Of a DNA stretch of 64,000 bases, positions 1-64,000 are shown one piece after another (position 1 is the stretch's first letter; every line of letters starts with the position of its first letter). The position numbers and the translations under genes were made by a program. This stretch comes from Pseudarthrobacter sp. GA104 (lineage in GTDB: Bacteria; Actinomycetota; Actinomycetes; Actinomycetales; Micrococcaceae): assembly GCF_009741265.1 (NCBI RefSeq), contig NZ_WOWL01000001.1, positions 1,240,001 through 1,304,000 on the forward strand, written 5' to 3'. The notes beneath the pieces were generated by a model, which was given only the letters and a program-made list of their open reading frames with translations, did no database searches and was not told where the DNA came from.

Positions 1-66
1 CAAAAACGGGGAGCAGCCACCGAATTACGGTCGTTTAGGAGACCCCACCCAAAACAAAGGACTGCA

Positions 67-1086
67 ATGATGACTCACCCATTCCACGTGGAATACCCCA
101 TTCTCGAGACCGCCCGGCGGCAGGTCCTGGAGGGCGGGACCGGCCTCTCGGAAGCGCAGCTGGTGGAGGTTCTCCGGCTTCCCGACCACGCAGTCCCGGC
201 CGCCCTGGAGCTTGCCCACCAGGTCCGCCTCCGGCACTGCGGAGAGGCGGTGGAGGTGGAAGGCATCATCTCGATCAAGACCGGCGGCTGCCCGGAGGAC
301 TGCCACTTCTGCAGCCAGTCCGGACTCTTCGACAGCCCGGTCCGCGGCGTCTGGCTGGACATCCCTGAGCTGGTCAAAGCGGCCAAGGAAACCGCGGCCA
401 CCGGGGCCACCGAGTTCTGCATCGTGGCAGCTGTCCGGGGGCCGGACATCAAGCTCATGAACCAGATCAAGTTCGCCATCGACCGCATCAACGAGGAAGT
501 GGACATCAACATCGCCTGCTCCCTCGGCATGCTCACCCAGCGCCAGGTGGACCAGCTGGCCGGCTGGGGCGTGCACCGCTACAACCACAACCTTGAAACA
601 GCACGCAGCTACTTCCCCCAGGTGGTCACCACCCACAGCTACGAGGAGCGGCTGGAGACGTGCGCCATGGTCAAGGACGCCGGAATGGAACTGTGCTGCG
701 GAGCGCTGATCGGCATGGGCGAAACACTTGAGCAGCGGGCCGAGCTGGCGGCCCAGCTGGCCGCGTTGGAGCCGCATGAGGTCCCCCTGAACTTCCTTAA
801 TCCCAGGCCCGGAACCCCTTTGGAAAACCAGCAGATCATGGACGGCAAGGACGCCCTCCGGGCCATCGCTGCTTTCCGCCTCGCCATGCCCCGCACGGTC
901 CTGCGGTACGCCGGCGGCCGCGAGCTGACCCTCGGCGACCTGGGCACCCGCGAGGGACTCCTGGGCGGTATCAACGCGGTCATCATCGGCAACTACCTGA
1001 CCACCCTGGGCCGCCCGGCAGCCGCCGACCTCAACCTCCTGGTGGACCTCAACATGCCCATCAAGGAACTCCAGAAGACCTTATGA
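67..1086 (+). CDS. bioB: Biotin synthase (radical SAM)
   Basis: BioB inserts sulfur into dethiobiotin, the last step of biotin synthesis. The protein has 339 residues, normal for the family. The radical-SAM 4Fe-4S motif CxxxCxxC is visible as C75, C79 and C82 in [10 protein letters not shown]. Further conserved cysteines (TEFC, NIAC) and the RYAGGRE segment match the 2Fe-2S cluster site. The start is the first of two adjacent ATGs, 5 nt after AAAGGA. The stop overlaps the ATG of the next gene (ATGA), so the two are probably translationally coupled. Other biotin genes are not in view. The call rests on clear family motifs and is secure. Confidence 0.97.
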
Positions 1087-1382
1087 GCACCCGGAACGAT
1101 CCTGCCGGCGCGAATTTCTGCGCCCTCTGCGGCAAGCCCCTCAGGAAGGCAACGTCCGACGGCGGCGGCACCCCGCCGTCGGACGCCCGCCCGGGCCGCG
1201 CCCTCCACCAGGTGTGTGCCGCGCGGCTGCAGCTGGAACCGCCACGCTACTGCCCGGAGTGCGGGCGCCGCCTGAAAGTTCAGGTCTCGCCCCTTGCCTG
1301 GCGGGCAACCTGCTCCCGGCACGGAACGGCCACCTCATCACCAGGAGTAAATTCATCAAACCTCTGGAATATTTCTACATAA
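1083..1382 (+). CDS. bsaP: BsaP-like biotin synthase auxiliary protein
   Basis: This 99-residue protein overlaps bioB by 4 nt. It has a cysteine-rich core: CALC near residue 13, an HQVC, a YCPEC, and a CSRHG near residue 83. The pattern and position match the actinobacterial BsaP family (Rv1590-like), reported to help restore the auxiliary iron-sulfur cluster of BioB. The family assignment comes from cysteine spacing and the bioB neighbour; I could not align it. The last ~15 residues are low in features and may be a local extension. A TTCTAC/GTAGAA inverted repeat (1373-1389) covers the stop codon and may belong to the promoter of the next gene. Confidence 0.75.
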
Positions 1383-1399
1383 CGTAGAAGAATGGCTGC

Positions 1400-1834
1400 A
1401 TGATGTTTGAACATGCAGATGGACAACCCGTGCTGGAACTCGACGACGAGCAGTCCTGGCGGCTGTTGGAGGGAACCAAGCACGGACGGCTCGTGGTATC
1501 GGTTGCCGGTGAACCGGACATCTTCCCGGTCAACTACGTCACCTCCGCCCGGAAGCTTTACCTGAGGACGGCGCCGGGCAACAAACTTGCCCAGCTCACC
1601 ATTAACTCCTCTGTCCTCTTCGAAACGGACGGCATCCTCTCCGAGGAGGCATGGTCCGTGGTGCTGCGCGGAAAGGCACGCGTACTGAGCAACTCCGCGG
1701 AACTGGCGGCGGTGGAGGAACTGGGCCTGAAAACCTGGGTTCCCACGCTGAAGGACTTCTACGTGGAAATTGAACCCACGTCCGTCAGCGGCCGCCACTT
1801 CCAGTTCGGCGAACAGCCCGAACGGGAAATCTAG
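1400..1834 (+). CDS. Pyridoxamine 5'-phosphate oxidase family protein (FMN-binding split barrel)
   Basis: The protein has 144 residues and the layout of the PPOX/Pyridox_ox_2 group. An N-terminal HGRLVV strand is followed by PVNYV, the element that contacts the flavin phosphate in this fold, and a central segment (VLFETDG ... VVLRGKARVL) forms the barrel. Family members bind FMN or F420, and substrates are often unknown, so no reaction is assigned. ATG occurs at 1400 and 1403; only a weak purine-rich site lies upstream. It sits just after bioB-bsaP on the same strand but could have its own promoter. Confidence 0.8.
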   Translation: MMFEHADGQPVLELDDEQSWRLLEGTKHGRLVVSVAGEPDIFPVNYVTSARKLYLRTAPGNKLAQLTINSSVLFETDGILSEEAWSVVLRGKARVLSNSAELAAVEELGLKTWVPTLKDFYVEIEPTSVSGRHFQFGEQPEREI

Positions 1835-1853
1835 GAGCTCCTGGACTCAAAGC

Positions 1854-2282
1854 ATGGCGGACAAGCTCACCCCCGAGCAGCGCAGCTGGAACATGTCCCG
1901 GATCCGGGGCAAGAACACCAAGCCCGAGCTGCTGGTGCGCAGGCTCCTCCATGCGAAGGGCTACCGGTACCGGCTGCACGGCAGGTCCGGGAGCACCCGC
2001 CTGCCCGGAAACCCGGACCTGGTCTTCGCCGGCCGCCGCAAAGTCATCTTCATCAACGGCTGCTTCTGGCACTTCCATGAATGCCGGGCCGGTCAGCATG
2101 CGCCGAAGGCCAACGCGGAATTCTGGGCCGCCAAACGCACCAGGACCCGCGACCGGGATGCCAGCCAGCGCCGCCTGCTCGAGGAGGCCGGCTGGGACGT
2201 CCTAACGGTGTGGGAGTGCGAGCTCAAAGACAGTTCGGCCCTTGAGGCGGAGCTGGTGCAGTTCCTGGAAACCCGCCGCTGA
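1854..2282 (+). CDS. vsr: Very short patch repair endonuclease (Vsr)
   Basis: Vsr nicks DNA 5' of the T in T:G mismatches left by deamination of 5-methylcytosine. The 142-residue product starts MADKLTPEQRSWNMSRIRGK, a typical Vsr N-terminus. The core PGNPDLVF with the metal-ligand aspartate D55 is followed by NGCFWHFH, whose Phe-Trp (F71, W72) would intercalate at the mismatch. The position of the E. coli general base His64 appears as Asn68. An open frame extends upstream into the preceding gene, but Vsr homology begins at ATG 1854, so I chose that start. No cytosine methyltransferase lies beside it, which is unusual, although McrBC is 4 kb away. Confidence 0.9.
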   Translation: MADKLTPEQRSWNMSRIRGKNTKPELLVRRLLHAKGYRYRLHGRSGSTRLPGNPDLVFAGRRKVIFINGCFWHFHECRAGQHAPKANAEFWAAKRTRTRDRDASQRRLLEEAGWDVLTVWECELKDSSALEAELVQFLETRR

Positions 2283-2550
2283 CCCACCAGGCACCGTTGC
2301 CAGCGCCCTCCGCGCTTAGCTCCGACGCGCCAGCAGGGCAGCCCTGAAGCCGGTCCGGCCGGGCCGGAAAGGTAGGACATCAGGTCCGTGTTCCAGGCCG
2401 CTTCGGAACAACTGCAGTCCCATCAAGAAACGCACAATTCTCTTCGGGAAAACCTGCCCCGCCAAGGCAACAGACCTAACCTGATGTGACATCCGAGCCC
2501 CACTTAGACGCCACCTCCAGGAATGGACCGCACCCGCCGAAAGGACCGCC

Positions 2551-2961
2551 ATGAGCGCCGCCGATGATGCCCCCCGGCCCTTGGTGGACCAGTCCGTTCT
2601 CGACCGGCTCCGCGAAGAACTCGAAGAGGATGAGGGATACTGCAGGGTCTTTGTGGGGAACTTTATCGAGTTCCTGCCGCAACGCATTGGGCGGCTCCGC
2701 CTTGCCCTGACCACCGGCGACCTGGAAGGTTCAGTGGACGCGGTCCTGAGCCTGAAGACCGCCAGCCAGATGGTGGGTGCGGAGCGGCTGGCCTGCCTGG
2801 CCATGGAACTGGAGGGCGAAATCCGTACCGAGGCCAGCAAGGCTGACGTGGCCGTCCTCCTGCCCCGGCTGGCCGTCGCCTTCCTGCGGCCGATCAACCA
2901 TTGCAGCCGGCAGACGACGCACCGCCTTCAGGCTCAGTGCGCTTCCGGCGCGAGCCGGTAG
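2551..2961 (+). CDS. Hpt-domain protein lacking the phosphorylatable histidine
   Basis: The 136-residue helical protein follows AAAGGA and looks like a single Hpt domain (residues ~12-115). Hpt domains carry phosphate on a His in HxLKxxSxxxGA. Here the matching segment is LSLKTASQMVGA, with Leu66 where the His should be, while the Lys, Ser and Gly-Ala positions are kept. It may act as a non-phosphorylated adaptor or regulator rather than a phosphotransfer protein. It runs toward the response regulator gene and their 3' ends overlap by 28 nt. The fold call is moderately sure; the missing His is read directly. Confidence 0.65.
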   Translation: MSAADDAPRPLVDQSVLDRLREELEEDEGYCRVFVGNFIEFLPQRIGRLRLALTTGDLEGSVDAVLSLKTASQMVGAERLACLAMELEGEIRTEASKADVAVLLPRLAVAFLRPINHCSRQTTHRLQAQCASGASR

Positions 2962-3701
2962 CCAACTCCCCGGACGGTTTGCAGCCACCGCGGTTTCTGG
3001 GGCGAGTCGCCCAGCTTCTTCCGCAGGTTCCCCATGTGCACCTCGACGGACCGTTCGTCGGCCTCGCTGATGTAACTGCCGACGTCGTAATCCTCGTCCC
3101 GCAGCCGCCGCACCAGGTCCGATTTGGTCCGCACGGTCCGCCCCGCTTCCAGGAGCGCGTGCAGGAGTTCGAATTCCGTGCGGGTCAGGTTCATTTCCTT
3201 GCCGTCAACAACCACGGTCCGGGACGAGTAGCTGAGCTCCAGCCCGTTGTGGCTGAAGTTGCCGCGCTCGGGATGGGCTCCCGCATCGGCCGGGTTGTCC
3301 CCGGCCAGCGCGTCGGCAGGGTCCGGGACGGAACGGGGACGGCGCATCATCGCTGCGATGCGTGCACGCAGCTCCCTCGGCCGGAACGGTTTGGTGAGGT
3401 AATCGTCGGCCCCGGACTCCAGTCCGATCAGGGTGTCCAGTTCCTCGGTGCGGGCCGTGAGCATCACGATGTAGGCATCGGAGAATTCCCGGATCTGCCG
3501 GGAAACCTCGAAGCCGTCGATGTCAGGCAACCCAAGGTCCAGGGTGATGACGTCCGGGCTGAGGTTCTTGGCGATCAGGACGCCTTCTGCCCCGCTGCTG
3601 GCAACGCTCACCTCGAAACCGGCCTGTGACAGCACCGTGCGTACCAGTTCCCGGATGTCGTGGTCATCCTCGATGACCAGTCCCACTCGTGCATCACTCA
3701 T
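2934..3701 (-). CDS. OmpR-family response regulator
   Basis: The 255-residue protein has a receiver domain (1-120) with the acidic pair E11/D12, phospho-acceptor D55 (VITLDLGLPD), T82 and K104 (YLTKPF). A C-terminal winged helix (~155-250) ends with VRGVGYRL, the OmpR/PhoB signature. It would be phosphorylated by a histidine kinase and act as a DNA-binding regulator. The divergent gene 86 bp away encodes a membrane histidine kinase, the natural partner. The 3' end overlaps the convergent Hpt gene. Target genes cannot be read from the sequence. Confidence 0.92.
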   Translation of the reverse strand: MSDARVGLVIEDDHDIRELVRTVLSQAGFEVSVASSGAEGVLIAKNLSPDVITLDLGLPDIDGFEVSRQIREFSDAYIVMLTARTEELDTLIGLESGADDYLTKPFRPRELRARIAAMMRRPRSVPDPADALAGDNPADAGAHPERGNFSHNGLELSYSSRTVVVDGKEMNLTRTEFELLHALLEAGRTVRTKSDLVRRLRDEDYDVGSYISEADERSVEVHMGNLRKKLGDSPQKPRWLQTVRGVGYRLAPEAH

Positions 3702-3787
3702 AGCGCCCCCTCAGCAGCCAACGTCAGAAGTATAGCTGGCTGCCGATATCCTGCTGGTATGGCTCCACTCACCCCGCTCCCCTACGT

Positions 3788-5452
3788 GTGCACGCCATGA
3801 CCGCCCCGGTGGCGTGGGCTTCGGGTACGTTGAGGTTCTTCCGGCGGCCCTTTCACGAGTACAGCCTGACCCAGCGGGTGGGGCTGAGCCAGATGCCGCT
3901 GTTCATCACCACATTGTTGACGGTGTTCCTGGTGTGGGCCTTCTTCCCGGGCACCATGGACAATCCGCTCTTTGCCGCCTTCGTAATCTCCCAGCTGGCC
4001 ATCATGGGCCTTTGCTACGTGGTTCCCTGGGAGCGGCTGCCCTACACGAGCTTCCTGGCCATTCCGCTGCTGGACTTTGTCTCCATCGGGGTGGGCCGGC
4101 AGGGCGGGCAGGAGAGCCTGGCGGGCATCAGCCTGCTGGCCGTTTTCCCGGTGATTTGGCTGTGCGCGTCCGGATACCATCCCCGGGCCGCGCTGTGGCT
4201 GTCCTTCCTGGGGCCGCTGGCCATCATCTGGGTTCCGCTGCTGCTGAAGGGGGACTTTACGCCCCAGGACCTGGCCCGCTCTTTGCTGCTTCCTGTGATA
4301 GCGCTCGGAATCGGCGCGTCCGTGAGTGTCCTGACCCTCAGCATGATGCGGCAGCAGGAGGAACTTGAGGAAAAGGACGCCCAGCTGCAGGCCAACCTTC
4401 GGACCAGCCAGCGCCAGGAGGCATTGCTGAATGCCGTCCTGGAAACTGTCCACCTGGGCGTCCTCGCGGTGGATGCGGACGGGCACGATGTCCTGATGAA
4501 CAGGAAGCAGCGGGCAAACCACGAACTGGCCCGGCCCAAGGACATAGCCGACCCGAACGAGTCCCAGCTGCTGGTGTTCGGGGCGGACCGGAAAACGCTG
4601 GTTCCCGTGGAGGAACGTCCGGTGCGCCGCGCCGTCCTGGGCGAAACCTTTACGGATTACCTGGTGTGGCTGGGTTCGGGCAGCGACCAGCGCGCCGTCG
4701 TGACCACCGCACGGGCCATGAAGGACGACGACGGCGCTTTCGCCGGCTCGGTGGTCGCGTTCAGCGACGTGACGGACCTGGTGAACGCCCTGACGGCGAA
4801 GGACGAGTTCGTCGCCAGCGTCTCCCACGAGTTCCGGACGCCGCTGACCTCCATCCTGGGCTACGTGGAACTCCTGCTGGCTGACGAACCGGCGAAGGCG
4901 CAGCGGGAGATGCTCGAGGTCATCCGCCGGAACTCCGAGCGGCTCCTGACCCTGGTCTCGGACCTGCTGTCCAGCCGCAACGGGCAGCTGATCGTCACGC
5001 CGGAGGCCGTGAATGTCGCCGAGCTGGTGCGGTCCAGCGTCTCCTCGGCCACGCCCCGGGCGGCAGCGGCGGGAGTGGTGCTGCAGGCGCAGACCCCCGA
5101 GCGGCTTGAGGCCCACGTGGACGGCGCCCGGATCTCCCAGGTCCTGGACAACCTGGTGTCCAACGCCATCAAGTACTCCCCGGACGGCGGCAGCGTGCTG
5201 GTCTCCCTGGAGCAGGAGGACGGGCATCTGGCCTGCCGGATCACCGACACCGGCATGGGCATGAGCCCCGAGGACGCCTCCGAGGTTTTCGCCAAGTTCT
5301 TCCGCTCCAGCACGGTCCGCCGGACGGCCATCCCCGGCGTCGGCCTCGGCCTCCCGATCAGCAAGGCGATCATCGAGGCCCATGGCGGAACCATCGGTGT
5401 GGACAGCACACTCGGCGAGGGGACCACCTTTACGTTCCGGGTTCCGGTGTAA
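3788..5452 (+). CDS. Membrane sensor histidine kinase with PAS-like region
   Basis: The 554-residue protein begins with several hydrophobic helices (~30-185), then a coiled coil (~190-215) and a PAS-like segment (~215-335). The dimerization/H-box domain has H347 in SVSHEFRTPL. The ATPase domain shows the N box (DNLVSNAIKYS), DTGMGMS and GVGLGLPI. It would sense a signal at the membrane and phosphorylate the divergently encoded regulator. Start choice is uncertain: ATGs at 3788 and 3797 are both possible. The 3' end overlaps the convergent mcrC gene by 23 nt, so no terminator separates them. Confidence 0.92.
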   Translation: MHAMTAPVAWASGTLRFFRRPFHEYSLTQRVGLSQMPLFITTLLTVFLVWAFFPGTMDNPLFAAFVISQLAIMGLCYVVPWERLPYTSFLAIPLLDFVSIGVGRQGGQESLAGISLLAVFPVIWLCASGYHPRAALWLSFLGPLAIIWVPLLLKGDFTPQDLARSLLLPVIALGIGASVSVLTLSMMRQQEELEEKDAQLQANLRTSQRQEALLNAVLETVHLGVLAVDADGHDVLMNRKQRANHELARPKDIADPNESQLLVFGADRKTLVPVEERPVRRAVLGETFTDYLVWLGSGSDQRAVVTTARAMKDDDGAFAGSVVAFSDVTDLVNALTAKDEFVASVSHEFRTPLTSILGYVELLLADEPAKAQREMLEVIRRNSERLLTLVSDLLSSRNGQLIVTPEAVNVAELVRSSVSSATPRAAAAGVVLQAQTPERLEAHVDGARISQVLDNLVSNAIKYSPDGGSVLVSLEQEDGHLACRITDTGMGMSPEDASEVFAKFFRSSTVRRTAIPGVGLGLPISKAIIEAHGGTIGVDSTLGEGTTFTFRVPV

Positions 5453-6692
5453 CCTGTTCGGCACCTGTTGAAACCCGGACCACCTCGCCCCAGGACTGGC
5501 GCGCGAGTTCCCGGACGGACCCGAGGATTTCCGACGGCGGCCTGGACAGGTCCAGCGGGAATTCCACGATGTCGATGTCCGTATTGAGGATGCGGCGGAG
5601 CTTCATTTCCCCCGCCCCGGCGTACACCAGCCATGCGGTGGGCACCGCCAGCGCGGTGCAGTGGGCCAGCATCTGGTAGTGGTCCGCCGTCAGGGAAGCA
5701 CCGGTATCCGAAGCCGCGGTGTACTTGGCGTTGTACACCACCACCGGCCGGCCGCCGAGCAGGTGGACGGCGTCCGGGCGCACCGACAGCCGGTCAGCGT
5801 CATGCACCGCCTCGCTCAGGAGCGCATTGAAGCGGAGCCGGAGCTCGCCCGGGTAGGCGGACATCGCTTCCCGCAGCGCCGTGCCCACAAAATCCTCAAA
5901 CACCTGGGCCATGTCCACCACGAACGAGGCCGTCTGCTGCTTGCCCTCCCCGGCTTCAGCGGAGGCGTTGCGCAGGATCAGCTCCGCCAGGCGCAGGACC
6001 GCGTGGTAGCGGACGTTCATCCTGGTGGCTTTCCACCGGGGCAGCGGTGCTCCTGCCGGGAGGCGCGTGACGGCGTCGAGCTTTCCCTTGAGCTGGCGCA
6101 GCCGGCTCAGCACCTCGGGGCGGACGCGCGGCACCTGGCCCATCCGTTCCAGCGCGGCGCGCAGGATCCGGTTCTCGGCTATGTCCTCGGTGAACTCGTC
6201 GTAGGACACCTCCAGGGGCACCAGCATGCCGGGCCGCCGGGAAATCTGGTCCGAAATCCTGATCCGTCCCTTGACCGTCCGGAGCGATTCATCCACGGTG
6301 AGATAACCCTGCAGGACGCCGCGGCCCAGGGCACGTTCGGCCAGCTGCGCCAGCGACTCCGCCAGCGCGCTCCACAGCTCCCGGTCCTCCACGGCTGAGA
6401 CCGAATCGGGGCGGAAGCCCTGCTCGCCGGCGTAGCTGAGCAGGAACAGGAGCCGGCTGAGCCCCAGCCGGTCCTTGGGCCGCACGTCGAGCTGCACCGT
6501 GGCCGTGCGCACCGAACCCACCTTGCCCACCGGCTCGATCCGGTACAGCCCAAGGCCCATGGGTGATGCCTTGGCCAGGCCGCTGGAATTCAGGAAGGAC
6601 GCGCTGGCCGGGTCCAGCCGCTCCACGATGCCGCGGGACAGTTCATCCAGCACCAGGTGCCGGACAGACGTGCCGGGGTCAGCGGTCCGCAA
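5430..6692 (-). CDS. mcrC: McrC-like nuclease subunit of McrBC restriction system
   Basis: McrC supplies the endonuclease for the GTP-driven McrB ring, which cuts DNA with modified cytosines. The 420-residue product has the McrC layout: an N-terminal beta-rich part, a central helical part (~150-260) and a C-terminal PD-(D/E)xK core with D307 (RPDAVHLL) and K323 (NAKYT). The second acidic residue of the motif, Asp257 in E. coli McrC, is Asn321 here (codon AAC). Cleavage could therefore be weakened or lost. The gene starts 14 nt before the mcrB stop, so translation is coupled. Confidence 0.88.
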   Translation of the reverse strand: MRTADPGTSVRHLVLDELSRGIVERLDPASASFLNSSGLAKASPMGLGLYRIEPVGKVGSVRTATVQLDVRPKDRLGLSRLLFLLSYAGEQGFRPDSVSAVEDRELWSALAESLAQLAERALGRGVLQGYLTVDESLRTVKGRIRISDQISRRPGMLVPLEVSYDEFTEDIAENRILRAALERMGQVPRVRPEVLSRLRQLKGKLDAVTRLPAGAPLPRWKATRMNVRYHAVLRLAELILRNASAEAGEGKQQTASFVVDMAQVFEDFVGTALREAMSAYPGELRLRFNALLSEAVHDADRLSVRPDAVHLLGGRPVVVYNAKYTAASDTGASLTADHYQMLAHCTALAVPTAWLVYAGAGEMKLRRILNTDIDIVEFPLDLSRPPSEILGSVRELARQSWGEVVRVSTGAEQVTPEPGT

Positions 6693-8910
6693 GGCGTCCC
6701 AGCAGCTGGTCCAGCCCGAAGCGCTCCTCGAGCTGCGCCCGGGTCAGCTGGCCGTGGTAGTGCTCCTCCAGCAGCGGCATGAGCTCGTACTTCCAGATCC
6801 GGCGGAGCCCGGCGGGGGTCTGGGCGGCGGGCTTCATGAAGTAGGACGGGCCAATCATCAGGTCACGGTCCCACTCGTCGATCGCACTGTTCAGGGCATC
6901 CAGCAGCAGCGCCGGCGTGAGGTCGAGCTGCCGGGCCTGGAGGAACCGCAGCAGGGAGCCCTTCACCGGCTCGGTCTGCGGGTGCAGCTCGATGAAGGAG
7001 AACCGGCGGCGGATGGCGGCGTCCATCATGGCGATGGAACGGTCTGCCGTGTTCATGGTGCCGATGATGTAGAGGTTGTCCGGCAGCGTGAACGGCTCGT
7101 TGGGGCTGTACTGGAGGTAGATCCGGTCGTCCCGGTATTCCAGCAGGAAGTACAGTTCGCCGAACACCTTGGCCAGGTTGGCGCGGTTCATCTCGTCGAT
7201 GATCAGGAAGTACGGCTTGTTTTCGTTGCCGGGCTTCGCCGCTTCCTCCGCGAGCCGGCGCAGCGGCCCTGCCACCAGCTTGAAGGAGACCTGGCCTTCG
7301 TCGGTCTTGTCCGGCCGGTATCCCTCGAAGAAGTCCTCATACGCGTAGGAGGGGTGGAACTGGACCAGTTTGACCCGCTCGTCCGTGGTGTCGTCCGCCA
7401 GTTCGGCGGCGAGGTGCTTGGCCAGGTAGGTTTTGCCGGTCCCCGGCGGCCCATACAGGACCAGCTGGCGGTTCTCCTCCAGCAGCTCGGCGATCTCCTG
7501 GAGCGGCTCGAGCGCCATGTGCAGCGAGTCGGCGAACTCGCGGGTCAGCGGGCGGAAGCCCTCCTGGACGGGAGGCACGACGGCGGCAGCTTCAGCATCG
7601 CCGTCGGGCTCTGTTTCCGCTTCTGCCGGCAGGAGCGCCTGCAGCGCCTGCACCACCTTGGTAACGTCCACGACGATTCCGGCGGTGGCCAGCTGCCGCT
7701 GGACGTGCCGCGGCAGGCTGGTGGTGGTGTGTCCCTCGTCGAACCAGCGGACCTTGCGGCGCAGGCGCCGGTTGTCGTCGTTGTGTTCGGGCTCCCCGAG
7801 CACCACCCCCAGGCTCACGGTGCCGGCGTGCTGGTACAGCACCAGGTCCCCCGGCTTCATGACCGTCAGGAAGGCAAAGACAGCAGTCTTGGTGTCCTCC
7901 CGCTCCACGTAGCCGAGGTGCTTGTAGTCCTCGTCCACGGCGTGCTGGACCAGCCCTGCGGTAACGCCGGGGTCCAGCAGGCGGAGATGTTCGACGTCGA
8001 GGGTCGCCTTCTCCTCGCCCTGCCAGGCTGTGAGGAGCTCGGTGTTGTCGCTGTGCGTGCGCAGCAGCCAGGCCCGCCGGCCGGGGTCGCCCACCTTGCG
8101 CCACTGGCTGACGAGCTGGCGGGAGTACCAGTCGATGCGCTGGCCGGCCTGCTCGTCAAGGTGAAGGCGGATGCGGTGGATGTCAGCGGTGACGTCCTCT
8201 TCGGCGTCCCCCTTCGCGCCGCCCACCAGCGAGGCGAAGGCGTCCCGGATCTCCTGCCGCTCCACGTCCGCCACCACGGGCTCGAAGTAGCTGGGACAGG
8301 TGAGGAACTCGATGCTGCGGCGGATGGCGGGCTGATCGCCCGGTGTGGCGGCCGCCAGCCGGTGGAACTCGAGCGGGTCCTGCAGGGCTGCCGCGATGGA
8401 CGCCGTGGGCTGCTGGTCCACGTGCTGCACAAACCGGCACAGCCATTTCAGATGGTCCCAGATGGTCCAGTTGAACTCCGCCGTCCGGTCCCTGATGACA
8501 CCATGGTCCGTCATGCCCTCGTAAAGCTCCTCCGGAAGCTCCAGCGGGGGCTCCAGCCAGGAGGCGGCCTCGGCCACGCGGGCGCGCTTGACCTTCAGTG
8601 ACTTCACCTCATGGGCCAGCGGGAGGGACTGCAGGAACAACAGTTCGACGGCCAGTTGCTTCGCTTCCCGCGAGGCCCCCTCCAGGTTCTGCCGGAGGTT
8701 GGTCATCATGGGGGCCTTGGGGTCCGGCGTCCCGCGTTCCAGCCGTTCCAGAAGCTCAGCGGCCGCATCGGCCGTCCAGGTCAGTGTGCGGCCATCAAGG
8801 GCGGACGGTTTCCCCAGCAGCCCCGGGCCCAAAACGAACCAGGCTGCGTCCTCAATCTCCTTTGATATGCCGAGGGCGCGGGTCATGGCAGCAGTGGAGG
8901 CGGGGGTCAT
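6679..8910 (-). CDS. mcrB: McrB-like AAA+ GTPase of McrBC restriction system
   Basis: McrB recognises modified DNA and forms the GTP-hydrolysing ring that translocates DNA. The 743-residue protein has a long N-terminal region (1-~430) with no motif I can name with certainty; residues ~340-370 (PGDLVLYQHAG) resemble a small beta-barrel reader domain. The AAA+ module follows: Walker A GPPGTGKT (487-494), Walker B IDEMNRA, and MNTADRS (619-625), the signature tied to GTP specificity in McrB, then the arginine-finger region AIRRRF. It is the first gene of a two-gene operon with mcrC. The DNA specificity cannot be deduced. Confidence 0.92.
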   Translation of the reverse strand: MTPASTAAMTRALGISKEIEDAAWFVLGPGLLGKPSALDGRTLTWTADAAAELLERLERGTPDPKAPMMTNLRQNLEGASREAKQLAVELLFLQSLPLAHEVKSLKVKRARVAEAASWLEPPLELPEELYEGMTDHGVIRDRTAEFNWTIWDHLKWLCRFVQHVDQQPTASIAAALQDPLEFHRLAAATPGDQPAIRRSIEFLTCPSYFEPVVADVERQEIRDAFASLVGGAKGDAEEDVTADIHRIRLHLDEQAGQRIDWYSRQLVSQWRKVGDPGRRAWLLRTHSDNTELLTAWQGEEKATLDVEHLRLLDPGVTAGLVQHAVDEDYKHLGYVEREDTKTAVFAFLTVMKPGDLVLYQHAGTVSLGVVLGEPEHNDDNRRLRRKVRWFDEGHTTTSLPRHVQRQLATAGIVVDVTKVVQALQALLPAEAETEPDGDAEAAAVVPPVQEGFRPLTREFADSLHMALEPLQEIAELLEENRQLVLYGPPGTGKTYLAKHLAAELADDTTDERVKLVQFHPSYAYEDFFEGYRPDKTDEGQVSFKLVAGPLRRLAEEAAKPGNENKPYFLIIDEMNRANLAKVFGELYFLLEYRDDRIYLQYSPNEPFTLPDNLYIIGTMNTADRSIAMMDAAIRRRFSFIELHPQTEPVKGSLLRFLQARQLDLTPALLLDALNSAIDEWDRDLMIGPSYFMKPAAQTPAGLRRIWKYELMPLLEEHYHGQLTRAQLEERFGLDQLLGRLADR

Positions 8911-8981
8911 GGATTCAAATTTACAGGGTCAAGCTGGACGGGCGCTCAACGGACTGTGAACGGCCGTCCCCGTTTGGCTCC

Positions 8982-9215
8982 CTACATGGCCTGGACGGGC
9001 TTCTTCCGGCCAAAAATGAAGTAGCCCATGGGACCGATGAAGTTGATGAAGGACGCCGCCCGCCAGGCGGCCTTGGGACCGTTGATCAGCGCAGCAGGGC
9101 GCTTGGAGATGTCCCGCTGCGCTGCCACCAGAAGTGACACCTGAGCGATGCCCACCAAAATGGTGCCGGCCTTGGCTGACGGAGGCATTTCCTTCCAGGT
9201 CTTTTTCTGTGCCAT
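8982..9215 (-). CDS. Small membrane protein with PLDc_N-like segment
   Basis: The 77-residue protein has two hydrophobic stretches, ~17-37 (ILVGIAQVSLLVAAQ) and ~53-70 (FINFIGPMGYFIFGRKK). The second resembles the PLDc_N motif found at the N-terminus of cardiolipin synthases and in stand-alone small membrane proteins of actinobacteria. A ribosome site (AAGGAGCAGAGAAC) precedes the ATG. It stands alone between mcrB and the thioesterase, all on the minus strand. Function is unknown. Confidence 0.65.
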   Translation of the reverse strand: MAQKKTWKEMPPSAKAGTILVGIAQVSLLVAAQRDISKRPAALINGPKAAWRAASFINFIGPMGYFIFGRKKPVQAM

Positions 9216-9304
9216 GTTCTCTGCTCCTTGGTTGGGGTTTCAGTTTCCGGTGCGGGCCACCGCTGCGCAATGGGTGGCGGTACCCTGCGCGCCCGCAGTC
9301 CGGC

Positions 9305-9808
9305 TCAGGCCGTGAACGGAGCCAGCCGTTCCTTCTGTTCCGGGGTGAGCCGCTGGACCCGGCCTGTGGCCTCGTCCACGAACGCCAGGTGGCTGCTCGC
9401 CTTCACGCAGTCCTCCCTGGTGACCGGATCCTGGACCAGGTAGTGGATATCGAAGCTGGCCCCCTTGACGGCCCCGATCCACACCAGGACCACGGCCGGG
9501 ACGTTGCGGTATTCAAGGGTCCTGACGTACCGGATCTTGTGGTCCACCACCAGGGCCATGGTTCCGTCCGGGACATCGTTGAACAGTGAGACGTGGGGTT
9601 CGATGCCGGGCAGCCCCGCGCCCCGGGGCGGGCCGAAGGCCGCGATCCGGGCTTCCTCCAGCATCCGGACGATCTGGACGTTGTTGATGTGCCCGTACGC
9701 GTCCATGTCACCCCAGCGCATGGGCACCAGGACCTCGATCCGGCGGCCGCCCGCGGATTCTGGCTGCGCCGGGGTGGCCTGCTGCGCGGGCGCCTCCTGC
9801 GTGCTCAA
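9305..9808 (-). CDS. Acyl-CoA thioesterase, hot-dog fold (4HBT family)
   Basis: The 167-residue protein has a disordered N-terminus (~1-22) and then a single hot-dog domain. The active-site motif DAYGHINN (D36-N43) is the DxxGHxN motif of the 4-hydroxybenzoyl-CoA thioesterase family. A later segment (KIRYVRTLEYRNVP) matches the central strand. The natural acyl-CoA substrate is not known. Its ATG overlaps the stop of the upstream ABC exporter gene by 4 nt, so three genes form one transcript. Whether the thioesterase serves the exporter is unclear. Confidence 0.85.
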   Translation of the reverse strand: MSTQEAPAQQATPAQPESAGGRRIEVLVPMRWGDMDAYGHINNVQIVRMLEEARIAAFGPPRGAGLPGIEPHVSLFNDVPDGTMALVVDHKIRYVRTLEYRNVPAVVLVWIGAVKGASFDIHYLVQDPVTREDCVKASSHLAFVDEATGRVQRLTPEQKERLAPFTA

Positions 9809-11880
9809 CTGTGCACCGCCGTCGAATCGTCCACGGGGACTTCCTCCGCGTCCGCTCCGGCGAACTGGGACCTGTACAGGCGGTAGTACGCGCCCTGCGC
9901 GGCGAGGAGGGCCTTGTGGTTGCCCTGTTCCACGATCTTGCCGTTTTCCATGACCAGGATGGTATCGGCATCGCGGATCGTGGAGAGCCGGTGCGCAATG
10001 ACGAAGCTGGTGCGGTCCGTGCGCAGGGCCGCCATCGCCTTTTGCACCAGCAGCTCGGTGCGGGTGTCAACGGAGCTCGTGGCTTCGTCGAGGATCAGCA
10101 GTGAGGGGTTCGCGACGAAGGCGCGGGCAATGGTGATCAGCTGCTTCTCGCCGGCGCTGACATTGTTGCCTTCCTCGTCGATCACGGTGTTGTAGCCCTC
10201 GGGCAGGGCCCGCACGAAGCGGTCCACGAAGGTTGCCTTGGCGGCCGCCATTACCTGCTCCTCGGTGGCCTCAAGGTTTCCGTAGCGGATGTTGTCGTAG
10301 ATGGAGCCGCCGAACAGCCAGGCATCCTGCAGCACCATGCCCACCTTGGACCGGAGCTCGGAGCGGCTGAGGTGGGTGATGTCCACGCCGTCCAGCATGA
10401 TGGACCCGGCATTGAGCTCGTAGAACCGCATCACCAGGTTCACCAGGGTTGTCTTTCCCGCCCCGGTGGGCCCGACGATGGCCACGGTGTTTCCCGGCTC
10501 GGCAGTAAAGGACAGGTTCTCGATGAGTTCCTTGTCCTCGGTGTAGCTGAAGGTGACGTTCTTGAAGTCGACGTGGCCGTCGGTCCTGGCCGGCAGGTGC
10601 TCGGTGGCGGTCTCCGTGTCCTGCTCGTCTGCGTCCAGGAATTCGAAGGCCCGCTCGGCGGACGCCACCCCGGACTGCAGCATGTTGGCCATGCCGGCCA
10701 TCTGGCCCAGCGGCTGCGTGAACTCCCGCGAGTACTGGATGAACGCGGTGGCATCGCCCAGGGACATGGACCCCGAAGCAACCCGGAGGCCGCCCACGAC
10801 GGCGATGCCCACATAACTGAGGTAGGAAACGAACTGCATCACGGGGAAGATGATGCCGGACACGAACTGTGCCCCGAAGCTGGCCCTGTACAGGGCCTCG
10901 TTGCGTTCTTCGAACCGTTCCAGCATGTCCGCGTCCCGGCCGAAGACCCGCACCAGGTCGTGGCCGGAGAATGATTCCTCGATCTGCCCGTTGAGGGCTC
11001 CTGTGTTCTTCCACTGGGCTGCGAAGAGCTTCTGGCTGCGCACCCCGATCATGCCTGCCGCGACGCCGGAAAGCGGCAACGCAACCAGGGCGATCACGGC
11101 CAACTGCCAGGACACGATGAACATCATGATCACGATGCCCGCCACCGTCAGCAGCGAGTTGACCAGCTGGGCGAAGGCCTGCTGGAGCGCCTGCTGGATG
11201 TTGTCGACGTCGTTCGTCACCCGGGAGAGCACGTCGCCGCGCTGGCGGGTATCGAAGTAGTTCAGCGGCAGCCGGTTCAGCTTCTTCTCCGTATCATCGC
11301 GGAGCCGCCGGATTACCTTCATCACGATGCGGTTGAGCACATAGCCCTGCAGCCAGAGGAAGATGTTGGCCACGAAGTACATCAGCAGGACCACCGCGAT
11401 GAGCAGGGTGAGCTTGTCGAAGTCGATGCCGGCGCCGGGCACCAGTTCCATCCGGGACACCATGTCCGCGAAGTTGTCCTGGCCCTGCCGGCGCAGCCCG
11501 TCCACAAACTGTTCCTTGCTGACGCCCGGCGGAAGCTGCTTGCCTACCACGCCGGCGAAGATCACGTCCATGGCCTGGCCCAGGATCTTGGGGGCGATGA
11601 CGTTGAGGACCACGGCGATTACCACCATGCCCACCACCACGTAGATCCCCAGGGCTTCCGGCTTCAGCAGCCCCATCAACCGCTTGGCGGACGGCCAGAA
11701 GTGCTCGGCCTTCTTGGCGGGGATCCCGCCGAACATGTCCCCGTCCGATTCGGAAGGAGTGTACTCCTCCTCAACGAAGTCGTCGTCCTCGACGGGTGCG
11801 GCCGCCTGCCCGGCGTCGAGCTCGTCCTGGGCTGACGCTGTTCCCCGACTGTCCGTGGAGTCCTTCTTGGGGGCGCTCAT
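9805..11880 (-). CDS. ABC exporter half-transporter, catalytic NBD
   Basis: The 691-residue half-transporter has an acidic N-terminal tail (~1-75), six membrane helices (~85-390) and a nucleotide-binding domain. Walker A has K476 (GPTGAGKTT), and Walker B LLILDEATSSVD keeps the catalytic E599. Its signature loop is VSAGEKQ instead of the canonical LSGGQ. Together with the upstream partner it should form a heterodimeric exporter with one full and one degenerate ATP site, as in TM287/288 or BmrCD. The partner starts the operon and overlaps this gene by 4 nt. The substrate is unknown; drugs or lipids are typical. Confidence 0.92.
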   Translation of the reverse strand: MSAPKKDSTDSRGTASAQDELDAGQAAAPVEDDDFVEEEYTPSESDGDMFGGIPAKKAEHFWPSAKRLMGLLKPEALGIYVVVGMVVIAVVLNVIAPKILGQAMDVIFAGVVGKQLPPGVSKEQFVDGLRRQGQDNFADMVSRMELVPGAGIDFDKLTLLIAVVLLMYFVANIFLWLQGYVLNRIVMKVIRRLRDDTEKKLNRLPLNYFDTRQRGDVLSRVTNDVDNIQQALQQAFAQLVNSLLTVAGIVIMMFIVSWQLAVIALVALPLSGVAAGMIGVRSQKLFAAQWKNTGALNGQIEESFSGHDLVRVFGRDADMLERFEERNEALYRASFGAQFVSGIIFPVMQFVSYLSYVGIAVVGGLRVASGSMSLGDATAFIQYSREFTQPLGQMAGMANMLQSGVASAERAFEFLDADEQDTETATEHLPARTDGHVDFKNVTFSYTEDKELIENLSFTAEPGNTVAIVGPTGAGKTTLVNLVMRFYELNAGSIMLDGVDITHLSRSELRSKVGMVLQDAWLFGGSIYDNIRYGNLEATEEQVMAAAKATFVDRFVRALPEGYNTVIDEEGNNVSAGEKQLITIARAFVANPSLLILDEATSSVDTRTELLVQKAMAALRTDRTSFVIAHRLSTIRDADTILVMENGKIVEQGNHKALLAAQGAYYRLYRSQFAGADAEEVPVDDSTAVHS

Positions 11881-13616
11881 GCCATTTCCTCCACGCTCAG
11901 CTGGGATTCAACGATTTCCTGGTAGGTGGGCGAGGTTTCCAGGAGTTCCTCATGTGTTCCACGGTCAACGATCCGCCCGTTGTCCAGCACCAGGATCTGG
12001 TCGGCCTCGGTAATGGTGGAGATCCGCTGGGCCACGATGATTACCGTGGCATCCGAGGTGGTGCGTTTGAGGGCGGCACGGAGCCGGGCGTCCGTGGCAA
12101 CATCCAGGGCGGAGAAGGAATCGTCGAAGAGGTACACCCGGGGTTTGGTGACGAGTGCCCTGGCGATGCACAGGCGCTGGCGCTGGCCGCCGGAGACGTT
12201 GGTGCCGCCCTGGGCGATGCGCGAGCCGAGCCCGTTCTTCTTGGCGCGGACAAACTCCTCGCCCTGCGCCACGCCCAGGGCCTCCCACAGTTCCTGGTCC
12301 GTGGCGTCGGTCTTTCCGAACCGCAGGTTGTGCCCGATGGTGCCGGAGAAGAGGTAGGGCCGCTGGGGCACCAGGGCAACGCGTTTGGTGATCTCCGCCC
12401 GGTCCATTCTGTCCACGGGAACACCGTCCAGCAGCACCTCCCCTTCCACAGGGTCGTAGAGCCGCGGCAGGAGGGACAGGAGCGAGGTTTTGCCGGCCCC
12501 GGTGGAACCGATAATGGCGAGGGTCTGCCCGGGACGCGCCGTGAAGCTGATGTTGCTCAGCACGGGCGATTCAGCGCCCGGGTAGGCGAAGGTGACGTTC
12601 CGGTACTCGACGACGCCGCTCAGCATGGCGGGCGCCTCCGGACGTTCCGGATCGTGGATGGAGGGTTCGACGTCGAGCACTTCACCGATGCGGTCCGCGC
12701 ATACGGAGGCGCGCGGAATCATCATCGCCATGAAGGTGCCCATCATGACGGCCATCAGGATCTGGAGCAGGTACTGCAGGAAGGCGGTGAGGGCGCCCAC
12801 CTGCATCTCGCCGGAGTCCACCCGCTGCCCGCCGAACCACAGCACGGCGGCGGTGGACAGGTGCAGGATCATGCTGATGGCGGGGAACATCAGGACAAAC
12901 AGGGAACCGATCTTCAGCGAGACGTCCGTCAGTTCCTTATTGGCCTCGCCGAAGCGCCCGGTTTCATAGGGTTCGCGCACAAAGGCCCGGACAACCCGGA
13001 TGCCAATGATCTGTTCCCGCAGCACGGCGTTGATGCGGTCGATTTTCTTCTGCATGGACCGGAACAGCGGAATGAGCCGGACCACCAGGTAGCCCACCAC
13101 CACGGTCAGGAGGGGCACGGAAACCCACACGAGCCAGGACAGGTTGAGGTCCTCGCGCAGCGCCATGATGATGCCGCCCACGCACATGATGGGGGTGGCC
13201 ACCATGAAGTTCAGTCCCATCAGGACGAGCATCTGGACCTGCTGGACATCGTTGGTCCCGCGGGTGATGAGCGTGGGGGCACCAAAGGCGTTGACGTCCC
13301 TGGCCGAGAAACTGGTGACCTTGCGGAACACGCCGCGCCGGAGGTCGCGGCCTATGGCCATGGCGATTTTGGACCCAAAGTAGACACCGGCGATGGCGGT
13401 GCCCACCTGGACGAAGGCCACCAGCAGCATCACGGCGCCGGTGCGCCAGATGAAGTCCGTGTCCCCGCGGGAAACCCCTTCGTCAATGATCTGGGCGTTC
13501 AGGCTGGGCAGGTACAGCGCCGCCATGGTGGACGCCAGCTGAAACACAATGACGGCCACAATGTACGGCATGTACGGCCTGGAAAACCGTCGTATCAGGG
13601 TCAGGAGCATGCCCAC
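11877..13616 (-). CDS. ABC exporter half-transporter, degenerate NBD
   Basis: The 579-residue protein has six membrane helices (~15-310) and an ABC domain with Walker A K376 (GSTGAGKTS) and a canonical signature VSGGQRQRL. In Walker B (YLFDDSFSALD) the catalytic glutamate is replaced by Asp499, and this is the usual mark of the non-hydrolysing subunit of heterodimeric exporters. It is first in a three-gene operon (this gene, the catalytic half, the thioesterase), each joined by a 4-nt overlap. The gene has no linked regulator, and no ligand can be inferred. Confidence 0.92.
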   Translation of the reverse strand: MGMLLTLIRRFSRPYMPYIVAVIVFQLASTMAALYLPSLNAQIIDEGVSRGDTDFIWRTGAVMLLVAFVQVGTAIAGVYFGSKIAMAIGRDLRRGVFRKVTSFSARDVNAFGAPTLITRGTNDVQQVQMLVLMGLNFMVATPIMCVGGIIMALREDLNLSWLVWVSVPLLTVVVGYLVVRLIPLFRSMQKKIDRINAVLREQIIGIRVVRAFVREPYETGRFGEANKELTDVSLKIGSLFVLMFPAISMILHLSTAAVLWFGGQRVDSGEMQVGALTAFLQYLLQILMAVMMGTFMAMMIPRASVCADRIGEVLDVEPSIHDPERPEAPAMLSGVVEYRNVTFAYPGAESPVLSNISFTARPGQTLAIIGSTGAGKTSLLSLLPRLYDPVEGEVLLDGVPVDRMDRAEITKRVALVPQRPYLFSGTIGHNLRFGKTDATDQELWEALGVAQGEEFVRAKKNGLGSRIAQGGTNVSGGQRQRLCIARALVTKPRVYLFDDSFSALDVATDARLRAALKRTTSDATVIIVAQRISTITEADQILVLDNGRIVDRGTHEELLETSPTYQEIVESQLSVEEMA

Positions 13617-13772
13617 GGGTCCTTAGGATGGGTTCGAAGAATGGTTCGGAAAAGCACGAGGCTTAAGTAGTAGCAGCCGGGGCTGACATCCTTGGCTTTC
13701 CCACTCTACGAAACTCCTCCCCGCGGTGAAACAGGCCCCGCAAAAGATCATCCGTGGGGAGTACTGCCTGCA

Positions 13773-15392
13773 TTACCTGCCCGCCGGGGCGGGCTCCGCC
13801 GTCGTGCTTTCCTGCTCCCGCGCCTGCTCCGGCGCCGGCTGGATGTCCACGGTCCGCCGCAGCGGCTTTTCCTTGATGAACAGCACGGACACCAGGGCGA
13901 CGACGGCCACGGCGGCTGAAATCAGGAACACTTCCGCGGTGGCGTCACCGTAGGCGGCCCGCATGATGTCACGAACGGGTTCCGGCATGTGCGCCAGGTC
14001 CATGCTGGAGCCCGCTGCGCCGCCCTGGACGGGGATGCCGGCCGCCGCCAGTCCCCGGGTGGCCAGTTCGCTGACCCTGTTGGCCAGGATGGCGCCCAGG
14101 ACGGAGACGCCAATGGCACCGCCCACGGACCGGAAGAACGCCACGGAGGCGCTGGCCGTTCCAATGTCCGCAGCGCGGACCGTGTTCTGCACTGCCAGCA
14201 CGAGGTTTTGCATCAGCATGCCCAGGCCAAGGCCCAGCACCGCGGTGAAGATTCCGGCGTGCCAGAGCTCCGTGGTGTGGTCCATGGTGCCTGCCAGCCC
14301 CAGCCCGCCGATCAGGAAGACGGATCCCGCGATCAGGTAGCCCTTCCACTTTCCGGTGCGGCTGATCAGGAGTCCGGAAGCCACTGAACCCGCCAGGTTG
14401 CCCGCGATCATGGGCAAGGTAAGGAGTCCGGCCTCCGTGGGGGTGGCGCCGCGGGCCACTTGGAAGTACTGCCCCAGGAAGGTTGAGGAGCCGAACATCG
14501 CGATACCCACGGCTACGGAGGCGAGGATGGCAAGGGCCGTGGTGCGTTCGGAGATGATCTTGAGCGGGATGATCGGCTGCTCCACCTTGGATTCCACCAG
14601 GACCAGCAGCGCCAGCAGGAGGATTCCGCCGCCGACCATGAGGGCGGACTCCCAGGAGATCCAGTCGTAGTACGCGGGGTTGCCGGCGAAGGAGACCCAG
14701 ATCAGCAGCAGGCTTACCCCGGAGGTGAGCAGGACGGAACCGAGCCAGTCGATCTTGGCGGGCCGGCGGACGTGGCTGATCTTGAGGGTGACCTGCAGGA
14801 GGATCAGGGCGACGACGGCGAGCGGCACGCACACGAAGAAGGTCCAGCGCCAGCCCAGCGGGCTGTCCACGATGAAACCGCCCAGCAACGGTCCCCCGGC
14901 GGTGCCCACTGCCATGACCGCGCCCATGTAACCGGAGTATTTCCCGCGGTTCCGCGGCGGGATCATGGTGCCGATGATGGCCTGGGCCAATGCCGTCAGA
15001 CCGCCCATGGCTACGCCCTGGATGACCCGCGCACCCAGCAGCAGCGGGATGGTTTCGGAGAGGCCTGCCATGACGGAACCTGCAACGAAGATGATGATGC
15101 TGAGCTGGACCAGGAGCTTCTTGTTGAAGAGGTCAGCCAGCTTGCCCCAGATGGGCGTGGTGGCGGCGTTGGCCAGCAGCGCTGCGGTGATCACCCAGGC
15201 GAAGTCGGTCTGGGTTCCGTGCAGGTCGGACATGATGGTCGGCAGGGCGTTGGCCACGATCGTGCTGCTGAGAATCGCCGTGAAGAAGGCGGCGAGGAGG
15301 CCGGTGAGCGCTTCCATGATCTGGCGGTGGGACATTTCGGGCGGTGCAGCGGGTGCACTCAACGTGGTGACCCGGGCGGCTGTGGTTGCCAT
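13773..15392 (-). CDS. MFS multidrug exporter, DHA2 (14-TM, EmrB-like)
   Basis: The 539-residue protein begins at ATG 15392 and has about 14 hydrophobic helices. Helix 1 (SSTIVANALPTI) carries the DHA2-type drug-exporter motif. Motif A-like GKLADLFNKK lies between helices 2 and 3 and GGPLLGGFI is the antiporter motif C. The open frame runs upstream through marR in another reading frame, but that part has no membrane character and is not coding. The gene lies 10 bp after marR on the same strand and should be de-repressed when MarR binds a ligand. Confidence 0.92.
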   Translation of the reverse strand: MATTAARVTTLSAPAAPPEMSHRQIMEALTGLLAAFFTAILSSTIVANALPTIMSDLHGTQTDFAWVITAALLANAATTPIWGKLADLFNKKLLVQLSIIIFVAGSVMAGLSETIPLLLGARVIQGVAMGGLTALAQAIIGTMIPPRNRGKYSGYMGAVMAVGTAGGPLLGGFIVDSPLGWRWTFFVCVPLAVVALILLQVTLKISHVRRPAKIDWLGSVLLTSGVSLLLIWVSFAGNPAYYDWISWESALMVGGGILLLALLVLVESKVEQPIIPLKIISERTTALAILASVAVGIAMFGSSTFLGQYFQVARGATPTEAGLLTLPMIAGNLAGSVASGLLISRTGKWKGYLIAGSVFLIGGLGLAGTMDHTTELWHAGIFTAVLGLGLGMLMQNLVLAVQNTVRAADIGTASASVAFFRSVGGAIGVSVLGAILANRVSELATRGLAAAGIPVQGGAAGSSMDLAHMPEPVRDIMRAAYGDATAEVFLISAAVAVVALVSVLFIKEKPLRRTVDIQPAPEQAREQESTTAEPAPAGR

Positions 15393-15402
15393 AGGTTTGC
15401 TC

Positions 15403-15873
15403 CTAGGGGGTGGTGATGGTGCCGGCCGCCGTTGCCCGGGCTGATTTCTTGAGTGATTCGGTGAGTTTGTGCAGGGTTTTCGCCGTGTTGCCGGCGTCCT
15501 CCTCGCTCCAGTCCCGCAGGTAGTCCTGCAGGGCTGCCGTCCGCTGCTCCTCGATGCTCCGGAGCCTGTCCGCTCCCAGGGGCGTGAGGGCAACCAACTG
15601 TGCCCGTCCGTCGTCGGGGTCCTGCCTGCGGACCACCAGGCCGTGCTCCTCCAGGTCCGCGATGTGGCGGCTGAGGACCGGCGCGCTGACTCCCAGCCGC
15701 TCGGCCAGGCTCGTGGCGCGCGACTCCCCCTCCCCCACGAACCGGAGGACGCCCTGGAGTGCGACTCCGGTCTCCTGCCCGCGGATTGCGGCGGTGGCGA
15801 TGCAACGCACCGCGCGCTGGAGATCGAAGATCTGGTAGACGAGATCGGCCGCCGTATCCGGTGCAACTGCCAT
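15403..15873 (-). CDS. MarR-family transcriptional regulator
   Basis: The 156-residue protein has a winged-helix core: recognition segment TSLAERLGVSAPVLSRHIAD (~57-76) and wing VVRRQDPDDGRA (~85-97). MarR proteins repress efflux genes and release DNA when bound by small molecules. ATG 15873 sits 11 nt after AAGGAG; a GTG 12 nt upstream abuts that site and is less likely. The gene leads a marR-MFS operon. A perfect 11-bp inverted repeat (15900-15935) covers its promoter and is the probable self-regulatory operator. Confidence 0.92.
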   Translation of the reverse strand: MAVAPDTAADLVYQIFDLQRAVRCIATAAIRGQETGVALQGVLRFVGEGESRATSLAERLGVSAPVLSRHIADLEEHGLVVRRQDPDDGRAQLVALTPLGADRLRSIEEQRTAALQDYLRDWSEEDAGNTAKTLHKLTESLKKSARATAAGTITTP

Positions 15874-15899
15874 TGCTACAGACACTCCTTACTTGTTTG

Positions 15900-15935
15900 C
15901 CTGAAGCAACTATATACCCATTTGGTTGCTTCAGG
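15900..15935. promoter_or_regulatory. MarR operator: perfect inverted repeat
   Basis: CCTGAAGCAAC (15900-15910) and GTTGCTTCAGG (15925-15935) are exact reverse complements separated by 14 bp. On the minus strand a plausible -10 (TATAGT) falls inside the spacer, so a bound dimer would block the marR-MFS promoter. Confidence 0.75.
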
Positions 15936-15965
15936 AAACTAAAGGGCGGATAGTGGGAAAACGAA

Positions 15966-16001
15966 GGGCCCCGGCTCCTTGCGGAGGCCGGGACCCTTTT
16001 T
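15966..16001. terminator. Rho-independent terminator after the ThDP enzyme gene
   Basis: A GC-rich stem (left arm 15966-15978, right arm 15983-15996, one bulge and one mismatch) is followed by TTTTT on the plus strand and a T-rich stretch on the minus strand. It fits a terminator for the minus-strand gene ending at 16025 and insulates it from marR. Confidence 0.7.
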
Positions 16002-16024
16002 CTGCGTATTCGGTTGAGTGGGCC

Positions 16025-17734
16025 CTATGCGGGGAGATGGGTTGGGGCGAACATCTTCAGGAGCGTTTCCACCACGACGACGTTGGGCCCGTCACCGGCG
16101 AAGCCCGCCTTGAGCGCCTCCCCCACGTCCTCCGGCGCCACTTTTGTGGCCGGCACGCCGAAGGCTTCGGCGAGTTTGACGAAGTCCGGGCGGGCCAGCT
16201 CGGTGGCGGTTGCCTTGCCGAAGGCGCCCACCATGTATTCGCGCAGGATGCCGTAGCCGCCGTCGTCCACGATCAGCCAGGTGACCGGCACGTTGTGCTG
16301 CTTCGCCGTGGCCAGTTCCGCGATGGAGTACATGGACGAGCCGTCGCCGGAGACGGCGAGCACCCGGCCCGGCTTGCCGACTGTTTCCAGCCCCACGGCG
16401 GCGCCGATCGCCGCCGGGAAGCCGTAGCCCAGGCCGCCGGCGCCTTGGGCGGAGTGGAACTGGCCCTCCCGGGCGTCCCAGCAGCTCCAGCCCCAGTAGG
16501 CGGCGATGGTCATGTCCCAGAAGGTCTGCATGTCCGCCGGGACTGCATCCCGGATGTCGGCCATGAACTTCAGCTCCTTGGCAAGGTCCTGGGATTCCAG
16601 GCGCGCCCGGACTTTCGCCAGGGATTCCTTGACCAGGTCCTCCGGAGAGGTGCCGTGCCAGTTGGGCCTGGCATGCGCAGGCTCCACCTCCAGCGCCTCG
16701 TCCAGGGCAGCCAGTGCCTGTCCCGCGTCCGCGCGGATGCCCAGCCCGGGCCGGTTGGACTCCAGGACCCGGGGTTCGGCGTCGATCTGGATGATCCTGC
16801 CGCGCGGCTCGAAAGTGAAGTAGTTGGACGTGACCTCGCCCAGCGAGGAACCGATCACCACCAGCACGTCGGCGTCCTCGAGCAGATCGGTCATGTAGCG
16901 GTCCTCGATCCAGGACTGCAGCGAGAGCTCGTGGTTCCAGGGGAATGCGCCGTTGCCGCCCGGGGTGCAGATCACGGGGGCACGCAGTTTCTCCGCAATG
17001 GAGAGCAGCGACTTCTCAGCCCGGCCCCGGCGGGTACCGCCGCCGGCAATGATGGCCGGGCGCTCGGCGGCCTGCAGCCATTTCACCGCTTCGCGGACCA
17101 GCTCCACCCGCGGCGGATTGTCCGCCGCTTCGGCGAGCGCGTCCTCCACCGGCGGCACCATGATCGGATCGAGCAGGACGTTCTGCGGAATCTCGAGCCA
17201 CACCGGCCCCTGGGGCGAGGAAATTGCCTCGGTCCAGGCGTCCTGGATGGCCGACGGGATGCCGGACGCGTGCTGGATCAGCCGCTGGCTCTTCGTCACG
17301 TTCGCGGCCGAGGCCTTCTGGTCATCAAGCTGGTGCAGCATGCCCTTGCGCCGGGCGCCCAGGCCTTCCAGCGGAATCTGGCTCGCCACCACCACCATCG
17401 GCACCCCTGTGGCATAGGCCTCCTGCAGCCCGGCCAGCGACGTCAGCGCGCCCGGGCCGGTGGAGAGGAACAGGACGCCCACTTCACCGGTGGCCCGCGA
17501 GTACCCGTCCGCAGCGAAGGCGCTGTTGTTCTCCACCCGAGAGGAAACGAACTGCAGGTTGCCCCGGCCCATCGCATCAAACAGTCCCAGCGCATGCTGC
17601 CCGGGGATGCCAAACACCGTTTTCGCGCCCAGGGCTTCCAGTGTCTCGACGACGAGGTCCCCGCCGTTGCGGGCACCCGTAACCGGACCCTTCGCTGCCG
17701 GCACCGCCGCCTTGCCCGGATCGTGCTCGACCAT
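16025..17734 (-). CDS. ThDP-dependent decarboxylase/ALS-like enzyme, candidate 2-ketoarginine decarboxylase
   Basis: The 569-residue protein has the three-domain acetolactate-synthase fold. Glu68 (SSRVENNSAFAADGYSR) is the cofactor-activating glutamate. The ThDP/Mg motif begins GDG (463-465), but the usual NN pair is replaced by D490-D491 (VDDGGYG). It is 5 bp after a ureohydrolase gene. In Pseudomonas, AruI (a ThDP decarboxylase of this family) acts on 2-ketoarginine upstream of the guanidinobutyrase GbuA, and this gene pair would fit that route. The substrate is inferred only from family and context; another 2-oxo acid is possible. Confidence 0.75.
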   Translation of the reverse strand: MVEHDPGKAAVPAAKGPVTGARNGGDLVVETLEALGAKTVFGIPGQHALGLFDAMGRGNLQFVSSRVENNSAFAADGYSRATGEVGVLFLSTGPGALTSLAGLQEAYATGVPMVVVASQIPLEGLGARRKGMLHQLDDQKASAANVTKSQRLIQHASGIPSAIQDAWTEAISSPQGPVWLEIPQNVLLDPIMVPPVEDALAEAADNPPRVELVREAVKWLQAAERPAIIAGGGTRRGRAEKSLLSIAEKLRAPVICTPGGNGAFPWNHELSLQSWIEDRYMTDLLEDADVLVVIGSSLGEVTSNYFTFEPRGRIIQIDAEPRVLESNRPGLGIRADAGQALAALDEALEVEPAHARPNWHGTSPEDLVKESLAKVRARLESQDLAKELKFMADIRDAVPADMQTFWDMTIAAYWGWSCWDAREGQFHSAQGAGGLGYGFPAAIGAAVGLETVGKPGRVLAVSGDGSSMYSIAELATAKQHNVPVTWLIVDDGGYGILREYMVGAFGKATATELARPDFVKLAEAFGVPATKVAPEDVGEALKAGFAGDGPNVVVVETLLKMFAPTHLPA

Positions 17735-17739
17735 CCCCG

Positions 17740-18804
17740 CTACTCCTTGCCCGCCGGTGCGAAGCCTGCCGGCCGGCGGACCTCCTGGCCGAGCGCCTGG
17801 GCGGCGTAACCCGTCGCTGAGCCGAAACGGTCGCCTTCCACGGCGTTGTCTGCCATCAGCGTGACAAGCTCGTAGGCAACGTGGCTGGCCGCGACGCCGG
17901 TGATCTCGGCGTGGTCGTAGGCCGGGGCCACCTCCACGACGTCGGCGCCCACCAGGTTCATCCCGCGGAAGCCGCGGATGATTTCCAGCAGTTCCCTGCT
18001 GGTGATGCCGCCGGCTTCGGGCGTGCCGGTGCCGGGAGCATGGGCCGGGTCCAGGACGTCGATGTCCACCGAGATGTACAACGGGCGGTTGCCGATCCGG
18101 TCCCGGACCTTGGCCACGGTTTCCAGGACGCCCTGGTAGTAGACGTCCGCGGAGGTGACGATGCCGAACCCGAACCGGTGGTCGTCGTCGAGATCCTTCT
18201 TGCCGTACAGCGGGCCGCGGGTGCCGATGTGGCTGATGGCTTCCGTGTCCAGGATGCCCTCCTCGACGGCCCGGCGGAACGGGGTGCCGTGGGTGTATTC
18301 GGCGCCGAAGTAGGTGTCCCAGGTGTCCAGGTGCGCGTCGAAGTGCAGCATCGCCACCGGTCCCCCGGCCCGCTCAGCCGCCGCGCGGAGGAGCGGCAGG
18401 GCAATCGTATGGTCACCGCCGAGGGTCACCAGCCTGCTGCCTCCGGCCGTGAGGTCCAAAGCGTTCTGCTGGATGGTCTCGATGGCTTCATTGATGTTGA
18501 ACGGGTTGACAGCCATGTCCCCGGCGTCGGCAACCTGGATGTTCTCGAAGGGGCTCACGTCCCACGCCGGGTTGTATGGGCGGAGCAGGCGGCTGGCTTC
18601 CCGGACGTGATTGGCGCCGAAGCGGGCTCCCGGACGGTAGGACACGCCCGAATCGAACGGCACGCCCACCACGGTGACGTCGGCCTTGGCCACCTGGTCC
18701 AGCCGCGGCAGCCGCGCATAGGTGGCAGCACCCGCATAGCGAGGGATGCGGGATGAATCAATGGGGCCTAGGTTGCCGTTGGCTTCGATGCGCAGCTCTT
18801 CCAC
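17740..18804 (-). CDS. Agmatinase-family ureohydrolase, possibly guanidinobutyrase
   Basis: The 354-residue enzyme would hydrolyse a guanidino group to release urea. All manganese ligands of the ureohydrolase fold are present: H132 (LGGDH), D156, H158 and D160 (FDAHLD), D247 and D249 (VDIDVLDP). GTGTPEAGG follows. Agmatinases and guanidinobutyrases share these residues, so substrate cannot be told from motifs. It is the first gene of a two-gene operon with the ThDP enzyme, near an XRE-cupin regulator and a symporter, which favours catabolism of an imported guanidino acid over polyamine synthesis. Confidence 0.88.
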
Positions 18805-18906
18805 TGGAGGCCTCTCCTTCGAGGAGTTGAGGGATTGTTGTGACTGCCATCATACACCCGGGTTTTCCTATGTGCACCGCATGTTTACAGAGCCTCACCC
18901 GTCTGA

Positions 18907-18954
18907 GTAGCGCTAAGTGTCGTTTTGAACGCTCAAAACGACACTTAGCGCTAC
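18907..18954. repeat. Long perfect palindromic repeat (22-bp arms)
   Basis: Arms 18907-18928 and 18933-18954 are exact reverse complements around a 4-nt loop. No T tract follows on either strand, so it is not a classic terminator. Its core recurs at 46087-46110 with 23 of 24 bases identical, pointing to a dispersed palindromic element. Confidence 0.85.
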
Positions 18955-18966
18955 CTAGTTGTGGGG

Positions 18967-19542
18967 TTAACGGCTGGCGGCGGGAACCAGGACCCAGAGC
19001 ACCTCAACCGGCTTGTCCGTGGGGTTGATCCAGGTGTGCGGCTCACGGCCCGGGAAGGTGACCGTGTCTCCGGGGCCGAGGTCGTATTCCTCGTTGGTGA
19101 GGATCAGGCGGATCCTCCCCTTGATCACATGGAGAACGTCAACGTCGCAGTCCACGGCATAGAGCTCGGACTCACCGCGCCCGTGCGGTTCAATGCAGGC
19201 CTGGATGATCTGGATGCGCCGCTCCGAGCGGGCGGTGAGGAGCCGCTCCACGATGCCTTCGCCGCCGAGGGAAATCCTTGGCCCTTCGTTGCGTTTGGTC
19301 AGGTGTGTTTCCGGGGCCGCGAACAGGTCGCCGATCGAAATCGACAGCACCTGGCATAGTGTCACGAGCGAGGCGACGGACGGTGACGTCAGGTCCCGCT
19401 CAACCCGGCTGAGGAATCCCTTGGTCAGGCCCGTAGCGTCGGCCACCTGCTCTATGGTGAGCCGCTGGGACTGCCGGGCCGCACGGATCCTGGAACCGAT
19501 GGCTACCGGAACGTTGCTCGGCTCAACTGGCAGTGCCTTCAT
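18967..19542 (-). CDS. XRE-family regulator with C-terminal cupin
   Basis: The 191-residue protein has an N-terminal XRE helix-turn-helix (~15-70; LTIEQVADATGLTKGFLSRV) and a C-terminal cupin (~105-188; DCDVDVLHVIKGRIRLIL, PGDTVTFPGREPHTW). This is the PuuR-like architecture used to sense small metabolites such as amines and amino acids. It is divergent from the symporter gene across a 261-bp region and lies near the ureohydrolase gene on the same strand. It likely controls both, with a ligand from the pathway. Confidence 0.9.
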   Translation of the reverse strand: MKALPVEPSNVPVAIGSRIRAARQSQRLTIEQVADATGLTKGFLSRVERDLTSPSVASLVTLCQVLSISIGDLFAAPETHLTKRNEGPRISLGGEGIVERLLTARSERRIQIIQACIEPHGRGESELYAVDCDVDVLHVIKGRIRLILTNEEYDLGPGDTVTFPGREPHTWINPTDKPVEVLWVLVPAASR

Positions 19543-19696
19543 CTACGAACCTTTCATGGCCGGCCGTCCGGCTCCGCTCTGGAGCAATCCTAATGGCCAG
19601 CCCTGCCTGTGACGCGCCCCTTGCGTGCGCGCCGCGGCGACGCCAGACCTCCCTTGACTGTTACCACCATCACAGCCTAACTTGAGACAACCATTG

Positions 19697-19711
19697 TTGC
19701 CTATAGGGCAA
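19697..19711. promoter_or_regulatory. Small inverted repeat between XRE regulator and symporter
   Basis: TTGCC and GGCAA flank TATAG in the middle of the divergent intergenic region, next to CAACCATTGTTG, another small dyad. It may be the XRE-cupin operator. Support is weak because the arms are only 5 bp. Confidence 0.35.
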
Positions 19712-19803
19712 TAGCCCGGAACCTCCCCCCATCTCCGTAGCAGCTGCCCGGCTCTCCGGTGCCCGGACTGCAGCCCGCTGCCAACACGCTCCAAGGAGCC
19801 AAC

Positions 19804-21321
19804 ATGGACCTAAGTGTCATCAACATCGCCATCGTGGTGGTGTACCTGCTCGCGATGCTGGCCTTCGGCTGGTGGGGCAAGTCCCGCACCAGGAACAACA
19901 GCGACTTCCTGGTTGCCGGCCGCCGCCTCGGCCCCTTCCTCTATACAGGCACCATGGCCGCCGTCGTCCTGGGCGGGGCCTCAACGGTGGGCGGTGTAGG
20001 CCTCGGCTACAAGTTCGGCATCTCCGGCATGTGGCTGGTAGTGGCTATCGGCGCCGGCGTCCTGCTGCTGAGCCTGCTCTTCGCCGGGACCATCCAGAAG
20101 CTGAAGATCTACACGGTCTCCCAGATGCTCACCCTGCGCTACGGCAGCAGGGCCACCGAAGCCTCGGGCATCGTGATGCTCGCTTACACGCTGATGCTGT
20201 GCGCCACATCCACCGGCGCCTATGCCACCATTTTCGTGGTGCTCTTCGACTGGGACCGGGCTATGGCCATCGCCGTCGGCGGCGCCATCGTGCTGGTCTA
20301 TTCCACAATCGGCGGCATGTGGTCCATCACCCTGGCGGACCAGGTGCAGTTCATTATCAAGACCGTAGGCATCTTCTTCCTGATGTTGCCGTTCACCCTG
20401 AATGCTGCGGGCGGCTTTGAAGGCATCCGCAGCCGTGTGGATGAAAGCTTCTTCCAGATTGACGGCATCGGCGTCCAGACCATCATCACTTACTTCGTCG
20501 TCTACACTCTGGGCCTGCTGATCGGCCAGGACATCTGGCAGCGGGTCTTCACGGCGAAGACCCCCACGGTGGCCCGGTGGGGCGGCGCCACTGCAGGCAT
20601 CTACTGCATCCTTTATGGTGTTGCCGGCGCGTTGATCGGCATGGCCGCAAGCGTGGCCCTCTCCGACATTGAGATCGCCGCGAAGGACGATGTCTATGCC
20701 GAGGTGGCACAGACCCTGCTGCCGGTAGGCATCGGCGGACTTGTCCTGGCGGCAGCCGTGGCCGCAATGATGTCAACGGCTTCCGGCGCCCTCATTGCCG
20801 CTGCAACCGTGGCCCGCGCAGATGTCCTGCCTTTCGTCGCCAGCTGGTTCGGCAAGACCATCAACACCGAAGACACGGACAACCCGGAGCACGACGTCAA
20901 AGCGAACCGCACGTGGGTCCTCGCCCTTGGCATCGTGGCCATCGTCATCGCCATCATCACCAAGGACGTGGTGGCAGCCCTGACCATCGCCTACGACATC
21001 CTGGTGGGCGGCCTCCTCGTGGCAATCCTGGGCGGCCTGGTCTGGAAGCGCGGCACTGGCCTGGCCGCCGCGGCCTCCATGGCAGTAGGGTCCGTGGTGA
21101 CCCTGGGCACCATGATCATCCTTGAAGTCAACGCCAAGGCGCCGCTTGACGGCATCTACGCCAACGAGCCCATCTACTACGGCCTCCTGGCCTCAGCGGT
21201 GGTCTACATTGCGGTGTCCCTGCTGACCAGGCCCACGGACCCCCAGGTCATGCGCAACTGGCAGCGCCGGGTGGCCGGGCAGGACAGCGAAGAGGCGCCG
21301 GTTCCCACCGCCGTCCGCTAG
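19804..21321 (+). CDS. Sodium:solute symporter (SSS family)
   Basis: The 505-residue protein has about 13 membrane helices and the SSS features: N-terminal SDFLVAGRRLGPF, an early GGASTVGG helix break and the long GVGLGYKFGISGMW segment. It would import an organic solute with sodium. Start ATG 19804 follows AAGGAG by 6 nt; the frame is open further upstream but lacks a site. It is divergent from the XRE-cupin regulator and convergent with the next gene across a strong hairpin. A guanidino or amino acid substrate is inferred from neighbours only. Confidence 0.92.
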   Translation: MDLSVINIAIVVVYLLAMLAFGWWGKSRTRNNSDFLVAGRRLGPFLYTGTMAAVVLGGASTVGGVGLGYKFGISGMWLVVAIGAGVLLLSLLFAGTIQKLKIYTVSQMLTLRYGSRATEASGIVMLAYTLMLCATSTGAYATIFVVLFDWDRAMAIAVGGAIVLVYSTIGGMWSITLADQVQFIIKTVGIFFLMLPFTLNAAGGFEGIRSRVDESFFQIDGIGVQTIITYFVVYTLGLLIGQDIWQRVFTAKTPTVARWGGATAGIYCILYGVAGALIGMAASVALSDIEIAAKDDVYAEVAQTLLPVGIGGLVLAAAVAAMMSTASGALIAAATVARADVLPFVASWFGKTINTEDTDNPEHDVKANRTWVLALGIVAIVIAIITKDVVAALTIAYDILVGGLLVAILGGLVWKRGTGLAAAASMAVGSVVTLGTMIILEVNAKAPLDGIYANEPIYYGLLASAVVYIAVSLLTRPTDPQVMRNWQRRVAGQDSEEAPVPTAVR

Positions 21322-21373
21322 GTCCGGCGGGCCGGCGGCCAGGCCCGCTCCGGGGCGCCGGCACCAGGCAAAC

Positions 21374-21426
21374 GACGACGGCGGCACCTCCTGTTGCGTT
21401 CCAGCGAAGGAGGTGCCGCCGTCGTC
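21374..21426. terminator. Strong stem-loop between convergent genes
   Basis: Perfect 19-bp arms (21374-21392 and 21408-21426) flank a 15-nt loop between the symporter stop (21321) and the minus-strand stop (21431). No long T tract follows, so it may act as a bidirectional stem-type terminator. Confidence 0.7.
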
Positions 21427-21430
21427 AGTC

Positions 21431-21658
21431 CTACTCGGCTTCGCGGACCTCGTCGGGGTCCTCCAGGGGGACCACCCGGTCCTCTGCGTCGATCACGACA
21501 GGAGGCACCTGGACCACAGGTTCCTCCTCGTCCAGGAGATCGTCCTCGGTGTCCCAGTCGTCCTCATCTACCGGTGCATCCTCGGCGTAGTCGTAGGCGG
21601 GATCCGCCTCCACGGCATCAAGGTGCGGCATGTCCGGGTGCTGTCCGGTGGTGCCCAT
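21431..21658 (-). CDS. Small, very acidic hypothetical protein
   Basis: The 75-residue product is rich in Asp and Glu (for example AEDAPVDEDDWDTEDDLLDEEE) and should be disordered. ATG 21658 follows a GGAG-containing site (ACGGAGGTTCAATC), which decides the start over a longer frame. I do not recognise the family. It lies between the symporter and the ferritin-VIT gene. Codon pattern and the ribosome site make it a probable real gene. Confidence 0.6.
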   Translation of the reverse strand: MGTTGQHPDMPHLDAVEADPAYDYAEDAPVDEDDWDTEDDLLDEEEPVVQVPPVVIDAEDRVVPLEDPDEVREAE

Positions 21659-21839
21659 GATTGAACCTCCGTTTGTTCGCCTGACGTGCTCTTTCAGTGA
21701 GGGCGCGGGCCGCGCCACACTTTCATCACAGCACCGCCCGGCATACGGGTCAATAGCGCCTGAAACCGGCTGGCGGGACCCGCGGAAGCGGCGCCGAATT
21801 TAAGGCGGACCGAAATGTCCGAGGGAGGATTACCTGCCA

Positions 21840-21855
21840 AAAATCCGCGGATTTT
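21840..21855. promoter_or_regulatory. 16-bp perfect palindrome upstream of ferritin-VIT gene
   Basis: AAAATCCGCGGATTTT is exactly self-complementary and lies 60 bp before the likely GTG start, inside the divergent intergenic region. It could be an operator for the iron gene. A further dyad, ATGGGGC/GCCCCAT, lies at ~21876-21898. Confidence 0.45.
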
Positions 21856-21914
21856 CGCAGTAAGCTGGCACTGCAATGGGGCCGAACCATGCCCCATCCA
21901 GCCCAGGAGTGTCC

Positions 21915-23087
21915 GTGTCTCCGCACGCCCAGAACAACCGAAACGCCGCGCCCCGGCCGTCGTCCCTCCCGGCCGCACCGGAAGGATCCGGGCCGAACCG
22001 GCAGTCCCTGCCGTCGCCGTCGGACATTAAACGATGGCGGCAATACCTCGCGGACGAGCGCGCCGAGGCCGCTGTTTACCGGGATCTGGCGCAGAGCCGC
22101 CAGGGTGAGGAACGTGAAATCCTCCTGGCCCTGGCCGAGGCCGAAGGCCGCCATGAAGCACACTGGCTGGGCCTGCTCGGGGACCGCGCGGGCAAGCCCC
22201 GGCGGGCATCCCTCCGCAGCCGGCTGCTGGGTTTCCTGGCCCGGCACTTCGGCTCTGTGTTCGTGCTGGCGCTGGCCCAGCGCGCCGAAGGCCGCTCCCC
22301 GTACGCCAAGGACCCCAACGCCACGGATGCCATGGCGGCCGATGAGCAGATCCACGAGGAAGTGGTCCGCGGACTGGCAACACGGGGGCGCAACCGCCTG
22401 GCCGGAACCTTCCGGGCAGCGGTGTTCGGCGCCAATGACGGCCTGGTCAGCAACCTGTCCCTGGTGATGGGCATGGCCGCTTCCGGCGTGGCCAGCAGTG
22501 TGGTGCTGCTCAGCGGAATCGCGGGGCTGCTGGCCGGCGCCATGTCCATGGGCGCCGGTGAGTTCATTTCCGTCCGTTCCCAGCGTGAACTGCTGGCGGC
22601 AACCCGGCCCACGCAGGTCACGCTGGTAGCCGCTCCCAAACTGGACCTCGAGCACAACGAACTGCTCCTGGTGTACCTGGCCAGGGGCATGACCCAGGAA
22701 GCCGCGGAACACCGGGTGGCCGAGCGCACCGGCCTGCTGCCCTGTGACTGCGATCCCAGCTTGTCGCTGCAGCCGGAACTGCCCGACGTCGATGACCAGC
22801 ATGAGGCGGTGGGCACCGCGTGGGGCGCGGCCCTGTCCAGCTTCTGCTTCTTCGCGTCCGGCGCCATCGTACCCATCCTGCCGTTTGTGGTCGGCCTGAC
22901 AGGTGTGCCGGCGCTGGTGGTTGCGGGCGGCCTGGTGGGCGTGGCCCTGCTGGTCACCGGCGCCACCGTTGGGCTGCTGTCCGGCACGTCACCCCTGACG
23001 CGCGGGCTGCGCCAGCTTGCCATTGGGCTGGGCGCCGCGGCAGTCACCTACCTGTTGGGGCTGGTCTTCGGCACCGTGGTGGGTTAG
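21915..23087 (+). CDS. Membrane ferritin-like/VIT1 fusion (MbfA-type iron transporter)
   Basis: The ~390-residue protein joins an N-terminal ferritin-like four-helix segment (~25-150, with EAAVYRDLAQ, EAEGRHEAHW and DEQIHEEVV carrying the Glu/His ligands) to a C-terminal VIT1/CCC1 membrane domain (AAVFGANDGLVSNLSLVMG; SMGAGEFISVRSQ). MbfA proteins in rhizobia have this order and export iron under iron or peroxide stress. I chose GTG 21915 because AGGAG lies 5 nt before it; an in-frame ATG occurs at 21876. A cytosolic-side cysteine pair (PCDC) is present between helices. Confidence 0.85.
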   Translation: MSPHAQNNRNAAPRPSSLPAAPEGSGPNRQSLPSPSDIKRWRQYLADERAEAAVYRDLAQSRQGEEREILLALAEAEGRHEAHWLGLLGDRAGKPRRASLRSRLLGFLARHFGSVFVLALAQRAEGRSPYAKDPNATDAMAADEQIHEEVVRGLATRGRNRLAGTFRAAVFGANDGLVSNLSLVMGMAASGVASSVVLLSGIAGLLAGAMSMGAGEFISVRSQRELLAATRPTQVTLVAAPKLDLEHNELLLVYLARGMTQEAAEHRVAERTGLLPCDCDPSLSLQPELPDVDDQHEAVGTAWGAALSSFCFFASGAIVPILPFVVGLTGVPALVVAGGLVGVALLVTGATVGLLSGTSPLTRGLRQLAIGLGAAAVTYLLGLVFGTVVG

Positions 23088-23114
23088 CGGTGGCATGCTA
23101 ATGGGCGCAGCCTA

Positions 23115-24059
23115 GTGGAGGACCGCCGCGAGGGGTCCCGCCATGCGCGGGCCAGGGTCCGCCGAGGCGCACGCGGGATAGCCAGGCTCCTGGTCATCGC
23201 CGCACTGTCCGCAGTGGCAGTTTTTGGTGCGGCCCTGGCAGTCAGCGATCCGCGCTTCAAGGAACTGCTGGATGTCCGCATCGGCCCGGGAACCGGCCAA
23301 CCAGGCGGACAGTCCGGGGAGTCCAGCGGCCAGCAGGACACCCACCCCACGGGACATGCCGGCCAGGCACCCCCGGCTGAGGGCCGGACGAAGACGCCGC
23401 CTGCGGGATTCGAGGAGTCGGACGCCCCGCTGGCCGCCGCCAGCCCGCCCCCGCCGGGCGGCGATTCCTACCGCTTCCTCGCAGTCAACGGGGACGGCAG
23501 CCCCGTGGGGTATTCCCCCTGCAGGCCGCTGCACTATGTGGTCAATGACGAGCTGGCACCGGCCGGCGCGCAGCAGCTCATCATGGAGGCCATCACCACC
23601 ATCTCGGCCGCCACGGGCATCCAGTTCATCTATGACGGAACCACCCGGGAACAGCCATCCCCGCAACGGCAGCCCTACCAGCCGGAGGCCTACGGCGAGC
23701 GCTGGGCACCGCTGCTCATCGCCTGGACAACGCCGGACGCGGCCCCGCAGCTGAAGGGCAAGGTGATCGGCACCGGAGGCAGCACCCACTTCAGTTACGA
23801 CGACGGCCCCAAGGCCTTTGTGACCGGCGGCCTGGATCTGGACTCACCGCAGATCGCCAATGAGCTCCTTAACCCGGACGGCCACCTCTATGCCAGGGCC
23901 GTGATCCTCCACGAGCTCAGCCATGTCATGGGACTTGACCATGTGGAGGACCCCACGCAACTGATGTACCCGGAAATCGGCACCCCCGAGGGGTTGTCCG
24001 CCGGAGACCTCAACGGGCTCTTTGAGCTGGGCAAGGCCCAGTGCCGCAAGGACCTCTGA
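23115..24059 (+). CDS. Membrane-anchored or secreted metzincin-type metalloprotease
   Basis: The 314-residue protein starts at GTG 23115 with a basic N-terminus and one hydrophobic helix (~25-45), then a Pro/Gly-rich linker (~55-115). The catalytic domain has the zinc motif HELSHVMGLDH (H266, E267, H270, H276) and a Met-turn-like LMYP, as in matrixins. It is likely exported and anchored, or released after cleavage. The substrate is unknown. The gene follows the ferritin-VIT gene by 27 bp but no functional link is evident. Confidence 0.82.
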   Translation: MEDRREGSRHARARVRRGARGIARLLVIAALSAVAVFGAALAVSDPRFKELLDVRIGPGTGQPGGQSGESSGQQDTHPTGHAGQAPPAEGRTKTPPAGFEESDAPLAAASPPPPGGDSYRFLAVNGDGSPVGYSPCRPLHYVVNDELAPAGAQQLIMEAITTISAATGIQFIYDGTTREQPSPQRQPYQPEAYGERWAPLLIAWTTPDAAPQLKGKVIGTGGSTHFSYDDGPKAFVTGGLDLDSPQIANELLNPDGHLYARAVILHELSHVMGLDHVEDPTQLMYPEIGTPEGLSAGDLNGLFELGKAQCRKDL

Positions 24060-24087
24060 CCAGCCGGACCCGCATGCCGGCCGGGCC

Positions 24088-25245
24088 TCAGGCGGCCTGC
24101 CCGGGCCCCAGCTGGCTTCGCAGCACCTCCACCGCATCCTGCACCGAGTCCACCAGGAAGATGTGGTCTTCCATCACCCGGCCGGCAGCCAGGCTGCGGA
24201 GCATGGGCCATGCGGGGTACTGGTGCTCCCAGTGGTGCCTGCCCACCAGCACCATGGGCGTGACCTTTTCCCGCGCGCCGTAGTAGTTCTCGCAGGCGTC
24301 CTGGAAGATTTCCTGCACCGTGCCCGCGGCCCCGGGAAGGAAGACGATGCCTCCCTTGCACAGCTCCAGCAGGATGGCTTCTCTGATGGCGTTGGCAAAG
24401 TATTTGGCGATGTGCGTGGCGAAGTAGTTGGGCGGTTCGTGCCCGTAGAACCACGTGGGGATGCCGAGCGACGGCGTTCCGCCGGGAAAGCGTTCGACGA
24501 CGGCGGCGGCGGCACGAGCCCACGCGGACACCGAGGGACGGAACCCGGGGACGGAGGCGAGCGTGTCCAGCGCCGCCTGCACCTCGGCGTCGGACGCCTC
24601 GCTGAGGTACGCTCCCATGTTCGCCGCCTCCATGGCCCCCGGCCCTCCGCCTGTGGCAACGACGCGACCGTCCTGTGCCAGCAGCCGGCCCAGCAGGGCG
24701 GCCTGGGCAAAACCGGTGCTGCCACGCTGCGCGGCGTGTCCGCCCATCACCCCCACCATGGCGCGGTCCTGCCAGGGCCCCGTCCTGGCCAGCTCGTCCA
24801 GGGCGTCGCCGATGGCATGGTCATGAAGTGCCGAAGCAAGGGTGGCGTCCAGCCGGTGCCGCTGGCCATCATGGATGCTCCATTGATAGATCCGGGCATC
24901 CGGCAGCTGCTCATACGGGGAGTGCGGCAGCCCGGAGTAAAGCTCCTGGGGCGTATAGAGGGTGGCCCGGTAGGGGTTGAACGGTACCGCCTCAAGCCGT
25001 GGAAAGATCAGCGCACCCCGTTGCCGGAGAAGGTCCTCCGTGCCGTCATCGAACGTGCAGCCGAGGAAGATGGCACCCTCCACGTGCATGCCTTCCAGCG
25101 CTGCGGTCCTCCCCCGAAGGTCCAGGGACTGTGCATGCCAGCCGTGCATGTCCAGGGCCCCTGCGCTGACCAGCCGGTCGAAGCTTTCCAGGTCCTGGAC
25201 TTCGAGGTTGTGCGGGTGGGGGCCCAGGTTTCCGGAGAGGTTCAC
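24088..25245 (-). CDS. LOG-family (TIGR00730) Rossmann protein, long form
   Basis: The 385-residue protein contains the LOG/lysine-decarboxylase-like fold in its second half. VATGGGPGAMEAANMGA (~195-212) and LPGAAGTVQEIF (~303-314, a variant of PGGxGTxxE) form the nucleotide site. LOG proteins release cytokinin-like bases from nucleoside monophosphates, but many bacterial members act on other nucleotides. The first ~150 residues are outside the core; I see no named domain there. The start ATG is preceded by a purine-rich site. Confidence 0.8.
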   Translation of the reverse strand: MNLSGNLGPHPHNLEVQDLESFDRLVSAGALDMHGWHAQSLDLRGRTAALEGMHVEGAIFLGCTFDDGTEDLLRQRGALIFPRLEAVPFNPYRATLYTPQELYSGLPHSPYEQLPDARIYQWSIHDGQRHRLDATLASALHDHAIGDALDELARTGPWQDRAMVGVMGGHAAQRGSTGFAQAALLGRLLAQDGRVVATGGGPGAMEAANMGAYLSEASDAEVQAALDTLASVPGFRPSVSAWARAAAAVVERFPGGTPSLGIPTWFYGHEPPNYFATHIAKYFANAIREAILLELCKGGIVFLPGAAGTVQEIFQDACENYYGAREKVTPMVLVGRHHWEHQYPAWPMLRSLAAGRVMEDHIFLVDSVQDAVEVLRSQLGPGQAA

Positions 25246-25265
25246 GGTCTAAACCTAAAGCAATA

Positions 25266-25318
25266 CGGGGTCAGGTTCCGCCTCTCCGGAGCACCGGAAT
25301 GGGCTGAATCTGACCCCG
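25266..25318. terminator. Hairpin after the sugar transporter gene
   Basis: CGGGGTCAG (from 25266) pairs with CTGACCCCG (to 25318), and an inner TTCCG/CGGAA dyad extends the structure. It lies between the transporter stop (25333) and the LOG gene start. The same GGGGTCA/TGACCCC core occurs in the hairpin at 53323-53383. Confidence 0.6.
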
Positions 25319-25332
25319 CGCTGGTGAAGGTG

Positions 25333-26748
25333 CTAGGCGGGAACCCGGACGGGTTCGCCGTGGCGGAAGTGCGCTTCGAGATCCTCGAGGGAATGGCCCT
25401 TTGTCTCCGGGACGAACTTGCTGACGAACATCAGGGATGCGAGGTTCACCAGGACGAACAGGCCGAAGGTTCCGGTGGAACCAAGCGCCTCGACCACGAT
25501 CGGGAACAGGAAGGAGATGGCGGCGTTGACCGTCCACAGCGCGAACACCGCGATTCCCATGGCGAAGCCGCGGATGGCCAGCGGGAACATTTCCGAGAGG
25601 AGCAGCCACACGCAGGTGCCGATGAAGCACTGCACAAACGCTACGAACAGCATCATGGCGGCGAGGATGGTGTAGCTGGCGAGGTCCGACTGGGGCAGGA
25701 GGAAAACCACAGCGAGCAGGGCCTGGGAGCCCACCACCCCGGAGAAGCCGACGATCAGCATTCTCCGCCGGCCAATAAAACCGAGCAGCCAGATTCCAAG
25801 GATGGTCATCAGCACCGAGGTTACGCCGACGCCGATGGTGGCCACCAGGGATGCGCTGACGCCGAGCCCGCTCTTTTCGAGGATGGTGGGGGCGTAGTAG
25901 TTCACGGTGTTGATGCCCGTGGCCTGCTGCACCACGGCGAGGCCAATGCCGATCCAGAGAAGGCGGCGCATCCAGGGGTTGTCCCGCAGGTCCCGCCAGG
26001 CGTGGCCGCGTTCGTCCTTGGCCGTCTTTGCAGCCTCGGCAATTTCCTGGAACTCGCTGGCGGCTTCTTCAGGGCTTCGGCTGAGGTTGAGGACGCGGCG
26101 GCTGTCCTCGAGGCGGCCGCGGATGGCATACCAGCGGGGCGACTCGGGCAGCATCAGCATTCCCGCGAGCAGCGCTAGGGCGGGAAGGGACGCGATGCCC
26201 AGCATGGTGCGCCAGACTTCGGTGTCGTGGATCAGGGCATCGAGCAGGGCGTTGATGGCGAACGCCAGCATCTGTCCGGTGACGATCATGAGTTCGTTGA
26301 TGGTGACCATGCGGCCGCGCAGGTGGGCCGGTGCCATTTCGGCCAGGTACAGCGGGCAGGTGACGGCCGCCGCGCCGACCCCCAGGCCCAGCAGGATGCG
26401 CGCCGCGATCATGAACGGCACGTTGGGGGCGATGGCACAGCCAATGGCGCCGAACAGGAACAGCAGGGCGCAGACCAGCAGGGAACCCCTGCGGCCAAGC
26501 TTGTCCGCCATGCGGCCGCCGGTGAGCGCACCCACCGCGGCGCCGGGGAACAGCAGGGCGCTGACCACCGTGGCTTCCTCGACGGCGGTCATGTTCAGGG
26601 AGTCGTTCATGTACAGCAGGGCGCCGGAGATGACGCCGGTGTCGTAGCCGAAGAGCAGGCCGCCCAGGGTGGAGATGACAGTGAGCCGGGCGAGATAGCC
26701 GCGGCGCCGGTCGCCGGGGGCGGTCAGCGATTGTTTCTGCAACAGCAT
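25333..26748 (-). CDS. MFS sugar porter, candidate inositol/cyclitol transporter
   Basis: The 471-residue, 12-helix protein has sugar-porter marks: [14 protein letters not shown] in helix 1, DKLGRRG after helix 2, PESPRW in the central loop, QQATGINTVNYY in helix 7 and PETKG at the end. These are shared by IolT-type inositol importers. The promoter carries a LacI-type palindrome (26814-26829), and an IolR-like box lies upstream (26855-26864). Those sites and the divergent gntR-iolB genes make a cyclitol substrate likely, but another sugar cannot be excluded. Confidence 0.88.
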   Translation of the reverse strand: MLLQKQSLTAPGDRRRGYLARLTVISTLGGLLFGYDTGVISGALLYMNDSLNMTAVEEATVVSALLFPGAAVGALTGGRMADKLGRRGSLLVCALLFLFGAIGCAIAPNVPFMIAARILLGLGVGAAAVTCPLYLAEMAPAHLRGRMVTINELMIVTGQMLAFAINALLDALIHDTEVWRTMLGIASLPALALLAGMLMLPESPRWYAIRGRLEDSRRVLNLSRSPEEAASEFQEIAEAAKTAKDERGHAWRDLRDNPWMRRLLWIGIGLAVVQQATGINTVNYYAPTILEKSGLGVSASLVATIGVGVTSVLMTILGIWLLGFIGRRRMLIVGFSGVVGSQALLAVVFLLPQSDLASYTILAAMMLFVAFVQCFIGTCVWLLLSEMFPLAIRGFAMGIAVFALWTVNAAISFLFPIVVEALGSTGTFGLFVLVNLASLMFVSKFVPETKGHSLEDLEAHFRHGEPVRVPA

Positions 26749-26811
26749 TGTTGCCTCTCAGATTCTCTCGGGGAACTGCGGTAGCGGTCAGGAATGTGAT
26801 GCGTCCCACCC

Positions 26812-26841
26812 ACGTTAGAGCGCTCTAACGATTCATGTCAA
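26812..26841 (-). promoter_or_regulatory. Promoter with LacI-type operator for the sugar porter gene
   Basis: On the minus strand TTGACA (26836-26841) and TAACGT (26812-26817) are 18 bp apart. The perfect palindrome GTTAGAGCGCTCTAAC (26814-26829) fills the spacer and overlaps the -10. A LacI-family repressor bound here would block RNA polymerase. Confidence 0.7.
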
Positions 26842-26854
26842 CACAAAGTCCTAA

Positions 26855-26864
26855 TGTCAGTACA
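26855..26864 (-). promoter_or_regulatory. IolR-like box (sugar porter promoter)
   Basis: The minus strand reads TGTACTGACA, 13 bp upstream of the -35. The identical decamer occurs at 51747-51756 and 52259-52268. Confidence 0.55.
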
Positions 26865-26952
26865 TGATTCGTTCCTGGCGCGCTCCCGCTACTGCATGGC
26901 CAATCCCTTGACCCTCGGACAGCGCCTGCTAGGATCGGAGGAGGAAAAAGTA

Positions 26953-26962
26953 TGTCCTATCA
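26953..26962 (+). promoter_or_regulatory. IolR-like box (gntR-iolB promoter)
   Basis: TGTCCTATCA lies just before the regulator start, suggesting autoregulation. It differs from TGTCCTGTCA (51731, 39143) at one base. Confidence 0.45.
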
Positions 26963-26974
26963 AGCGAACATATA

Positions 26975-27784
26975 GTGGCAAAGCGGCCGTCCATGCCCCG
27001 CCCGGGCGAAGGCGCCCCGCAACAGGAACGTAAGGGAAGTACCGTGGCGAACAACCTGGGTCTCAGCATCGACCGCTCCTCCCCCGTCCCGCTCTACCAC
27101 CAGGTGGTGCAGGGCATAGAAGCGGCCATCTTCAGCGGGGTCCTGGAACCCGGCAGCCGGCTCGACAACGAGATCGACCTGGCGGCACAGCTGAACCTTT
27201 CCCGTCCCACGATGCGCAAGGCCATGGACGAACTTGTCCGGTCCGGCCTGCTGGTGCGCAAACGCGGCGTGGGAACCCAGGTGGTTTCCAGCCAGGTGCG
27301 CCGTCCGCTCGAGCTCTCCAGCCTCTACGACGACCTCACCAATAACGGCAAGAAGCCGACCACGGACGTCCTGAGCTTCTCCCATGTGGAGGCGGACGAC
27401 GCCACCTTGGCCACGCTGCAGCTCCCTGCCGGTTCGAAGGTCTACCACTTCACCAGGCTGCGCAAGGTGGGGGGCAAACCGCTGGCGCTCATGGAGAACT
27501 GGGTCCGCGATGACATCACCGACATGGATGAAGCGATGCTGGCCGGGGAAGGCCTGTACGCCATCCTGCGCCGCGGCGGAGTGAACTTCCGCCTCGCCAA
27601 CCAGCGCATCGGCGCCGTGGTGGCCAATGACTACCAGGCCTCCCTCCTGGACACTGCGCCCGGATCCGCGCTGGTCACCATGGAGCGTACTGCCACGGAT
27701 GACACCGGCCGGCGCGTGGAAACCGGCCACCACGTGTACCGGGGTGATTCCTACAGCTTTGAAATGACACTCGTACAGCGCTAA
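26975..27784 (+). CDS. GntR-family regulator (HutC/UTRA type), IolR-like
   Basis: The protein (269 residues from GTG 26975) has an N-terminal winged helix (PLYHQVVQGIEAAIFSGVLE, then LSRPTMRKAMDELVRSGLLV) and a C-terminal UTRA ligand domain (~100-265; VYHFTRLRKVGGKPLALMEN). GTG 27044 follows AAGGGAAG and is an alternative start that removes 23 residues. It lies 17 bp before iolB on the same strand. In Corynebacterium, IolR is a GntR-type repressor of inositol genes, and this protein is the best candidate to bind the repeated TGT(A/C)CTGACA motif of the island. Confidence 0.85.
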   Translation: MAKRPSMPRPGEGAPQQERKGSTVANNLGLSIDRSSPVPLYHQVVQGIEAAIFSGVLEPGSRLDNEIDLAAQLNLSRPTMRKAMDELVRSGLLVRKRGVGTQVVSSQVRRPLELSSLYDDLTNNGKKPTTDVLSFSHVEADDATLATLQLPAGSKVYHFTRLRKVGGKPLALMENWVRDDITDMDEAMLAGEGLYAILRRGGVNFRLANQRIGAVVANDYQASLLDTAPGSALVTMERTATDDTGRRVETGHHVYRGDSYSFEMTLVQR

Positions 27785-27801
27785 CGCAAGGAGCCAACTC
27801 C

Positions 27802-28695
27802 ATGACCAACTGGGTCTACCCCCTGGGCACCGCCGCCGACGGCAAATGGGACGTCTCGATCGGGACCTCCGATTCCTCCCTTGCCGTGGACGGCTGGGCA
27901 CACACCGGACTGAAGGTGGGCACCCTCGCCGCCGGGGCCGACGTCGTCCTTCCCGCCGCCGCTGAGGAGCGCATTGTGGTGCCCCTTAATGGATCCTTTA
28001 CCGTCACGGTGGACGGCATCGAGTACCAGCTGGAAGGCCGTGCCTCGGTGTTCCACGGCCCCAGCGACGTTCTCTACTCCGGCACGGGGCGGGGGGTCAC
28101 CATCAGCTCGGCCGACGGCGGCCGGGTGGCAGTTGCCACCGCACCCGCCAAGGACTCGTACCCCACCCGCCTGGTGACTGCCGCCGAGACCCCGGTGGAA
28201 CTGCGCGGGGCGGGCAACTGCTCCCGCCAGGTCCACAACTTCGGCACGCCCGCCGCGCTGGAAGCTGACCGGTTTATCGTCTGCGAGGTCCTTACTCCCG
28301 CCGGAAACTGGTCCTCGTACCCGCCTCACAAGCATGACGAGGAAAAGGACGGCGAGACGCACCTGGAGGAGATCTACTACTTCGAGACGCGGGTGGCCGC
28401 CGGCTCGGCTGCCCCGGCCGACGCCGATGCCATCGGCTACCAGCGCGTCTACGCCTCCGATGAGCGCCCCATCGACGTGTCCGCCGAGGTCCGCACCGGC
28501 GACGTTGTCCTGGTTCCTTACGGCTGGCACGGTCCGGCGATGGCTGCACCCGGCTACGACCTGTACTACCTGAACGTGATGGCCGGACCGGGACCGGTGC
28601 GGGAATGGCTTATCAGCGACGATCCCCACCACGGCTGGGTGCGCCAGACGTGGGACGGGCAGGACATCGACCCCCGGCTGCCGTTCGGAACGTAG
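27802..28695 (+). CDS. iolB: 5-deoxy-glucuronate isomerase
   Basis: IolB converts 5-deoxy-glucuronate to 5-dehydro-2-deoxy-D-gluconate in myo-inositol breakdown. The 297-residue bicupin is full length. The signature SSYPPHKHDEE provides the metal-binding histidines, followed by LEEIYYFE and a C-terminal PYGWHGP strand. ATG follows AAGGAG by 9 nt. It is separated from the main iol operon by 13 kb and sits behind the GntR regulator, an arrangement in which regulator and iolB would be co-expressed. Confidence 0.95.
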   Translation: MTNWVYPLGTAADGKWDVSIGTSDSSLAVDGWAHTGLKVGTLAAGADVVLPAAAEERIVVPLNGSFTVTVDGIEYQLEGRASVFHGPSDVLYSGTGRGVTISSADGGRVAVATAPAKDSYPTRLVTAAETPVELRGAGNCSRQVHNFGTPAALEADRFIVCEVLTPAGNWSSYPPHKHDEEKDGETHLEEIYYFETRVAAGSAAPADADAIGYQRVYASDERPIDVSAEVRTGDVVLVPYGWHGPAMAAPGYDLYYLNVMAGPGPVREWLISDDPHHGWVRQTWDGQDIDPRLPFGT

Positions 28696-28738
28696 TGTGC
28701 GCAGGGGCGCAGGACTGCCAATGGCATAGTGGAGACTT

Positions 28739-29758
28739 GTGAAGCAGACTTCCCCCGCCCGCTCCGTGACCATGGAGGACGTGGCACGTGAGGCAGGGGT
28801 GAGCCGCGCCCTCGTCTCCCTGGTGATGCGCGATTCCCCCAAAGTCTCGGCCGCCAAACGGACGGCGGTGCTGGAAAGCGCCGCCGCCCTGGGCTACTCC
28901 CCCAACCGGCTTGCCAGCCGCCTCGCGAGCCACCGCACCAACACCCTGGGCGTCCTCTTCCTTGACCTGCACAACTCGGTCTTCGCAGACATTTACGACG
29001 GCATTGCCGAGGGCCTCGCCGGCAGCGGCAACCAGGTGATGGTCGCCGTCGGCTCCGCTGATCCCGGCACCGAACTGGAAGCCGTGAGGAACTTCGTGGA
29101 CCTCCGCGTGGACGGGGTCATCCTGGCCGGCTACACCGGCTCGGCCGGTGAACTGGACGCCGCCCTGCGCGGGACGGCCGCCGTCGTCATCACCAGGGAA
29201 TTAAAGGTCGACGGCGTCGATTCAGTCCTGACGGATGACTTCCGCTCCGGAGCGCTCGCCGTGGAGCATCTGCACGGGCTGGGGCACCGGCGGATCGCCC
29301 ACGTGGATATCTCCGACTGGCTGCCGTACACCGACCGCCGCGAAGGCTACCTGCACGCGATGAAGCAGTTCGGCCTTGAGCCGATGCTGGTGCACAGCGA
29401 CATGACCGAGCGCGGCGGGCGCAACGTCATGGAACGCTTCCTGGCTTCCGGCGCCGTGCTGCCCACCGCGATCTTTGCCCACAACGACCTCACGGCCATC
29501 GGCATCATGGGGGCCCTGGCTACGCACGGGCTGAGGGTCCCGGACGATGTGGCGATCGTGGGCTGCGACAACATCGAACTGGCCGCCTCGCCCCTCATTG
29601 GACTGACGTCCATCGACCAGCACGCCGAGGAACTCGGCCGGGTGGCGGCGCAGGTCATGCTCGACCGGCTTGCTGGTTCCGCCGGCCCTGCCGTCACGCG
29701 CAAGCTCGAACCGGCCCTGGTGGTCCGGAGCTCCTCAAATCCCGGCGCGGGACCCTAG
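28739..29758 (+). CDS. LacI-family transcriptional regulator
   Basis: The 339-residue protein has the LacI DNA-binding head (TMEDVAREAGVSRALVSLVM, ~11-30; hinge region near NRLASRLAS) and a periplasmic-binding-protein-like sensor. GTG 28739 follows GGAG by 4 nt; ATG 28772 inside the head would truncate it. It follows iolB by 43 bp on the same strand. Likely ligands are sugars or cyclitols. Candidate operators are the AGCGCT-centred palindromes at 26814 and 39188. Confidence 0.92.
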   Translation: MKQTSPARSVTMEDVAREAGVSRALVSLVMRDSPKVSAAKRTAVLESAAALGYSPNRLASRLASHRTNTLGVLFLDLHNSVFADIYDGIAEGLAGSGNQVMVAVGSADPGTELEAVRNFVDLRVDGVILAGYTGSAGELDAALRGTAAVVITRELKVDGVDSVLTDDFRSGALAVEHLHGLGHRRIAHVDISDWLPYTDRREGYLHAMKQFGLEPMLVHSDMTERGGRNVMERFLASGAVLPTAIFAHNDLTAIGIMGALATHGLRVPDDVAIVGCDNIELAASPLIGLTSIDQHAEELGRVAAQVMLDRLAGSAGPAVTRKLEPALVVRSSSNPGAGP

Positions 29759-29789
29759 CCACCCACGGCAAGGTCCCGCACCAGGAGTT

Positions 29790-30830
29790 TCAGCGCACGC
29801 CCGCCGTGGCTTGTTCCACCCTCACCGGGACACCGCTGGCCAGCGATTCCTGGGCGGCGTCCGCCACCCGGGAGGCGGCCACGGCGTCGTCCGGCGTGCA
29901 GGGGTTGTCCCGCTGGCCAAGGACAAGCTCAACGAACGCGGCCATTTCGGACCGGTAGGCCTGGTCAAAGCGCTCGGCGAAGGTCCTGTGCGGCTCACCG
30001 GACGGGAACCCCACGCCGGGCTCGGCCGACGCCATGGCGGTTTTTTCATCCAGGCCCACCGTCAGCGATCCCTTGGAACCCTGGATTTCCAGGCGGACGT
30101 CGTGGCCGGCCCCGTTGTAACGCGTCGCTGAGACAGTGCCCACGGTGCCGTCGTCGAACGTCACGAGCGCGAGCGCTGTGTCCACGTCCCCCACAGCGCC
30201 GATGGCCGGGTCCCCGTTGTTGGAGCCCTTCGCGTACACCTCAACGATCTCCCGGCCCGTCAGCCAGCGGAGGATGTCAAAATCGTGGACGGAGCAGTCG
30301 CGGAACAGGCCGCCTGAGGTGGCCAGGAACTCCACAGGAGGCGGTGCCATGTCACAGGTGACGGCCCGCAGCGAGTGGATCCAGCCCAGTTCACCGGCCT
30401 GGTAGGCCCGCCTGGCTTCCAGGTAGCCGGCATCAAGGCGGCGCTGGTGGCCGATCTGGACCACACCGTGCCTGCTGCGGATGTAATCCAGCACGGGCAG
30501 GGCATCCGCCACATTCATTGCCACCGGTTTCTCGCAAAATACCGGGATGCCCGCGTCCACGCCCGCCTTGATCAGCCCGGGATGGGTGGCGGTGCCTGTG
30601 GCCACCACCAGGCCATCGATGCCGGCGGCAAGGAGGGCTTCGACGGACGGAAGAAACTCGGCGCCCAGGCCGGCTGCCACCGTCCGCGCGTGCTCTTCGG
30701 CCACGTCGGTGAGCCGGAGCCTGACGTTGAGGCCCTTGGGGTTCAGCACCCCGTTGAGGCCCGCGATGTTGCCGGCGTGCATCACGCCGATCCGGCCCAC
30801 GCCTACCAGGCCAAGGGTTACATCCTTCAT
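29790..30830 (-). CDS. Gfo/Idh/MocA oxidoreductase, inositol 2-dehydrogenase-like
   Basis: The 346-residue NAD(P)-dependent enzyme begins GLVGVGRIGVMHAGNI, a Rossmann GxGxxG. The family motif FCEKPVAMN carries the catalytic lysine, and DCSVHDFDILRW provides the Asp and His of the active site as in IolG. It is the last gene of the ABC-importer operon. Its ATG overlaps the stop of the preceding isomerase gene by 4 nt. Start ATG 30830 is chosen over a longer open frame because of that overlap. The exact cyclitol or sugar substrate is open. Confidence 0.88.
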   Translation of the reverse strand: MKDVTLGLVGVGRIGVMHAGNIAGLNGVLNPKGLNVRLRLTDVAEEHARTVAAGLGAEFLPSVEALLAAGIDGLVVATGTATHPGLIKAGVDAGIPVFCEKPVAMNVADALPVLDYIRSRHGVVQIGHQRRLDAGYLEARRAYQAGELGWIHSLRAVTCDMAPPPVEFLATSGGLFRDCSVHDFDILRWLTGREIVEVYAKGSNNGDPAIGAVGDVDTALALVTFDDGTVGTVSATRYNGAGHDVRLEIQGSKGSLTVGLDEKTAMASAEPGVGFPSGEPHRTFAERFDQAYRSEMAAFVELVLGQRDNPCTPDDAVAASRVADAAQESLASGVPVRVEQATAGVR

Positions 30831-31612
30831 TGTTTTTCCTCTGCATAGACGGTAAAGGCGGTCCGGAAGGCGTCGAGGGCTGCGGCGCTGCCGTCCCTGG
30901 CCCACGCCTCCATGCCCACTGTGCCGTGGTAGCCGGCATCGGCGAGGGCCCGGGCAACGGCTGCGTAGTTGATTTCTCCGGTTCCGGGCTCGCAGCGGCC
31001 GGGCACATCCGCCACCTGGACTTCACCGATGTGCGGCAGGGCCGATCTCACGAGTTCGATGAGGTTCCCCTCCCCCAGCTGCGCGTGGTACAGGTCCAGC
31101 ATCAGTTTGGCGTTCGGGTGCCCGGCAGCCTCCACCAGTGCGAGGGTGTCCTTGGCCCGCGCCAGCGGGATGCCGGGGTGGTCAAGGATGGTATTCAGGT
31201 TCTCCAGGCAAAACGTCACACCGTGTTTTTCGCCCAGGGCGCCAAGCCGCTGCAGGGTTCTGGCGCCCGTGGCCCACATGCGGCCGGTGGAGCGGTACAC
31301 CGGGCGGGCGGCGCGGCCTTCCACCAGTTCAGCCGGGTGCACCACCATGCGGCTGACGCCCAGTTCGAGGGCGGTGGGGATCAGCGACTCAGCCGTCCGC
31401 ACCACCTCATCGGCCGTGTCCGGGTCCACCAGGCTGCCGGATACGTAGCCCGTCATGGAGGAGAAGACCGCCCCGGTAGCCTTCAGCGCCTGGATGTCCT
31501 TTCCGCGCGAGTCCCAGAGTTCGACGTCGAATCCCGCCTCGTGGATCCTGCGCACCCGTTCCGCAAACGGCAGGTCCAGGAAGACCATCTCGGCGCAAAC
31601 TGCCAGGCGCAT
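30827..31612 (-). CDS. Hydroxypyruvate isomerase-like TIM barrel (AP_endonuc_2 family)
   Basis: The 261-residue protein is a xylose-isomerase-like barrel. The metal ligands appear in FCLENLN (Glu), LMLDLYHAQ (Asp, His) and VQVADVPGRCEPGTGEINY, a segment typical of hydroxypyruvate isomerase (Hyi) and related 2-keto-sugar isomerases. The stop and start codons shared with its two neighbours (both Gfo/Idh enzymes) indicate a coupled unit. In an inositol island an inosose isomerase role (IolI-like) is also possible. Confidence 0.82.
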   Translation of the reverse strand: MRLAVCAEMVFLDLPFAERVRRIHEAGFDVELWDSRGKDIQALKATGAVFSSMTGYVSGSLVDPDTADEVVRTAESLIPTALELGVSRMVVHPAELVEGRAARPVYRSTGRMWATGARTLQRLGALGEKHGVTFCLENLNTILDHPGIPLARAKDTLALVEAAGHPNAKLMLDLYHAQLGEGNLIELVRSALPHIGEVQVADVPGRCEPGTGEINYAAVARALADAGYHGTVGMEAWARDGSAAALDAFRTAFTVYAEEKQ

Positions 31613-32703
31613 CAGACGGCTGCCTTCCCGGCGACGGCAACAGGGGCGCCGGTTTTGACGGACTCGATGCAGGCCAGCGCCATTGCCAGGGCGCGGCGGG
31701 CGTCGGCAGCGCCCGGCGTCAGGGTGAAACCGGACGACGGCGATGGTACGCCGCCGTCGCGCCGGGCACGGACCGCCTCGGCGAAGTCCGCCAGTTCGTC
31801 CGTGTAGGCCTGGCGGAAGAGTTCGACGTTGAGCCGCGGGGTGTCCGCGGACAGCCCCTCTGCGGTGTAGCGGCGGGCGGCCGTCTCCGTGGCCCGGCCA
31901 GCCTGGACCATGCCCTTGGAGCCGAAGACTTCGCCGCGGATGTCGTACCCGTACAGCGCACTGAAGTTCGCCTCGGCCACCGCCAACGCACCGTTGCTGT
32001 ACCTGATCGTCACCACTGCTGTATCCAGGAACCCCTGGTCACGGAGCGAGGGCTCCACGAGCGCATCGGCCACCGCGTAGACCTCCACGGGTTCGGCCCC
32101 TTCGTTGAACCAGTTGAGGGTGTCGAAGTCGTGGATGAGGGTTTCGAGGAAGATGGTCCAGGCCGGGACCCTGGCGGCATGGGGGATGCTTCCGTTCCCC
32201 GGATCACGGGTCAGCGAGCGCAGGAGTTGCGGGGTCCCGGCAATGCCCGCGGCGAGGTCCCTTTTTGCTGCCTGGAAATCTTCGGCGTAACGGCGGTTGA
32301 ATCCGATCTGGAAGTGCACGCCGGCAGCGTCCACGGCTGCCAAGGCGGCGTCGAGTTCCGCCAGCCCCTGGCCGCCCGGCTTCTCGCAGAAAACGTGTTT
32401 CCCGGCGGCGGCCGCCTGGGTGATAAGTGCCGAGTGGAACCGTGCCGGGCTGGCGATGATCACGGCGTCAACCTCCGGATCCGCGAAGATGTCGTCGGCG
32501 CTGGCCGTGACCTTGGTGGTGCCCAGTTCCAGGGCAAGGCTCCGGGCGGACTCGATGTTGGGGTCGGCAATGGCCGCCAGGACCGCGCCGGGGACGCGGC
32601 GGGCAACGCTGTCGGCATGGAATGCGCCCATCCAGCCGGAGCCGATGAGCCCTATCCGTACCGGTACCGGGACTGCCGTGGGGTTCTGGGTGATGTAAGC
32701 CAA
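31612..32703 (-). CDS. Gfo/Idh/MocA oxidoreductase, inositol dehydrogenase-like
   Basis: The 363-residue enzyme has Rossmann motif GLIGSGWMGAFHAD, catalytic FCEKPGGQG and the active-site LIHDFDTLNWF. I chose TTG 32703 because AAAGGA lies 7 nt before it and the residues ahead of it have no family match; homology begins shortly after. It shares one base of stop/start (TGATG) with the downstream isomerase gene. The HDFD element is shared with inositol dehydrogenases. Specific substrate unknown. Confidence 0.87.
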   Translation of the reverse strand: MAYITQNPTAVPVPVRIGLIGSGWMGAFHADSVARRVPGAVLAAIADPNIESARSLALELGTTKVTASADDIFADPEVDAVIIASPARFHSALITQAAAAGKHVFCEKPGGQGLAELDAALAAVDAAGVHFQIGFNRRYAEDFQAAKRDLAAGIAGTPQLLRSLTRDPGNGSIPHAARVPAWTIFLETLIHDFDTLNWFNEGAEPVEVYAVADALVEPSLRDQGFLDTAVVTIRYSNGALAVAEANFSALYGYDIRGEVFGSKGMVQAGRATETAARRYTAEGLSADTPRLNVELFRQAYTDELADFAEAVRARRDGGVPSPSSGFTLTPGAADARRALAMALACIESVKTGAPVAVAGKAAV

Positions 32704-32747
32704 GGGCTCATCCTTTCGGGTGTGTGAAGAGACGGTTAAGCGGGGGG

Positions 32748-33776
32748 TCATTCGCCCGGAAAGCTAATGCCGAGCCGGCGCCGGATTTCGTCGGCGGCTT
32801 CCATGGTCCGGATGGAGGCTGCGAGTGGACGCTGGGGGCTTTCTGCCTGTCCGGCCGCGATGCAACGGGCCACTGCTGCGGCTTCGAAATGCAGGCCCTC
32901 GAAGTGCCCGCCCGCCGGCTCGCTGTAGCGCCGCCGTGTCCCGTCGGGGAAACGCAGCTCGAAACCGCCGGGCATGTTGAATGGTCCGTCCATGGTCAGT
33001 GTTGCCTGGGAGCCGACAATGGTGGCAGCCGTGGGGGTGAAATTATGCAGCTGCGTGTTCATGACTGCCTGGCTGCCGCCCGGGAAGTGCATGATCGCCG
33101 AAACCTGCGCGTTAACCCCGGACTCGTGCTGCTGGCCAATGACATGCATCTGCTCCGGGGAGCCCAGGATTTCGGTGATAAGCGCCAAGGGATAGGTCCC
33201 GAGGTCCAGCAGCGGACCCCCGGCCAGCGCTGGATCAAAGATGCGGTGGCTGCGGTCGAAGTACTCACCGTATTCCGCCAGCACAGTGGTCACAGTCCCC
33301 AGCGTCCCGGCTTCGAGGATCTGCCGGATGACGTCGAATTTTGGCAGGAAGAAACTCCACAGCGCCTCGGCGGCGAAGACGCCGGCGGACCCGGCCCGCG
33401 CGGCGATGTCCCGTACCTGGTCCGCATTGAGCCCTATGGGTTTTTCGATCAGGACGTGTTTGCCTGCTTCGAGCGCGAGCAGGGCTGCGCTGTGGTGGAA
33501 ATTGTGCGGTGTGGCGACATAAACAATGTCGATAGCGGGAGCCGCTGCGAGCTCCTCGTAACTTCCGTACGCGGCCGGCACGCCAAACTTCCCGGCAAAC
33601 TCTTTGGAGCGGGCCACGGAGCGGGAGCCGACGGCGGCAATGACCTGGCGGGAATGCGCCTGCACTGACTCCGTGAACCGCTCTGCAATCCAACCGGGCC
33701 CCATGATTCCCCACCGCAGGGAGGGTGCGTCCTTCGAATCCGGGACGCGTGATGCCGGCATGACGGGAACGGCCAT
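32748..33776 (-). CDS. Gfo/Idh/MocA oxidoreductase, dihydrodiol-dehydrogenase type
   Basis: The 342-residue enzyme differs from its neighbours. The N-terminus reads WGIMGPGWIAERF, the catalytic motif is LIEKPIGLN, and LLDLGTYPLAL replaces the HDFD element; these features are typical of the trans-1,2-dihydrobenzenediol dehydrogenase/D-xylose dehydrogenase branch. It may oxidise a pyranose rather than a cyclitol. Its start shares one base with the stop of the upstream gene (33776). It is within the ABC-importer operon. Confidence 0.87.
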   Translation of the reverse strand: MAVPVMPASRVPDSKDAPSLRWGIMGPGWIAERFTESVQAHSRQVIAAVGSRSVARSKEFAGKFGVPAAYGSYEELAAAPAIDIVYVATPHNFHHSAALLALEAGKHVLIEKPIGLNADQVRDIAARAGSAGVFAAEALWSFFLPKFDVIRQILEAGTLGTVTTVLAEYGEYFDRSHRIFDPALAGGPLLDLGTYPLALITEILGSPEQMHVIGQQHESGVNAQVSAIMHFPGGSQAVMNTQLHNFTPTAATIVGSQATLTMDGPFNMPGGFELRFPDGTRRRYSEPAGGHFEGLHFEAAAVARCIAAGQAESPQRPLAASIRTMEAADEIRRRLGISFPGE

Positions 33777-34771
33777 CAGTAGATTACTTTCGTGAAGGCT
33801 CCGTCACTGTGCAGCGACCGGATCATGGCCTGGGCAACCTGCGATGCCCGCAGGCCGTCTTCTCCGGTGGCGAGCGGTGCGGGCTCGCCCCTTTCGAGGG
33901 CGGAAATCCACGACTGGAGCTGCAGCCGGTAGGCGTCGGCGAAACGCGGGCGCCAGTCAGCAGGGATTTCGGCCGTGCGGTGGCCCTCGCGCTGGACCAC
34001 CAGGGCTGCGGGTTCGGGCAGGGCAGCGGTGCCACCCTCGGAAACAACTTCGCACCTGGTGGTATAGCCGTACTGCGCGTTCAGGAACAGCTCCAGGGTC
34101 GCCAGGGTTCCGTCGGCCGTCCGGAGGAGCATCACGGCAGGGTCCTGCAGTTCTCCGGGACTGTGCCGGGAGCTGCGCCCCGCCTGCCATGCAACTTCGG
34201 TGATGGGCGAGTCCAGCAGCCAGGGGATGATATCGAACTCGTGGATGGCCGAATTGGTGATGGCCGTTTCCGAGCTGGTGCCGGGGCCCGAGGCTACCGT
34301 GCGGCTGGTGCAGTGGACAATCAGGGGTTCGCCGTGGCTCCGAAGCCGCGTGGATTCGCGGAGGGCGGCGTAGCCGGGATCGAAGCGCCTCATAAAGCCC
34401 ATGGACAGCAGCCTGGCACCGGTCGCCGCGACGATGTCCGCCTCAGCTTCCACAACGTCAAGGCTCTCCAGGAGCGTCGGGGCCAGCGGCTTTTCACAAA
34501 GCACGGGCGTCATCGCTTCGAAGCATTCCAGCACCAGTCCGGCGTGGGTGGAGTCGTGCGAAGCGACAACTACGGCGTCCACCTCGCTGGAGTTGATCAG
34601 CTCCGAGGGGTCCGTCGTGGTCCGGGCCGACGGCGGCGCAGCAGCAGCTGCGCGTCCGGCGTCGAGGTCTGCCACGAAGGTGACTTCCGCACCGTTGACG
34701 GTGGCGGAAAGGTTCCTGATGTGGTCTGCGCCCATAATGCCGGCGCCAATGACGCCCACCCGGATCGGCAT
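33776..34771 (-). CDS. IolG-like myo-inositol 2-dehydrogenase paralog
   Basis: The 331-residue enzyme begins VGVIGAGIMGADHIRNL and is strikingly similar in layout to the main-operon IolG (both have GADHI, LCEKPL, MGFMRRFD or VGFMRRFD, and an IHEFD/VHEFD active-site element). It would oxidise an inositol isomer to an inosose using NAD(P). It is first after the ABC ATPase gene, separated by a GC-rich hairpin (34818-34850). Paralogy to 44084-45097 suggests isomer-specific roles (for example scyllo or chiro forms); that is inference. Confidence 0.88.
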   Translation of the reverse strand: MPIRVGVIGAGIMGADHIRNLSATVNGAEVTFVADLDAGRAAAAAPPSARTTTDPSELINSSEVDAVVVASHDSTHAGLVLECFEAMTPVLCEKPLAPTLLESLDVVEAEADIVAATGARLLSMGFMRRFDPGYAALRESTRLRSHGEPLIVHCTSRTVASGPGTSSETAITNSAIHEFDIIPWLLDSPITEVAWQAGRSSRHSPGELQDPAVMLLRTADGTLATLELFLNAQYGYTTRCEVVSEGGTAALPEPAALVVQREGHRTAEIPADWRPRFADAYRLQLQSWISALERGEPAPLATGEDGLRASQVAQAMIRSLHSDGAFTKVIY

Positions 34772-34817
34772 GCTGTTTCCTGTCTAATGTTCAGTGCGCA
34801 CACGAATGGCAGAGCGA

Positions 34818-34850
34818 GGGGGCCCATCGGGCATTTGCCGTCGGGCCCCC
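34818..34850 (-). terminator. GC-rich stem between ABC ATPase and IolG-paralog genes
   Basis: GGGGGCCC (34818-34825) pairs with GGGCCCCC (34843-34850), with further inner pairing. No T tract follows on the minus strand. It could attenuate transcription into, or stabilise the transcript upstream of, the oxidoreductase genes. Confidence 0.45.
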
Positions 34851-34859
34851 GGCGGGGTG

Positions 34860-35795
34860 CTACACGTGCCGCGGGCTGCTTTCCTTGGCAGATTCCGCGA
34901 TTTCAGTGACGTCGGCAACCTCGGCCTGGACTTCCTTGACGATGTCGCCGTGGCCTCCGAGCTGTTCGAGCTCGTGGGCAAGTTCGGCAAGTTCCGCGCC
35001 GCCGGCCATTTGGGCCGTAAGCTCGTCCAGCGTGATGTCCTTTTTGTCGTAGTAGCCGATGGATTTGCCCCGCTTGAGCAGCAGGAACCGGTCGCCCACG
35101 GGGAAGGCGTGGTGCGGGTTGTGGGTGATGAAGATGACCCCAAGGCCCCGGTCCCTCGCCTGGAGGATGTAGCGCAAAACTACGCCCGACTGCTTGACGC
35201 CCAGGGCCGCCGTCGGCTCGTCCAGGATCAGGACCTTGGCTCCGAAGTACACTGCCCGGGCAATGGCCACACACTGGCGCTCGCCGCCCGAAAGCTGGCC
35301 GATGGGCTGCTCCACATCGCGCAGGTCGATGCCCATGTCGGCGAGCTCTTTCTTGGTGATGTCCTTCATCTTCTGGACGTCGAGGCTCTTGAACGGGCCG
35401 AACCCGGTGGTGAGCTCCGAGCCGAGGAAGAAGTTCCGCCAGATGGGCATCAGGGAAACCACCGCGAGGTCCTGGTAGACCGTCGCGATGCCGACATCGA
35501 GGGCATCGCGGGGGGAACTGAATTTCCGTTCGTCACCCATGACGTACAGTGAGCCTTCGTCGTGCTGGTGCAGGCCCGCGATGATCTTGATCAGCGTGGA
35601 CTTACCGGCGCCGTTGTCTCCCAGAACGCACGTGACGCGGCCGTTGTCCACGGCCATGGTGACGTCACGAAGGGCAATGATGTTGCCGTAGTGCTTGCCT
35701 ACACCTTCCAGGGAGAGCAAATGAACCGGGGTGTGCGTCAGCGGATCTTTTTCGTTCTTGAGCAGGGTCTGCTGGTCGATTGCTTTGGCGTTCAT
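34860..35795 (-). CDS. Sugar ABC importer ATPase (single-domain, RbsA-like)
   Basis: The 311-residue protein has one ABC domain: Walker [12 protein letters not shown] (~55-65), signature LSGGERQ and Walker [12 protein letters not shown] with catalytic Glu. The last ~60 residues are a charged tail. Single-domain ATPases of this kind pair with ribose/inositol-type permeases as homodimers. The permease gene lies 12 bp upstream and the binding-protein gene before that. It would energise cyclitol or sugar uptake at the membrane. Confidence 0.92.
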
Positions 35796-35807
35796 TTTCT
35801 TCGCCCC

Positions 35808-36875
35808 TTACTTCAGTTCCGCGCGGCGCTTGACGATGAGGTTGACGATGGTAGCCAGCAGAAGCATCAGGCCGAGGAAGAACTTGAACCAGTCCGGGTT
35901 CCACTGCGCGTAGACAATGCCTTTGTTGGCCATGCCAAAGATGAAGGCACCGATCGCACCTCCCACGGCTGAACCGTAGCCACCGGTGAGGAGGCAGCCG
36001 CCGATCACGGCGGCGATGATGTAGAGGAATTCGTTGCCCACGCCCTCGCCCGACTGCACGGCGTCGAAGGCGAACAGGTTGTGCATGCCGAGGATCCAAC
36101 CGCAGAACCCGACCGCCATGAACAGCCCGATCTTGGTCTTCGTCACGGGCACGCCCACGGCGCGTGCGGAGTCGGCGTTGCCGCCCACTGCGAAGATCCA
36201 GTTGCCCACCTTGGTGCGCAGCAGTACCCAGGATGCGATGGCAACCAGGATGATCCAGAAGAACACGGTGATTTTGACTTCAACGCCACCGATGCTGATC
36301 GACGAGGCGAACACGGCACGGGCCGATTCGAAGCCGTCCAGCTTGGAAATGGACGGCGAGGACACGCTGCCGCCAATAAGCCTGGTCAATGCCAGGTTCA
36401 GGCCGGTAAGCATCAGGAACGTCGCGAGGGTGACGATGAAGCTGGGAAGCTTGGTCTTGATCAGGATCCAGCCGTTGATGAACCCGATGGCCAGCGAGAC
36501 TGCGAGCGCCAAGGCAACGCCTACCCACGCGTTCATGGAGAAATTCCAGCTGAAAAGGGATGCGGTCAGCGCTGATGAGATCACGGCCACGCCGGTGGAA
36601 AGGTCAAATTCGCCGCCTATCATCAGCAGCGACACACCGACGGCCATGATCCCGATGGTGGAGCTGCCGTAAAGAATGGTTGCCAGGGCGTTGGGCTGGG
36701 TGAAGGTCGAAGAAACCAGCGCGAAGAAAACGAACAGGACCACTGCTCCTACGAGAGCGCCAACTTCAGGGCGGCCCAGGAGCTTCTGGAACGGGTTCCG
36801 TTGTCCGACTCGCTCATCGCCGCGCGGCCCGGCTGCTGCGGCTGGTGCCGGAGGCAGGGTTGCTGTATTTGCCAT
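35808..36875 (-). CDS. Sugar ABC importer permease (RbsC-like)
   Basis: The 355-residue protein has 9-10 membrane helices and the BPD_transp_2 signature: GIMAVGVSLLMIGGEFDLSTG and, near residue 250, AVGGNADSARAVGVPV (the EAA-like loop that meets the ATPase). ATG 36875 follows a purine-rich AAGGAG-containing site; the frame is open further upstream without a site. It belongs to the carbohydrate uptake 2 (CUT2) class, which handles monosaccharides and inositol. Its partner binding protein is frameshifted in this sequence. Confidence 0.92.
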   Translation of the reverse strand: MANTATLPPAPAAAAGPRGDERVGQRNPFQKLLGRPEVGALVGAVVLFVFFALVSSTFTQPNALATILYGSSTIGIMAVGVSLLMIGGEFDLSTGVAVISSALTASLFSWNFSMNAWVGVALALAVSLAIGFINGWILIKTKLPSFIVTLATFLMLTGLNLALTRLIGGSVSSPSISKLDGFESARAVFASSISIGGVEVKITVFFWIILVAIASWVLLRTKVGNWIFAVGGNADSARAVGVPVTKTKIGLFMAVGFCGWILGMHNLFAFDAVQSGEGVGNEFLYIIAAVIGGCLLTGGYGSAVGGAIGAFIFGMANKGIVYAQWNPDWFKFFLGLMLLLATIVNLIVKRRAELK

Positions 36876-36939
36876 TGGAAGAACTCCTTGTTGGTCAGGC
36901 CGTGCGGCGGATACCCTCCGCACGGCCTGAGTCCTGGAT

Positions 36940-37934
36940 CTAGCGGACGCCCTGCTGGGCGAATTTGAGGACGTCTGAAGCGTTCGACTTATCGACAATG
37001 GTCGGGCCGGTCAGGACAGGCTGTCCACCGCCGAGCTTGAAGCCGCCGCGCTTTGCCTGCCACAGGGAATCAATCGACATGTAGCCCTGGAGCCACGGCT
37101 GCTGGTCCACGGTGAAGATCACGGCACCATCCACGATCTTCTGCGCGAGATCTGCGTTCAGGTCGAAGCTGGCAACCTTCGAAGAGCTGCCGGCATCCGC
37201 GACGGACTTGAGCAGCGTCAGGGTGATCGGTGCGCCCAGGCCAATGATGACGTCGGCATCCTTGGCGGCCTGGAGCTTCGCGGTGGCGGTGGACTGGACT
37301 GCGGTCATGTCTTTGCCGTCGACGTACAGTATCTCCGCTCCCGGAACTTTGGCCTTGACGCCTGCGCAGCGTGCTTCCAGACCAACGTGGCCCTGCTGCT
37401 GAATTACGCATACGGGGTGCTTGAAGCCCTCGGCGGCCAACCGGGTCCCCACGGCCTCGCCGGCGAGTTTCTCGTTGGACCCGAAGTGGGTAAATGCGCC
37501 GAGCTGTGACGAGATGCTCTCGCCTGCATTGAGGCTCACCACCGGGATGCCGGCATCAGTGGCCTTCTTCAGGACGTCCTTCAGGGCATCCGGGGTGGCG
37601 AGGGTGACGGCGATGCCATCGACCTTCTGGTCGATTGCCTGCTGGACGAGCTGCGCCTGGCGACCGGCTTCAGGATCGCTGGTGTAGAGGAGCTCAACGT
37701 TGTCTTTAGCCGATGCTTCCTCCGCCCCTTGCGGACGATGTCCCAGAAGGTGTCGCCTGCTGCTGCATGGGTGATCAGGGCCACCTTGATGCGGGCGGTG
37801 GTTGCCACCTGCCCCGAGGAGCCGGAGTTTGCAGTGTCTGCCGACTTGCCTCCGCCGCTGGAGCAAGCGCTCAGTGCCAGCATCGGAACGACGGCCGCCA
37901 CGAGGGTCGCCTTCCGCCAGGAAAACTTCTTCAC
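36940..37934 (-). pseudogene. Frameshifted CUT2 sugar/cyclitol-binding lipoprotein
   Basis: From GTG 37934 (7 nt after AAAGGAG) the frame encodes a lipoprotein signal (VPMLALSACSSGG, lipobox cysteine), then IKVALITHAAAGDTFWDIVRKG, the start of a periplasmic-binding-protein fold. It then leaves frame at a run of four C (37725-37728, plus strand). The rest (AEEASAKDNVELLYTSDPEAG ... DVLKFAQQGVR) continues in another frame to 36940. One added C restores a 331-residue protein of normal length for RbsB-like binding proteins. This is either a true mutation or a sequencing error in a homopolymer. Confidence 0.85.
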
Positions 37935-38002
37935 GATATATCTCCTTTGATAAGGGTTGCGGCCCTGCCTCTCTGCAGGAACTCGAGGCCCTCTACAGAG
38001 AT

Positions 38003-38026
38003 CATGGGTGATCGGGATCACCCATG
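38003..38026. promoter_or_regulatory. 24-bp inverted repeat over the ABC-importer promoter
   Basis: CATGGGTGATC (38003-38013) and GATCACCCATG (38016-38026) are perfect reverse complements with 2 bp between. On the minus strand TTGACA (38025-38030) overlaps one arm, so binding would occlude the -35/-10 region of the importer operon. Either the adjacent LacI protein or another regulator may use it. Confidence 0.65.
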
Positions 38027-38035
38027 TCAAGACTT

Positions 38036-38045
38036 TGTCCTGACA
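38036..38045 (+). promoter_or_regulatory. IolR-like box (ABC-importer promoter)
   Basis: TGTCCTGACA lies directly upstream of the -35 of the importer operon. It is one base from the decamer TGTACTGACA found in three other promoters. Confidence 0.55.
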
Positions 38046-38056
38046 TTAGTATGTTT

Positions 38057-39097
38057 TTACTTCAAGGAAGATGGTTGGGCGCTTGAGGACGGCGCAGTGG
38101 CTGTAGTCGAGCGGACCATCAGGGCAGGATCGATCAGGGTCCGCTGAGGTACGGCGGCAGGATCGTCAAGCCTGGCCAGCAGACGGCGCGCGACCTCAAT
38201 ACCCACAAGATCACTGCGATTATCCACGGAGGTGATGTCCAGGTACCGCGACTTGGCCAGTTGTGAGTTGTCGTATCCGATGACGGAAATCTCATGCGGG
38301 ACCGACAGTCCGCGGACCCTGATGGCCCCGAGGGCGCCCACTGCCATGGTGTCGTTTGCTGCAAAAATGGCAGTCGTGTCCGGATGGTGCTCCAGCAGCC
38401 AGCGTGCCGACTCGTAACCGTCCTCTTCAGACGTGCCCCCTGCCTCCCCGACGACGCAAACCTCGACACCAGCCTCCCGGAGATGCCCAGTAAAGCCGGC
38501 CCTTCGGTGGGCAGCGGCACCACCGGACCCGGACAGGTGCCCGATCCTGGTGTGTCCGAGGTCCAACAGGTGGGCGGCGGCCATGGCGCCCCCGGCGTCG
38601 TCATCATTCGTTACCAGGTCCATGCCCTCAGGCACGCCGTTTCGCCAGCCTGCCACGATAGTGGGCACCCCCGCACCGGTCAGCATGGACAAAGTGGGCT
38701 CGGCAGCAATTACCAGGCCATCAACGTGCATGGCCAGCAGTCCGTCCACAGCCTCGCTGATACGGTTTGCGCCAGGGCGGGAATCGGCCAGCATCACCTG
38801 GTAGCCACCCTCCGTCAGCACGGATTCCATACCCCGCAGCAGATCGACAAACCAAAGGTTCCGGTAGTCATCTATGACAAGTCCTATGCTCTTTGTCCGG
38901 CTGCTGGCTAGCGTCGTGGCTGCCCGGCTGGGACGGTAGCCAAGTTCCGAGATCGCCGCCTGCACTGCATTGCGGCGCTTCTCGCTAACGCGCACCGGAT
39001 TCTGCAGCACCAGCGAAACCAGCGATGGCGAGACTCCCGCATGCTTGGCCACGTCATAGATGGTGGGGCGCCGGTTCGTGAGGCGATCATGCGTCAT
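38057..39097 (-). CDS. LacI-family transcriptional regulator
   Basis: The 346-residue protein has a LacI head (TIYDVAKHAGVSPSLVSLVL, ~12-31; hinge near ELGYRPSRAATTLAS) and a sugar-sensing core (SIGLVIDDYRNLWFVDLLRG; FAANDTMAVGALGAI; VIGYDNSQLAKSRYLDITSVD). It lies immediately upstream of the importer operon on the same strand and is divergent from the Gfo/Idh-isomerase pair at 39249. It could regulate either, through the palindromes at 38003 and 39188. The inducer is unknown. Confidence 0.92.
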   Translation of the reverse strand: MTHDRLTNRRPTIYDVAKHAGVSPSLVSLVLQNPVRVSEKRRNAVQAAISELGYRPSRAATTLASSRTKSIGLVIDDYRNLWFVDLLRGMESVLTEGGYQVMLADSRPGANRISEAVDGLLAMHVDGLVIAAEPTLSMLTGAGVPTIVAGWRNGVPEGMDLVTNDDDAGGAMAAAHLLDLGHTRIGHLSGSGGAAAHRRAGFTGHLREAGVEVCVVGEAGGTSEEDGYESARWLLEHHPDTTAIFAANDTMAVGALGAIRVRGLSVPHEISVIGYDNSQLAKSRYLDITSVDNRSDLVGIEVARRLLARLDDPAAVPQRTLIDPALMVRSTTATAPSSSAQPSSLK

Positions 39098-39141
39098 GGA
39101 AATGCCTTTCTTCTCTCGGTTGAGAATATCCCGGCGAACGA

Positions 39142-39170
39142 TTGACAGGACATATGGACATGGATACGCT
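39142..39170 (+). promoter_or_regulatory. Promoter with IolR-like box for the 39249 operon
   Basis: TTGACA (39142-39147) and TACGCT (39165-39170) are 17 bp apart. TGACAGGACA (39143-39152) is the reverse complement of TGTCCTGTCA, an IolR-like box that overlaps the -35, as at 51731. Confidence 0.55.
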
Positions 39171-39187
39171 CAAGGTCAGCGTAAAAA

Positions 39188-39201
39188 TTGTAGCGCTACA
39201 A
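39188..39201. promoter_or_regulatory. LacI-type operator
   Basis: The perfect 14-bp palindrome TTGTAGCGCTACAA lies just downstream of the promoter and 48 bp before the 39249 start. The AGCGCT centre is shared with the operator at 26814-26829. Confidence 0.65.
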
Positions 39202-39248
39202 AATGCCGCTGGCGATTCCGCTGCGGCTGAATTTCAAAGGAGAAATCA

Positions 39249-40427
39249 ATGGCTGAAAGCCTCGGTGTAGCAGTCATCGGCGCAGGCATGGCAGGCAAGG
39301 CGCATGCTGCCGCGTACCGGACGGCATCCGCCCTGTACAGCCCGACGCTTCCTCCGGTGCGCCTGGTTTCCATCGGCGACGTCAATGCTGAATTCGGCTC
39401 CCTGGCCGCCCGCCGATTCGGGTACGAGCGTAACGACACCTCATGGCAGGCAATCGCTGAAGCCGATGACATCGACGTGGTCAGCGTGGTCATCGCCAAT
39501 TCCCTCCACCGCGAGGTTGTTGAGGGTTTGCTGGCCGCCGGCAAGCACGTGCTGTGCGAAAAGCCCCTGAGTGATTCGATGGACGATGCCCGCGCAATGG
39601 CCGACGCCGCCCGAAATGCGTCCAGCATCGCCCGCATTGGCTTCACCTTCCGCCGCACACCGGGCATCGCCTACATTCGCAACCTCATCCGGAACGGGGT
39701 TCTCGGCAACGTCCTGCATTTCAGCGGCCGGTACTGGACCGACTATGGCTTCAGCCCCTTCGCCCCCATGAGCTGGCGGTACAAGGGTGGCGCAGGTTCA
39801 GGTGCCCTTGCCGACGTCGGGTCCCATCTGGCTTACGTCTCTGAGTTCCTCTGCGGCGATATTCAATCCATCTCCGGCGGACAGCTCAGCACCGTCATCG
39901 GCAAGCGTCCGCTGCCGCTGGCCGCAGTGATGGGCCATGACCACGTGGCCGTCAGCGACACCTTCGAAGCCGTCGAGAACGACGACTACGCAGCCTTCAA
40001 CGCAGAGTTTGCCGTCGGCGCGGGAAGCTTCGAAGTCTCCCGCGTTGCCGCCGGCCACGCCAACAGCCTGCAGTTCGAGGTGTTTTGCGAAAACGGCGCC
40101 GCCAAGTTCGACCAGCGCCGGCCGTCCGAGATCCAGCTCTTCCTCAACGACGACTCCGGCAACGAAAACGGCTACCGGCAGGTCATCCTCGGCCCAGGCC
40201 ACCCCTACATCGCCGGCGGCCTCGCCATGGACGCCCCGGAAGTGGGCTTCGGTCAAAACGATGCGTTCGGCTACCAGGCACGGGCATTCCTCGAAGAGGT
40301 TGCCGGCATCAGCGAAGCAGAGTCCCTCCCCCGGTGTGCCACCTTCGACGAGGGCGTCCGCAACATGGAACTGCTCGGCGCGGTCACCGAGTCCGCCCTC
40401 AACAACGGAAAGAAGATTTCGCTATGA
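39249..40427 (+). CDS. Gfo/Idh/MocA oxidoreductase, levoglucosan-dehydrogenase-like subgroup
   Basis: The 392-residue enzyme is longer than the others here. VAVIGAGMAGKAHAAAYR is the Rossmann start and LCEKPLSDS carries the catalytic Lys; FRRTPGIAYIRNLI, GAGSGALADVGSHLA and GPGHPYIAGG follow. The last three elements recall the subgroup containing levoglucosan dehydrogenase, which oxidises a sugar at C3. A good ribosome site (AAAGGAG) precedes the ATG. It overlaps the next gene by 4 nt, forming a dehydrogenase-isomerase pair. The subgroup link is from memory of motifs and needs alignment. Confidence 0.87.
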   Translation: MAESLGVAVIGAGMAGKAHAAAYRTASALYSPTLPPVRLVSIGDVNAEFGSLAARRFGYERNDTSWQAIAEADDIDVVSVVIANSLHREVVEGLLAAGKHVLCEKPLSDSMDDARAMADAARNASSIARIGFTFRRTPGIAYIRNLIRNGVLGNVLHFSGRYWTDYGFSPFAPMSWRYKGGAGSGALADVGSHLAYVSEFLCGDIQSISGGQLSTVIGKRPLPLAAVMGHDHVAVSDTFEAVENDDYAAFNAEFAVGAGSFEVSRVAAGHANSLQFEVFCENGAAKFDQRRPSEIQLFLNDDSGNENGYRQVILGPGHPYIAGGLAMDAPEVGFGQNDAFGYQARAFLEEVAGISEAESLPRCATFDEGVRNMELLGAVTESALNNGKKISL

Positions 40428-41443
40428 AACTGGGTGTCTATAACGCGATCCTGCATGACCGGCCCCTTCCCGAGGCATTGAAGGTCATCGCCGACCTCGG
40501 CCTCACCGGGATCGAAATCAACACCGGCGGGTTCCTGCCTGCGGTCCACGTGCCCGCCATGGACCAGATCCTGGAAAGTGACGCAGCCCGCGATGACTTC
40601 CTAGCGATCTTCGAGGGTACCGGGGTGTCAATCGCCGGCCTGAACTGCAACGGCAACCCCCTGCATCCCAAGCGCGAGATCGGCGAGAAGCATGCCGAAG
40701 ACATCCGCCGTTCCATTCGCCTCGCGCACCGCCTTGGGCAGAACCGGGTGGTCACAATGTCAGGGTTGCCCGGCGGAGAGCCCGGCGCCACCGTCACCAA
40801 CTGGATCGTCAACGCCTGGAACTCAGCCGCCCTGGACGTTCTGGACTACCAGTGGGGCGTGGCTGCCAGATTCTGGAAGGAAACAGACCAACTGGCCCGG
40901 GAGTACGGTGTGAAGGTTGCCCTGGAGCTGCACCCGCAGAACCTGGTCTTCAACCCGGCCGACGTGCATAAGCTCGTGGAGCTGACCGGAGCGACACACA
41001 TCGGTGTGGAACTGGACGCCTCCCACCTGTTCTGGCAGCAGATGGACCCCATAACCGTTGTCCGCGAATTGGGGCCGCTGGTCTTCCAGGCCGCGGCGAA
41101 GGATGTACGGATCAACAAAGAAACCGCCGCACTCTACGGTGTTTTGGACAACCGGTTCCGGCGGCTCTCCCCGGAAGAACACCGGACGAACCTCGGCGGC
41201 GACGAGTGGGCTAACGAATGGCCCAGGCCTGCAGCTTGGGACTTTGTCGCGCTGGGCAAGGGGCACGACACCGCCTACTGGGCCGAGTTCCTCCGCGCCC
41301 TCCACGACGTCGACCCGAACATGCTCGTCAACATCGAACACGAAGATGTCGAACTGGGCCGTATCGAAGGGCTGGAAGTTGCGGCCAGGGTTCTCCTGGA
41401 CGCAGACGCAGCGCTCTCGGCATCGTTGAAACTGACGGCCTGA
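40424..41443 (+). CDS. Sugar phosphate isomerase/epimerase-like TIM barrel
   Basis: The 339-residue protein (ATG 40424, ATGA overlap with the previous stop) is an AP_endonuc_2 barrel: LGLTGIEINTGGF, VALELHPQN (metal Glu and His), HIGVELDASHLFWQQ (Asp, His) and AAAKDVRI. Barrels of this type isomerise, epimerise or beta-eliminate keto-sugars made by a partner Gfo/Idh enzyme. Tight coupling to the dehydrogenase supports such a two-step route. A longer upstream frame exists but lies inside the previous gene. Confidence 0.88.
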   Translation: MKLGVYNAILHDRPLPEALKVIADLGLTGIEINTGGFLPAVHVPAMDQILESDAARDDFLAIFEGTGVSIAGLNCNGNPLHPKREIGEKHAEDIRRSIRLAHRLGQNRVVTMSGLPGGEPGATVTNWIVNAWNSAALDVLDYQWGVAARFWKETDQLAREYGVKVALELHPQNLVFNPADVHKLVELTGATHIGVELDASHLFWQQMDPITVVRELGPLVFQAAAKDVRINKETAALYGVLDNRFRRLSPEEHRTNLGGDEWANEWPRPAAWDFVALGKGHDTAYWAEFLRALHDVDPNMLVNIEHEDVELGRIEGLEVAARVLLDADAALSASLKLTA

Positions 41444-41460
41444 TCGCACAACAAACCCGC

Positions 41461-41501
41461 ACAGCAGGAGGGGTGGCGCACAGCGCCGCTCCTCCTGCTG
41501 T
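41461..41501 (+). terminator. Terminator-like hairpin after 40424-41443
   Basis: ACAGCAGGAGG (41461-41471) pairs with CCTCCTGCTGT (41491-41501); CTTTCT follows. It lies 18 bp after the stop codon. Confidence 0.65.
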
Positions 41502-41599
41502 CTTTCTGCTGTCTCTCCCGGCGGGGTTGTCCTGAATGTCGGCCATAAGCGGCGGCGTGTCGCCAATATCCCGGCTTTGGCCCGCTTCCAAAACATGAA

Positions 41600-41637
41600 A
41601 AGCGCCCGACCCCAGCCGGCGTCGGGCGCTTCTTTTG
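41600..41637. terminator. Bidirectional rho-independent terminator
   Basis: AAGCGCCCGAC (41600-41610) pairs with GTCGGGCGCTT (41621-41631), with T-rich flanks on both strands. It separates the plus-strand pair from the convergent transporter gene ending at 41666. Confidence 0.8.
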
Positions 41638-41665
41638 GCACGGAGTGTGCCTTGCGTTGGAGGGA

Positions 41666-43135
41666 TTAGGCGTTCATGCCGGAACGCTCTTTGAAGAGGT
41701 GTTCGAGCTCCTCAAGCGACTTGTCCTTCGTTTCCGGTACCACCCGCTTGACCCACGCGATCGCGCAGATCTGCAGTGCCACGAAGATGAGGAAGGTAGC
41801 CGAAACTCCGATCCACGAAACCATCTGCGGGAAGAAGAAGCCGATGAGGAAGTTGACCATCCACAAGACAAAAACGCAGATTCCCATGGCGACGCCGCGG
41901 ACATGCATCGGGAAGATCTCGGACATGGTCAGCCAGGTCACCGTGCCGATGCAGCCCTGCATAGAGGCCAGGAACGTCACCATGAACAGCAATACCAGAT
42001 AGCCGCGAAGGGTGCTTTCCGGCAGGGCCAGAGAGATCATCGCGATGGCCAGCAGGGATGCGGCCGTGCCGCAAAGTCCCACAATTAGCATGGGTTTGCG
42101 AGGCACACGCGACATCAGGTACATGCCTATAACGACGGCCACTACGGAAGTGATGCCGTTCAGAACGTTTGCGATCAGTGCGCCCTGGTCGCCGAATCCT
42201 GATGAAGACAGGATGGACGTTCCGTAGTACATGATCGCGTTGACGCCGCTGATTTGGTTAATGATTGCCATGCCGAGACCCACCACGAAGATCCTGCGGA
42301 TCCAGGGAACGGCAAGGTCCTTGACCGTTCCGAGTCTGGCCTGGTAGTCCTCGCGGGCCGCCTGCCGCACTTCGTCGAACTCCGCCGATACGTCCCCGGC
42401 AGCGCGGGTGGAGCGCAATACTTCCAGAACAGCACCGAACCGGCCGGCAGACGCCAGCCAGCGCGGGCTTTCCGGCAGGACCAGCATCCCAAACCACAGC
42501 ACCACAGCCGGCAACGTAGCGATCACGAGCATCCACCGCCAAATGTCGGCTTCTTCCGGGAAGGCGTTGCCCAGGACGGCATTGAACGTGAAGGCGATGA
42601 ACTGGCCTGTGACGATCATCAGTTCGTTCTGCGTGACGATGCGGCCACGCTGGGCCGCCGGCGACATCTCCGCAAGGTACACGGGCACGATTACCGACGC
42701 GCCGCCCACGGCGAGCCCCAGCAGGGTCCTGGCCGCTATCAGTAGTTCAGTGCTGGGCGAGATGGTGCAGAAGATGGTGGCGACGACGAAGATCAGCGCC
42801 AGCCCCATGATGGTTCTGCGTCTGCCGAAACGGTCAGACAGACGGCCGGCACTGATGGCGCCAAACGCTGCACCGAACAGGAGCGTCGATGTCACGAGTC
42901 CTTCGGTCAGCGGTGTAAGGCCAAGGTCGCGCTGCATGAATGGGAGGGCGCCGTTGATGACTCCGGTGTCGTAGCCAAAAAGCAGGCCGCCGAAGGTGGA
43001 GAACAGCGCCACCTTCCGCATGAACTTTTTCGGATCGGATTGATAGGCCTTTGCAGGTGCTCCCCCGCCGATAGCCGTGTCCGGGGCTTCGGGCTCCGTT
43101 AAGATTCCTTTGCTGTGTTCCATCCGCACATCCAC
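41666..43135 (-). CDS. iolT: MFS sugar porter, IolT-like myo-inositol transporter
   Basis: The 489-residue, 12-helix protein carries sugar-porter motifs: [18 protein letters not shown] in helix 1, [27 protein letters not shown] in helix 7 and [12 protein letters not shown] at the C-terminus. It is the last gene of the iol operon, and its GTG start abuts the iolH stop. Position in the operon makes inositol uptake the likely job. It is a paralog of 25333-26748. The symbol is by context and similarity of motifs. Confidence 0.88.
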
Positions 43136-44007
43136 TACTTCGCCTTGGCGATGTAGGCCTTCATCGTCTCCAGCTGGTACCGGGAAACCTCGTCAGCGTT
43201 CTCGTCCTCCGCAAAAACGCTGGAGACCATTACAGTGTCATCCCTGTCCAGGAAGCCGATTTCCTTGAGTCCGCCGAAGAATTCATCCCAGTTCACGTCG
43301 CCGTCACCGATCTTCAGGTGCTGGTGCACGCGGACGGGATTGCCCGGCGGGTTGGTGATGTACCGAAGCCCGTGCGAGGCGTGGTGGTTCATGGTGTCGG
43401 CGACATGGACCAGCCGCAGCTTGTCCCCCGCTGCCCGCATGATGTCCAGTGGAGCGTTCTTCATGTGGAAGCTGTGCGAGGCGACGTAGACCAGGCCTAC
43501 GTTCTTTGAGTTCAGCCCCCTGATCACCCGGATCGCTGCCAGGCCTTCCTCCACAAAGTCGTCCGGGTGCGGGTCGATCAGCAGGTCGAGGCCCTCGCGT
43601 TCAATGATCGGCAGGAGTTCCTCCATGGAACGGTAGAAGGCCCGCTCGGACTCCTCGGCCTTCTCCGGCCTTCCGCTGAACTCCGTGTTGATGGTGCCGA
43701 CGCCGAGGTCGACCGTGATCTGGATGACCCGCTTCCAGTAGCGGACTGATGCTTCGCGGGCATCCTCGTCCGGTCCTGACCATCGGAGGACCGGCAGCAC
43801 GGACGCAATCTCAATCCCCGCGTCCCGGCAGGCCTTGCTGAGCTGACCCACCAATTCGTCATCGGCCTTGGGGTGGTTGTAGAAGGGGATGAAGTCCGCG
43901 TGCGGGGTCATCTGCATGTACTTGTAGCCGAGGTCCGCAACCACCTTTGGGAACTCGAGCAGGCTGTGCGAGTGGTGGAAGGGCGTAGGGTCAAGTGCGA
44001 TTTTCAC
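43135..44007 (-). CDS. iolH: IolH-like TIM-barrel protein
   Basis: The 290-residue protein starts VKIALDP (GTG 44007) and continues [21 protein letters not shown] and [20 protein letters not shown], closely matching the IolH pattern in length and motif order. IolH is an AP_endonuc_2 barrel of the inositol cluster whose precise role is unsettled. Metal ligands are seen as LLIDPHPDD and [10 protein letters not shown]. It lies between iolG and the transporter gene in the main iol operon. A longer upstream frame lacks family match. Confidence 0.85.
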
Positions 44008-44083
44008 GAAAAAACACTCCGTTGTGGATCGGTAAAGGGTTGGAGACGGAAAAGGGGACGGATCGCTCCATCCCCTTTCTGTC

Positions 44084-45097
44084 CTACTTGTAGAGGTCCG
44101 GCTTGGGGGCAAGCTTCACGGCCACCTTTTCGCCGTTCTTCTGCGCCTCGACGCCTGCTTCACAGCAGGCTGCGGTGGCGTAACCGTCCCAGGCCGTGGG
44201 ACCGCCGATCTCGCCCTTAAGTGCCGCGTCCACCCATGACTGGATTTCGACGTCGTATGCCGCACCGAAACGCTCCTCGAAGCCGGGGGTGACGTTGCCG
44301 CCCCAGCGGCCGGCGCTCCGGGTGTACGGGCCCTTGTCTCCTCCGATGCTGACGATGCCCTCTTCGAAGGAAGCCTGGGTGGCCACTTCGTAGCCGAACT
44401 TGGCATTCACGTAGATTTCGACGTCGGCCAGGACACCCGACTCGGTCTCCAGCAGGACGTGCTGGGGGTCGTGCTGGCCCGCGGGCGCGTTCTTGGTCGC
44501 CTTGCCCAGGCGGACCTGGACGCTGGTGATCTCCTCGCCAGTGAAGTACCTGATGGCGTCGAACTCGTGCACAACGGAGTCGTTGATCAGCATCTCGTTG
44601 GTGAAGCCGGCCGGCGTGGTGGGGTTGCGGTGCTGGTGGTGCAGCATCAGCAGTTCACCCAGTTCGTGGTTCCGGATGATCTGGCCAAGGGCTGCATATT
44701 CGGCGTCGAACCGGCGCATGAAGCCGACCTGGATGCGCTTGTGCCCCAGTGCAACCTCGGCCTGGACGATCTTCCAGGAGGACTCGGCATCCGGGGTCAG
44801 CGGCTTCTCGCAAAGGATGGGGATGTCCTTGGCAACGGCCTTGAGCAGGATGTCCTCGTGCAGGAAACCAGGGGTGGCAATGAGTACTGCATTGACGTCG
44901 CCGTTGTTGAGCGCTTCCTCGGCGTCAGCAAGGGCAACGGCTCCCGGAATGCCTTCAACGGCCGCCTGGGCACGGGCCAGGTCAACGTCGACGACGGCGG
45001 CAACCTCGGCACCGTGGATGCGGGTGTTGAGCCGCTGGATGTGGTCGGCGCCCATGCGCCCGGCGCCGATGACGGCGACGCGGAGGTTTTGAGTCAT
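44084..45097 (-). CDS. iolG: Inositol 2-dehydrogenase
   Basis: IolG oxidises myo-inositol to 2-keto-myo-inositol with NAD, the first pathway step. The 337-residue protein has VAVIGAGRMGADHIQRL, the catalytic Lys in LCEKPLTPD, and the active-site segment VVHEFDAIRYF. VGFMRRFD is the usual substrate-loop element. It follows iolE by 45 bp and precedes iolH. Its closest relative in the window is 33776-34771. Confidence 0.93.
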   Translation of the reverse strand: MTQNLRVAVIGAGRMGADHIQRLNTRIHGAEVAAVVDVDLARAQAAVEGIPGAVALADAEEALNNGDVNAVLIATPGFLHEDILLKAVAKDIPILCEKPLTPDAESSWKIVQAEVALGHKRIQVGFMRRFDAEYAALGQIIRNHELGELLMLHHQHRNPTTPAGFTNEMLINDSVVHEFDAIRYFTGEEITSVQVRLGKATKNAPAGQHDPQHVLLETESGVLADVEIYVNAKFGYEVATQASFEEGIVSIGGDKGPYTRSAGRWGGNVTPGFEERFGAAYDVEIQSWVDAALKGEIGGPTAWDGYATAACCEAGVEAQKNGEKVAVKLAPKPDLYK

Positions 45098-45142
45098 TGT
45101 TTCGTCCTTCTGTGTCTGTAACGGATGCGGGCTGTCTTGTTG

Positions 45143-46054
45143 TCAGTTGACGGTGGTTCGGGAACCGCAGGACAGCAGGTAGTTGCGGGTGCGCTTGGCG
45201 ATCGGCATGGGCACGTCGAAGGCCACCGGGTACATGTCCTGCTCCACGATGCCGAAGATGGGGCGGTTGAGGCCCTCGACCGCTTCGATAACGGCGCGGA
45301 GGTCGGGCAGGCCGTTCGGCGGCTCGGTCATAACGCCTGCCAGGTTGGCGGCAGCCCAGCTCATGTTTTCCTCGTTGACCTTCTTGAGGATCTCCGGGTT
45401 GATCTGCTTCAGGTGCAGGTAGCCGATCCGGTCCGGGTAGTTCTTGATGAGCTCCAGGCTTGATGCGCCGCAGTACTCGGCATGGCCCGTATCCAGGCAA
45501 AGGTTCACATACTTCGGGTCAGTCGCAGCCAGCAAGGTTTCGATGTCCTCCTGGGCCCCCACGTGGGAATCTGCGTGGGAATGGAACTGCTGCTTCAGGC
45601 CGAAGTCCTCCAGGAGCGTCTTGCCCAGGCGGTTGTGACCCTCAAAGAGGTCGCCCCAGGCCTTGTCGTTCAGGGTGCCGCTTTCCACTGCCTCGCCGGT
45701 AACGTCATCGCGCCACATGGCAGGGATGACCACGATGTGCTCGCCGCCCATGGCTGCAGTCAGTTCGGCAACCTTCCGGGCGGGCTCCCACGCGGTTTCC
45801 CACTGGTCCAGTCCGCGGTGGAAAGCGGTGAACACAGTACCGGCGGAGATCTTGAGGTCGCGCTTCTTGAGCTCCTCGGCCAGCCGCGCGGGGTCGGTGG
45901 GAAGGTACCCGTAAGGGCCCAGTTCGATCCACTTGTAGCCGGATTCGGCAACCTCGTCGAGGAACCGTTCCCACGGCGTCTGCTTGGGGTCGTCCGGGAA
46001 CCAGACGCCCCAGGAGTCCGGCGCGGTGCCGATGATCAGTTTGTTCTCAGTCAT
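45143..46054 (-). CDS. iolE: Inosose dehydratase (2-keto-myo-inositol dehydratase)
   Basis: IolE removes water from 2-keto-myo-inositol to give 3D-(3,5/4)-trihydroxycyclohexane-1,2-dione. The 303-residue barrel begins LIIGTAPDSWGVWFPDDPKQ, a strong IolE signature. LKQQFHSHADSHVG and NLCLDTGHAEYCG carry the metal ligands. ATG 46054 follows GAGGAGGAA, which decides against the longer open frame. The gene lies between iolA and iolG. Confidence 0.95.
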   Translation of the reverse strand: MTENKLIIGTAPDSWGVWFPDDPKQTPWERFLDEVAESGYKWIELGPYGYLPTDPARLAEELKKRDLKISAGTVFTAFHRGLDQWETAWEPARKVAELTAAMGGEHIVVIPAMWRDDVTGEAVESGTLNDKAWGDLFEGHNRLGKTLLEDFGLKQQFHSHADSHVGAQEDIETLLAATDPKYVNLCLDTGHAEYCGASSLELIKNYPDRIGYLHLKQINPEILKKVNEENMSWAAANLAGVMTEPPNGLPDLRAVIEAVEGLNRPIFGIVEQDMYPVAFDVPMPIAKRTRNYLLSCGSRTTVN

Positions 46055-46086
46055 TGTGCGTTCCTCCTCATCGATTGCTCCGCAGG

Positions 46087-46110
46087 TGTCGTTTTGGACG
46101 CTCAAAACGG
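46087..46110. repeat. Partial copy of the palindromic repeat family
   Basis: The core (CGTTTTG ... CAAAACG, 46090-46109) matches the centre of the 18907-18954 palindrome in 23 of 24 bases, but the outer arms no longer pair. It lies between iolA and iolE inside the iol operon. Confidence 0.75.
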
Positions 46111-46147
46111 CGGGTACGGAGCAGTCGATGGTGGTTGTCGGGTGGGA

Positions 46148-47656
46148 CTAGTTGGACGGGAAGTTGTAGGAGGCGCCGGAGGCGTGGTGGGTTTCGGGCC
46201 AGCGTGAGGTGACCACTTTGCCGCGGGTGTAGAAGGAGACGCCCTCGGGGCCGTAGATGTGCTTGTCGCCGAAGAGGGATGCCTTCCAGCCGCCGAAGGA
46301 GTGGTAAGCCACGGGAACGGGCAGGGGCACGTTGATGCCGATCATGCCGACGGTCACCGAGCGCTGGAACTTGCGGGCTGCGGCGCCTGAGGAGGTGAAG
46401 ATGGCGGTGCCGTTGCCGTACGGGTTGGCGTTGATGAGGTTGATGCCGTCCTCGAGGCTGTCAACGCGGACCACGACGAGGACCGGTCCGAAGATTTCCT
46501 CGGTGTAGGCGGTCATTTCGGTCCTGACGTGGTCGATGACGGTGGGGCCTACCCAGAAGCCGTCCTCGTGGCCGGGGACCACGAGGTCGCGGCCGTCAAC
46601 GACCATGGCGGCGCCGGCCTGTTCGGCTTCGGTGACGATCCGGACGATGCGTTCCTTGGAGGCGGGGGTGATCACCGGGCCCATTTCGGCGTCGGGCTCG
46701 GTGCCGTTGTTGACCTTCACGGCCAGGGCGCGTTCTTCGACCTTCTTGACGATCAGGTCGGCTGCGTCCGCGACGGCGACGGCGACGGAGATGGCCATGC
46801 AGCGTTCGCCGGCGGAGCCGAACGCGGCGGCGGCGAGGTGGTCCGCGGCGTTGTCCAGGTCGGCGTCGGGCATGACGATGGCGTGGTTCTTCGCCCCGCC
46901 CAGGGCCTGGACGCGCTTGCCGTGCTTGGTGGCAGTCTCGTGGACGTACTGGGCGATCGGGGTGGAGCCGACGAAGGAGATGCCGTCCACGTCCGGGTGG
47001 GTCAGGAGCCCGTCCACGGTTTCCTTGTCGCCGTGCAGGACCTGGAACACGCCGTCGGGCAGGCCGGCCTGCTTCCAGAGCTTGGCCAGGAGCATGGAGG
47101 CGGAGGGGTCGCGTTCGGAGGGCTTGAGGATGAACGCGTTGCCGGTGGCGATCGCCATCGGGGCCATCCACAGCGGGACCATCACCGGGAAGTTGAACGG
47201 GGTGATGCCGGCGACCACGCCAAGGGGTTCGCGGAAGTTGAAGACGTCGATGCCGGTGGAGACCTGGTCCGAGTAGTCGCCCTTGAGCAGGGTGGGGATG
47301 CCGCACGCGTATTCGATGACTTCCAGGCCGCGGCCGATCTCGCCCTTGGCGTCGGAGAGGACCTTGCCGTGCTCGGCCGTGATCAGCTGGGCGAGCTCAT
47401 CGATGTGTGAGGCGACGAGCTCGCGGAACTTGAACAGCACGGCGGTGCGCTTGGCCAGGGAGATGTCGCCCCAGGTATCGGCGGCCTTGCGGGCGGCCGC
47501 AACGGTGGCGTTTAGGTCCGCCCGGTTCGCCAGCCGCAGCTCTGCGCTGACCTGGCCGGTGGCCGGGTTGTAGACGTTGGTGGTGCGGTCGCCCTCGCCG
47601 GCGGTCTCGGCGCCGTTGATGAAGTGGTTGATGACAGTGGTGGTCGTCGTTGACAT
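46148..47656 (-). CDS. iolA: CoA-acylating (methyl)malonate-semialdehyde dehydrogenase
   Basis: IolA/MmsA converts malonate semialdehyde to acetyl-CoA and CO2, the last inositol step. The 502-residue protein starts at ATG 47656 and shows VINHFINGAET, VAGITPFNFPVMVPLWM, GSTPIAQYVHETAT and the catalytic Cys in FGSAGERCMA. These mark the CoA-dependent branch of aldehyde dehydrogenases. The open frame reaches upstream into iolD in another frame and is not coding there. It is also used in valine breakdown. Confidence 0.95.
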   Translation of the reverse strand: MSTTTTTVINHFINGAETAGEGDRTTNVYNPATGQVSAELRLANRADLNATVAAARKAADTWGDISLAKRTAVLFKFRELVASHIDELAQLITAEHGKVLSDAKGEIGRGLEVIEYACGIPTLLKGDYSDQVSTGIDVFNFREPLGVVAGITPFNFPVMVPLWMAPMAIATGNAFILKPSERDPSASMLLAKLWKQAGLPDGVFQVLHGDKETVDGLLTHPDVDGISFVGSTPIAQYVHETATKHGKRVQALGGAKNHAIVMPDADLDNAADHLAAAAFGSAGERCMAISVAVAVADAADLIVKKVEERALAVKVNNGTEPDAEMGPVITPASKERIVRIVTEAEQAGAAMVVDGRDLVVPGHEDGFWVGPTVIDHVRTEMTAYTEEIFGPVLVVVRVDSLEDGINLINANPYGNGTAIFTSSGAAARKFQRSVTVGMIGINVPLPVPVAYHSFGGWKASLFGDKHIYGPEGVSFYTRGKVVTSRWPETHHASGASYNFPSN

Positions 47657-47697
47657 GTGTGGACTTCCTTGGTCTGTGGCTGTGCCGGGGTGGAGTG

Positions 47698-49659
47698 TCA
47701 GCCGAGCAGTTTGCGCTGGCGGGCTTTGTGGTCGGTGTAGGTCTGGTAGGCCGCTTTCGTCGAGTCCAGTTCTGATACCTGGGAGACGGGAACGTCCCAC
47801 CAGGACTCGGAGGACGGGGCGTCCAGCAGCGGGTCGGATTCGACGTGGATCAGGATGGGGCCGCCGCGTTCCGGGGCGGCCTTGGCGTCGCGGATGGCCT
47901 GTTCGAGTTCGGCGATGACCTTCTCCCCCGGTTCGATCCGGATGACCTTCACGCCCAGGGACTCGGCGTTCAGGGCCAGGTCCACGGGCAGGGTCTCGCC
48001 TTCGTCGAAGCTGTGCTGTTCTTCGTCCAGGGCCCGGTACTGGGTGCCGAAACGCTGTGAGCCGAGCATCTCGGAGAGCGAGCCGATGGAGGCGTAGCCG
48101 TGGTTCTGGATCAGCACCACGATCAGTTTGATGCGTTCGGCGACGGCGGTGACCAGTTCGGTGTGCATCATCAGGTAGGAGCCGTCCCCCACCATGACGA
48201 CGACGTCGCGCCGGGTTCCGCCTTTGGCGGCTTCCGCCAGCGCCGCGCGCTTGACGCCGAGGCCGCCCGGGATTTCGTAGCCCATGCAGGAGTACGCGTA
48301 TTCCACGTGGTAGCCGAACGGGTCCCGGACCCGCCACATCTTGTGCAGGTCACCGGGCAGGGAACCGGCCGCACAGATCACAACATCCTGCGCGTCCATG
48401 GCCCGGGAGGTTGCGCCGATGATCTCGTTCTGCGCCGGCAGCGGGGTATAGCGCGTGTCGAAGGCCTCGTCCACGGTGGCGTCCCAGCGCTTCTTCTCAG
48501 CCTTGATTTTCTGTTCCAGGTCCGCACCCACCCGGTAGCCACCCAAAGCTGCGTTGAGCTTCACCAGTGCCTTGCGGGCGTCGGCCACGATCGGCAGCGT
48601 GGTGCCGTGCTTGTACGCGTCGATCGGGGCGACGTTGATGTTGACGAACCGTACGTCCGGGTTCTGGAAGGCCGTGCGGGACGCGGTGGTGAAGTCCTCG
48701 TACCGGGTGCCGATGCCGATGATCAGGTCCGCCTCGGCAGCGATGGCGTTCGCCGCCGTCGTCCCCGTGGAACCAATCGCCCCCAGGGAGAACGTGTGGT
48801 CCCAGGGCAGGACGCCGACGCCCGCCTGCGTGTTGCCCACCGGGATGCCCGTCAGCTCCACGAGCTTCGCGAGTTCGTCGTTGGCGTAGGCGTACAGGAC
48901 GCCGCCGCCGGCGATGATCAGCGGGCGCTTCGCGGCACGGATCGCCGCTGCGGCGCGGGCGATGTCGTCGTCGTCCGCGTCCGGGCGGCGGATCCGCCAC
49001 TCCCGCTCGGCCAGGAACTCCGCAGGCACGTCAAACGCCTCGGCCTGGACATCCTGCGGCAGCGAAATGGTCACCGCGCCGGTCTCTGCCGGGTCCGTCA
49101 GGACGCGCAGGCCGTGGTGGAACGCGGAGAACAGCTGCTCCGGCCGGGTCACCCGGTCAAAGAACTTGGACAGCGGCCGGAACGCATCGTTCACGGTCAG
49201 GTCGTACGCGTAAGGCTGCTCCAGCTGCTGCAGCACCGGATCCGCGGCACGGGTGGCGAACGTGTCGGACGGCAGCAGCAGCACCGGCAGCCGGTTCGTG
49301 GTGGCCAGGGCGGCACCGGTCAGCAGGTTCGAGGAACCCGGACCGATCGAGGTGCTGACCGCGAAGGTCTGTCGGCGGCGGGTGTGCCGGGCATACCCCA
49401 CGGCCTGGTGCACCTGGGCCTGCTCGTTCCGGCCCTGGTAGTAGGGCATGATGGCCGGGTCCAGCTGCTGGTACTGCTTCAGCGCCTGGCCCACACCGGC
49501 CACGTTCCCGTGCCCGAAGATGCCAAAGGTCCCCGGAATCAGCCGCTCGCGGTACTCAACGCCGCCAACGGAGTCCACCGTGTACTGCTTGGAAAGGTAT
49601 TCCACCACGGCCTGGGCGACCGTCATTCTGCGCGTTGCAGTTCCTGATGTTGTTCCCAT
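47698..49659 (-). CDS. iolD: 3D-(3,5/4)-trihydroxycyclohexane-1,2-dione acylhydrolase
   Basis: IolD is a ThDP enzyme that opens the inositol ring to 5-deoxy-glucuronate. The 653-residue length is typical. IFGHGNVAGVGQAL and the PYYQGRNEQAQVHQAVGYAR segment with the activating glutamate are diagnostic. The cofactor motif is VGDGSYLMMHTEL followed ~25 residues later by QNHGYASIGSL. It lies 7 bp after the aldolase gene in the iol operon. Confidence 0.96.
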   Translation of the reverse strand: MGTTSGTATRRMTVAQAVVEYLSKQYTVDSVGGVEYRERLIPGTFGIFGHGNVAGVGQALKQYQQLDPAIMPYYQGRNEQAQVHQAVGYARHTRRRQTFAVSTSIGPGSSNLLTGAALATTNRLPVLLLPSDTFATRAADPVLQQLEQPYAYDLTVNDAFRPLSKFFDRVTRPEQLFSAFHHGLRVLTDPAETGAVTISLPQDVQAEAFDVPAEFLAEREWRIRRPDADDDDIARAAAAIRAAKRPLIIAGGGVLYAYANDELAKLVELTGIPVGNTQAGVGVLPWDHTFSLGAIGSTGTTAANAIAAEADLIIGIGTRYEDFTTASRTAFQNPDVRFVNINVAPIDAYKHGTTLPIVADARKALVKLNAALGGYRVGADLEQKIKAEKKRWDATVDEAFDTRYTPLPAQNEIIGATSRAMDAQDVVICAAGSLPGDLHKMWRVRDPFGYHVEYAYSCMGYEIPGGLGVKRAALAEAAKGGTRRDVVVMVGDGSYLMMHTELVTAVAERIKLIVVLIQNHGYASIGSLSEMLGSQRFGTQYRALDEEQHSFDEGETLPVDLALNAESLGVKVIRIEPGEKVIAELEQAIRDAKAAPERGGPILIHVESDPLLDAPSSESWWDVPVSQVSELDSTKAAYQTYTDHKARQRKLLG

Positions 49660-49666
49660 GGGGAGG

Positions 49667-50617
49667 CTACTCCGATACTTCTTCGGTTCGGTTTGGGGTG
49701 GTGTGGTTCAGCAGCGAGGCGGCGGTGGCAACGGCGCCGGCAACATCGCCGTCGGCCGGGTACAGGAGGGTCCGTCCCACTGTGAGGCCCTGCACCCCGG
49801 GCAGCGCGAGGGCTGCCTGCCAGCTTGCGAAGACCTCGTCCTGGCTGCTGTCCGGGTCCCCGCCCAGCAGGACGGTGGGCATGGTGGTAGCTGCCATGAC
49901 CCGTTCCATGTTTGCAACAACGGGAAGCTTCATCCACGTGTAGGCACTGGTGGAGCCCAGACCCTCGGCAATGGCGATGGACTTGATCACGGCGTCCGTT
50001 GAGAGGTCGTTCCGGACGCGGCCGTTTTCCCGGACCGACAGGAACGGCTCCACCATGGCGATCAGCTTACGCTCGGCAAGCGAATCGATGGCCCTGGCCG
50101 TTGCCTCGAGGGTGACGACCGTATCCGGGTCCCCCAGGCAGATGCGCGTCAGCATCTTGCCGCCATCGGCACCAAGCGCTTCCAGGGCAGCAGCCGTGTG
50201 CCCGGTGAAACGGTCATCGAATTCGTTGACCAGGCCCGCGAGCCCGCCGCGGTTCATCGAGCCAAAAACGAGTTTTCCGTCCAGCGCACCCAGCAGGAGC
50301 AGGTCGTCCATGATGTCCGGCGAGGCAAGCACACCGTCCACGGCCGGGTTGGCCAGCGCAATCTGCAGCCGGTCCAGCAACTGCCGGCGGTCTGCCATGG
50401 CCACGGGATCCGAACCGACGGCAAGGGCGCCGCGCGCGGGGTGGTCCGCAGCCACAATGAAGTTCTGCTTGCCGTATTTCAGGCCGGGGTGGCGGCGCCG
50501 CGCCTTCGCGGCCCGGGCTATGGCGTCCGGGTCTTCAAGCCGGATGGTGCTCAAGTGGGCATAACGGCGGGGGTCGTCGTCCACGGCATTGTTCGAGGCG
50601 AGGGGCGTGAGGGTCAC
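49667..50617 (-). CDS. Cgl0158-like (beta/alpha)8 aldolase, candidate 5-dehydro-2-deoxyphosphogluconate aldolase
   Basis: The 316-residue protein looks like a class I, DeoC/LacD-related barrel (FIVAADHPARGAL, VDGVLASPDIMDDLLL, LGSTSAYTWMKLPVV with a candidate Schiff-base Lys). It matches the Cgl0158-type proteins found in corynebacterial iol clusters. No IolJ-type class II aldolase is present in the operon, so this product most likely cleaves 2-deoxy-5-keto-gluconate 6-phosphate to DHAP and malonate semialdehyde. ATGA overlaps iolC. The reaction is inferred from the gap in the pathway. Confidence 0.75.
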   Translation of the reverse strand: MTLTPLASNNAVDDDPRRYAHLSTIRLEDPDAIARAAKARRRHPGLKYGKQNFIVAADHPARGALAVGSDPVAMADRRQLLDRLQIALANPAVDGVLASPDIMDDLLLLGALDGKLVFGSMNRGGLAGLVNEFDDRFTGHTAAALEALGADGGKMLTRICLGDPDTVVTLEATARAIDSLAERKLIAMVEPFLSVRENGRVRNDLSTDAVIKSIAIAEGLGSTSAYTWMKLPVVANMERVMAATTMPTVLLGGDPDSSQDEVFASWQAALALPGVQGLTVGRTLLYPADGDVAGAVATAASLLNHTTPNRTEEVSE

Positions 50618-51618
50618 AGCGCTGCTCCTTCGGTGGCAAGCTGACCAGGAGCCAGGCGGCCGCGTTCGGCAAGCAGCGAGGTGACCTCCTCCGGCGTCGG
50701 CATCGCGTCGGCGCAGGAAAGCCGGGACGCGACGATCGCGCCTGCGGCGTTGGCATAATCCAGGACCCGGGCAAGCGGCCAGCCCGAGAGCAGGCCGTGG
50801 CAGAAGGCGCCGCCGAAGGAATCGCCGGCACCCAGGCCGTTGACGGTTTCCACCGGTACCGGCGCAGAAACAACACGCTCCGTGCGGGTCTTGGCCATCA
50901 CACCCTCGGCGCCAAGCTTCACGACGGCGATCTCAACACCGGCCGCCAGGAGCCGGTCAGCCTGCTCATCAGGCGTCCCCTCCCCAACGGCCACCGCGCA
51001 TTCCTTGTCGTTGCCAATCGCCACGGTCACGTGCGGCAGGATCCGGCCGACCTGTTCCCGGGCTTCCTCTTCGGAGGCCCAGAACATGGGCCGGTAGTCC
51101 AGGTCCAGGATGGTGAACTGGCCTTCCTTGAGGCCGGCGCGCGGGCGGGCCTCATGAGCGGCAATGTGCGCGCTTCGGCTGGGATCCTGGCACAGGCCGG
51201 TCACGGTGGACCAGAAGATCCGCGCGTCGCGGATAGCGTCCAGGTCAAGCTCTTCGGCCTTGATCTGCAGATCCGGGGCGGTAGGGAAACGCCCGTAAAA
51301 GTAGAGCGGGAACTCGTCCGTAGCCGGCTTAATCGCACAGAACGTCACCGCGGTGGGCCATTCCCTGACCGGGGTGACGAAGGTGTCGTCAACGTTGAAC
51401 TTCTTCAGTTCCCTGTGGAGGTACTTGCCGAAAGCGTCGTCACCGGTACGGGTAATCACCCCGGTCCGGCGGCCATGCCGGGCGGCCGCTACCGCAACGT
51501 TCGACGGCGATCCGCCGAGGTACTTGCCGAAGGACGTCACGTCCTCCAGGTCCACCCCAATGTCGTTCGGGTAGATATCAACGCTGATGCGCCCGATCGT
51601 GAGCAGTTCGTGGGTCAC
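50614..51618 (-). CDS. iolC: 5-dehydro-2-deoxygluconokinase
   Basis: IolC phosphorylates 2-deoxy-5-keto-gluconate. The 334-residue PfkB-fold kinase has the N-terminal GRISVDIYPND, the GGSPSNVAVAAARHG sugar loop, and VNGLGAGDSFGGAFCHGL with the catalytic Asp and anion hole. Length and motifs fit the stand-alone kinase rather than the fused kinase-aldolase form. It is the first gene of the eight-gene iol operon; its promoter region has two IolR-like boxes (51731-51756). Confidence 0.94.
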   Translation of the reverse strand: MTHELLTIGRISVDIYPNDIGVDLEDVTSFGKYLGGSPSNVAVAAARHGRRTGVITRTGDDAFGKYLHRELKKFNVDDTFVTPVREWPTAVTFCAIKPATDEFPLYFYGRFPTAPDLQIKAEELDLDAIRDARIFWSTVTGLCQDPSRSAHIAAHEARPRAGLKEGQFTILDLDYRPMFWASEEEAREQVGRILPHVTVAIGNDKECAVAVGEGTPDEQADRLLAAGVEIAVVKLGAEGVMAKTRTERVVSAPVPVETVNGLGAGDSFGGAFCHGLLSGWPLARVLDYANAAGAIVASRLSCADAMPTPEEVTSLLAERGRLAPGQLATEGAAL

Positions 51619-51730
51619 GGTATTTGCGGACCTTTCTAGTTTGAACTCTTACCTCAAACAGCTAGAGCTCCGGTGCCTGGCTGGCCCCTCCATGAGCGGG
51701 GTCACACCCACTACTTTGCCCTAGAATCAA

Positions 51731-51756
51731 TGTCCTGTCAAAGGTTTGTACTGACA
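51731..51756. promoter_or_regulatory. Two IolR-like boxes in the iolC promoter
   Basis: TGTCCTGTCA (51731-51740) overlaps a minus-strand -35, TTGACA (51736-51741). TGTACTGACA (51747-51756) follows 6 bp away. Paired sites would support cooperative repression of the main iol operon. Confidence 0.6.
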
Positions 51757-51834
51757 TGTTTACAAGTTGCCATAGCGGCAGTTTTGGGCTCCCCAGGGGG
51801 AGCCGGAAGGGTCCCGCGAGCAGAAGACGACGCC

Positions 51835-52239
51835 CTACTTCCGGGGTACAGCCAGCTCGCCGGTAACGTACTGGGCGCGGCCAAAGCCGAAGGACCAGTC
51901 GCCGGCGGTGTTCTCCACGTAGCCAATGAACACGTCCTCGCCGGCGATCCCCACCTCACCGAGCTTGTCCGCCACGGCGGCAAAGAGGCGCTGCTTTGCC
52001 TCCTGCGACCGTCCACCCTGGGTAAAGATCTGGATCATCACCACACCACTTGTCCGCTCAAAACCGAGTCCGGCATCCTGGGCAAAGATCTGCCCGGCGG
52101 GATGCTCGGTGAGGATGTGGAAGTAGTCGCGCTCCGGGATGCCGTATTCAGCAAGGATGGCGTCGTGGATTCCCCGGCTCAACTGCTGCAGGTCCTCCCG
52201 GCTGCGGCCCAGATTTACATCGATACGAACGAGTGGCAC
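51835..52239 (-). CDS. Tautomerase-superfamily protein (4-oxalocrotonate tautomerase-like)
   Basis: The 134-residue protein starts GTG-CCA (52239), so removal of Met leaves an N-terminal Pro, the catalytic base of this superfamily. AAAGGAGAGACA just upstream fixes this start over a longer frame. PLVRIDVNLGRSREDLQQL and the later VMIQIFTQGGRSQEAKQRL suggest two beta-alpha units. The promoter has an IolR-like box (52259-52268), and iolC lies downstream on the same strand. A role in keto-enol steps of cyclitol catabolism is possible but untested. Confidence 0.82.
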   Translation of the reverse strand: MPLVRIDVNLGRSREDLQQLSRGIHDAILAEYGIPERDYFHILTEHPAGQIFAQDAGLGFERTSGVVMIQIFTQGGRSQEAKQRLFAAVADKLGEVGIAGEDVFIGYVENTAGDWSFGFGRAQYVTGELAVPRK

Positions 52240-52258
52240 TGTCTCTCCTTTGAAAGTT

Positions 52259-52268
52259 TGTACTGACA
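52259..52268 (-). promoter_or_regulatory. IolR-like box (tautomerase promoter)
   Basis: TGTACTGACA (plus-strand reading) is identical to the decamer at 51747-51756, and lies 19 bp before the tautomerase start. Confidence 0.55.
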
Positions 52269-52394
52269 TACTAACAAAGTTCTTCAAGCTGCGGCAAGAG
52301 CGCCTCTGGGGATCTTGAACAGCCGCCGGAACAGGCATAGACTTAAACAACCTAAAGGTTGATAAAAGAAAAGGTTGAATAAGGAAGGGCCCTG

Positions 52395-52760
52395 ATGATC
52401 TCCGAAAGCGCAGCCTTGGACTCGGCCTTCATGGCCTTGGCCGATCCCGTGCGGCGGAGCATCATCGCCCGGCTCAGCCGGGGCCCGGCCACCGTGAACG
52501 AATTGGCGGAACCGTTTGAGATCTCCAAGCAGGCGGTCTCAAAACATATCCAGGTACTCGAGCAGGCGGGACTGGTCACCCGGACCAGGGATGCGCAGCG
52601 CCGGCCCGTCCACCTGAACCCGGCGCGGCTTGAGGCGCTGACAGCCTGGATCGACCAGTACAGGCTGGTCCGCGAAGGGCAATTCCGGAGCCTCGACGCC
52701 GTACTTAGATCAAATGCTGCGGCCAGCAGCGATCCATCTCCAAGGAGTCATCATGAGTAA
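52395..52760 (+). CDS. ArsR-family transcriptional regulator
   Basis: The 121-residue winged-helix protein begins LDSAFMALADPVRRSIIARL and has the recognition helix FEISKQAVSKHIQVLEQAGLV. No metal-binding cysteines are seen, so it belongs to the non-metal ArsR branch that usually pairs with SRPBCC proteins. Its stop overlaps the downstream AHSA1-like gene by 8 nt. It probably represses its own operon. ATG follows GGAAGGGCC. Confidence 0.9.
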   Translation: MISESAALDSAFMALADPVRRSIIARLSRGPATVNELAEPFEISKQAVSKHIQVLEQAGLVTRTRDAQRRPVHLNPARLEALTAWIDQYRLVREGQFRSLDAVLRSNAAASSDPSPRSHHE

Positions 52761-53235
52761 TTCCCTGAAACTCAGCGTTCCTGAGGGCGTCCCCTTCATC
52801 GACTACGAGCGCGAGTTTGATTTCCCCGTCGCGGACGTCTTCCGGGCCCACAAGGAACCGGACCTGATCGTCCAGTGGCTGGGCCCGCGGGGCTACAAGA
52901 TGGAAATCGACCACTACGATTTCCGGACCGGCGGCAGCTACAGCTACCTGCACACCGGGCCCGAAGGGGTGCCCTACGAGTTCAGGGGCGTCTTCCACAC
53001 GGTCCGCGAGAACGAATTCGCCATCCAGACCTTTGAGTTCGGCGGCTACCCGGACGTGGTGAGCCTGGAATTCATGACCTTCGAGGACCTCGGCAATGGA
53101 CGGTGCCGCCTGCGGGGCCACTCCGTCTACCCCAGCCAGGAGGCGCGGGACGGGATGGCCCAGTCCGGAATGGAAGGCGGCATGAGCGAGGGCTACGAGC
53201 GGCTGGACGAACTCCTCAGCGGAGCCAAGGTCTGA
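52753..53235 (+). CDS. SRPBCC/AHSA1-like protein
   Basis: The 160-residue protein has the AHSA1 layout: an early FDFPVADVFRAHKEPDLIVQWLG strand-helix-Trp element, YDFRTGGSYSY and a C-terminal long helix. These helix-grip proteins bind hydrophobic ligands. ATG 52753 lies after AAGGAG. It overlaps the ArsR gene and ends before a strong hairpin. Ligand unknown. Confidence 0.88.
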   Translation: MSNSLKLSVPEGVPFIDYEREFDFPVADVFRAHKEPDLIVQWLGPRGYKMEIDHYDFRTGGSYSYLHTGPEGVPYEFRGVFHTVRENEFAIQTFEFGGYPDVVSLEFMTFEDLGNGRCRLRGHSVYPSQEARDGMAQSGMEGGMSEGYERLDELLSGAKV

Positions 53236-53245
53236 CAGGCAAAAA

Positions 53246-53300
53246 GTACGACGACGGGAGGTCACCTTTCGCTGGGAAAGGTGACCTCCCGTCGTCGTAC
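53246..53300 (-). terminator. Long perfect stem-loop terminator (sucD side)
   Basis: Perfect 25-bp arms (53246-53270 and 53276-53300) enclose a 5-nt loop. On the minus strand the stem is followed by TTTTT, so it terminates the sucCD transcript; it also lies 10 bp after the plus-strand AHSA1-like gene. Confidence 0.8.
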
Positions 53301-53322
53301 GTTAAGTCGTACGTTAAACAGC

Positions 53323-53390
53323 AACGCGGGGTCACTCCGCGCCCAATCCAGGGGATGGATCGGGCCGGGAGTGACCCCGCGTTGTTTGTT
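53323..53390 (+). terminator. Second stem-loop between the convergent genes
   Basis: AACGCGGGGTCACTCC (53323-53338) pairs perfectly with the copy at 53368-53383; a T-rich stretch follows on the plus strand. It should stop the ArsR-AHSA1 transcript before sucD. Confidence 0.75.
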
Positions 53391-53398
53391 ACTGGGAG

Positions 53399-54301
53399 TT
53401 AGAGCGCTGCGTAAACTTCGCGCAGCAGCTTGGCGGTTTCGGACGGCGTCTTGCCGACCTTCACGCCAGCGGCTTCCAGGGCTTCCTTCTTGGCCTGGGC
53501 GGTTCCGGCGGAACCGGAAACGATGGCCCCGGCGTGACCCATGGTCTTGCCTTCGGGAGCGGTGAAGCCGGCAACGTAGCCGACGACCGGTTTGGTGACG
53601 TTGGCCTTGATGAAGTCGGCTGCACGCTCTTCGGCGTCGCCGCCGATTTCGCCGATCATCACGATCGCCTTGGTCTCGGGGTCAGCCTCGAACGCCGCCA
53701 GGGCGTCAATGTGCGTGGTGCCGATGATGGGGTCGCCGCCGATGCCGATGGCGGTGGAGAAGCCCAGGTCCCGCAGTTCGTACATCATCTGGTAGGTCAG
53801 GGTTCCGGACTTGGAAACCAGGCCGATGGGACCCTTGCCCGTGATGTTGGCCGGGGTAATGCCGACCAGCGCCTCGCCGGGGGTGATGATGCCGGGGCAG
53901 TTCGGTCCGATGATGCGGGTGACCTGGTTGCCGTCGGCGTCCACCTTGGACTGGGCCAGCGCCCAGAACTCGGCGGAGTCCTGGACCGGCACGCCTTCGG
54001 TGATCACGACGACCAGGCCGATGCCGGCCTCGATGGCTTCGACAACGGCGCTCTTGGTGAATGCCGGCGGCACGAAGACGATGGAGACATCAGCGCCGGT
54101 TTCCGCCATGGCTTCCTTGACGGTGCCGAAGACGGTGATTTCCTTGTCGCCGTGCAGGACGGTGGTGCCGGCCTTGCGGGCGTTGACGCCGCCCACGATG
54201 TTGGTGCCGGCCTTGAGCATCAGGGCGGTGTGCTTGGTGCCTTCGCCGCCGGTGATGCCCTGGACGATGACCTTGGAGTCCTTGTTCAGATAGATAGACA
54301 T
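53399..54301 (-). CDS. sucD: Succinyl-CoA synthetase alpha subunit
   Basis: SucD carries the phosphohistidine of succinyl-CoA ligase in the TCA cycle. The 300-residue protein begins [20 protein letters not shown]. The CoA site [10 protein letters not shown] and the phosphohistidine region [16 protein letters not shown] are present. It follows sucC by 11 bp. Two hairpins downstream end the transcript. Confidence 0.97.
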
Positions 54302-54312
54302 GGTGCGTCCCT

Positions 54313-55482
54313 TTACTTAGCTGCGTTGGCGAGCTCGGCTGCCTTGTCGGCGCCCTCGTCCATGGTTGCGGCCAGGGTAACCAGCGGGTGGTTCGCCTCG
54401 ACCAGGATGCGGCGGCCTTCCTCAACGTTGTTGCCGTCAAGGCGGACTACCAGCGGCTTGTTCGCGGAGTGGCCCAGTTCGGCCAATGCACCGACGATGC
54501 CCTTGGCTACCGCGTCACAGGCGGTGATGCCGCCGAAGACGTTCACGAAGACGGACTTGACCTGCTCATCGCCGAGGATGACGTCCAGGCCGGCGGCCAT
54601 GACCTCTGCGGATGCTCCACCACCGATGTCCAGGAAGTTGGCGGGCTTCACGTTGCCGTGGTTCTCCCCGGCGTAGGCGACGACGTCCAGGGTGGACATC
54701 ACCAGGCCTGCACCGTTGCCGATAATGCCCACTTCGCCGTCGAGCTTGACGTAGTTGAGGTCCTGCGCCTTTGCCTTGGCCTCAAGCGGGTCAGCAGCGT
54801 CCTTGTCCTCGAGGAGGGCGTGCTTTGCGTGGCGGAACTCGGCGTTCTCGTCGAGCGAGACCTTGCCGTCGAGGGCGACGATTTCGCCGGCGCCGGTCTT
54901 GACCAGCGGGTTGACCTCCACCAGGGTCGCGTCTTCCTTCTTGAAGACGTCCCAGAGCTTGAGGATCACTGCGGCGACCTTGCCGCGGAGTTCCTCAGCG
55001 AAGCCTGCGGCTGCGACGATTTCGTCGGCCTTTGCCTGGTCGATGCCCACGGCGGGGTCGATGGCGATCTTGGCGAGCGCCTCGGGGCGTTCGACGGCGA
55101 GCTGTTCGATTTCCATGCCGCCCTCAACCGAGCACATGGCCAGGTAGTTGCGGTTGGCCCGGTCCAGCAGGACGGAGAAGTAGTACTCCTCGGCAATGTC
55201 CGCACCCTGGGCAATCATCACCTTTTTGACGGTGTGGCCCTTGATGTCCATGCCCAGGATGTTGGTGGCGTGTTCAAGTGCCTCATCCGCGGACTTTGCC
55301 ACCTTGACGCCGCCGGCCTTGCCGCGGCCGCCAGCCTTGACCTGTGCTTTAACGACAGTAACGCCGCCGATCTTCTCGGCAGCTGCCTTTGCTTCTTCTG
55401 GGGTGTACGCCACGATGCCAGCAAGCACGGGTACACCGTGCGCCTCGAACATATCGCGCGCCTGGTATTCAAACAGGTCCAC
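54313..55482 (-). CDS. sucC: Succinyl-CoA synthetase beta subunit
   Basis: SucC is the ATP-grasp subunit that binds the nucleotide and succinate. The 389-residue protein starts [19 protein letters not shown] and has [24 protein letters not shown] and the C-terminal [10 protein letters not shown]. It leads the sucCD operon. A 223-bp upstream region (55483-55705) should hold its promoter; I see no recognisable operator there. Confidence 0.97.
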
Positions 55483-55705
55483 GGTTTAGTGTCCTTCTAC
55501 GTCGAAGTAGTTTCTGTACAGTCGGACACCATCGCAAGACGATGACCGGGCTGCGGAATTGCACGCACCGGCGGCCTGTCGGAAACGAGCCACGCGGCGT
55601 GATGCTCCACTGGGAACTCTAGTCCTTTGGGAGGACCGGCCCGTCCCAGACTACCCCTTATGTGAGTAAGGACACTATTCTATGAAGCGTAGAAAAACCG
55701 CGGAA

Positions 55706-56416
55706 TTACGGGGTTTTTGAGGCTCCTGCCGTCGCCGCCGGGGGGTTTGCGGCCGGTCCTGCGATCAGTTCGTAATGATCCGGCGACACGAAGAAACCGA
55801 CCCCTGCGGACACGTTTCCGCACGCTACGCCGCCGTTATAGGCAGAGCAGCGCAGCCCGTTGCGTTCGAGGATTTTCCCGTCCGCCAGGACAGTCAGCTG
55901 CGCCAGCGGTCCTGCCTTGCTGCCCCGGGGGCCGTACGCTGCTTCCATTTGTGTGACGCCGGAACGGCACTCGCCATACGTAGCGGCGTCAGGCGTCAGC
56001 AGCGCAACGCCGCCCAGGTAGCCGAGGTTCGTTGCCGCACAGTCGTCTGCCACGTCTTCCGTTTGCGGCTTGGGGTACCTGGCCAGTTCGCAGTGGGCCA
56101 CCGGCACAATGGCCAGCTTGTTGTTTTCGCTGTCGCTGAAGCTGTTCTGCTCATAGGGAAGGTTGATGTGCGGCCCGCGGGCAGCCGTGAGGGAGCATGC
56201 CACAGTGCGGTCTGCCGTGATGAACGAAACAACGCCATCAGCTCCGCCGGAGTAGTCCTCCGGGTCAACCAGCGCTGCCTGCTCCAGCTGTTCCATTGGT
56301 GGCAGCGGCGGCGGTGCCACATACCCGCGGTCTTCCACCGTCACCGCGCACCCTGTGGCACCCAGCAGGAAAAGGGCGGCGAGCATCCCCCAAACAGTCC
56401 GTCGCATGGGCTCCAT
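55706..56416 (-). CDS. Putative lipoprotein of unknown function
   Basis: The 236-residue protein has a signal sequence ending in the lipobox LGATGC, so it is likely lipid-anchored outside the membrane. The mature part has six or more cysteines (for example VACSLTAARG, AHCELA, DDCAATN, YGECRSG, LRCSAYNGGVACG), suggesting disulfides. Actinobacterial secreted proteins of this layout are often annotated as hypothetical. ATG 56407 is an alternative start. No partner is evident. Confidence 0.7.
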   Translation of the reverse strand: MEPMRRTVWGMLAALFLLGATGCAVTVEDRGYVAPPPLPPMEQLEQAALVDPEDYSGGADGVVSFITADRTVACSLTAARGPHINLPYEQNSFSDSENNKLAIVPVAHCELARYPKPQTEDVADDCAATNLGYLGGVALLTPDAATYGECRSGVTQMEAAYGPRGSKAGPLAQLTVLADGKILERNGLRCSAYNGGVACGNVSAGVGFFVSPDHYELIAGPAANPPAATAGASKTP

Positions 56417-56434
56417 TATGCTTCACCGCGGCCT

Positions 56435-57745
56435 TCATTCCGCCCGCAGGCCGGCCGCCTTTTCTACGACGCCGGCAGCAACAGCGGCGGGATCCCCGGC
56501 GGCAAACTGGTCACGCATGTTCCCTGCCCGGGCCCGCCAGGCAGGATCCGAGAGAATTTCGCGCACTGCTTTGGCGATCCGGGATGGTCTGGGCCGTTCG
56601 GTTTTAAGGCTGATACCAACGCCCGCATACTCCACCCGGGCGTTGACGTCGCTCTTGCCCTCGTTGATTCCGGACACCACCATGGGCACTCCCTTGGACA
56701 GGCTGAGCTGCACTCCGCCAAAGCCGCCGTTGGTGATGAAGACGTCCGTGAAATCCAGGACATTCTCGAAATCCACGAAATCGCGGACAACAATGTTGGG
56801 CTGCGGGTAGCGGGACTTGAGGGCTTCTGTTCCACGCCCACCGGTGGCAACGATCACCAAGGCGTCCATGTCCTTTACCGCCTCCAGCGCCGGAACAATG
56901 AGCTTGTCCTGGTCCACGTTGTCCACCGTTCCCTGGGTCACCAGCAACGTGCGCGGGTACTGCGGCCACGGGTCCGCCACCTGCGCCTCATCACCGGATG
57001 CCTGCGCTGGAGTTCCCGGCAGCCTGCAGGGCAGGAGTGCCCCCACATAATGCACCGCGGGATTCCTGTTCCGCCGCGGGAAGTCCAGCGCTTCCGGCCC
57101 GGTCTGGATCACTGCCTTTGAAGTCTTGTAGGGCTCGTCCGTCAGCCGACCGCGCTTGGGGACGTTCTGGCCGTAAACGGCAAGCTGGCGGCGGTAGCTG
57201 AGGCCGGCGGGCCGAAGAATCACCTTATCGGACAGGACGCCTGCGGCGGCCTGGACGGATCTCTCCACCGCGTTGCGAGGGGGTTTGAAACCGAAAAAGA
57301 GCGGGGGTACCTGCGGGTCGCTTTCCATGTTGGGAATGGCAACGAAGTTCACCAGCGGTTTACCCATCAGGTGCGCGACGAGGCGGTGGACAAACATGGA
57401 GCTGTCAACCACGGCCACGTCAAAGGAGAAGTCCTGTTCCAGTTCGCGGATGTCCTCGAAGAAGTTGCTGACGTTACTGGCGAAGATCTTTTCCCCGTCG
57501 AACCCGATAGCCCGCGGGCCTTTGAGCTTGGCGCGTTCGGGGTACAGCTCGAACAGGTTGTCCGCCCGGTGCTCAATGGCCCGCTTGAAAGGCATGAGCG
57601 GAACGTCCAGTTCCCGGAGTTTTTGGCTGAAGACAGGACCGGTGTACCACGCGACTTCATGGCCGCGTTCTTTGAGGCATACGGCAACACCCGTCATGGG
57701 ATTGAAATGCCCGTCTATTGCCTGGCTGGCGAAAAGGATTTTCAT
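56435..57745 (-). CDS. GT1/UGT-family glycosyltransferase (MGT-like)
   Basis: The 436-residue enzyme has a GT-B fold: N-terminal ILFASQAIDGHFNPMTGVAVCLKERGHEV, the acceptor domain, then a nucleotide-sugar domain with LLVTQGTVDN and VDFENVLDFTDVFITNGGFGGVQ, a variant of the HGGxGT donor loop in which the usual His is Asn. It probably glycosylates a small molecule (macrolide or flavonoid-type acceptors in relatives). ATG 57745 has no strong ribosome site. It stands alone. Confidence 0.85.
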   Translation of the reverse strand: MKILFASQAIDGHFNPMTGVAVCLKERGHEVAWYTGPVFSQKLRELDVPLMPFKRAIEHRADNLFELYPERAKLKGPRAIGFDGEKIFASNVSNFFEDIRELEQDFSFDVAVVDSSMFVHRLVAHLMGKPLVNFVAIPNMESDPQVPPLFFGFKPPRNAVERSVQAAAGVLSDKVILRPAGLSYRRQLAVYGQNVPKRGRLTDEPYKTSKAVIQTGPEALDFPRRNRNPAVHYVGALLPCRLPGTPAQASGDEAQVADPWPQYPRTLLVTQGTVDNVDQDKLIVPALEAVKDMDALVIVATGGRGTEALKSRYPQPNIVVRDFVDFENVLDFTDVFITNGGFGGVQLSLSKGVPMVVSGINEGKSDVNARVEYAGVGISLKTERPRPSRIAKAVREILSDPAWRARAGNMRDQFAAGDPAAVAAGVVEKAAGLRAE

Positions 57746-57868
57746 TGGACCTGCTCCGACTGGTCCTGCGGCTGCTGCGGGACGGTCCCTGAACCTTAGC
57801 CCTGGGCCCCGGCACCGGCAAGGGGTATGGTTCCTTGCCCGTGAAGGGGTGAGCGGCTTATGCGACTG

Positions 57869-60412
57869 TCAGGCATCGAGCTTTGTCAGCGGGGCGTAGC
57901 GCAGCAGCAGCCGCTTCTCGCCGACGTCGAACTTCACCTTGGCCACTGTCTTGTCCCCCGCTCCCTCAAGCGCCAGGACTGTTCCGTTGCCGAAGCTGGT
58001 GTGGTTGACCTTGTCCCCAACGCTGACCGCCACAATTTCCTTTTGCGGCTGAACGCGGTTCCGCGCGATGGCGGCGGGAACATCCGCATTGAAGCCGGCC
58101 GAGGCATCAGCCGACGCACCGCGCGCGGTTCCCGCGCCCCAGAAGGACCCGCTGTAGCGGTTGGAGCCGATGGAACCGCTGCTCCCCCAGCCGCCCTGCC
58201 TGCTGGTCCCTTCGCGCTTCCACTCCAGGAGTTCGGCGGGAATCTCCTCGAGGAACTGGCTGGCCGGGTTGTACTGGCTCTGCCCCCACATGCTGCGGAC
58301 CTCGGAGCGGGTGACATAGAGCCGTTTCCGCGCGCGGGTTAGGCCCACATAGGCAAGCCGGCGTTCCTCGGCCAGTTCCTTGGGGTCCGTGGCTGAGCGC
58401 TGATGCGGAAACAGTCCGTGTTCCATGCCGGTCAGGAACACCACCGGGAACTCGAGGCCCTTCGCGGTGTGCAGTGTCATCAGCGTGACTACGCCCAGCC
58501 GTTTGGCTTCCGCCACGGCGGCATCAATGTCTGCTCCCGGCGCGTCAGGGATCTGGTCTGCGTCTGCCACCAGCGAGACCTGTTCCAGGAAGGCGCCCAG
58601 CGACCCTTCCGGGTTCTCCTGCTCATACTCACGGACGACGGCGACGAGTTCCGCCAGGTTTTCCACCCGCGACTCGTCCTGCGGGTCAGTGCTGGAGCGC
58701 AGCGCGGCAAGGTAGCCGGTCTGCTCCAGGACTGCCTCCAATGCCGCCGCGGCGCCTGAACCGGCAGCCACCTCGGCGAGGTCATCCAGCAGCTTCACAA
58801 AACCGAGGACGGCGTTCACGGACCGGGTTGCCATTCCCGGAGCCTGGTCAGCACGGCGTGCAGCGTCCATAAAGGAGGTCCGCTCGCGCTGGGCCAGTGC
58901 CGCTACGGCGCCTTCGGCCCGGTCTCCGATGCCCCTTTTCGGTTCGTTAAGCACCCGGCGGAGGTTGACGTCGTCGTCCGGGTTGACCAGGACGCGCAGG
59001 TAGGCGAGGGCGTCCTTGATCTCCTTGCGCTCGTAGAAGCGCGTGCCGCCCACCACCTTGTAGGGCAGGCCCACGCGGACCAGGACGTCTTCGATGGAGC
59101 GGGACTGGGCATTGGTGCGGTAGAAAATAGCGACATCGCCGGGACGGAGGTTGTCTTCGTCCTGGAGCCGGTCAATCTCCTTGGCGATGAACTGGGCTTC
59201 GTCGTGCTCGTTCTCGCCCACATAACCGATGATTTTGTGGCCGTCCCCCTCCGCCGTCCACAGCCGCTTCTCGGGACGGTTCGGGTTCCTTGAGATGACG
59301 GAGTTCGCTGCGCTGAGAATGTTCTGGGTGGAACGGTAATTCTGCTCCAGCTTGATGGTCCGGGCCTCGGGATAGTCCTTTTCGAACTCGACGATGTTGC
59401 GGATGTCGGCGCCGCGGAATGCGTAGATGGACTGATCGGAATCACCCACGACCGTCAGCTCTGACGCACCCGGACCTTCCCCCACGATTTCCCGGACCAG
59501 CGCGTACTGGGCATGGTTGGTGTCCTGGTATTCGTCCACAAGCACATGCCTGAACCGGCGCCGGTAGGACTCAGCAAGCGCGGGGAAAGCCCGGAACATG
59601 TAGACGGTCTCCGCGATGAGGTCGTCAAAGTCCATGGCGTTCGCCTGGCGCAGCCGCTGGGTATAGCCCTTGAAGACATCGGCTACGGCCTGCTCGAAAG
59701 GGTCGTTGTAGTTCGCGGCAGAGGCGTACGAGTCAGCATCGATGAGTTCGTTCTTCAAGGCGGAAATCTTGTGCTGGATGGCCTTGGGTGCGAACTTCTT
59801 GGGATCCAGGTCCAGGGCTTTGGATACTTGGGTGACGAGCCGGAGCGAGTCCGCGGAGTCGTAGATGGAGAAGTTCGACTTCAGGCCGACATTTGCCGCC
59901 TCCTGCCGAAGGATGCGGACGCAGGATGAATGGAACGTGGAAATCCACATGATCTTGGCACGTCCGCCCACGAGCTTTTCGATGCGTTCCCGCATTTCCG
60001 CCGCGGCCTTGTTCGTGAAGGTGATGGCCAGGATTTCGCCGTGGTGGGCACGTCCGGTGGCGATCAGGTAGGCGATCCTGTTGCTAAGCACACGGGTCTT
60101 GCCCGAACCGGCGCCGGCCACGATCAGCAGGGCGGGCCCGACGTGTTTGACCGCTTCTTCCTGCTGCGGGTTCAACCCCTCCAGGAGCTGGGCTGCATCC
60201 GGCCTGCGATTGCCGTGGCGATGCCCCTCCCCGTGCTGAGCATCAGGCTCGTGGTTGCTGCCCGCAAGGCCCGCACCTGGCCGGTTCTCCCAGGGCGCAG
60301 AACCGCCAGGACCAGCCGCCGTAGCGCCGTCAGGGCGCGACTTGGTGCGGGAAGCCGCTGCGGAAGCGGCCTTGAACGGTCCGTCAGAGTACGGGTCAAA
60401 CAACATATCCAT
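57869..60412 (-). CDS. pcrA: ATP-dependent DNA helicase, UvrD/PcrA type
   Basis: The 847-residue SF1A helicase unwinds DNA in repair and replication. After a low-complexity N-terminus (~1-75) come Q motif LNPQQEEAV, Walker A VAGAGSGKTRVL, Walker B VDEYQDTN, GDSDQSIYAFRGA, QNYRSTQNIL, VMTLHTAKGLEF-like VTLMTLHTAKGLEFPVVF, and VGLTRARKRLYV. A C-terminal Tudor-like region (VGDKVNHTSFGNGTVL) is the part that contacts RNA polymerase in relatives. ATG 60412 is chosen; 60406 is also possible. Confidence 0.94.
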   Translation of the reverse strand: MDMLFDPYSDGPFKAASAAASRTKSRPDGATAAGPGGSAPWENRPGAGLAGSNHEPDAQHGEGHRHGNRRPDAAQLLEGLNPQQEEAVKHVGPALLIVAGAGSGKTRVLSNRIAYLIATGRAHHGEILAITFTNKAAAEMRERIEKLVGGRAKIMWISTFHSSCVRILRQEAANVGLKSNFSIYDSADSLRLVTQVSKALDLDPKKFAPKAIQHKISALKNELIDADSYASAANYNDPFEQAVADVFKGYTQRLRQANAMDFDDLIAETVYMFRAFPALAESYRRRFRHVLVDEYQDTNHAQYALVREIVGEGPGASELTVVGDSDQSIYAFRGADIRNIVEFEKDYPEARTIKLEQNYRSTQNILSAANSVISRNPNRPEKRLWTAEGDGHKIIGYVGENEHDEAQFIAKEIDRLQDEDNLRPGDVAIFYRTNAQSRSIEDVLVRVGLPYKVVGGTRFYERKEIKDALAYLRVLVNPDDDVNLRRVLNEPKRGIGDRAEGAVAALAQRERTSFMDAARRADQAPGMATRSVNAVLGFVKLLDDLAEVAAGSGAAAALEAVLEQTGYLAALRSSTDPQDESRVENLAELVAVVREYEQENPEGSLGAFLEQVSLVADADQIPDAPGADIDAAVAEAKRLGVVTLMTLHTAKGLEFPVVFLTGMEHGLFPHQRSATDPKELAEERRLAYVGLTRARKRLYVTRSEVRSMWGQSQYNPASQFLEEIPAELLEWKREGTSRQGGWGSSGSIGSNRYSGSFWGAGTARGASADASAGFNADVPAAIARNRVQPQKEIVAVSVGDKVNHTSFGNGTVLALEGAGDKTVAKVKFDVGEKRLLLRYAPLTKLDA

Positions 60413-60525
60413 GGTGCCTACAAGTCTAGGCGGTGGGGCCGACACCCAGTTCCAGGCTGTGGATTACGGCGCTTTATCCACATAGCGCTGAGGGGTGCGT
60501 GCCGTGCCTGGGCTGTGGCATGCCC

Positions 60526-61356
60526 CTAGGCCACCGAACCTGACGCGAGGGCCGCACGCAACTCGCGTACCGCCGTCGCGCCTCCTGCCATGAACCATTC
60601 CAGCCCGTTCACGCGCACGGTGTCCACAGCACCTCCGGCGGCCCGCACGATCGCTTTGCCGGGCAGCCAGTCCCATTCCGGGCAGCTGTGCTGGAACCAG
60701 CAGCCGATCTGCCCATCCGCTACCCTGCCAAGGTCGCAGGAGCCGGAGCCGAGCATCCGCAGGGCAGCGGCCGATGTTGCCGCCGCATGCCAGGGCATGG
60801 CGCAGAGGGGGTCCATCAGCCAGCTGGGGTGGATATAGGTGGCCGCCCCCAGCTCGGCAACGGCGGTCGCGTTCCGCTCTCCCCTGTTGTCGTGGAAAAC
60901 CGTCAGCTGTTCGCCGTTCAGGGTGGCGGGGTGCGACCGTCCACCCAGCCAGAGCTTGTCCTCCTCCGGCTGGAAGATGGCGCCCAGCACCACGTCGGAC
61001 TGGTCTTTCAGGGCGATGGCCGAGCACCAGTATGTGGAGCCGTGCAGGAAGTTGTAGGTGCCGTCCACGGGATCAATCACCCAGGTGCGGCCGCTGCTGC
61101 CCTGCACGGACGCGCCTTCCTCACCCAGGATGCCGTCCTGGGGCCGGCAGCGCTGCAGCTGCTCCAGGACATAGGCTTCCGCTGCATGGTCGGCCGCTGT
61201 CACGACATCCGAGATGGACGTCTTCTGCTGCGACTGCAGGCCTGCCATCCGCATCAGGAGCGCCAATTGGCCGGCCTCGCGCACCAAGGCGGCCGCAAGC
61301 TGATAGTCGTCAAGTGAAGGGTCAAGTTCAACAGCGCTGTGCCGGCCAATGGTCAT
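60526..61356 (-). CDS. Inositol monophosphatase-family phosphatase
   Basis: The 276-residue enzyme has the metal motifs GEEGA and WVIDPVDGTYNFLHG, and a late WDWLPGKAIVRAAGG. These define the IMPase/FIG family, whose members act on inositol phosphate, histidinol phosphate or nucleotide phosphates. There is no nearby histidine or inositol gene, so the substrate is left open. It is divergent from the small membrane protein gene by 32 bp, with a shared promoter region. Confidence 0.88.
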   Translation of the reverse strand: MTIGRHSAVELDPSLDDYQLAAALVREAGQLALLMRMAGLQSQQKTSISDVVTAADHAAEAYVLEQLQRCRPQDGILGEEGASVQGSSGRTWVIDPVDGTYNFLHGSTYWCSAIALKDQSDVVLGAIFQPEEDKLWLGGRSHPATLNGEQLTVFHDNRGERNATAVAELGAATYIHPSWLMDPLCAMPWHAAATSAAALRMLGSGSCDLGRVADGQIGCWFQHSCPEWDWLPGKAIVRAAGGAVDTVRVNGLEWFMAGGATAVRELRAALASGSVA

Positions 61357-61388
61357 GGCTTCAGTTTATGGGGCGCGATAATGGTGCC

Positions 61389-62018
61389 ATGGCCAAGACA
61401 CCTGCCCAGCGGATCAAGAAGCACGGTTCCAGGGCGGCGGTACCCCAGCACCACCTCCCGCCCGTGGTGAACCCCACCACGGCCCGTACCCCGCAAAAAG
61501 CCCAAAGCAACAGCAACCTCATCCTCATCGCGGGCGTCGTGGCCAGCCTGTTCCTTTTCTGGTACCTGCACCTGCTGACCCTGGACCAGCTCCGGCAACT
61601 CTCCGGCGGCCTGGCCATGCCGGACTCCCTCATTGGCGGTTTCGACCCCTCCTACGTCGGCACGCTGCAGGCCGCCATGGACGCGGACGCCCTTGGTCAG
61701 CTCAACTACGTGCACAAGACGGCGGGCACCCTGTTTCCGCTGATCTTCGGGTTCACGTGGCTGCTGCTGATCGGCACGAACGTTGGCCGGAAGGCGCTGC
61801 GCTGGGCGCTTTGGGCTCTCCCGCTGCTCTTCGTCGTGGTGCGGCTCTGGGCAAACGTGGCTATCGACGGCATGCTGGGAGCAGAAACACCCGACGCCGG
61901 CCAGGTTGCCCTTGCATCCGGCCTCACCGTTGCCGGCTGGGTCCTGCTGGTCCTGAACCTGCTCGCGGGCGCTGCCGCAGTCGTCCTCGGTACCCGGAAG
62001 CCGAAGGCAGCTAGCTGA
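61389..62018 (+). CDS. Hypothetical four-helix membrane protein
   Basis: The 209-residue protein begins at ATG 61389 with a basic, disordered tail (~1-42), then four hydrophobic helices (~43-60, ~108-130, ~135-155, ~180-200). The frame is open far upstream, but only this start precedes membrane character. No family is recognised. Its 3' end overlaps the convergent DUF998 gene by 8 nt. Confidence 0.65.
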   Translation: MAKTPAQRIKKHGSRAAVPQHHLPPVVNPTTARTPQKAQSNSNLILIAGVVASLFLFWYLHLLTLDQLRQLSGGLAMPDSLIGGFDPSYVGTLQAAMDADALGQLNYVHKTAGTLFPLIFGFTWLLLIGTNVGRKALRWALWALPLLFVVVRLWANVAIDGMLGAETPDAGQVALASGLTVAGWVLLVLNLLAGAAAVVLGTRKPKAAS

Positions 62019-62766
62019 CCGCAGCCCGCGCCCGGACCTCCTTGCGGTGCCGGTGCACGCGGTGCGCAATCACCAAGCCTGCGGTGGCCATGCCCACCGT
62101 GACCGGGTAGCCCATCAGCCGCTCCAGCGTGCCCGGCTCCGGCACGTCCATGCGCGTCAGCCCGCCGGTTACCAAAGCAGCGGAGGAAACGGCACCGCAG
62201 GCCAGGATGAACCAGGCGAAAGCGGTCTTCCGCAGCCAAAGGACGCCCAGCACCAACAGGGCGGCCGCCCCGGTGAGGAAGTACACCACAGCGCCCACGA
62301 GGTGCCAGCTGGAGCCCGCATCCTCCGGCACCAGTCCCACGATCACAGTCCCGGCCCCGGCCGCCCCGGTCAGGATCCGCACCCAGACAGCCGCCATCCA
62401 GGGCCGCCGCCGCGGCAGTGCCCATAGATCCGCCCGGGCCGCCACGCACAGCAGCCCGGAGGTCAGCAAAACAGCACCCAGCAGCATCCCCAGGCCCTGG
62501 ACCACGAACGAGGCGTTCATCAGCCAGTTCAGCGGGGAACACACCTGGCGGCCGTCATAGATTCCGCAGTTCAGTGCCCCGAGGTCGCTGATATAGCCGG
62601 TCCGGAGGTCGTAGGCTGCGGGTCCTGCCCACGCTCCGATCACTGCCGCCTCCGCCGCGAAATATTGCAGCACGCTCAGGACGGACCACGCGCCGATGTA
62701 CTGCCGTGTGGAGGTGGTGTCCGGAATGAAGGCGAAGGCTGGGGCGGCGGACGGCGCTGAACTCAT
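62011..62766 (-). CDS. DUF998-family membrane protein
   Basis: The 251-residue protein has about six membrane helices and the DUF998 pattern TGYISDLGALNCG ... VCSPLNWLMNASFVVQG near residues 55-95, with a conserved cysteine pair. Function is unknown for the family. It is convergent with the preceding gene and lies upstream of the tRNA gene on the opposite strand. Confidence 0.8.
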   Translation of the reverse strand: MSSAPSAAPAFAFIPDTTSTRQYIGAWSVLSVLQYFAAEAAVIGAWAGPAAYDLRTGYISDLGALNCGIYDGRQVCSPLNWLMNASFVVQGLGMLLGAVLLTSGLLCVAARADLWALPRRRPWMAAVWVRILTGAAGAGTVIVGLVPEDAGSSWHLVGAVVYFLTGAAALLVLGVLWLRKTAFAWFILACGAVSSAALVTGGLTRMDVPEPGTLERLMGYPVTVGMATAGLVIAHRVHRHRKEVRARAAVS

Positions 62767-62848
62767 GCCTTGAGCGTAGTACGGCCCCGCACCTTGTATG
62801 CTTGTATCCGTGTCCGGCCGGACTGGCCCGCCGATCCTACGGACGCAA

Positions 62849-62921
62849 GCCCTCGTAGCTCAGTGGATAGAGCACGGCTCTCCTAAAGCCGGTGTCGTTG
62901 GTTCGATTCCAATCGAGGGCA
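62849..62921 (+). tRNA. tRNA-Arg (anticodon CCT)
   Basis: All arms pair: acceptor GCCCTCG/CGAGGGC, D-stem GCTC/GAGC, anticodon stem CGGCT/AGCCG with loop CTCCTAA, and T-stem GTTGG/CCAAT with a TTCGATT loop. The length is 73 nt with discriminator A. No CCA is encoded. The anticodon CCT reads the Arg codon AGG. Confidence 0.97.
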
Positions 62922-62922
62922 C

Positions 62923-63411
62923 TTGAACGATCCTTCCCCGGAGTTCCGGCTTCGCGCCTACCTCCTTGGCACCAACGGGCCCGGCCGCGCCGCAGAGGCG
63001 GGACGGTGGGCCGTCCAGCGGGACCTGCTGGACCGCGCGGAGGGCACCCGCGGCACCTTTTCCGGCGTCGTGCATTTTGCTCCCACGGACGACGACGGCC
63101 TGGCCCTTCGCGAGGAAGGCACCATGCGCTGGCCGTCCTTTACAGGCCCCGCTTCCCGCGAATACCTGCTGAAAAGCACAGCCCGCCCGGACGCGCTGGA
63201 CGTTTTCTTCCCGGACGGCCGCCCCTTCCACACCATGAGCTTCACCCCGGAGGCGAACCTGGACCAGCACTGGTGCGATCCCGACACCTACCGCGTCGCC
63301 CACACCTACGGGGACGCCAACAGCTTCAGCTACACGTGGGACGTGAAGGGCCCAAAGAAGGACCTGCTGCTGGCCTCGCATCTGGTCCGGATCCCGGGCG
63401 TTGCCGCATGA
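62923..63411 (+). CDS. DUF6314-like protein starting at the tRNA end
   Basis: The 162-residue protein has strands resembling the DUF6314 calycin-type barrel (RWAVQRDLLDRAEGTRGTFSGVVHFAP; FDFPDGRPFH-like VFFPDGRPFHTMSF; YGDANSFSYTWDVKGPKKDL). The only upstream start is TTG 62923, one base after the tRNA; the next ATG (63122) would remove a third of the protein. No ribosome site is possible outside the tRNA. It overlaps the Nudix gene by 4 nt. The family call is moderate. Confidence 0.7.
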   Translation: MNDPSPEFRLRAYLLGTNGPGRAAEAGRWAVQRDLLDRAEGTRGTFSGVVHFAPTDDDGLALREEGTMRWPSFTGPASREYLLKSTARPDALDVFFPDGRPFHTMSFTPEANLDQHWCDPDTYRVAHTYGDANSFSYTWDVKGPKKDLLLASHLVRIPGVAA

Positions 63412-63845
63412 AGGACCGCATTGTGGTCTCCGCCGTCTGCGTGTTCGACGACGCCGGCCGGCTCCTCACGGTGAGGAAGCGCGGCACGGCAATGTTCATG
63501 CACCCGGGCGGGAAGCCGGAGGCCGGCGAAACAGCTGTCCAGGCGGCAGCCCGGGAGCTGGCTGAAGAAGTTGGCATCGTCCTCGACCCACGTGAACTGC
63601 AGCTGATGGGCGTCTGGATTGCCGATGCCGCGAACGAGGCCGCCACTGATATTGAAGCCACCGTCTTCACTGCGCCGGGCACATGGGCGGCCCGCCCCTC
63701 GGCGGAGATCGAAGAAATCCGCTGGCTGGACCTGGCTGCCCTGGGCAGCGGCACGGAACCCGTCGAAGACCTGGCACCGCTGCTGACGGACCACATCCTG
63801 CCCGAGCTCGCCGCCAGGCCGGGCAGCGCTCCCTTGGGAGCCTAG
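63408..63845 (+). CDS. Nudix hydrolase
   Basis: The 145-residue enzyme has a full Nudix box, [24 protein letters not shown] (Gx5Ex7REUxEExGU), with the metal-binding REUxEE helix. Nudix enzymes cleave nucleoside diphosphate derivatives; the substrate is unknown. ATG 63408 overlaps the DUF6314-like stop (ATGA), so the pair is coupled. The frame extends upstream through the DUF6314 gene but is not coding there. It overlaps the convergent ABC gene stop by 4 nt. Confidence 0.92.
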
Positions 63846-64000
63846 AACTCCGGAACTGCTTCCTGGGCTACTGCCGTGGCCTCGTTGAACTGCGTCCGGT
63901 AAAGCTCGGCGTACCGCCCTTCGGCAGCAAGCAGTTCGGTGTGGGTCCCGCGTTCCACGATCCGGCCGTCCTCCACTACCAGGATGGCGTCCGCGGCCCG
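63842..64000 (-). CDS. ABC exporter, C-terminal end (partial)
   Basis: Only the last 52 residues are in the window: [18 protein letters not shown] followed by [16 protein letters not shown]. This is the H-loop to C-terminal part of an exporter-type nucleotide-binding domain, as in the gene at 9805. The gene continues beyond the window edge. Partner and substrate cannot be judged. Confidence 0.85.

Follow-up and report, generated by a model that had tools for sequence, protein, structure and literature searches.

What does a ureohydrolase gene do beside genes for a ThDP-dependent enzyme, an XRE-cupin regulator and a sodium:solute symporter in Pseudarthrobacter sp. GA104? The original prediction saw in this locus an arginine-transaminase-type guanidino pathway with its own importer. 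In the 64,000-nucleotide stretch of DNA that we analysed (hereafter the window), the four open reading frames do lie together (Table 1), and a Pfam scan found the matching domains (TPP_enzyme x3, Arginase, HTH_3 with Cupin_2, and SSF), each above its gathering score. We favour, at a probability of about 0.55, the view that the cluster is an actinobacterial counterpart of the gbuA locus, leading from 2-ketoarginine through 4-guanidinobutyrate to GABA. This reading builds on observed gene identities, co-location, conservation and residue conservation; from these we infer the substrates, the direction of flow, the regulator ligand and the symporter cargo. The guanidino-acid hydrolase and the placement of the ThDP enzyme in the same pathway stand as likely parts of the prediction, and its transaminase-type label does not.

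Table 1. Features of the cluster and its intergenic regions (positions in the window).
Feature	Coordinates	Strand	Remarks
ThDP-dependent enzyme, 569 aa; proposed guanidino 2-oxo acid (2-ketoarginine) decarboxylase	16025..17734	-	Pfam TPP_enzyme N/M/C
Ureohydrolase, 354 aa; proposed guanidinobutyrase-type guanidino-acid hydrolase	17740..18804	-	GTG start; Pfam Arginase, 317 bits
Promoter-like hexamers preceding the ureohydrolase start	18849..18876	-	consensus match only
Perfect inverted repeat between regulator and ureohydrolase genes	18907..18954	.	22-nt arms, 4-nt loop
XRE-cupin regulator, 191 aa	18967..19542	-	HTH_3 + Cupin_2; PuuR model 59 bits (cut-off 211)
Divergent regulator/symporter intergenic region	19543..19803	.	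conserved patches
Sodium:solute symporter	19759..21321	+	Pfam SSF; ATG start probably at 19804

A gap of 5 nt separates the ureohydrolase gene from the ThDP gene on the same strand. In 394 genomes of the class, the ThDP gene lies directly downstream of a ureohydrolase gene on the same strand in 45 of the 49 places where it occurs (gaps of -40 to +305 nt), and their pairing is therefore not due to chance. These genomes were drawn evenly yet are related, and the Fisher values for co-occurrence are not independent tests. The co-occurrence count included 88 ureohydrolase rows, namely all those with at least 71% identity (75 genomes), 12 at 65-69% and a single G106 row (64%) out of two; it left out G293, G396, G362, G154, G139 and G423 (65-66%), none of which is on the ThDP list, and all lower rows. 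No ThDP gene was present in 29 of the 75 genomes with a close ureohydrolase. All four genes were found in 71 of 80 named Arthrobacter-group loci, some of them on short contigs, the remainder harbouring the regulator, ureohydrolase and ThDP genes (5 loci) or the latter two alone (4 loci). Of the 37 genomes of the genus, only G033 is without the ThDP gene; the 36 that have it include the window's own, and G030, in which it is split over three frames. Looser arrangements also occur: two ThDP loci (L152 and L156) have no ureohydrolase gene within 17 kb, with a 2-hydroxyacid dehydrogenase gene adjoining the ThDP gene in L156, and the two genes are ~480 kb from each other in an Embleya record. The four genes are a long-lived cassette.

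The best solved relative of the window ureohydrolase, ranked first by phmmer, is GbuA (3nio, 278 bits). Overall identity does not separate the candidate functions, because the values for GbuA (42.9%), GpuA (42.3%), PAH (43.1%) and two agmatinases (42.9% and 41.6%) are all close. Individual residues were compared in an alignment of 170 rows (142 distinct sequences, with the window gene present twice and an internal stop sign removed from 4 rows). The metal-binding residues H129, D152, H154, D156, D243 and D245 of GbuA are identical in 170/170 rows, the window included. At position 161, which we take to be the GbuA/GpuA specificity residue, the window enzyme has Tyr, like GpuA (Tyr157), and GbuA has Met. 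The position of GbuA Arg72 is occupied by Arg in the window and in 169/170 rows (141/142 distinct sequences), and by Ala in both agmatinase references compared; according to an excerpt of PMC9772407, Arg72 caps the neighbouring active site and can contact the substrate carboxylate. Our preferred interpretation of the window protein is a guanidino-acid hydrolase of the guanidinobutyrase type, a predicted activity that agrees with the guanidino acid substrate originally proposed. The guanidinobutyrase of Arthrobacter sp. KUJ 8602 is reportedly 353 aa long with a mass of 37,933 Da, and by size and genus group alone the window enzyme (354 aa, 37,862 Da) can be likened to it; six of the 80 Arthrobacter-group loci encode ureohydrolases of 353 aa and 37.8-38.0 kDa. 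An Arthrobacter guanidinobutyrase was already known: PMC11271267 mentions the Zn2+-guanidinobutyrase/D-arginase of that strain, citing Arakawa 2003. A second ureohydrolase of the genome was considered as an arginase and rejected, as it corresponds to a formimidoylglutamase (TIGR01227, 284 bits versus a cut-off of 229).

In the arginine transaminase pathway, 2-ketoarginine is decarboxylated by AruI. Like AruI and the members of PRK07524 (NF005712; 5-guanidino-2-oxopentanoate decarboxylase), the window enzyme has ThDP domains, the cofactor-activating Glu, as seen in the alignment, and an LH(E/Q)-type motif, and its kind adjoins aldehyde dehydrogenase and guanidinobutyrase genes in other genomes. 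Unlike them, it forms with its relatives a separate clade with full support (100/100) and a long stem, has no adjoining aminotransferase gene in the window, and scores well below the PRK07524 cut-off (322.9 versus 500 bits), by which we rejected its membership; its relatives in L142, L156 and L183 reach 341.5, 316.6 and 347.8 bits. The unnamed PRK08266 family gives a slightly higher score (346 bits, cut-off 571). The branch joining the clade with the PRK07524 set is weakly supported (86/81) in the tree, from which a decayed ThDP copy (L159_7) and the L297 ThDP protein were excluded. ThDP genes elsewhere are informative through their neighbours. In Paraburkholderia (L187), genes for a ThDP enzyme, an aldehyde dehydrogenase (Pfam Aldedh) and GbuA (75% to 3nio) are in a row, and a ThDP group nearer to PRK07524 adjoins the ureohydrolase gene in L291 and L297, followed in the latter by a symporter gene. 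An aminobutyraldehyde dehydrogenase relative is encoded nearby in all five family-f35 loci with both a ureohydrolase and a ThDP gene, and the two of these that were scanned pass the model. These neighbours point to 2-ketoarginine decarboxylation as the predicted reaction. Together with the adjacency in 45/49 places, the proximity of ThDP and ureohydrolase genes in other lineages argues for a shared pathway, as originally suggested.

The Pseudomonas aeruginosa gbuA locus (L189), whose genes presumably are PA1416-PA1422, encodes GbuA (100% to 3nio), an NTF2-like protein, an NCS1 permease, a symporter, a ThDP enzyme and an FAD oxidoreductase. An excerpt of PMC12607905 lists gbuA and each of PA1416-PA1420 as reduced in a mexT mutant. 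The window cluster shares with this locus a guanidino-acid ureohydrolase (43% identity), a ThDP enzyme and an SSS symporter (49% identity over 474 aa), but the NCS1 and FAD genes are missing from it, and an XRE-cupin regulator is found instead of the LysR regulator. The ThDP proteins are not orthologues, since they are only ~31% identical and belong to different clades. Other actinobacterial versions do include the NCS1 permease, which in L143 shares 68% identity with the P. aeruginosa one; of the ureohydrolase, ThDP, SSS and NCS1 set, three are present in the window and all four in L143-L146, L150, L154 and L155.

Both a comparison of loci and a whole-genome symporter count, which covered every one of the 29 genomes that have a close ureohydrolase but no ThDP gene, showed that the symporter goes with the ThDP gene rather than with the ureohydrolase gene alone. 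An importer dedicated to the cluster is plausible; the comparison suggests the ThDP substrate as putative cargo rather than that of the ureohydrolase. The 20 loci without a window-type ThDP gene (L277-L296) were hand-chosen for spread over families. They include a record of only 9 kb (L278), the second ureohydrolase of a genome with a ThDP gene elsewhere (L289), a locus with a ThDP gene of another clade (L291) and two with a PRK07524-like match ~7 kb away (L280 and L281).

XRE-cupin relatives are encoded near the ureohydrolase in L142, L185, L287, L288, L290, L292 and L293. Because the gap between the two genes ranges so widely in the Arthrobacter group, from at least ~100 to ~7,200 nt, the regulator gene need not adjoin the ureohydrolase gene. 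The inverted repeat between them is probably a terminator-like repeated element, part of one arm occurring again elsewhere in the genome. A search for an operator palindrome in the regulator-symporter intergenic region found no long one.

A scan of ten neighbouring proteins (window positions 11877-26748) revealed no aminotransferase, and we abandoned the transaminase-type label, with which the missed PRK07524 cut-off and the presence of a flavoenzyme and a carbon-nitrogen hydrolase in the genome also fit poorly. Elsewhere, the genome encodes an aminobutyraldehyde dehydrogenase that exceeds the cut-off of its model, as well as a class-III aminotransferase with 62% identity to GabT of L142. In L142, a GABA transaminase above its cut-off and two succinate-semialdehyde-dehydrogenase-like enzymes below theirs adjoin the cassette.

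The flavoenzyme (G000:C1:938512, 76% identical to that of L142) is a homologue of basic-amino-acid oxidase/monooxygenase, and its gene sits with those of the carbon-nitrogen hydrolase (amidase) and a permease-like stretch ~320 kb from the cluster. It matches L-AAO/MOG of Pseudomonas sp. AIU 813 (3we0) at 812 bits and, as mapped by alignment, keeps the substrate-binding Asp238 and Trp235 of that enzyme (PMC5832979), but has Ala in place of Cys254, named as key to the oxidase/monooxygenase balance. Arg is the least efficient among the L-AAO/MOG substrates Lys, Orn and Arg, with oxidase and monooxygenase kcat values on L-Arg of 0.41 and 1.6 s-1, respectively (PMC5832979, Table 2). As that enzyme turns arginine into both an amide and a 2-oxo acid, such activity could explain the retention of a decarboxylase. 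The flavoenzyme is present in 39/46 genomes with both ureohydrolase and ThDP genes and in 16/29 with the ureohydrolase alone, and falls below the threshold used in 8/48 ThDP genomes; L185, L287 and L288 combine it with the ureohydrolase and no window-type ThDP gene. An excerpt of PMC5082578 describes an arginine monooxygenase - 4-guanidinobutyramide hydrolase route in an azalomycin producer, to which this gene pair, remote from the cluster, can be likened by description alone. A monooxygenase-amidase route would yield 4-guanidinobutyrate without any ThDP enzyme, which counts against the best explanation, as do the missed PRK07524 cut-off, the Tyr at position 161, the similar overall identities and the genomes and loci in which the ureohydrolase and ThDP genes are not paired.

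In the pathway that we favour, the 2-oxo acid would be supplied by the oxidase activity of the flavoenzyme, by other deaminating enzymes or through the Na+ symporter. The ThDP enzyme would decarboxylate 2-ketoarginine (5-guanidino-2-oxopentanoate) to 4-guanidinobutyraldehyde, an aminobutyraldehyde-type dehydrogenase would oxidize the latter to 4-guanidinobutyrate, and the ureohydrolase would split this acid, and perhaps also 3-guanidinopropionate, giving GABA and urea in the case of the former. A GabT-type aminotransferase and aldehyde dehydrogenases encoded elsewhere could then convert GABA to succinate. The XRE-cupin protein is probably the sensor of a pathway acid. We tentatively extend this scheme, as a conjecture with the odds against it, to a second, AruI-independent 2-ketoarginine decarboxylase in actinobacteria, kept for the 2-ketoarginine leaking from the flavoenzyme while the amide goes to the amidase, both branches meeting at one guanidinobutyrase, and with the Na+ symporter importing the guanidino 2-oxo acid or the 2-hydroxy acid argininate.

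The most serious competitor, although an unlikely one, is that the arginine oxygenase route (monooxygenase and amidase) feeds the guanidinobutyrase, the ThDP enzyme performing other 2-oxo acid chemistry, such as carboligation, and sharing only regulation. The joint location of the flavoenzyme, hydrolase and permease-like genes, the distribution of the flavoenzyme and the rank of PRK08266 as top model are consistent with this idea, but the ThDP genomes devoid of the flavoenzyme at our threshold, the ThDP proteins of another clade adjoining guanidino-acid ureohydrolases in other lineages and the aldehyde dehydrogenase neighbours argue against it.

That the true substrate is 3-guanidinopropionate, taurocyamine or guanidinoacetate, with the ThDP enzyme acting on the downstream carbon skeleton, appears improbable. 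Several lineages do have PucR-type regulators and NCS1 permeases as neighbours, both of them families with a known place in purine or ureide catabolism, and the GpuA-like Tyr at position 161 would also suit such a substrate; nevertheless, the P. aeruginosa counterpart contains the structurally solved GbuA, GABA transaminase and succinate-semialdehyde-dehydrogenase-like genes adjoin the L142 cassette, and the ThDP protein is far under the sulfoacetaldehyde acetyltransferase cut-off (186 versus 620). For the ureohydrolase, the agmatinase role in polyamine synthesis that automatic annotation assigns is very improbable. The enzyme passes the agmatinase cut-offs of TIGR01230 (223.5 versus 174.3) and PRK02190 (311.6 versus 302), and PLSDB records label relatives of it as speB, yet the PRK02190 label hardly discriminates because genuine GbuA reaches 297, no more than 5 bits short of the cut-off. 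We rejected the label on the conserved Arg72, replaced by Ala in both agmatinases compared. Excerpts of two studies report that AGMAT, the so-called agmatinase of humans, hydrolyses guanidino acids (PMC9772407) and that Medi2865, a Streptomyces protein annotated as agmatinase, hydrolysed 4-guanidinobutyrate (PMC5704753).

Judging by titles and abstract openings, none among the open-licence papers listed is titled or introduced as being on this ThDP-ureohydrolase cluster. Most parts of the cluster are of known kinds, and the ThDP enzyme is a separate branch. Some actinobacteria use 4-guanidinobutyrate as a polyketide starter, according to an excerpt of PMC5082578. In soil actinobacteria, the gene set most likely converts arginine-derived guanidino acids to GABA, as a source of nitrogen and carbon. 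If our reading is true, it would provide a route to arginine-derived GABA and urea in Arthrobacter and other actinobacteria, and a role for a ThDP clade and for symporter and NCS1 families common to several phyla. The 'agmatinase' assigned to these actinobacteria by NCBI models is probably no polyamine enzyme, and models of their polyamine metabolism would then be corrected.

The cassette had been read, by likeness to AruI and GbuA, as a candidate arginine-transaminase-type guanidino pathway with its own importer, and all four of its genes were recovered in place as ORFs with Pfam matches. The 4.8-Mb host genome has Pseudarthrobacter and Arthrobacter species as its closest named relatives, and ThDP (thiamine diphosphate) gene identity is 89-96% in the best 80 named loci. 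The symporter and regulator genes are divergently oriented. A gap of 5 nt separates the ureohydrolase and ThDP genes, and upstream of this pair lie a perfect inverted repeat of 22 nt and a promoter-like match.

Coordinates of the cassette genes and neighbouring features
Feature	Position	Strand	Remarks
MarR-like ORF overlapping a DHA2-type efflux transporter ORF	13773-15885		MarR-like ORF 15403-15885
ThDP enzyme gene	16025-17734	-	
Ureohydrolase gene	17740-18804	-	
Perfect palindrome	18907-18954		core AAACGACACTT
XRE-cupin regulator gene	18967-19542	-	
Symporter gene	19759-21321	+	
VIT1-domain ORF	21876-23087		VIT1 at residues 179-395; N-terminal ~180 residues gave no Pfam match at the threshold applied

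The genome contains 14 occurrences of a 20-nt pattern comprising part of one palindrome arm and one flanking base, vs 0 of the reversed control; the palindrome resembles a terminator-type repeat dispersed through intergenic regions in this group. Regulator-ureohydrolase spacing varies from ~100 nt to ~7 kb between Arthrobacter-group species (L061-L140), an apparent insertion-prone spot. Three loci (L114, L120, L141) share an ORF of ~650 aa in this gap, and the L141 copy matched no Pfam family at 1e-5.

Within the genus, 36 of 37 genomes have the ThDP gene, one copy being split over three frames; the gene was also found in 48 of the 394 class genomes (E <= 1e-90), and in 46 of 75 genomes having a ureohydrolase of at least 71% identity. 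It lies directly 3' of the ureohydrolase gene on the same strand in 45 of 49 places in the class genomes; the exceptions are a second copy in G197 and three genomes (G106, G358 and G332, the ThDP locus of the last, L156, being read over 17 kb) with the two genes on different contigs. In a named Embleya record they are ~480 kb apart. Decayed copies include one without part of the C-terminal ThDP-binding segment (L159, genome G177) and one in three frames (G030). On a 55-kb circular plasmid record of Arthrobacter sp. NicSoilB11 (L181), where a MarR-MFS pair also follows the cassette, there are two mirror-image sets of the ThDP, MarR, MFS and ABC genes that share their protein accessions, the result perhaps of inverted duplication or of misassembly.

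NCBI models call the ureohydrolase an agmatinase, a label that discriminates poorly, since the true guanidinobutyrase of P. aeruginosa (GbuA, 3nio) scores 297 on the same agmatinase model, PRK02190, just below its cut-off of 302. In an alignment with solved enzymes, the metal ligands and GbuA Arg72 are retained in the window protein; PMC9772407 describes this Arg as extending to the adjacent active site, in a position to contact the carboxylate of the substrate. Arg occupies this position in 169 of 170 aligned rows (141 of 142 distinct sequences; two proteobacterial GbuA-type proteins are included), the sole other row (L186, 54% identity) having His, and both agmatinases compared have Ala. A plain GbuA assignment is weakened by Tyr at position 161, as in guanidinopropionase (GpuA), and by near-equal identity (42-43%) to GbuA, GpuA, PAH and agmatinases. 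By analogy, the biochemistry of relatives favours guanidino acids as substrates: a Zn-guanidinobutyrase is mentioned for Arthrobacter sp. KUJ 8602 in PMC11271267, and Medi2865, a Streptomyces protein annotated as agmatinase, hydrolysed 4-guanidinobutyrate according to PMC5704753. We consider the window enzyme a guanidino-acid hydrolase with a probability of about 0.8.

All three ThDP domains are present in the ThDP enzyme. Its top curated model is PRK08266, an unnamed family (346 bits vs a cut-off of 571), followed by PRK07524, 5-guanidino-2-oxopentanoate decarboxylase (323 vs 500). In a 37-row tree it belongs to a clade of 21 actinobacterial rows (support 100/100), whose joint branch with the 11 rows that include the PRK07524 proteins is weakly supported (86/81). 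Membership of PRK07524 was rejected on the score below cut-off and the separate clade; our claim is that the enzyme works like PRK07524 members without being one, and we lean slightly towards 2-ketoarginine as the compound it decarboxylates. A window-type ThDP gene without ureohydrolase (L156) adjoins a D-2-hydroxyacid dehydrogenase gene, and in P. aeruginosa the gene after ThDP similarly encodes a FAD_binding_4/FAD-oxidase_C protein; these neighbours hint at entry via a 2-hydroxy acid such as argininate.

At two loci (L291, L297), a ThDP protein nearer PRK07524 (476 vs the cut-off of 500 for L291) adjoins the ureohydrolase in the gene order of the window, with the symporter next after ThDP in L297. 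A Paraburkholderia locus (L187) has in a row a ThDP enzyme 64% identical to that of P. aeruginosa, an aldehyde dehydrogenase (Pfam Aldedh) and a GbuA-type ureohydrolase. In P. aeruginosa (L189), a ureohydrolase whose aligned part is identical to solved GbuA precedes an NTF2-like gene, NCS1 permease, symporter, ThDP enzyme and FAD oxidoreductase. Identity between this symporter and that of the window is 49% over 474 aa, and the NCS1 permease shares 68% identity with the one in an actinobacterial locus (L143). We take PA1416-PA1420 to be genes of the P. aeruginosa locus. In a mexT RNA-seq table, gbuA and PA1416-PA1420 change together (PMC12607905). An aminobutyraldehyde-dehydrogenase relative is nearby in all five ureohydrolase-ThDP loci of family f35 (L148, L150, L154, L155, L158), the two scanned (L150, L155) passing the aminobutyraldehyde dehydrogenase model, and in 2 of 7 f35 loci with ureohydrolase and without ThDP (L282, L285). 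L142 also has a carbon-nitrogen hydrolase-type gene, a flavoenzyme, a GABA transaminase above its cut-off and two dehydrogenases resembling succinate-semialdehyde dehydrogenase, below cut-off. Across lineages, the neighbouring enzymes are consistent with a route from 2-oxo acid to aldehyde, guanidino acid, GABA and then succinate.

Of 17 distant ureohydrolase-ThDP loci, 14 have the symporter nearby, counting a partial match in L142, vs none of 20 hand-chosen loci with ureohydrolase and without window-type ThDP; the 20 include one of only 9 kb (L278), the second ureohydrolase of a genome with ThDP elsewhere (L289), one with an other-clade ThDP (L291) and two with a PRK07524-like match ~7 kb away (L280, L281). 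Among whole genomes with a ureohydrolase of at least 71% identity, 33 of 46 ThDP-positive vs 1 of 29 ThDP-negative ones have it (E <= 1e-90). In the two locus sets, 7 of 17 and 5 of 20 have the NCS1 permease nearby. Given these distributions with and without ThDP, the likelier cargo of the symporter is the ThDP substrate or a precursor of it, and that of the NCS1 permease the ureohydrolase substrate.

The two enzyme types of the original prediction appear largely right. Its transaminase, as the source of the 2-oxo acid, is unsupported, no aminotransferase being present among the ten neighbouring proteins scanned (window 11877-26748). The host has, some 320 kb from the cassette, a flavoenzyme with 76% identity to its L142 counterpart, alongside a permease-like stretch, a PucR regulator and a carbon-nitrogen hydrolase; its genome also encodes an aminobutyraldehyde dehydrogenase next to a GabT-like class-III aminotransferase. 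The top solved relative of the flavoenzyme is the Pseudomonas sp. AIU 813 oxidase/monooxygenase L-AAO/MOG (3we0; 812 bits), whose Asp238 and Trp235 are kept, whereas Cys254 is replaced by Ala. According to PMC5832979, L-AAO/MOG turns over L-Arg with a kcat of 0.41 s-1 as oxidase and of 1.6 s-1 as monooxygenase, the monooxygenase reaction yielding 4-guanidinobutanamide; it is less efficient with Arg than with Lys or Orn. The host flavoenzyme may be a lysine enzyme. A similar enzyme acting on arginine would leak 2-ketoarginine, which would make a decarboxylase useful to the cell. Among the 46 genomes with both ureohydrolase and ThDP, 39 have the flavoenzyme, vs 16 of the 29 that have the ureohydrolase only; at the threshold used, 8 of the 48 ThDP genomes have none, so the two genes do not require each other. 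Three loci (L185, L287, L288) combine ureohydrolase and flavoenzyme without window-type ThDP.

The gene set is ordinary in kind and probably misannotated, and the cassette holds one enzyme clade, that of the ThDP enzyme, without an assigned function.
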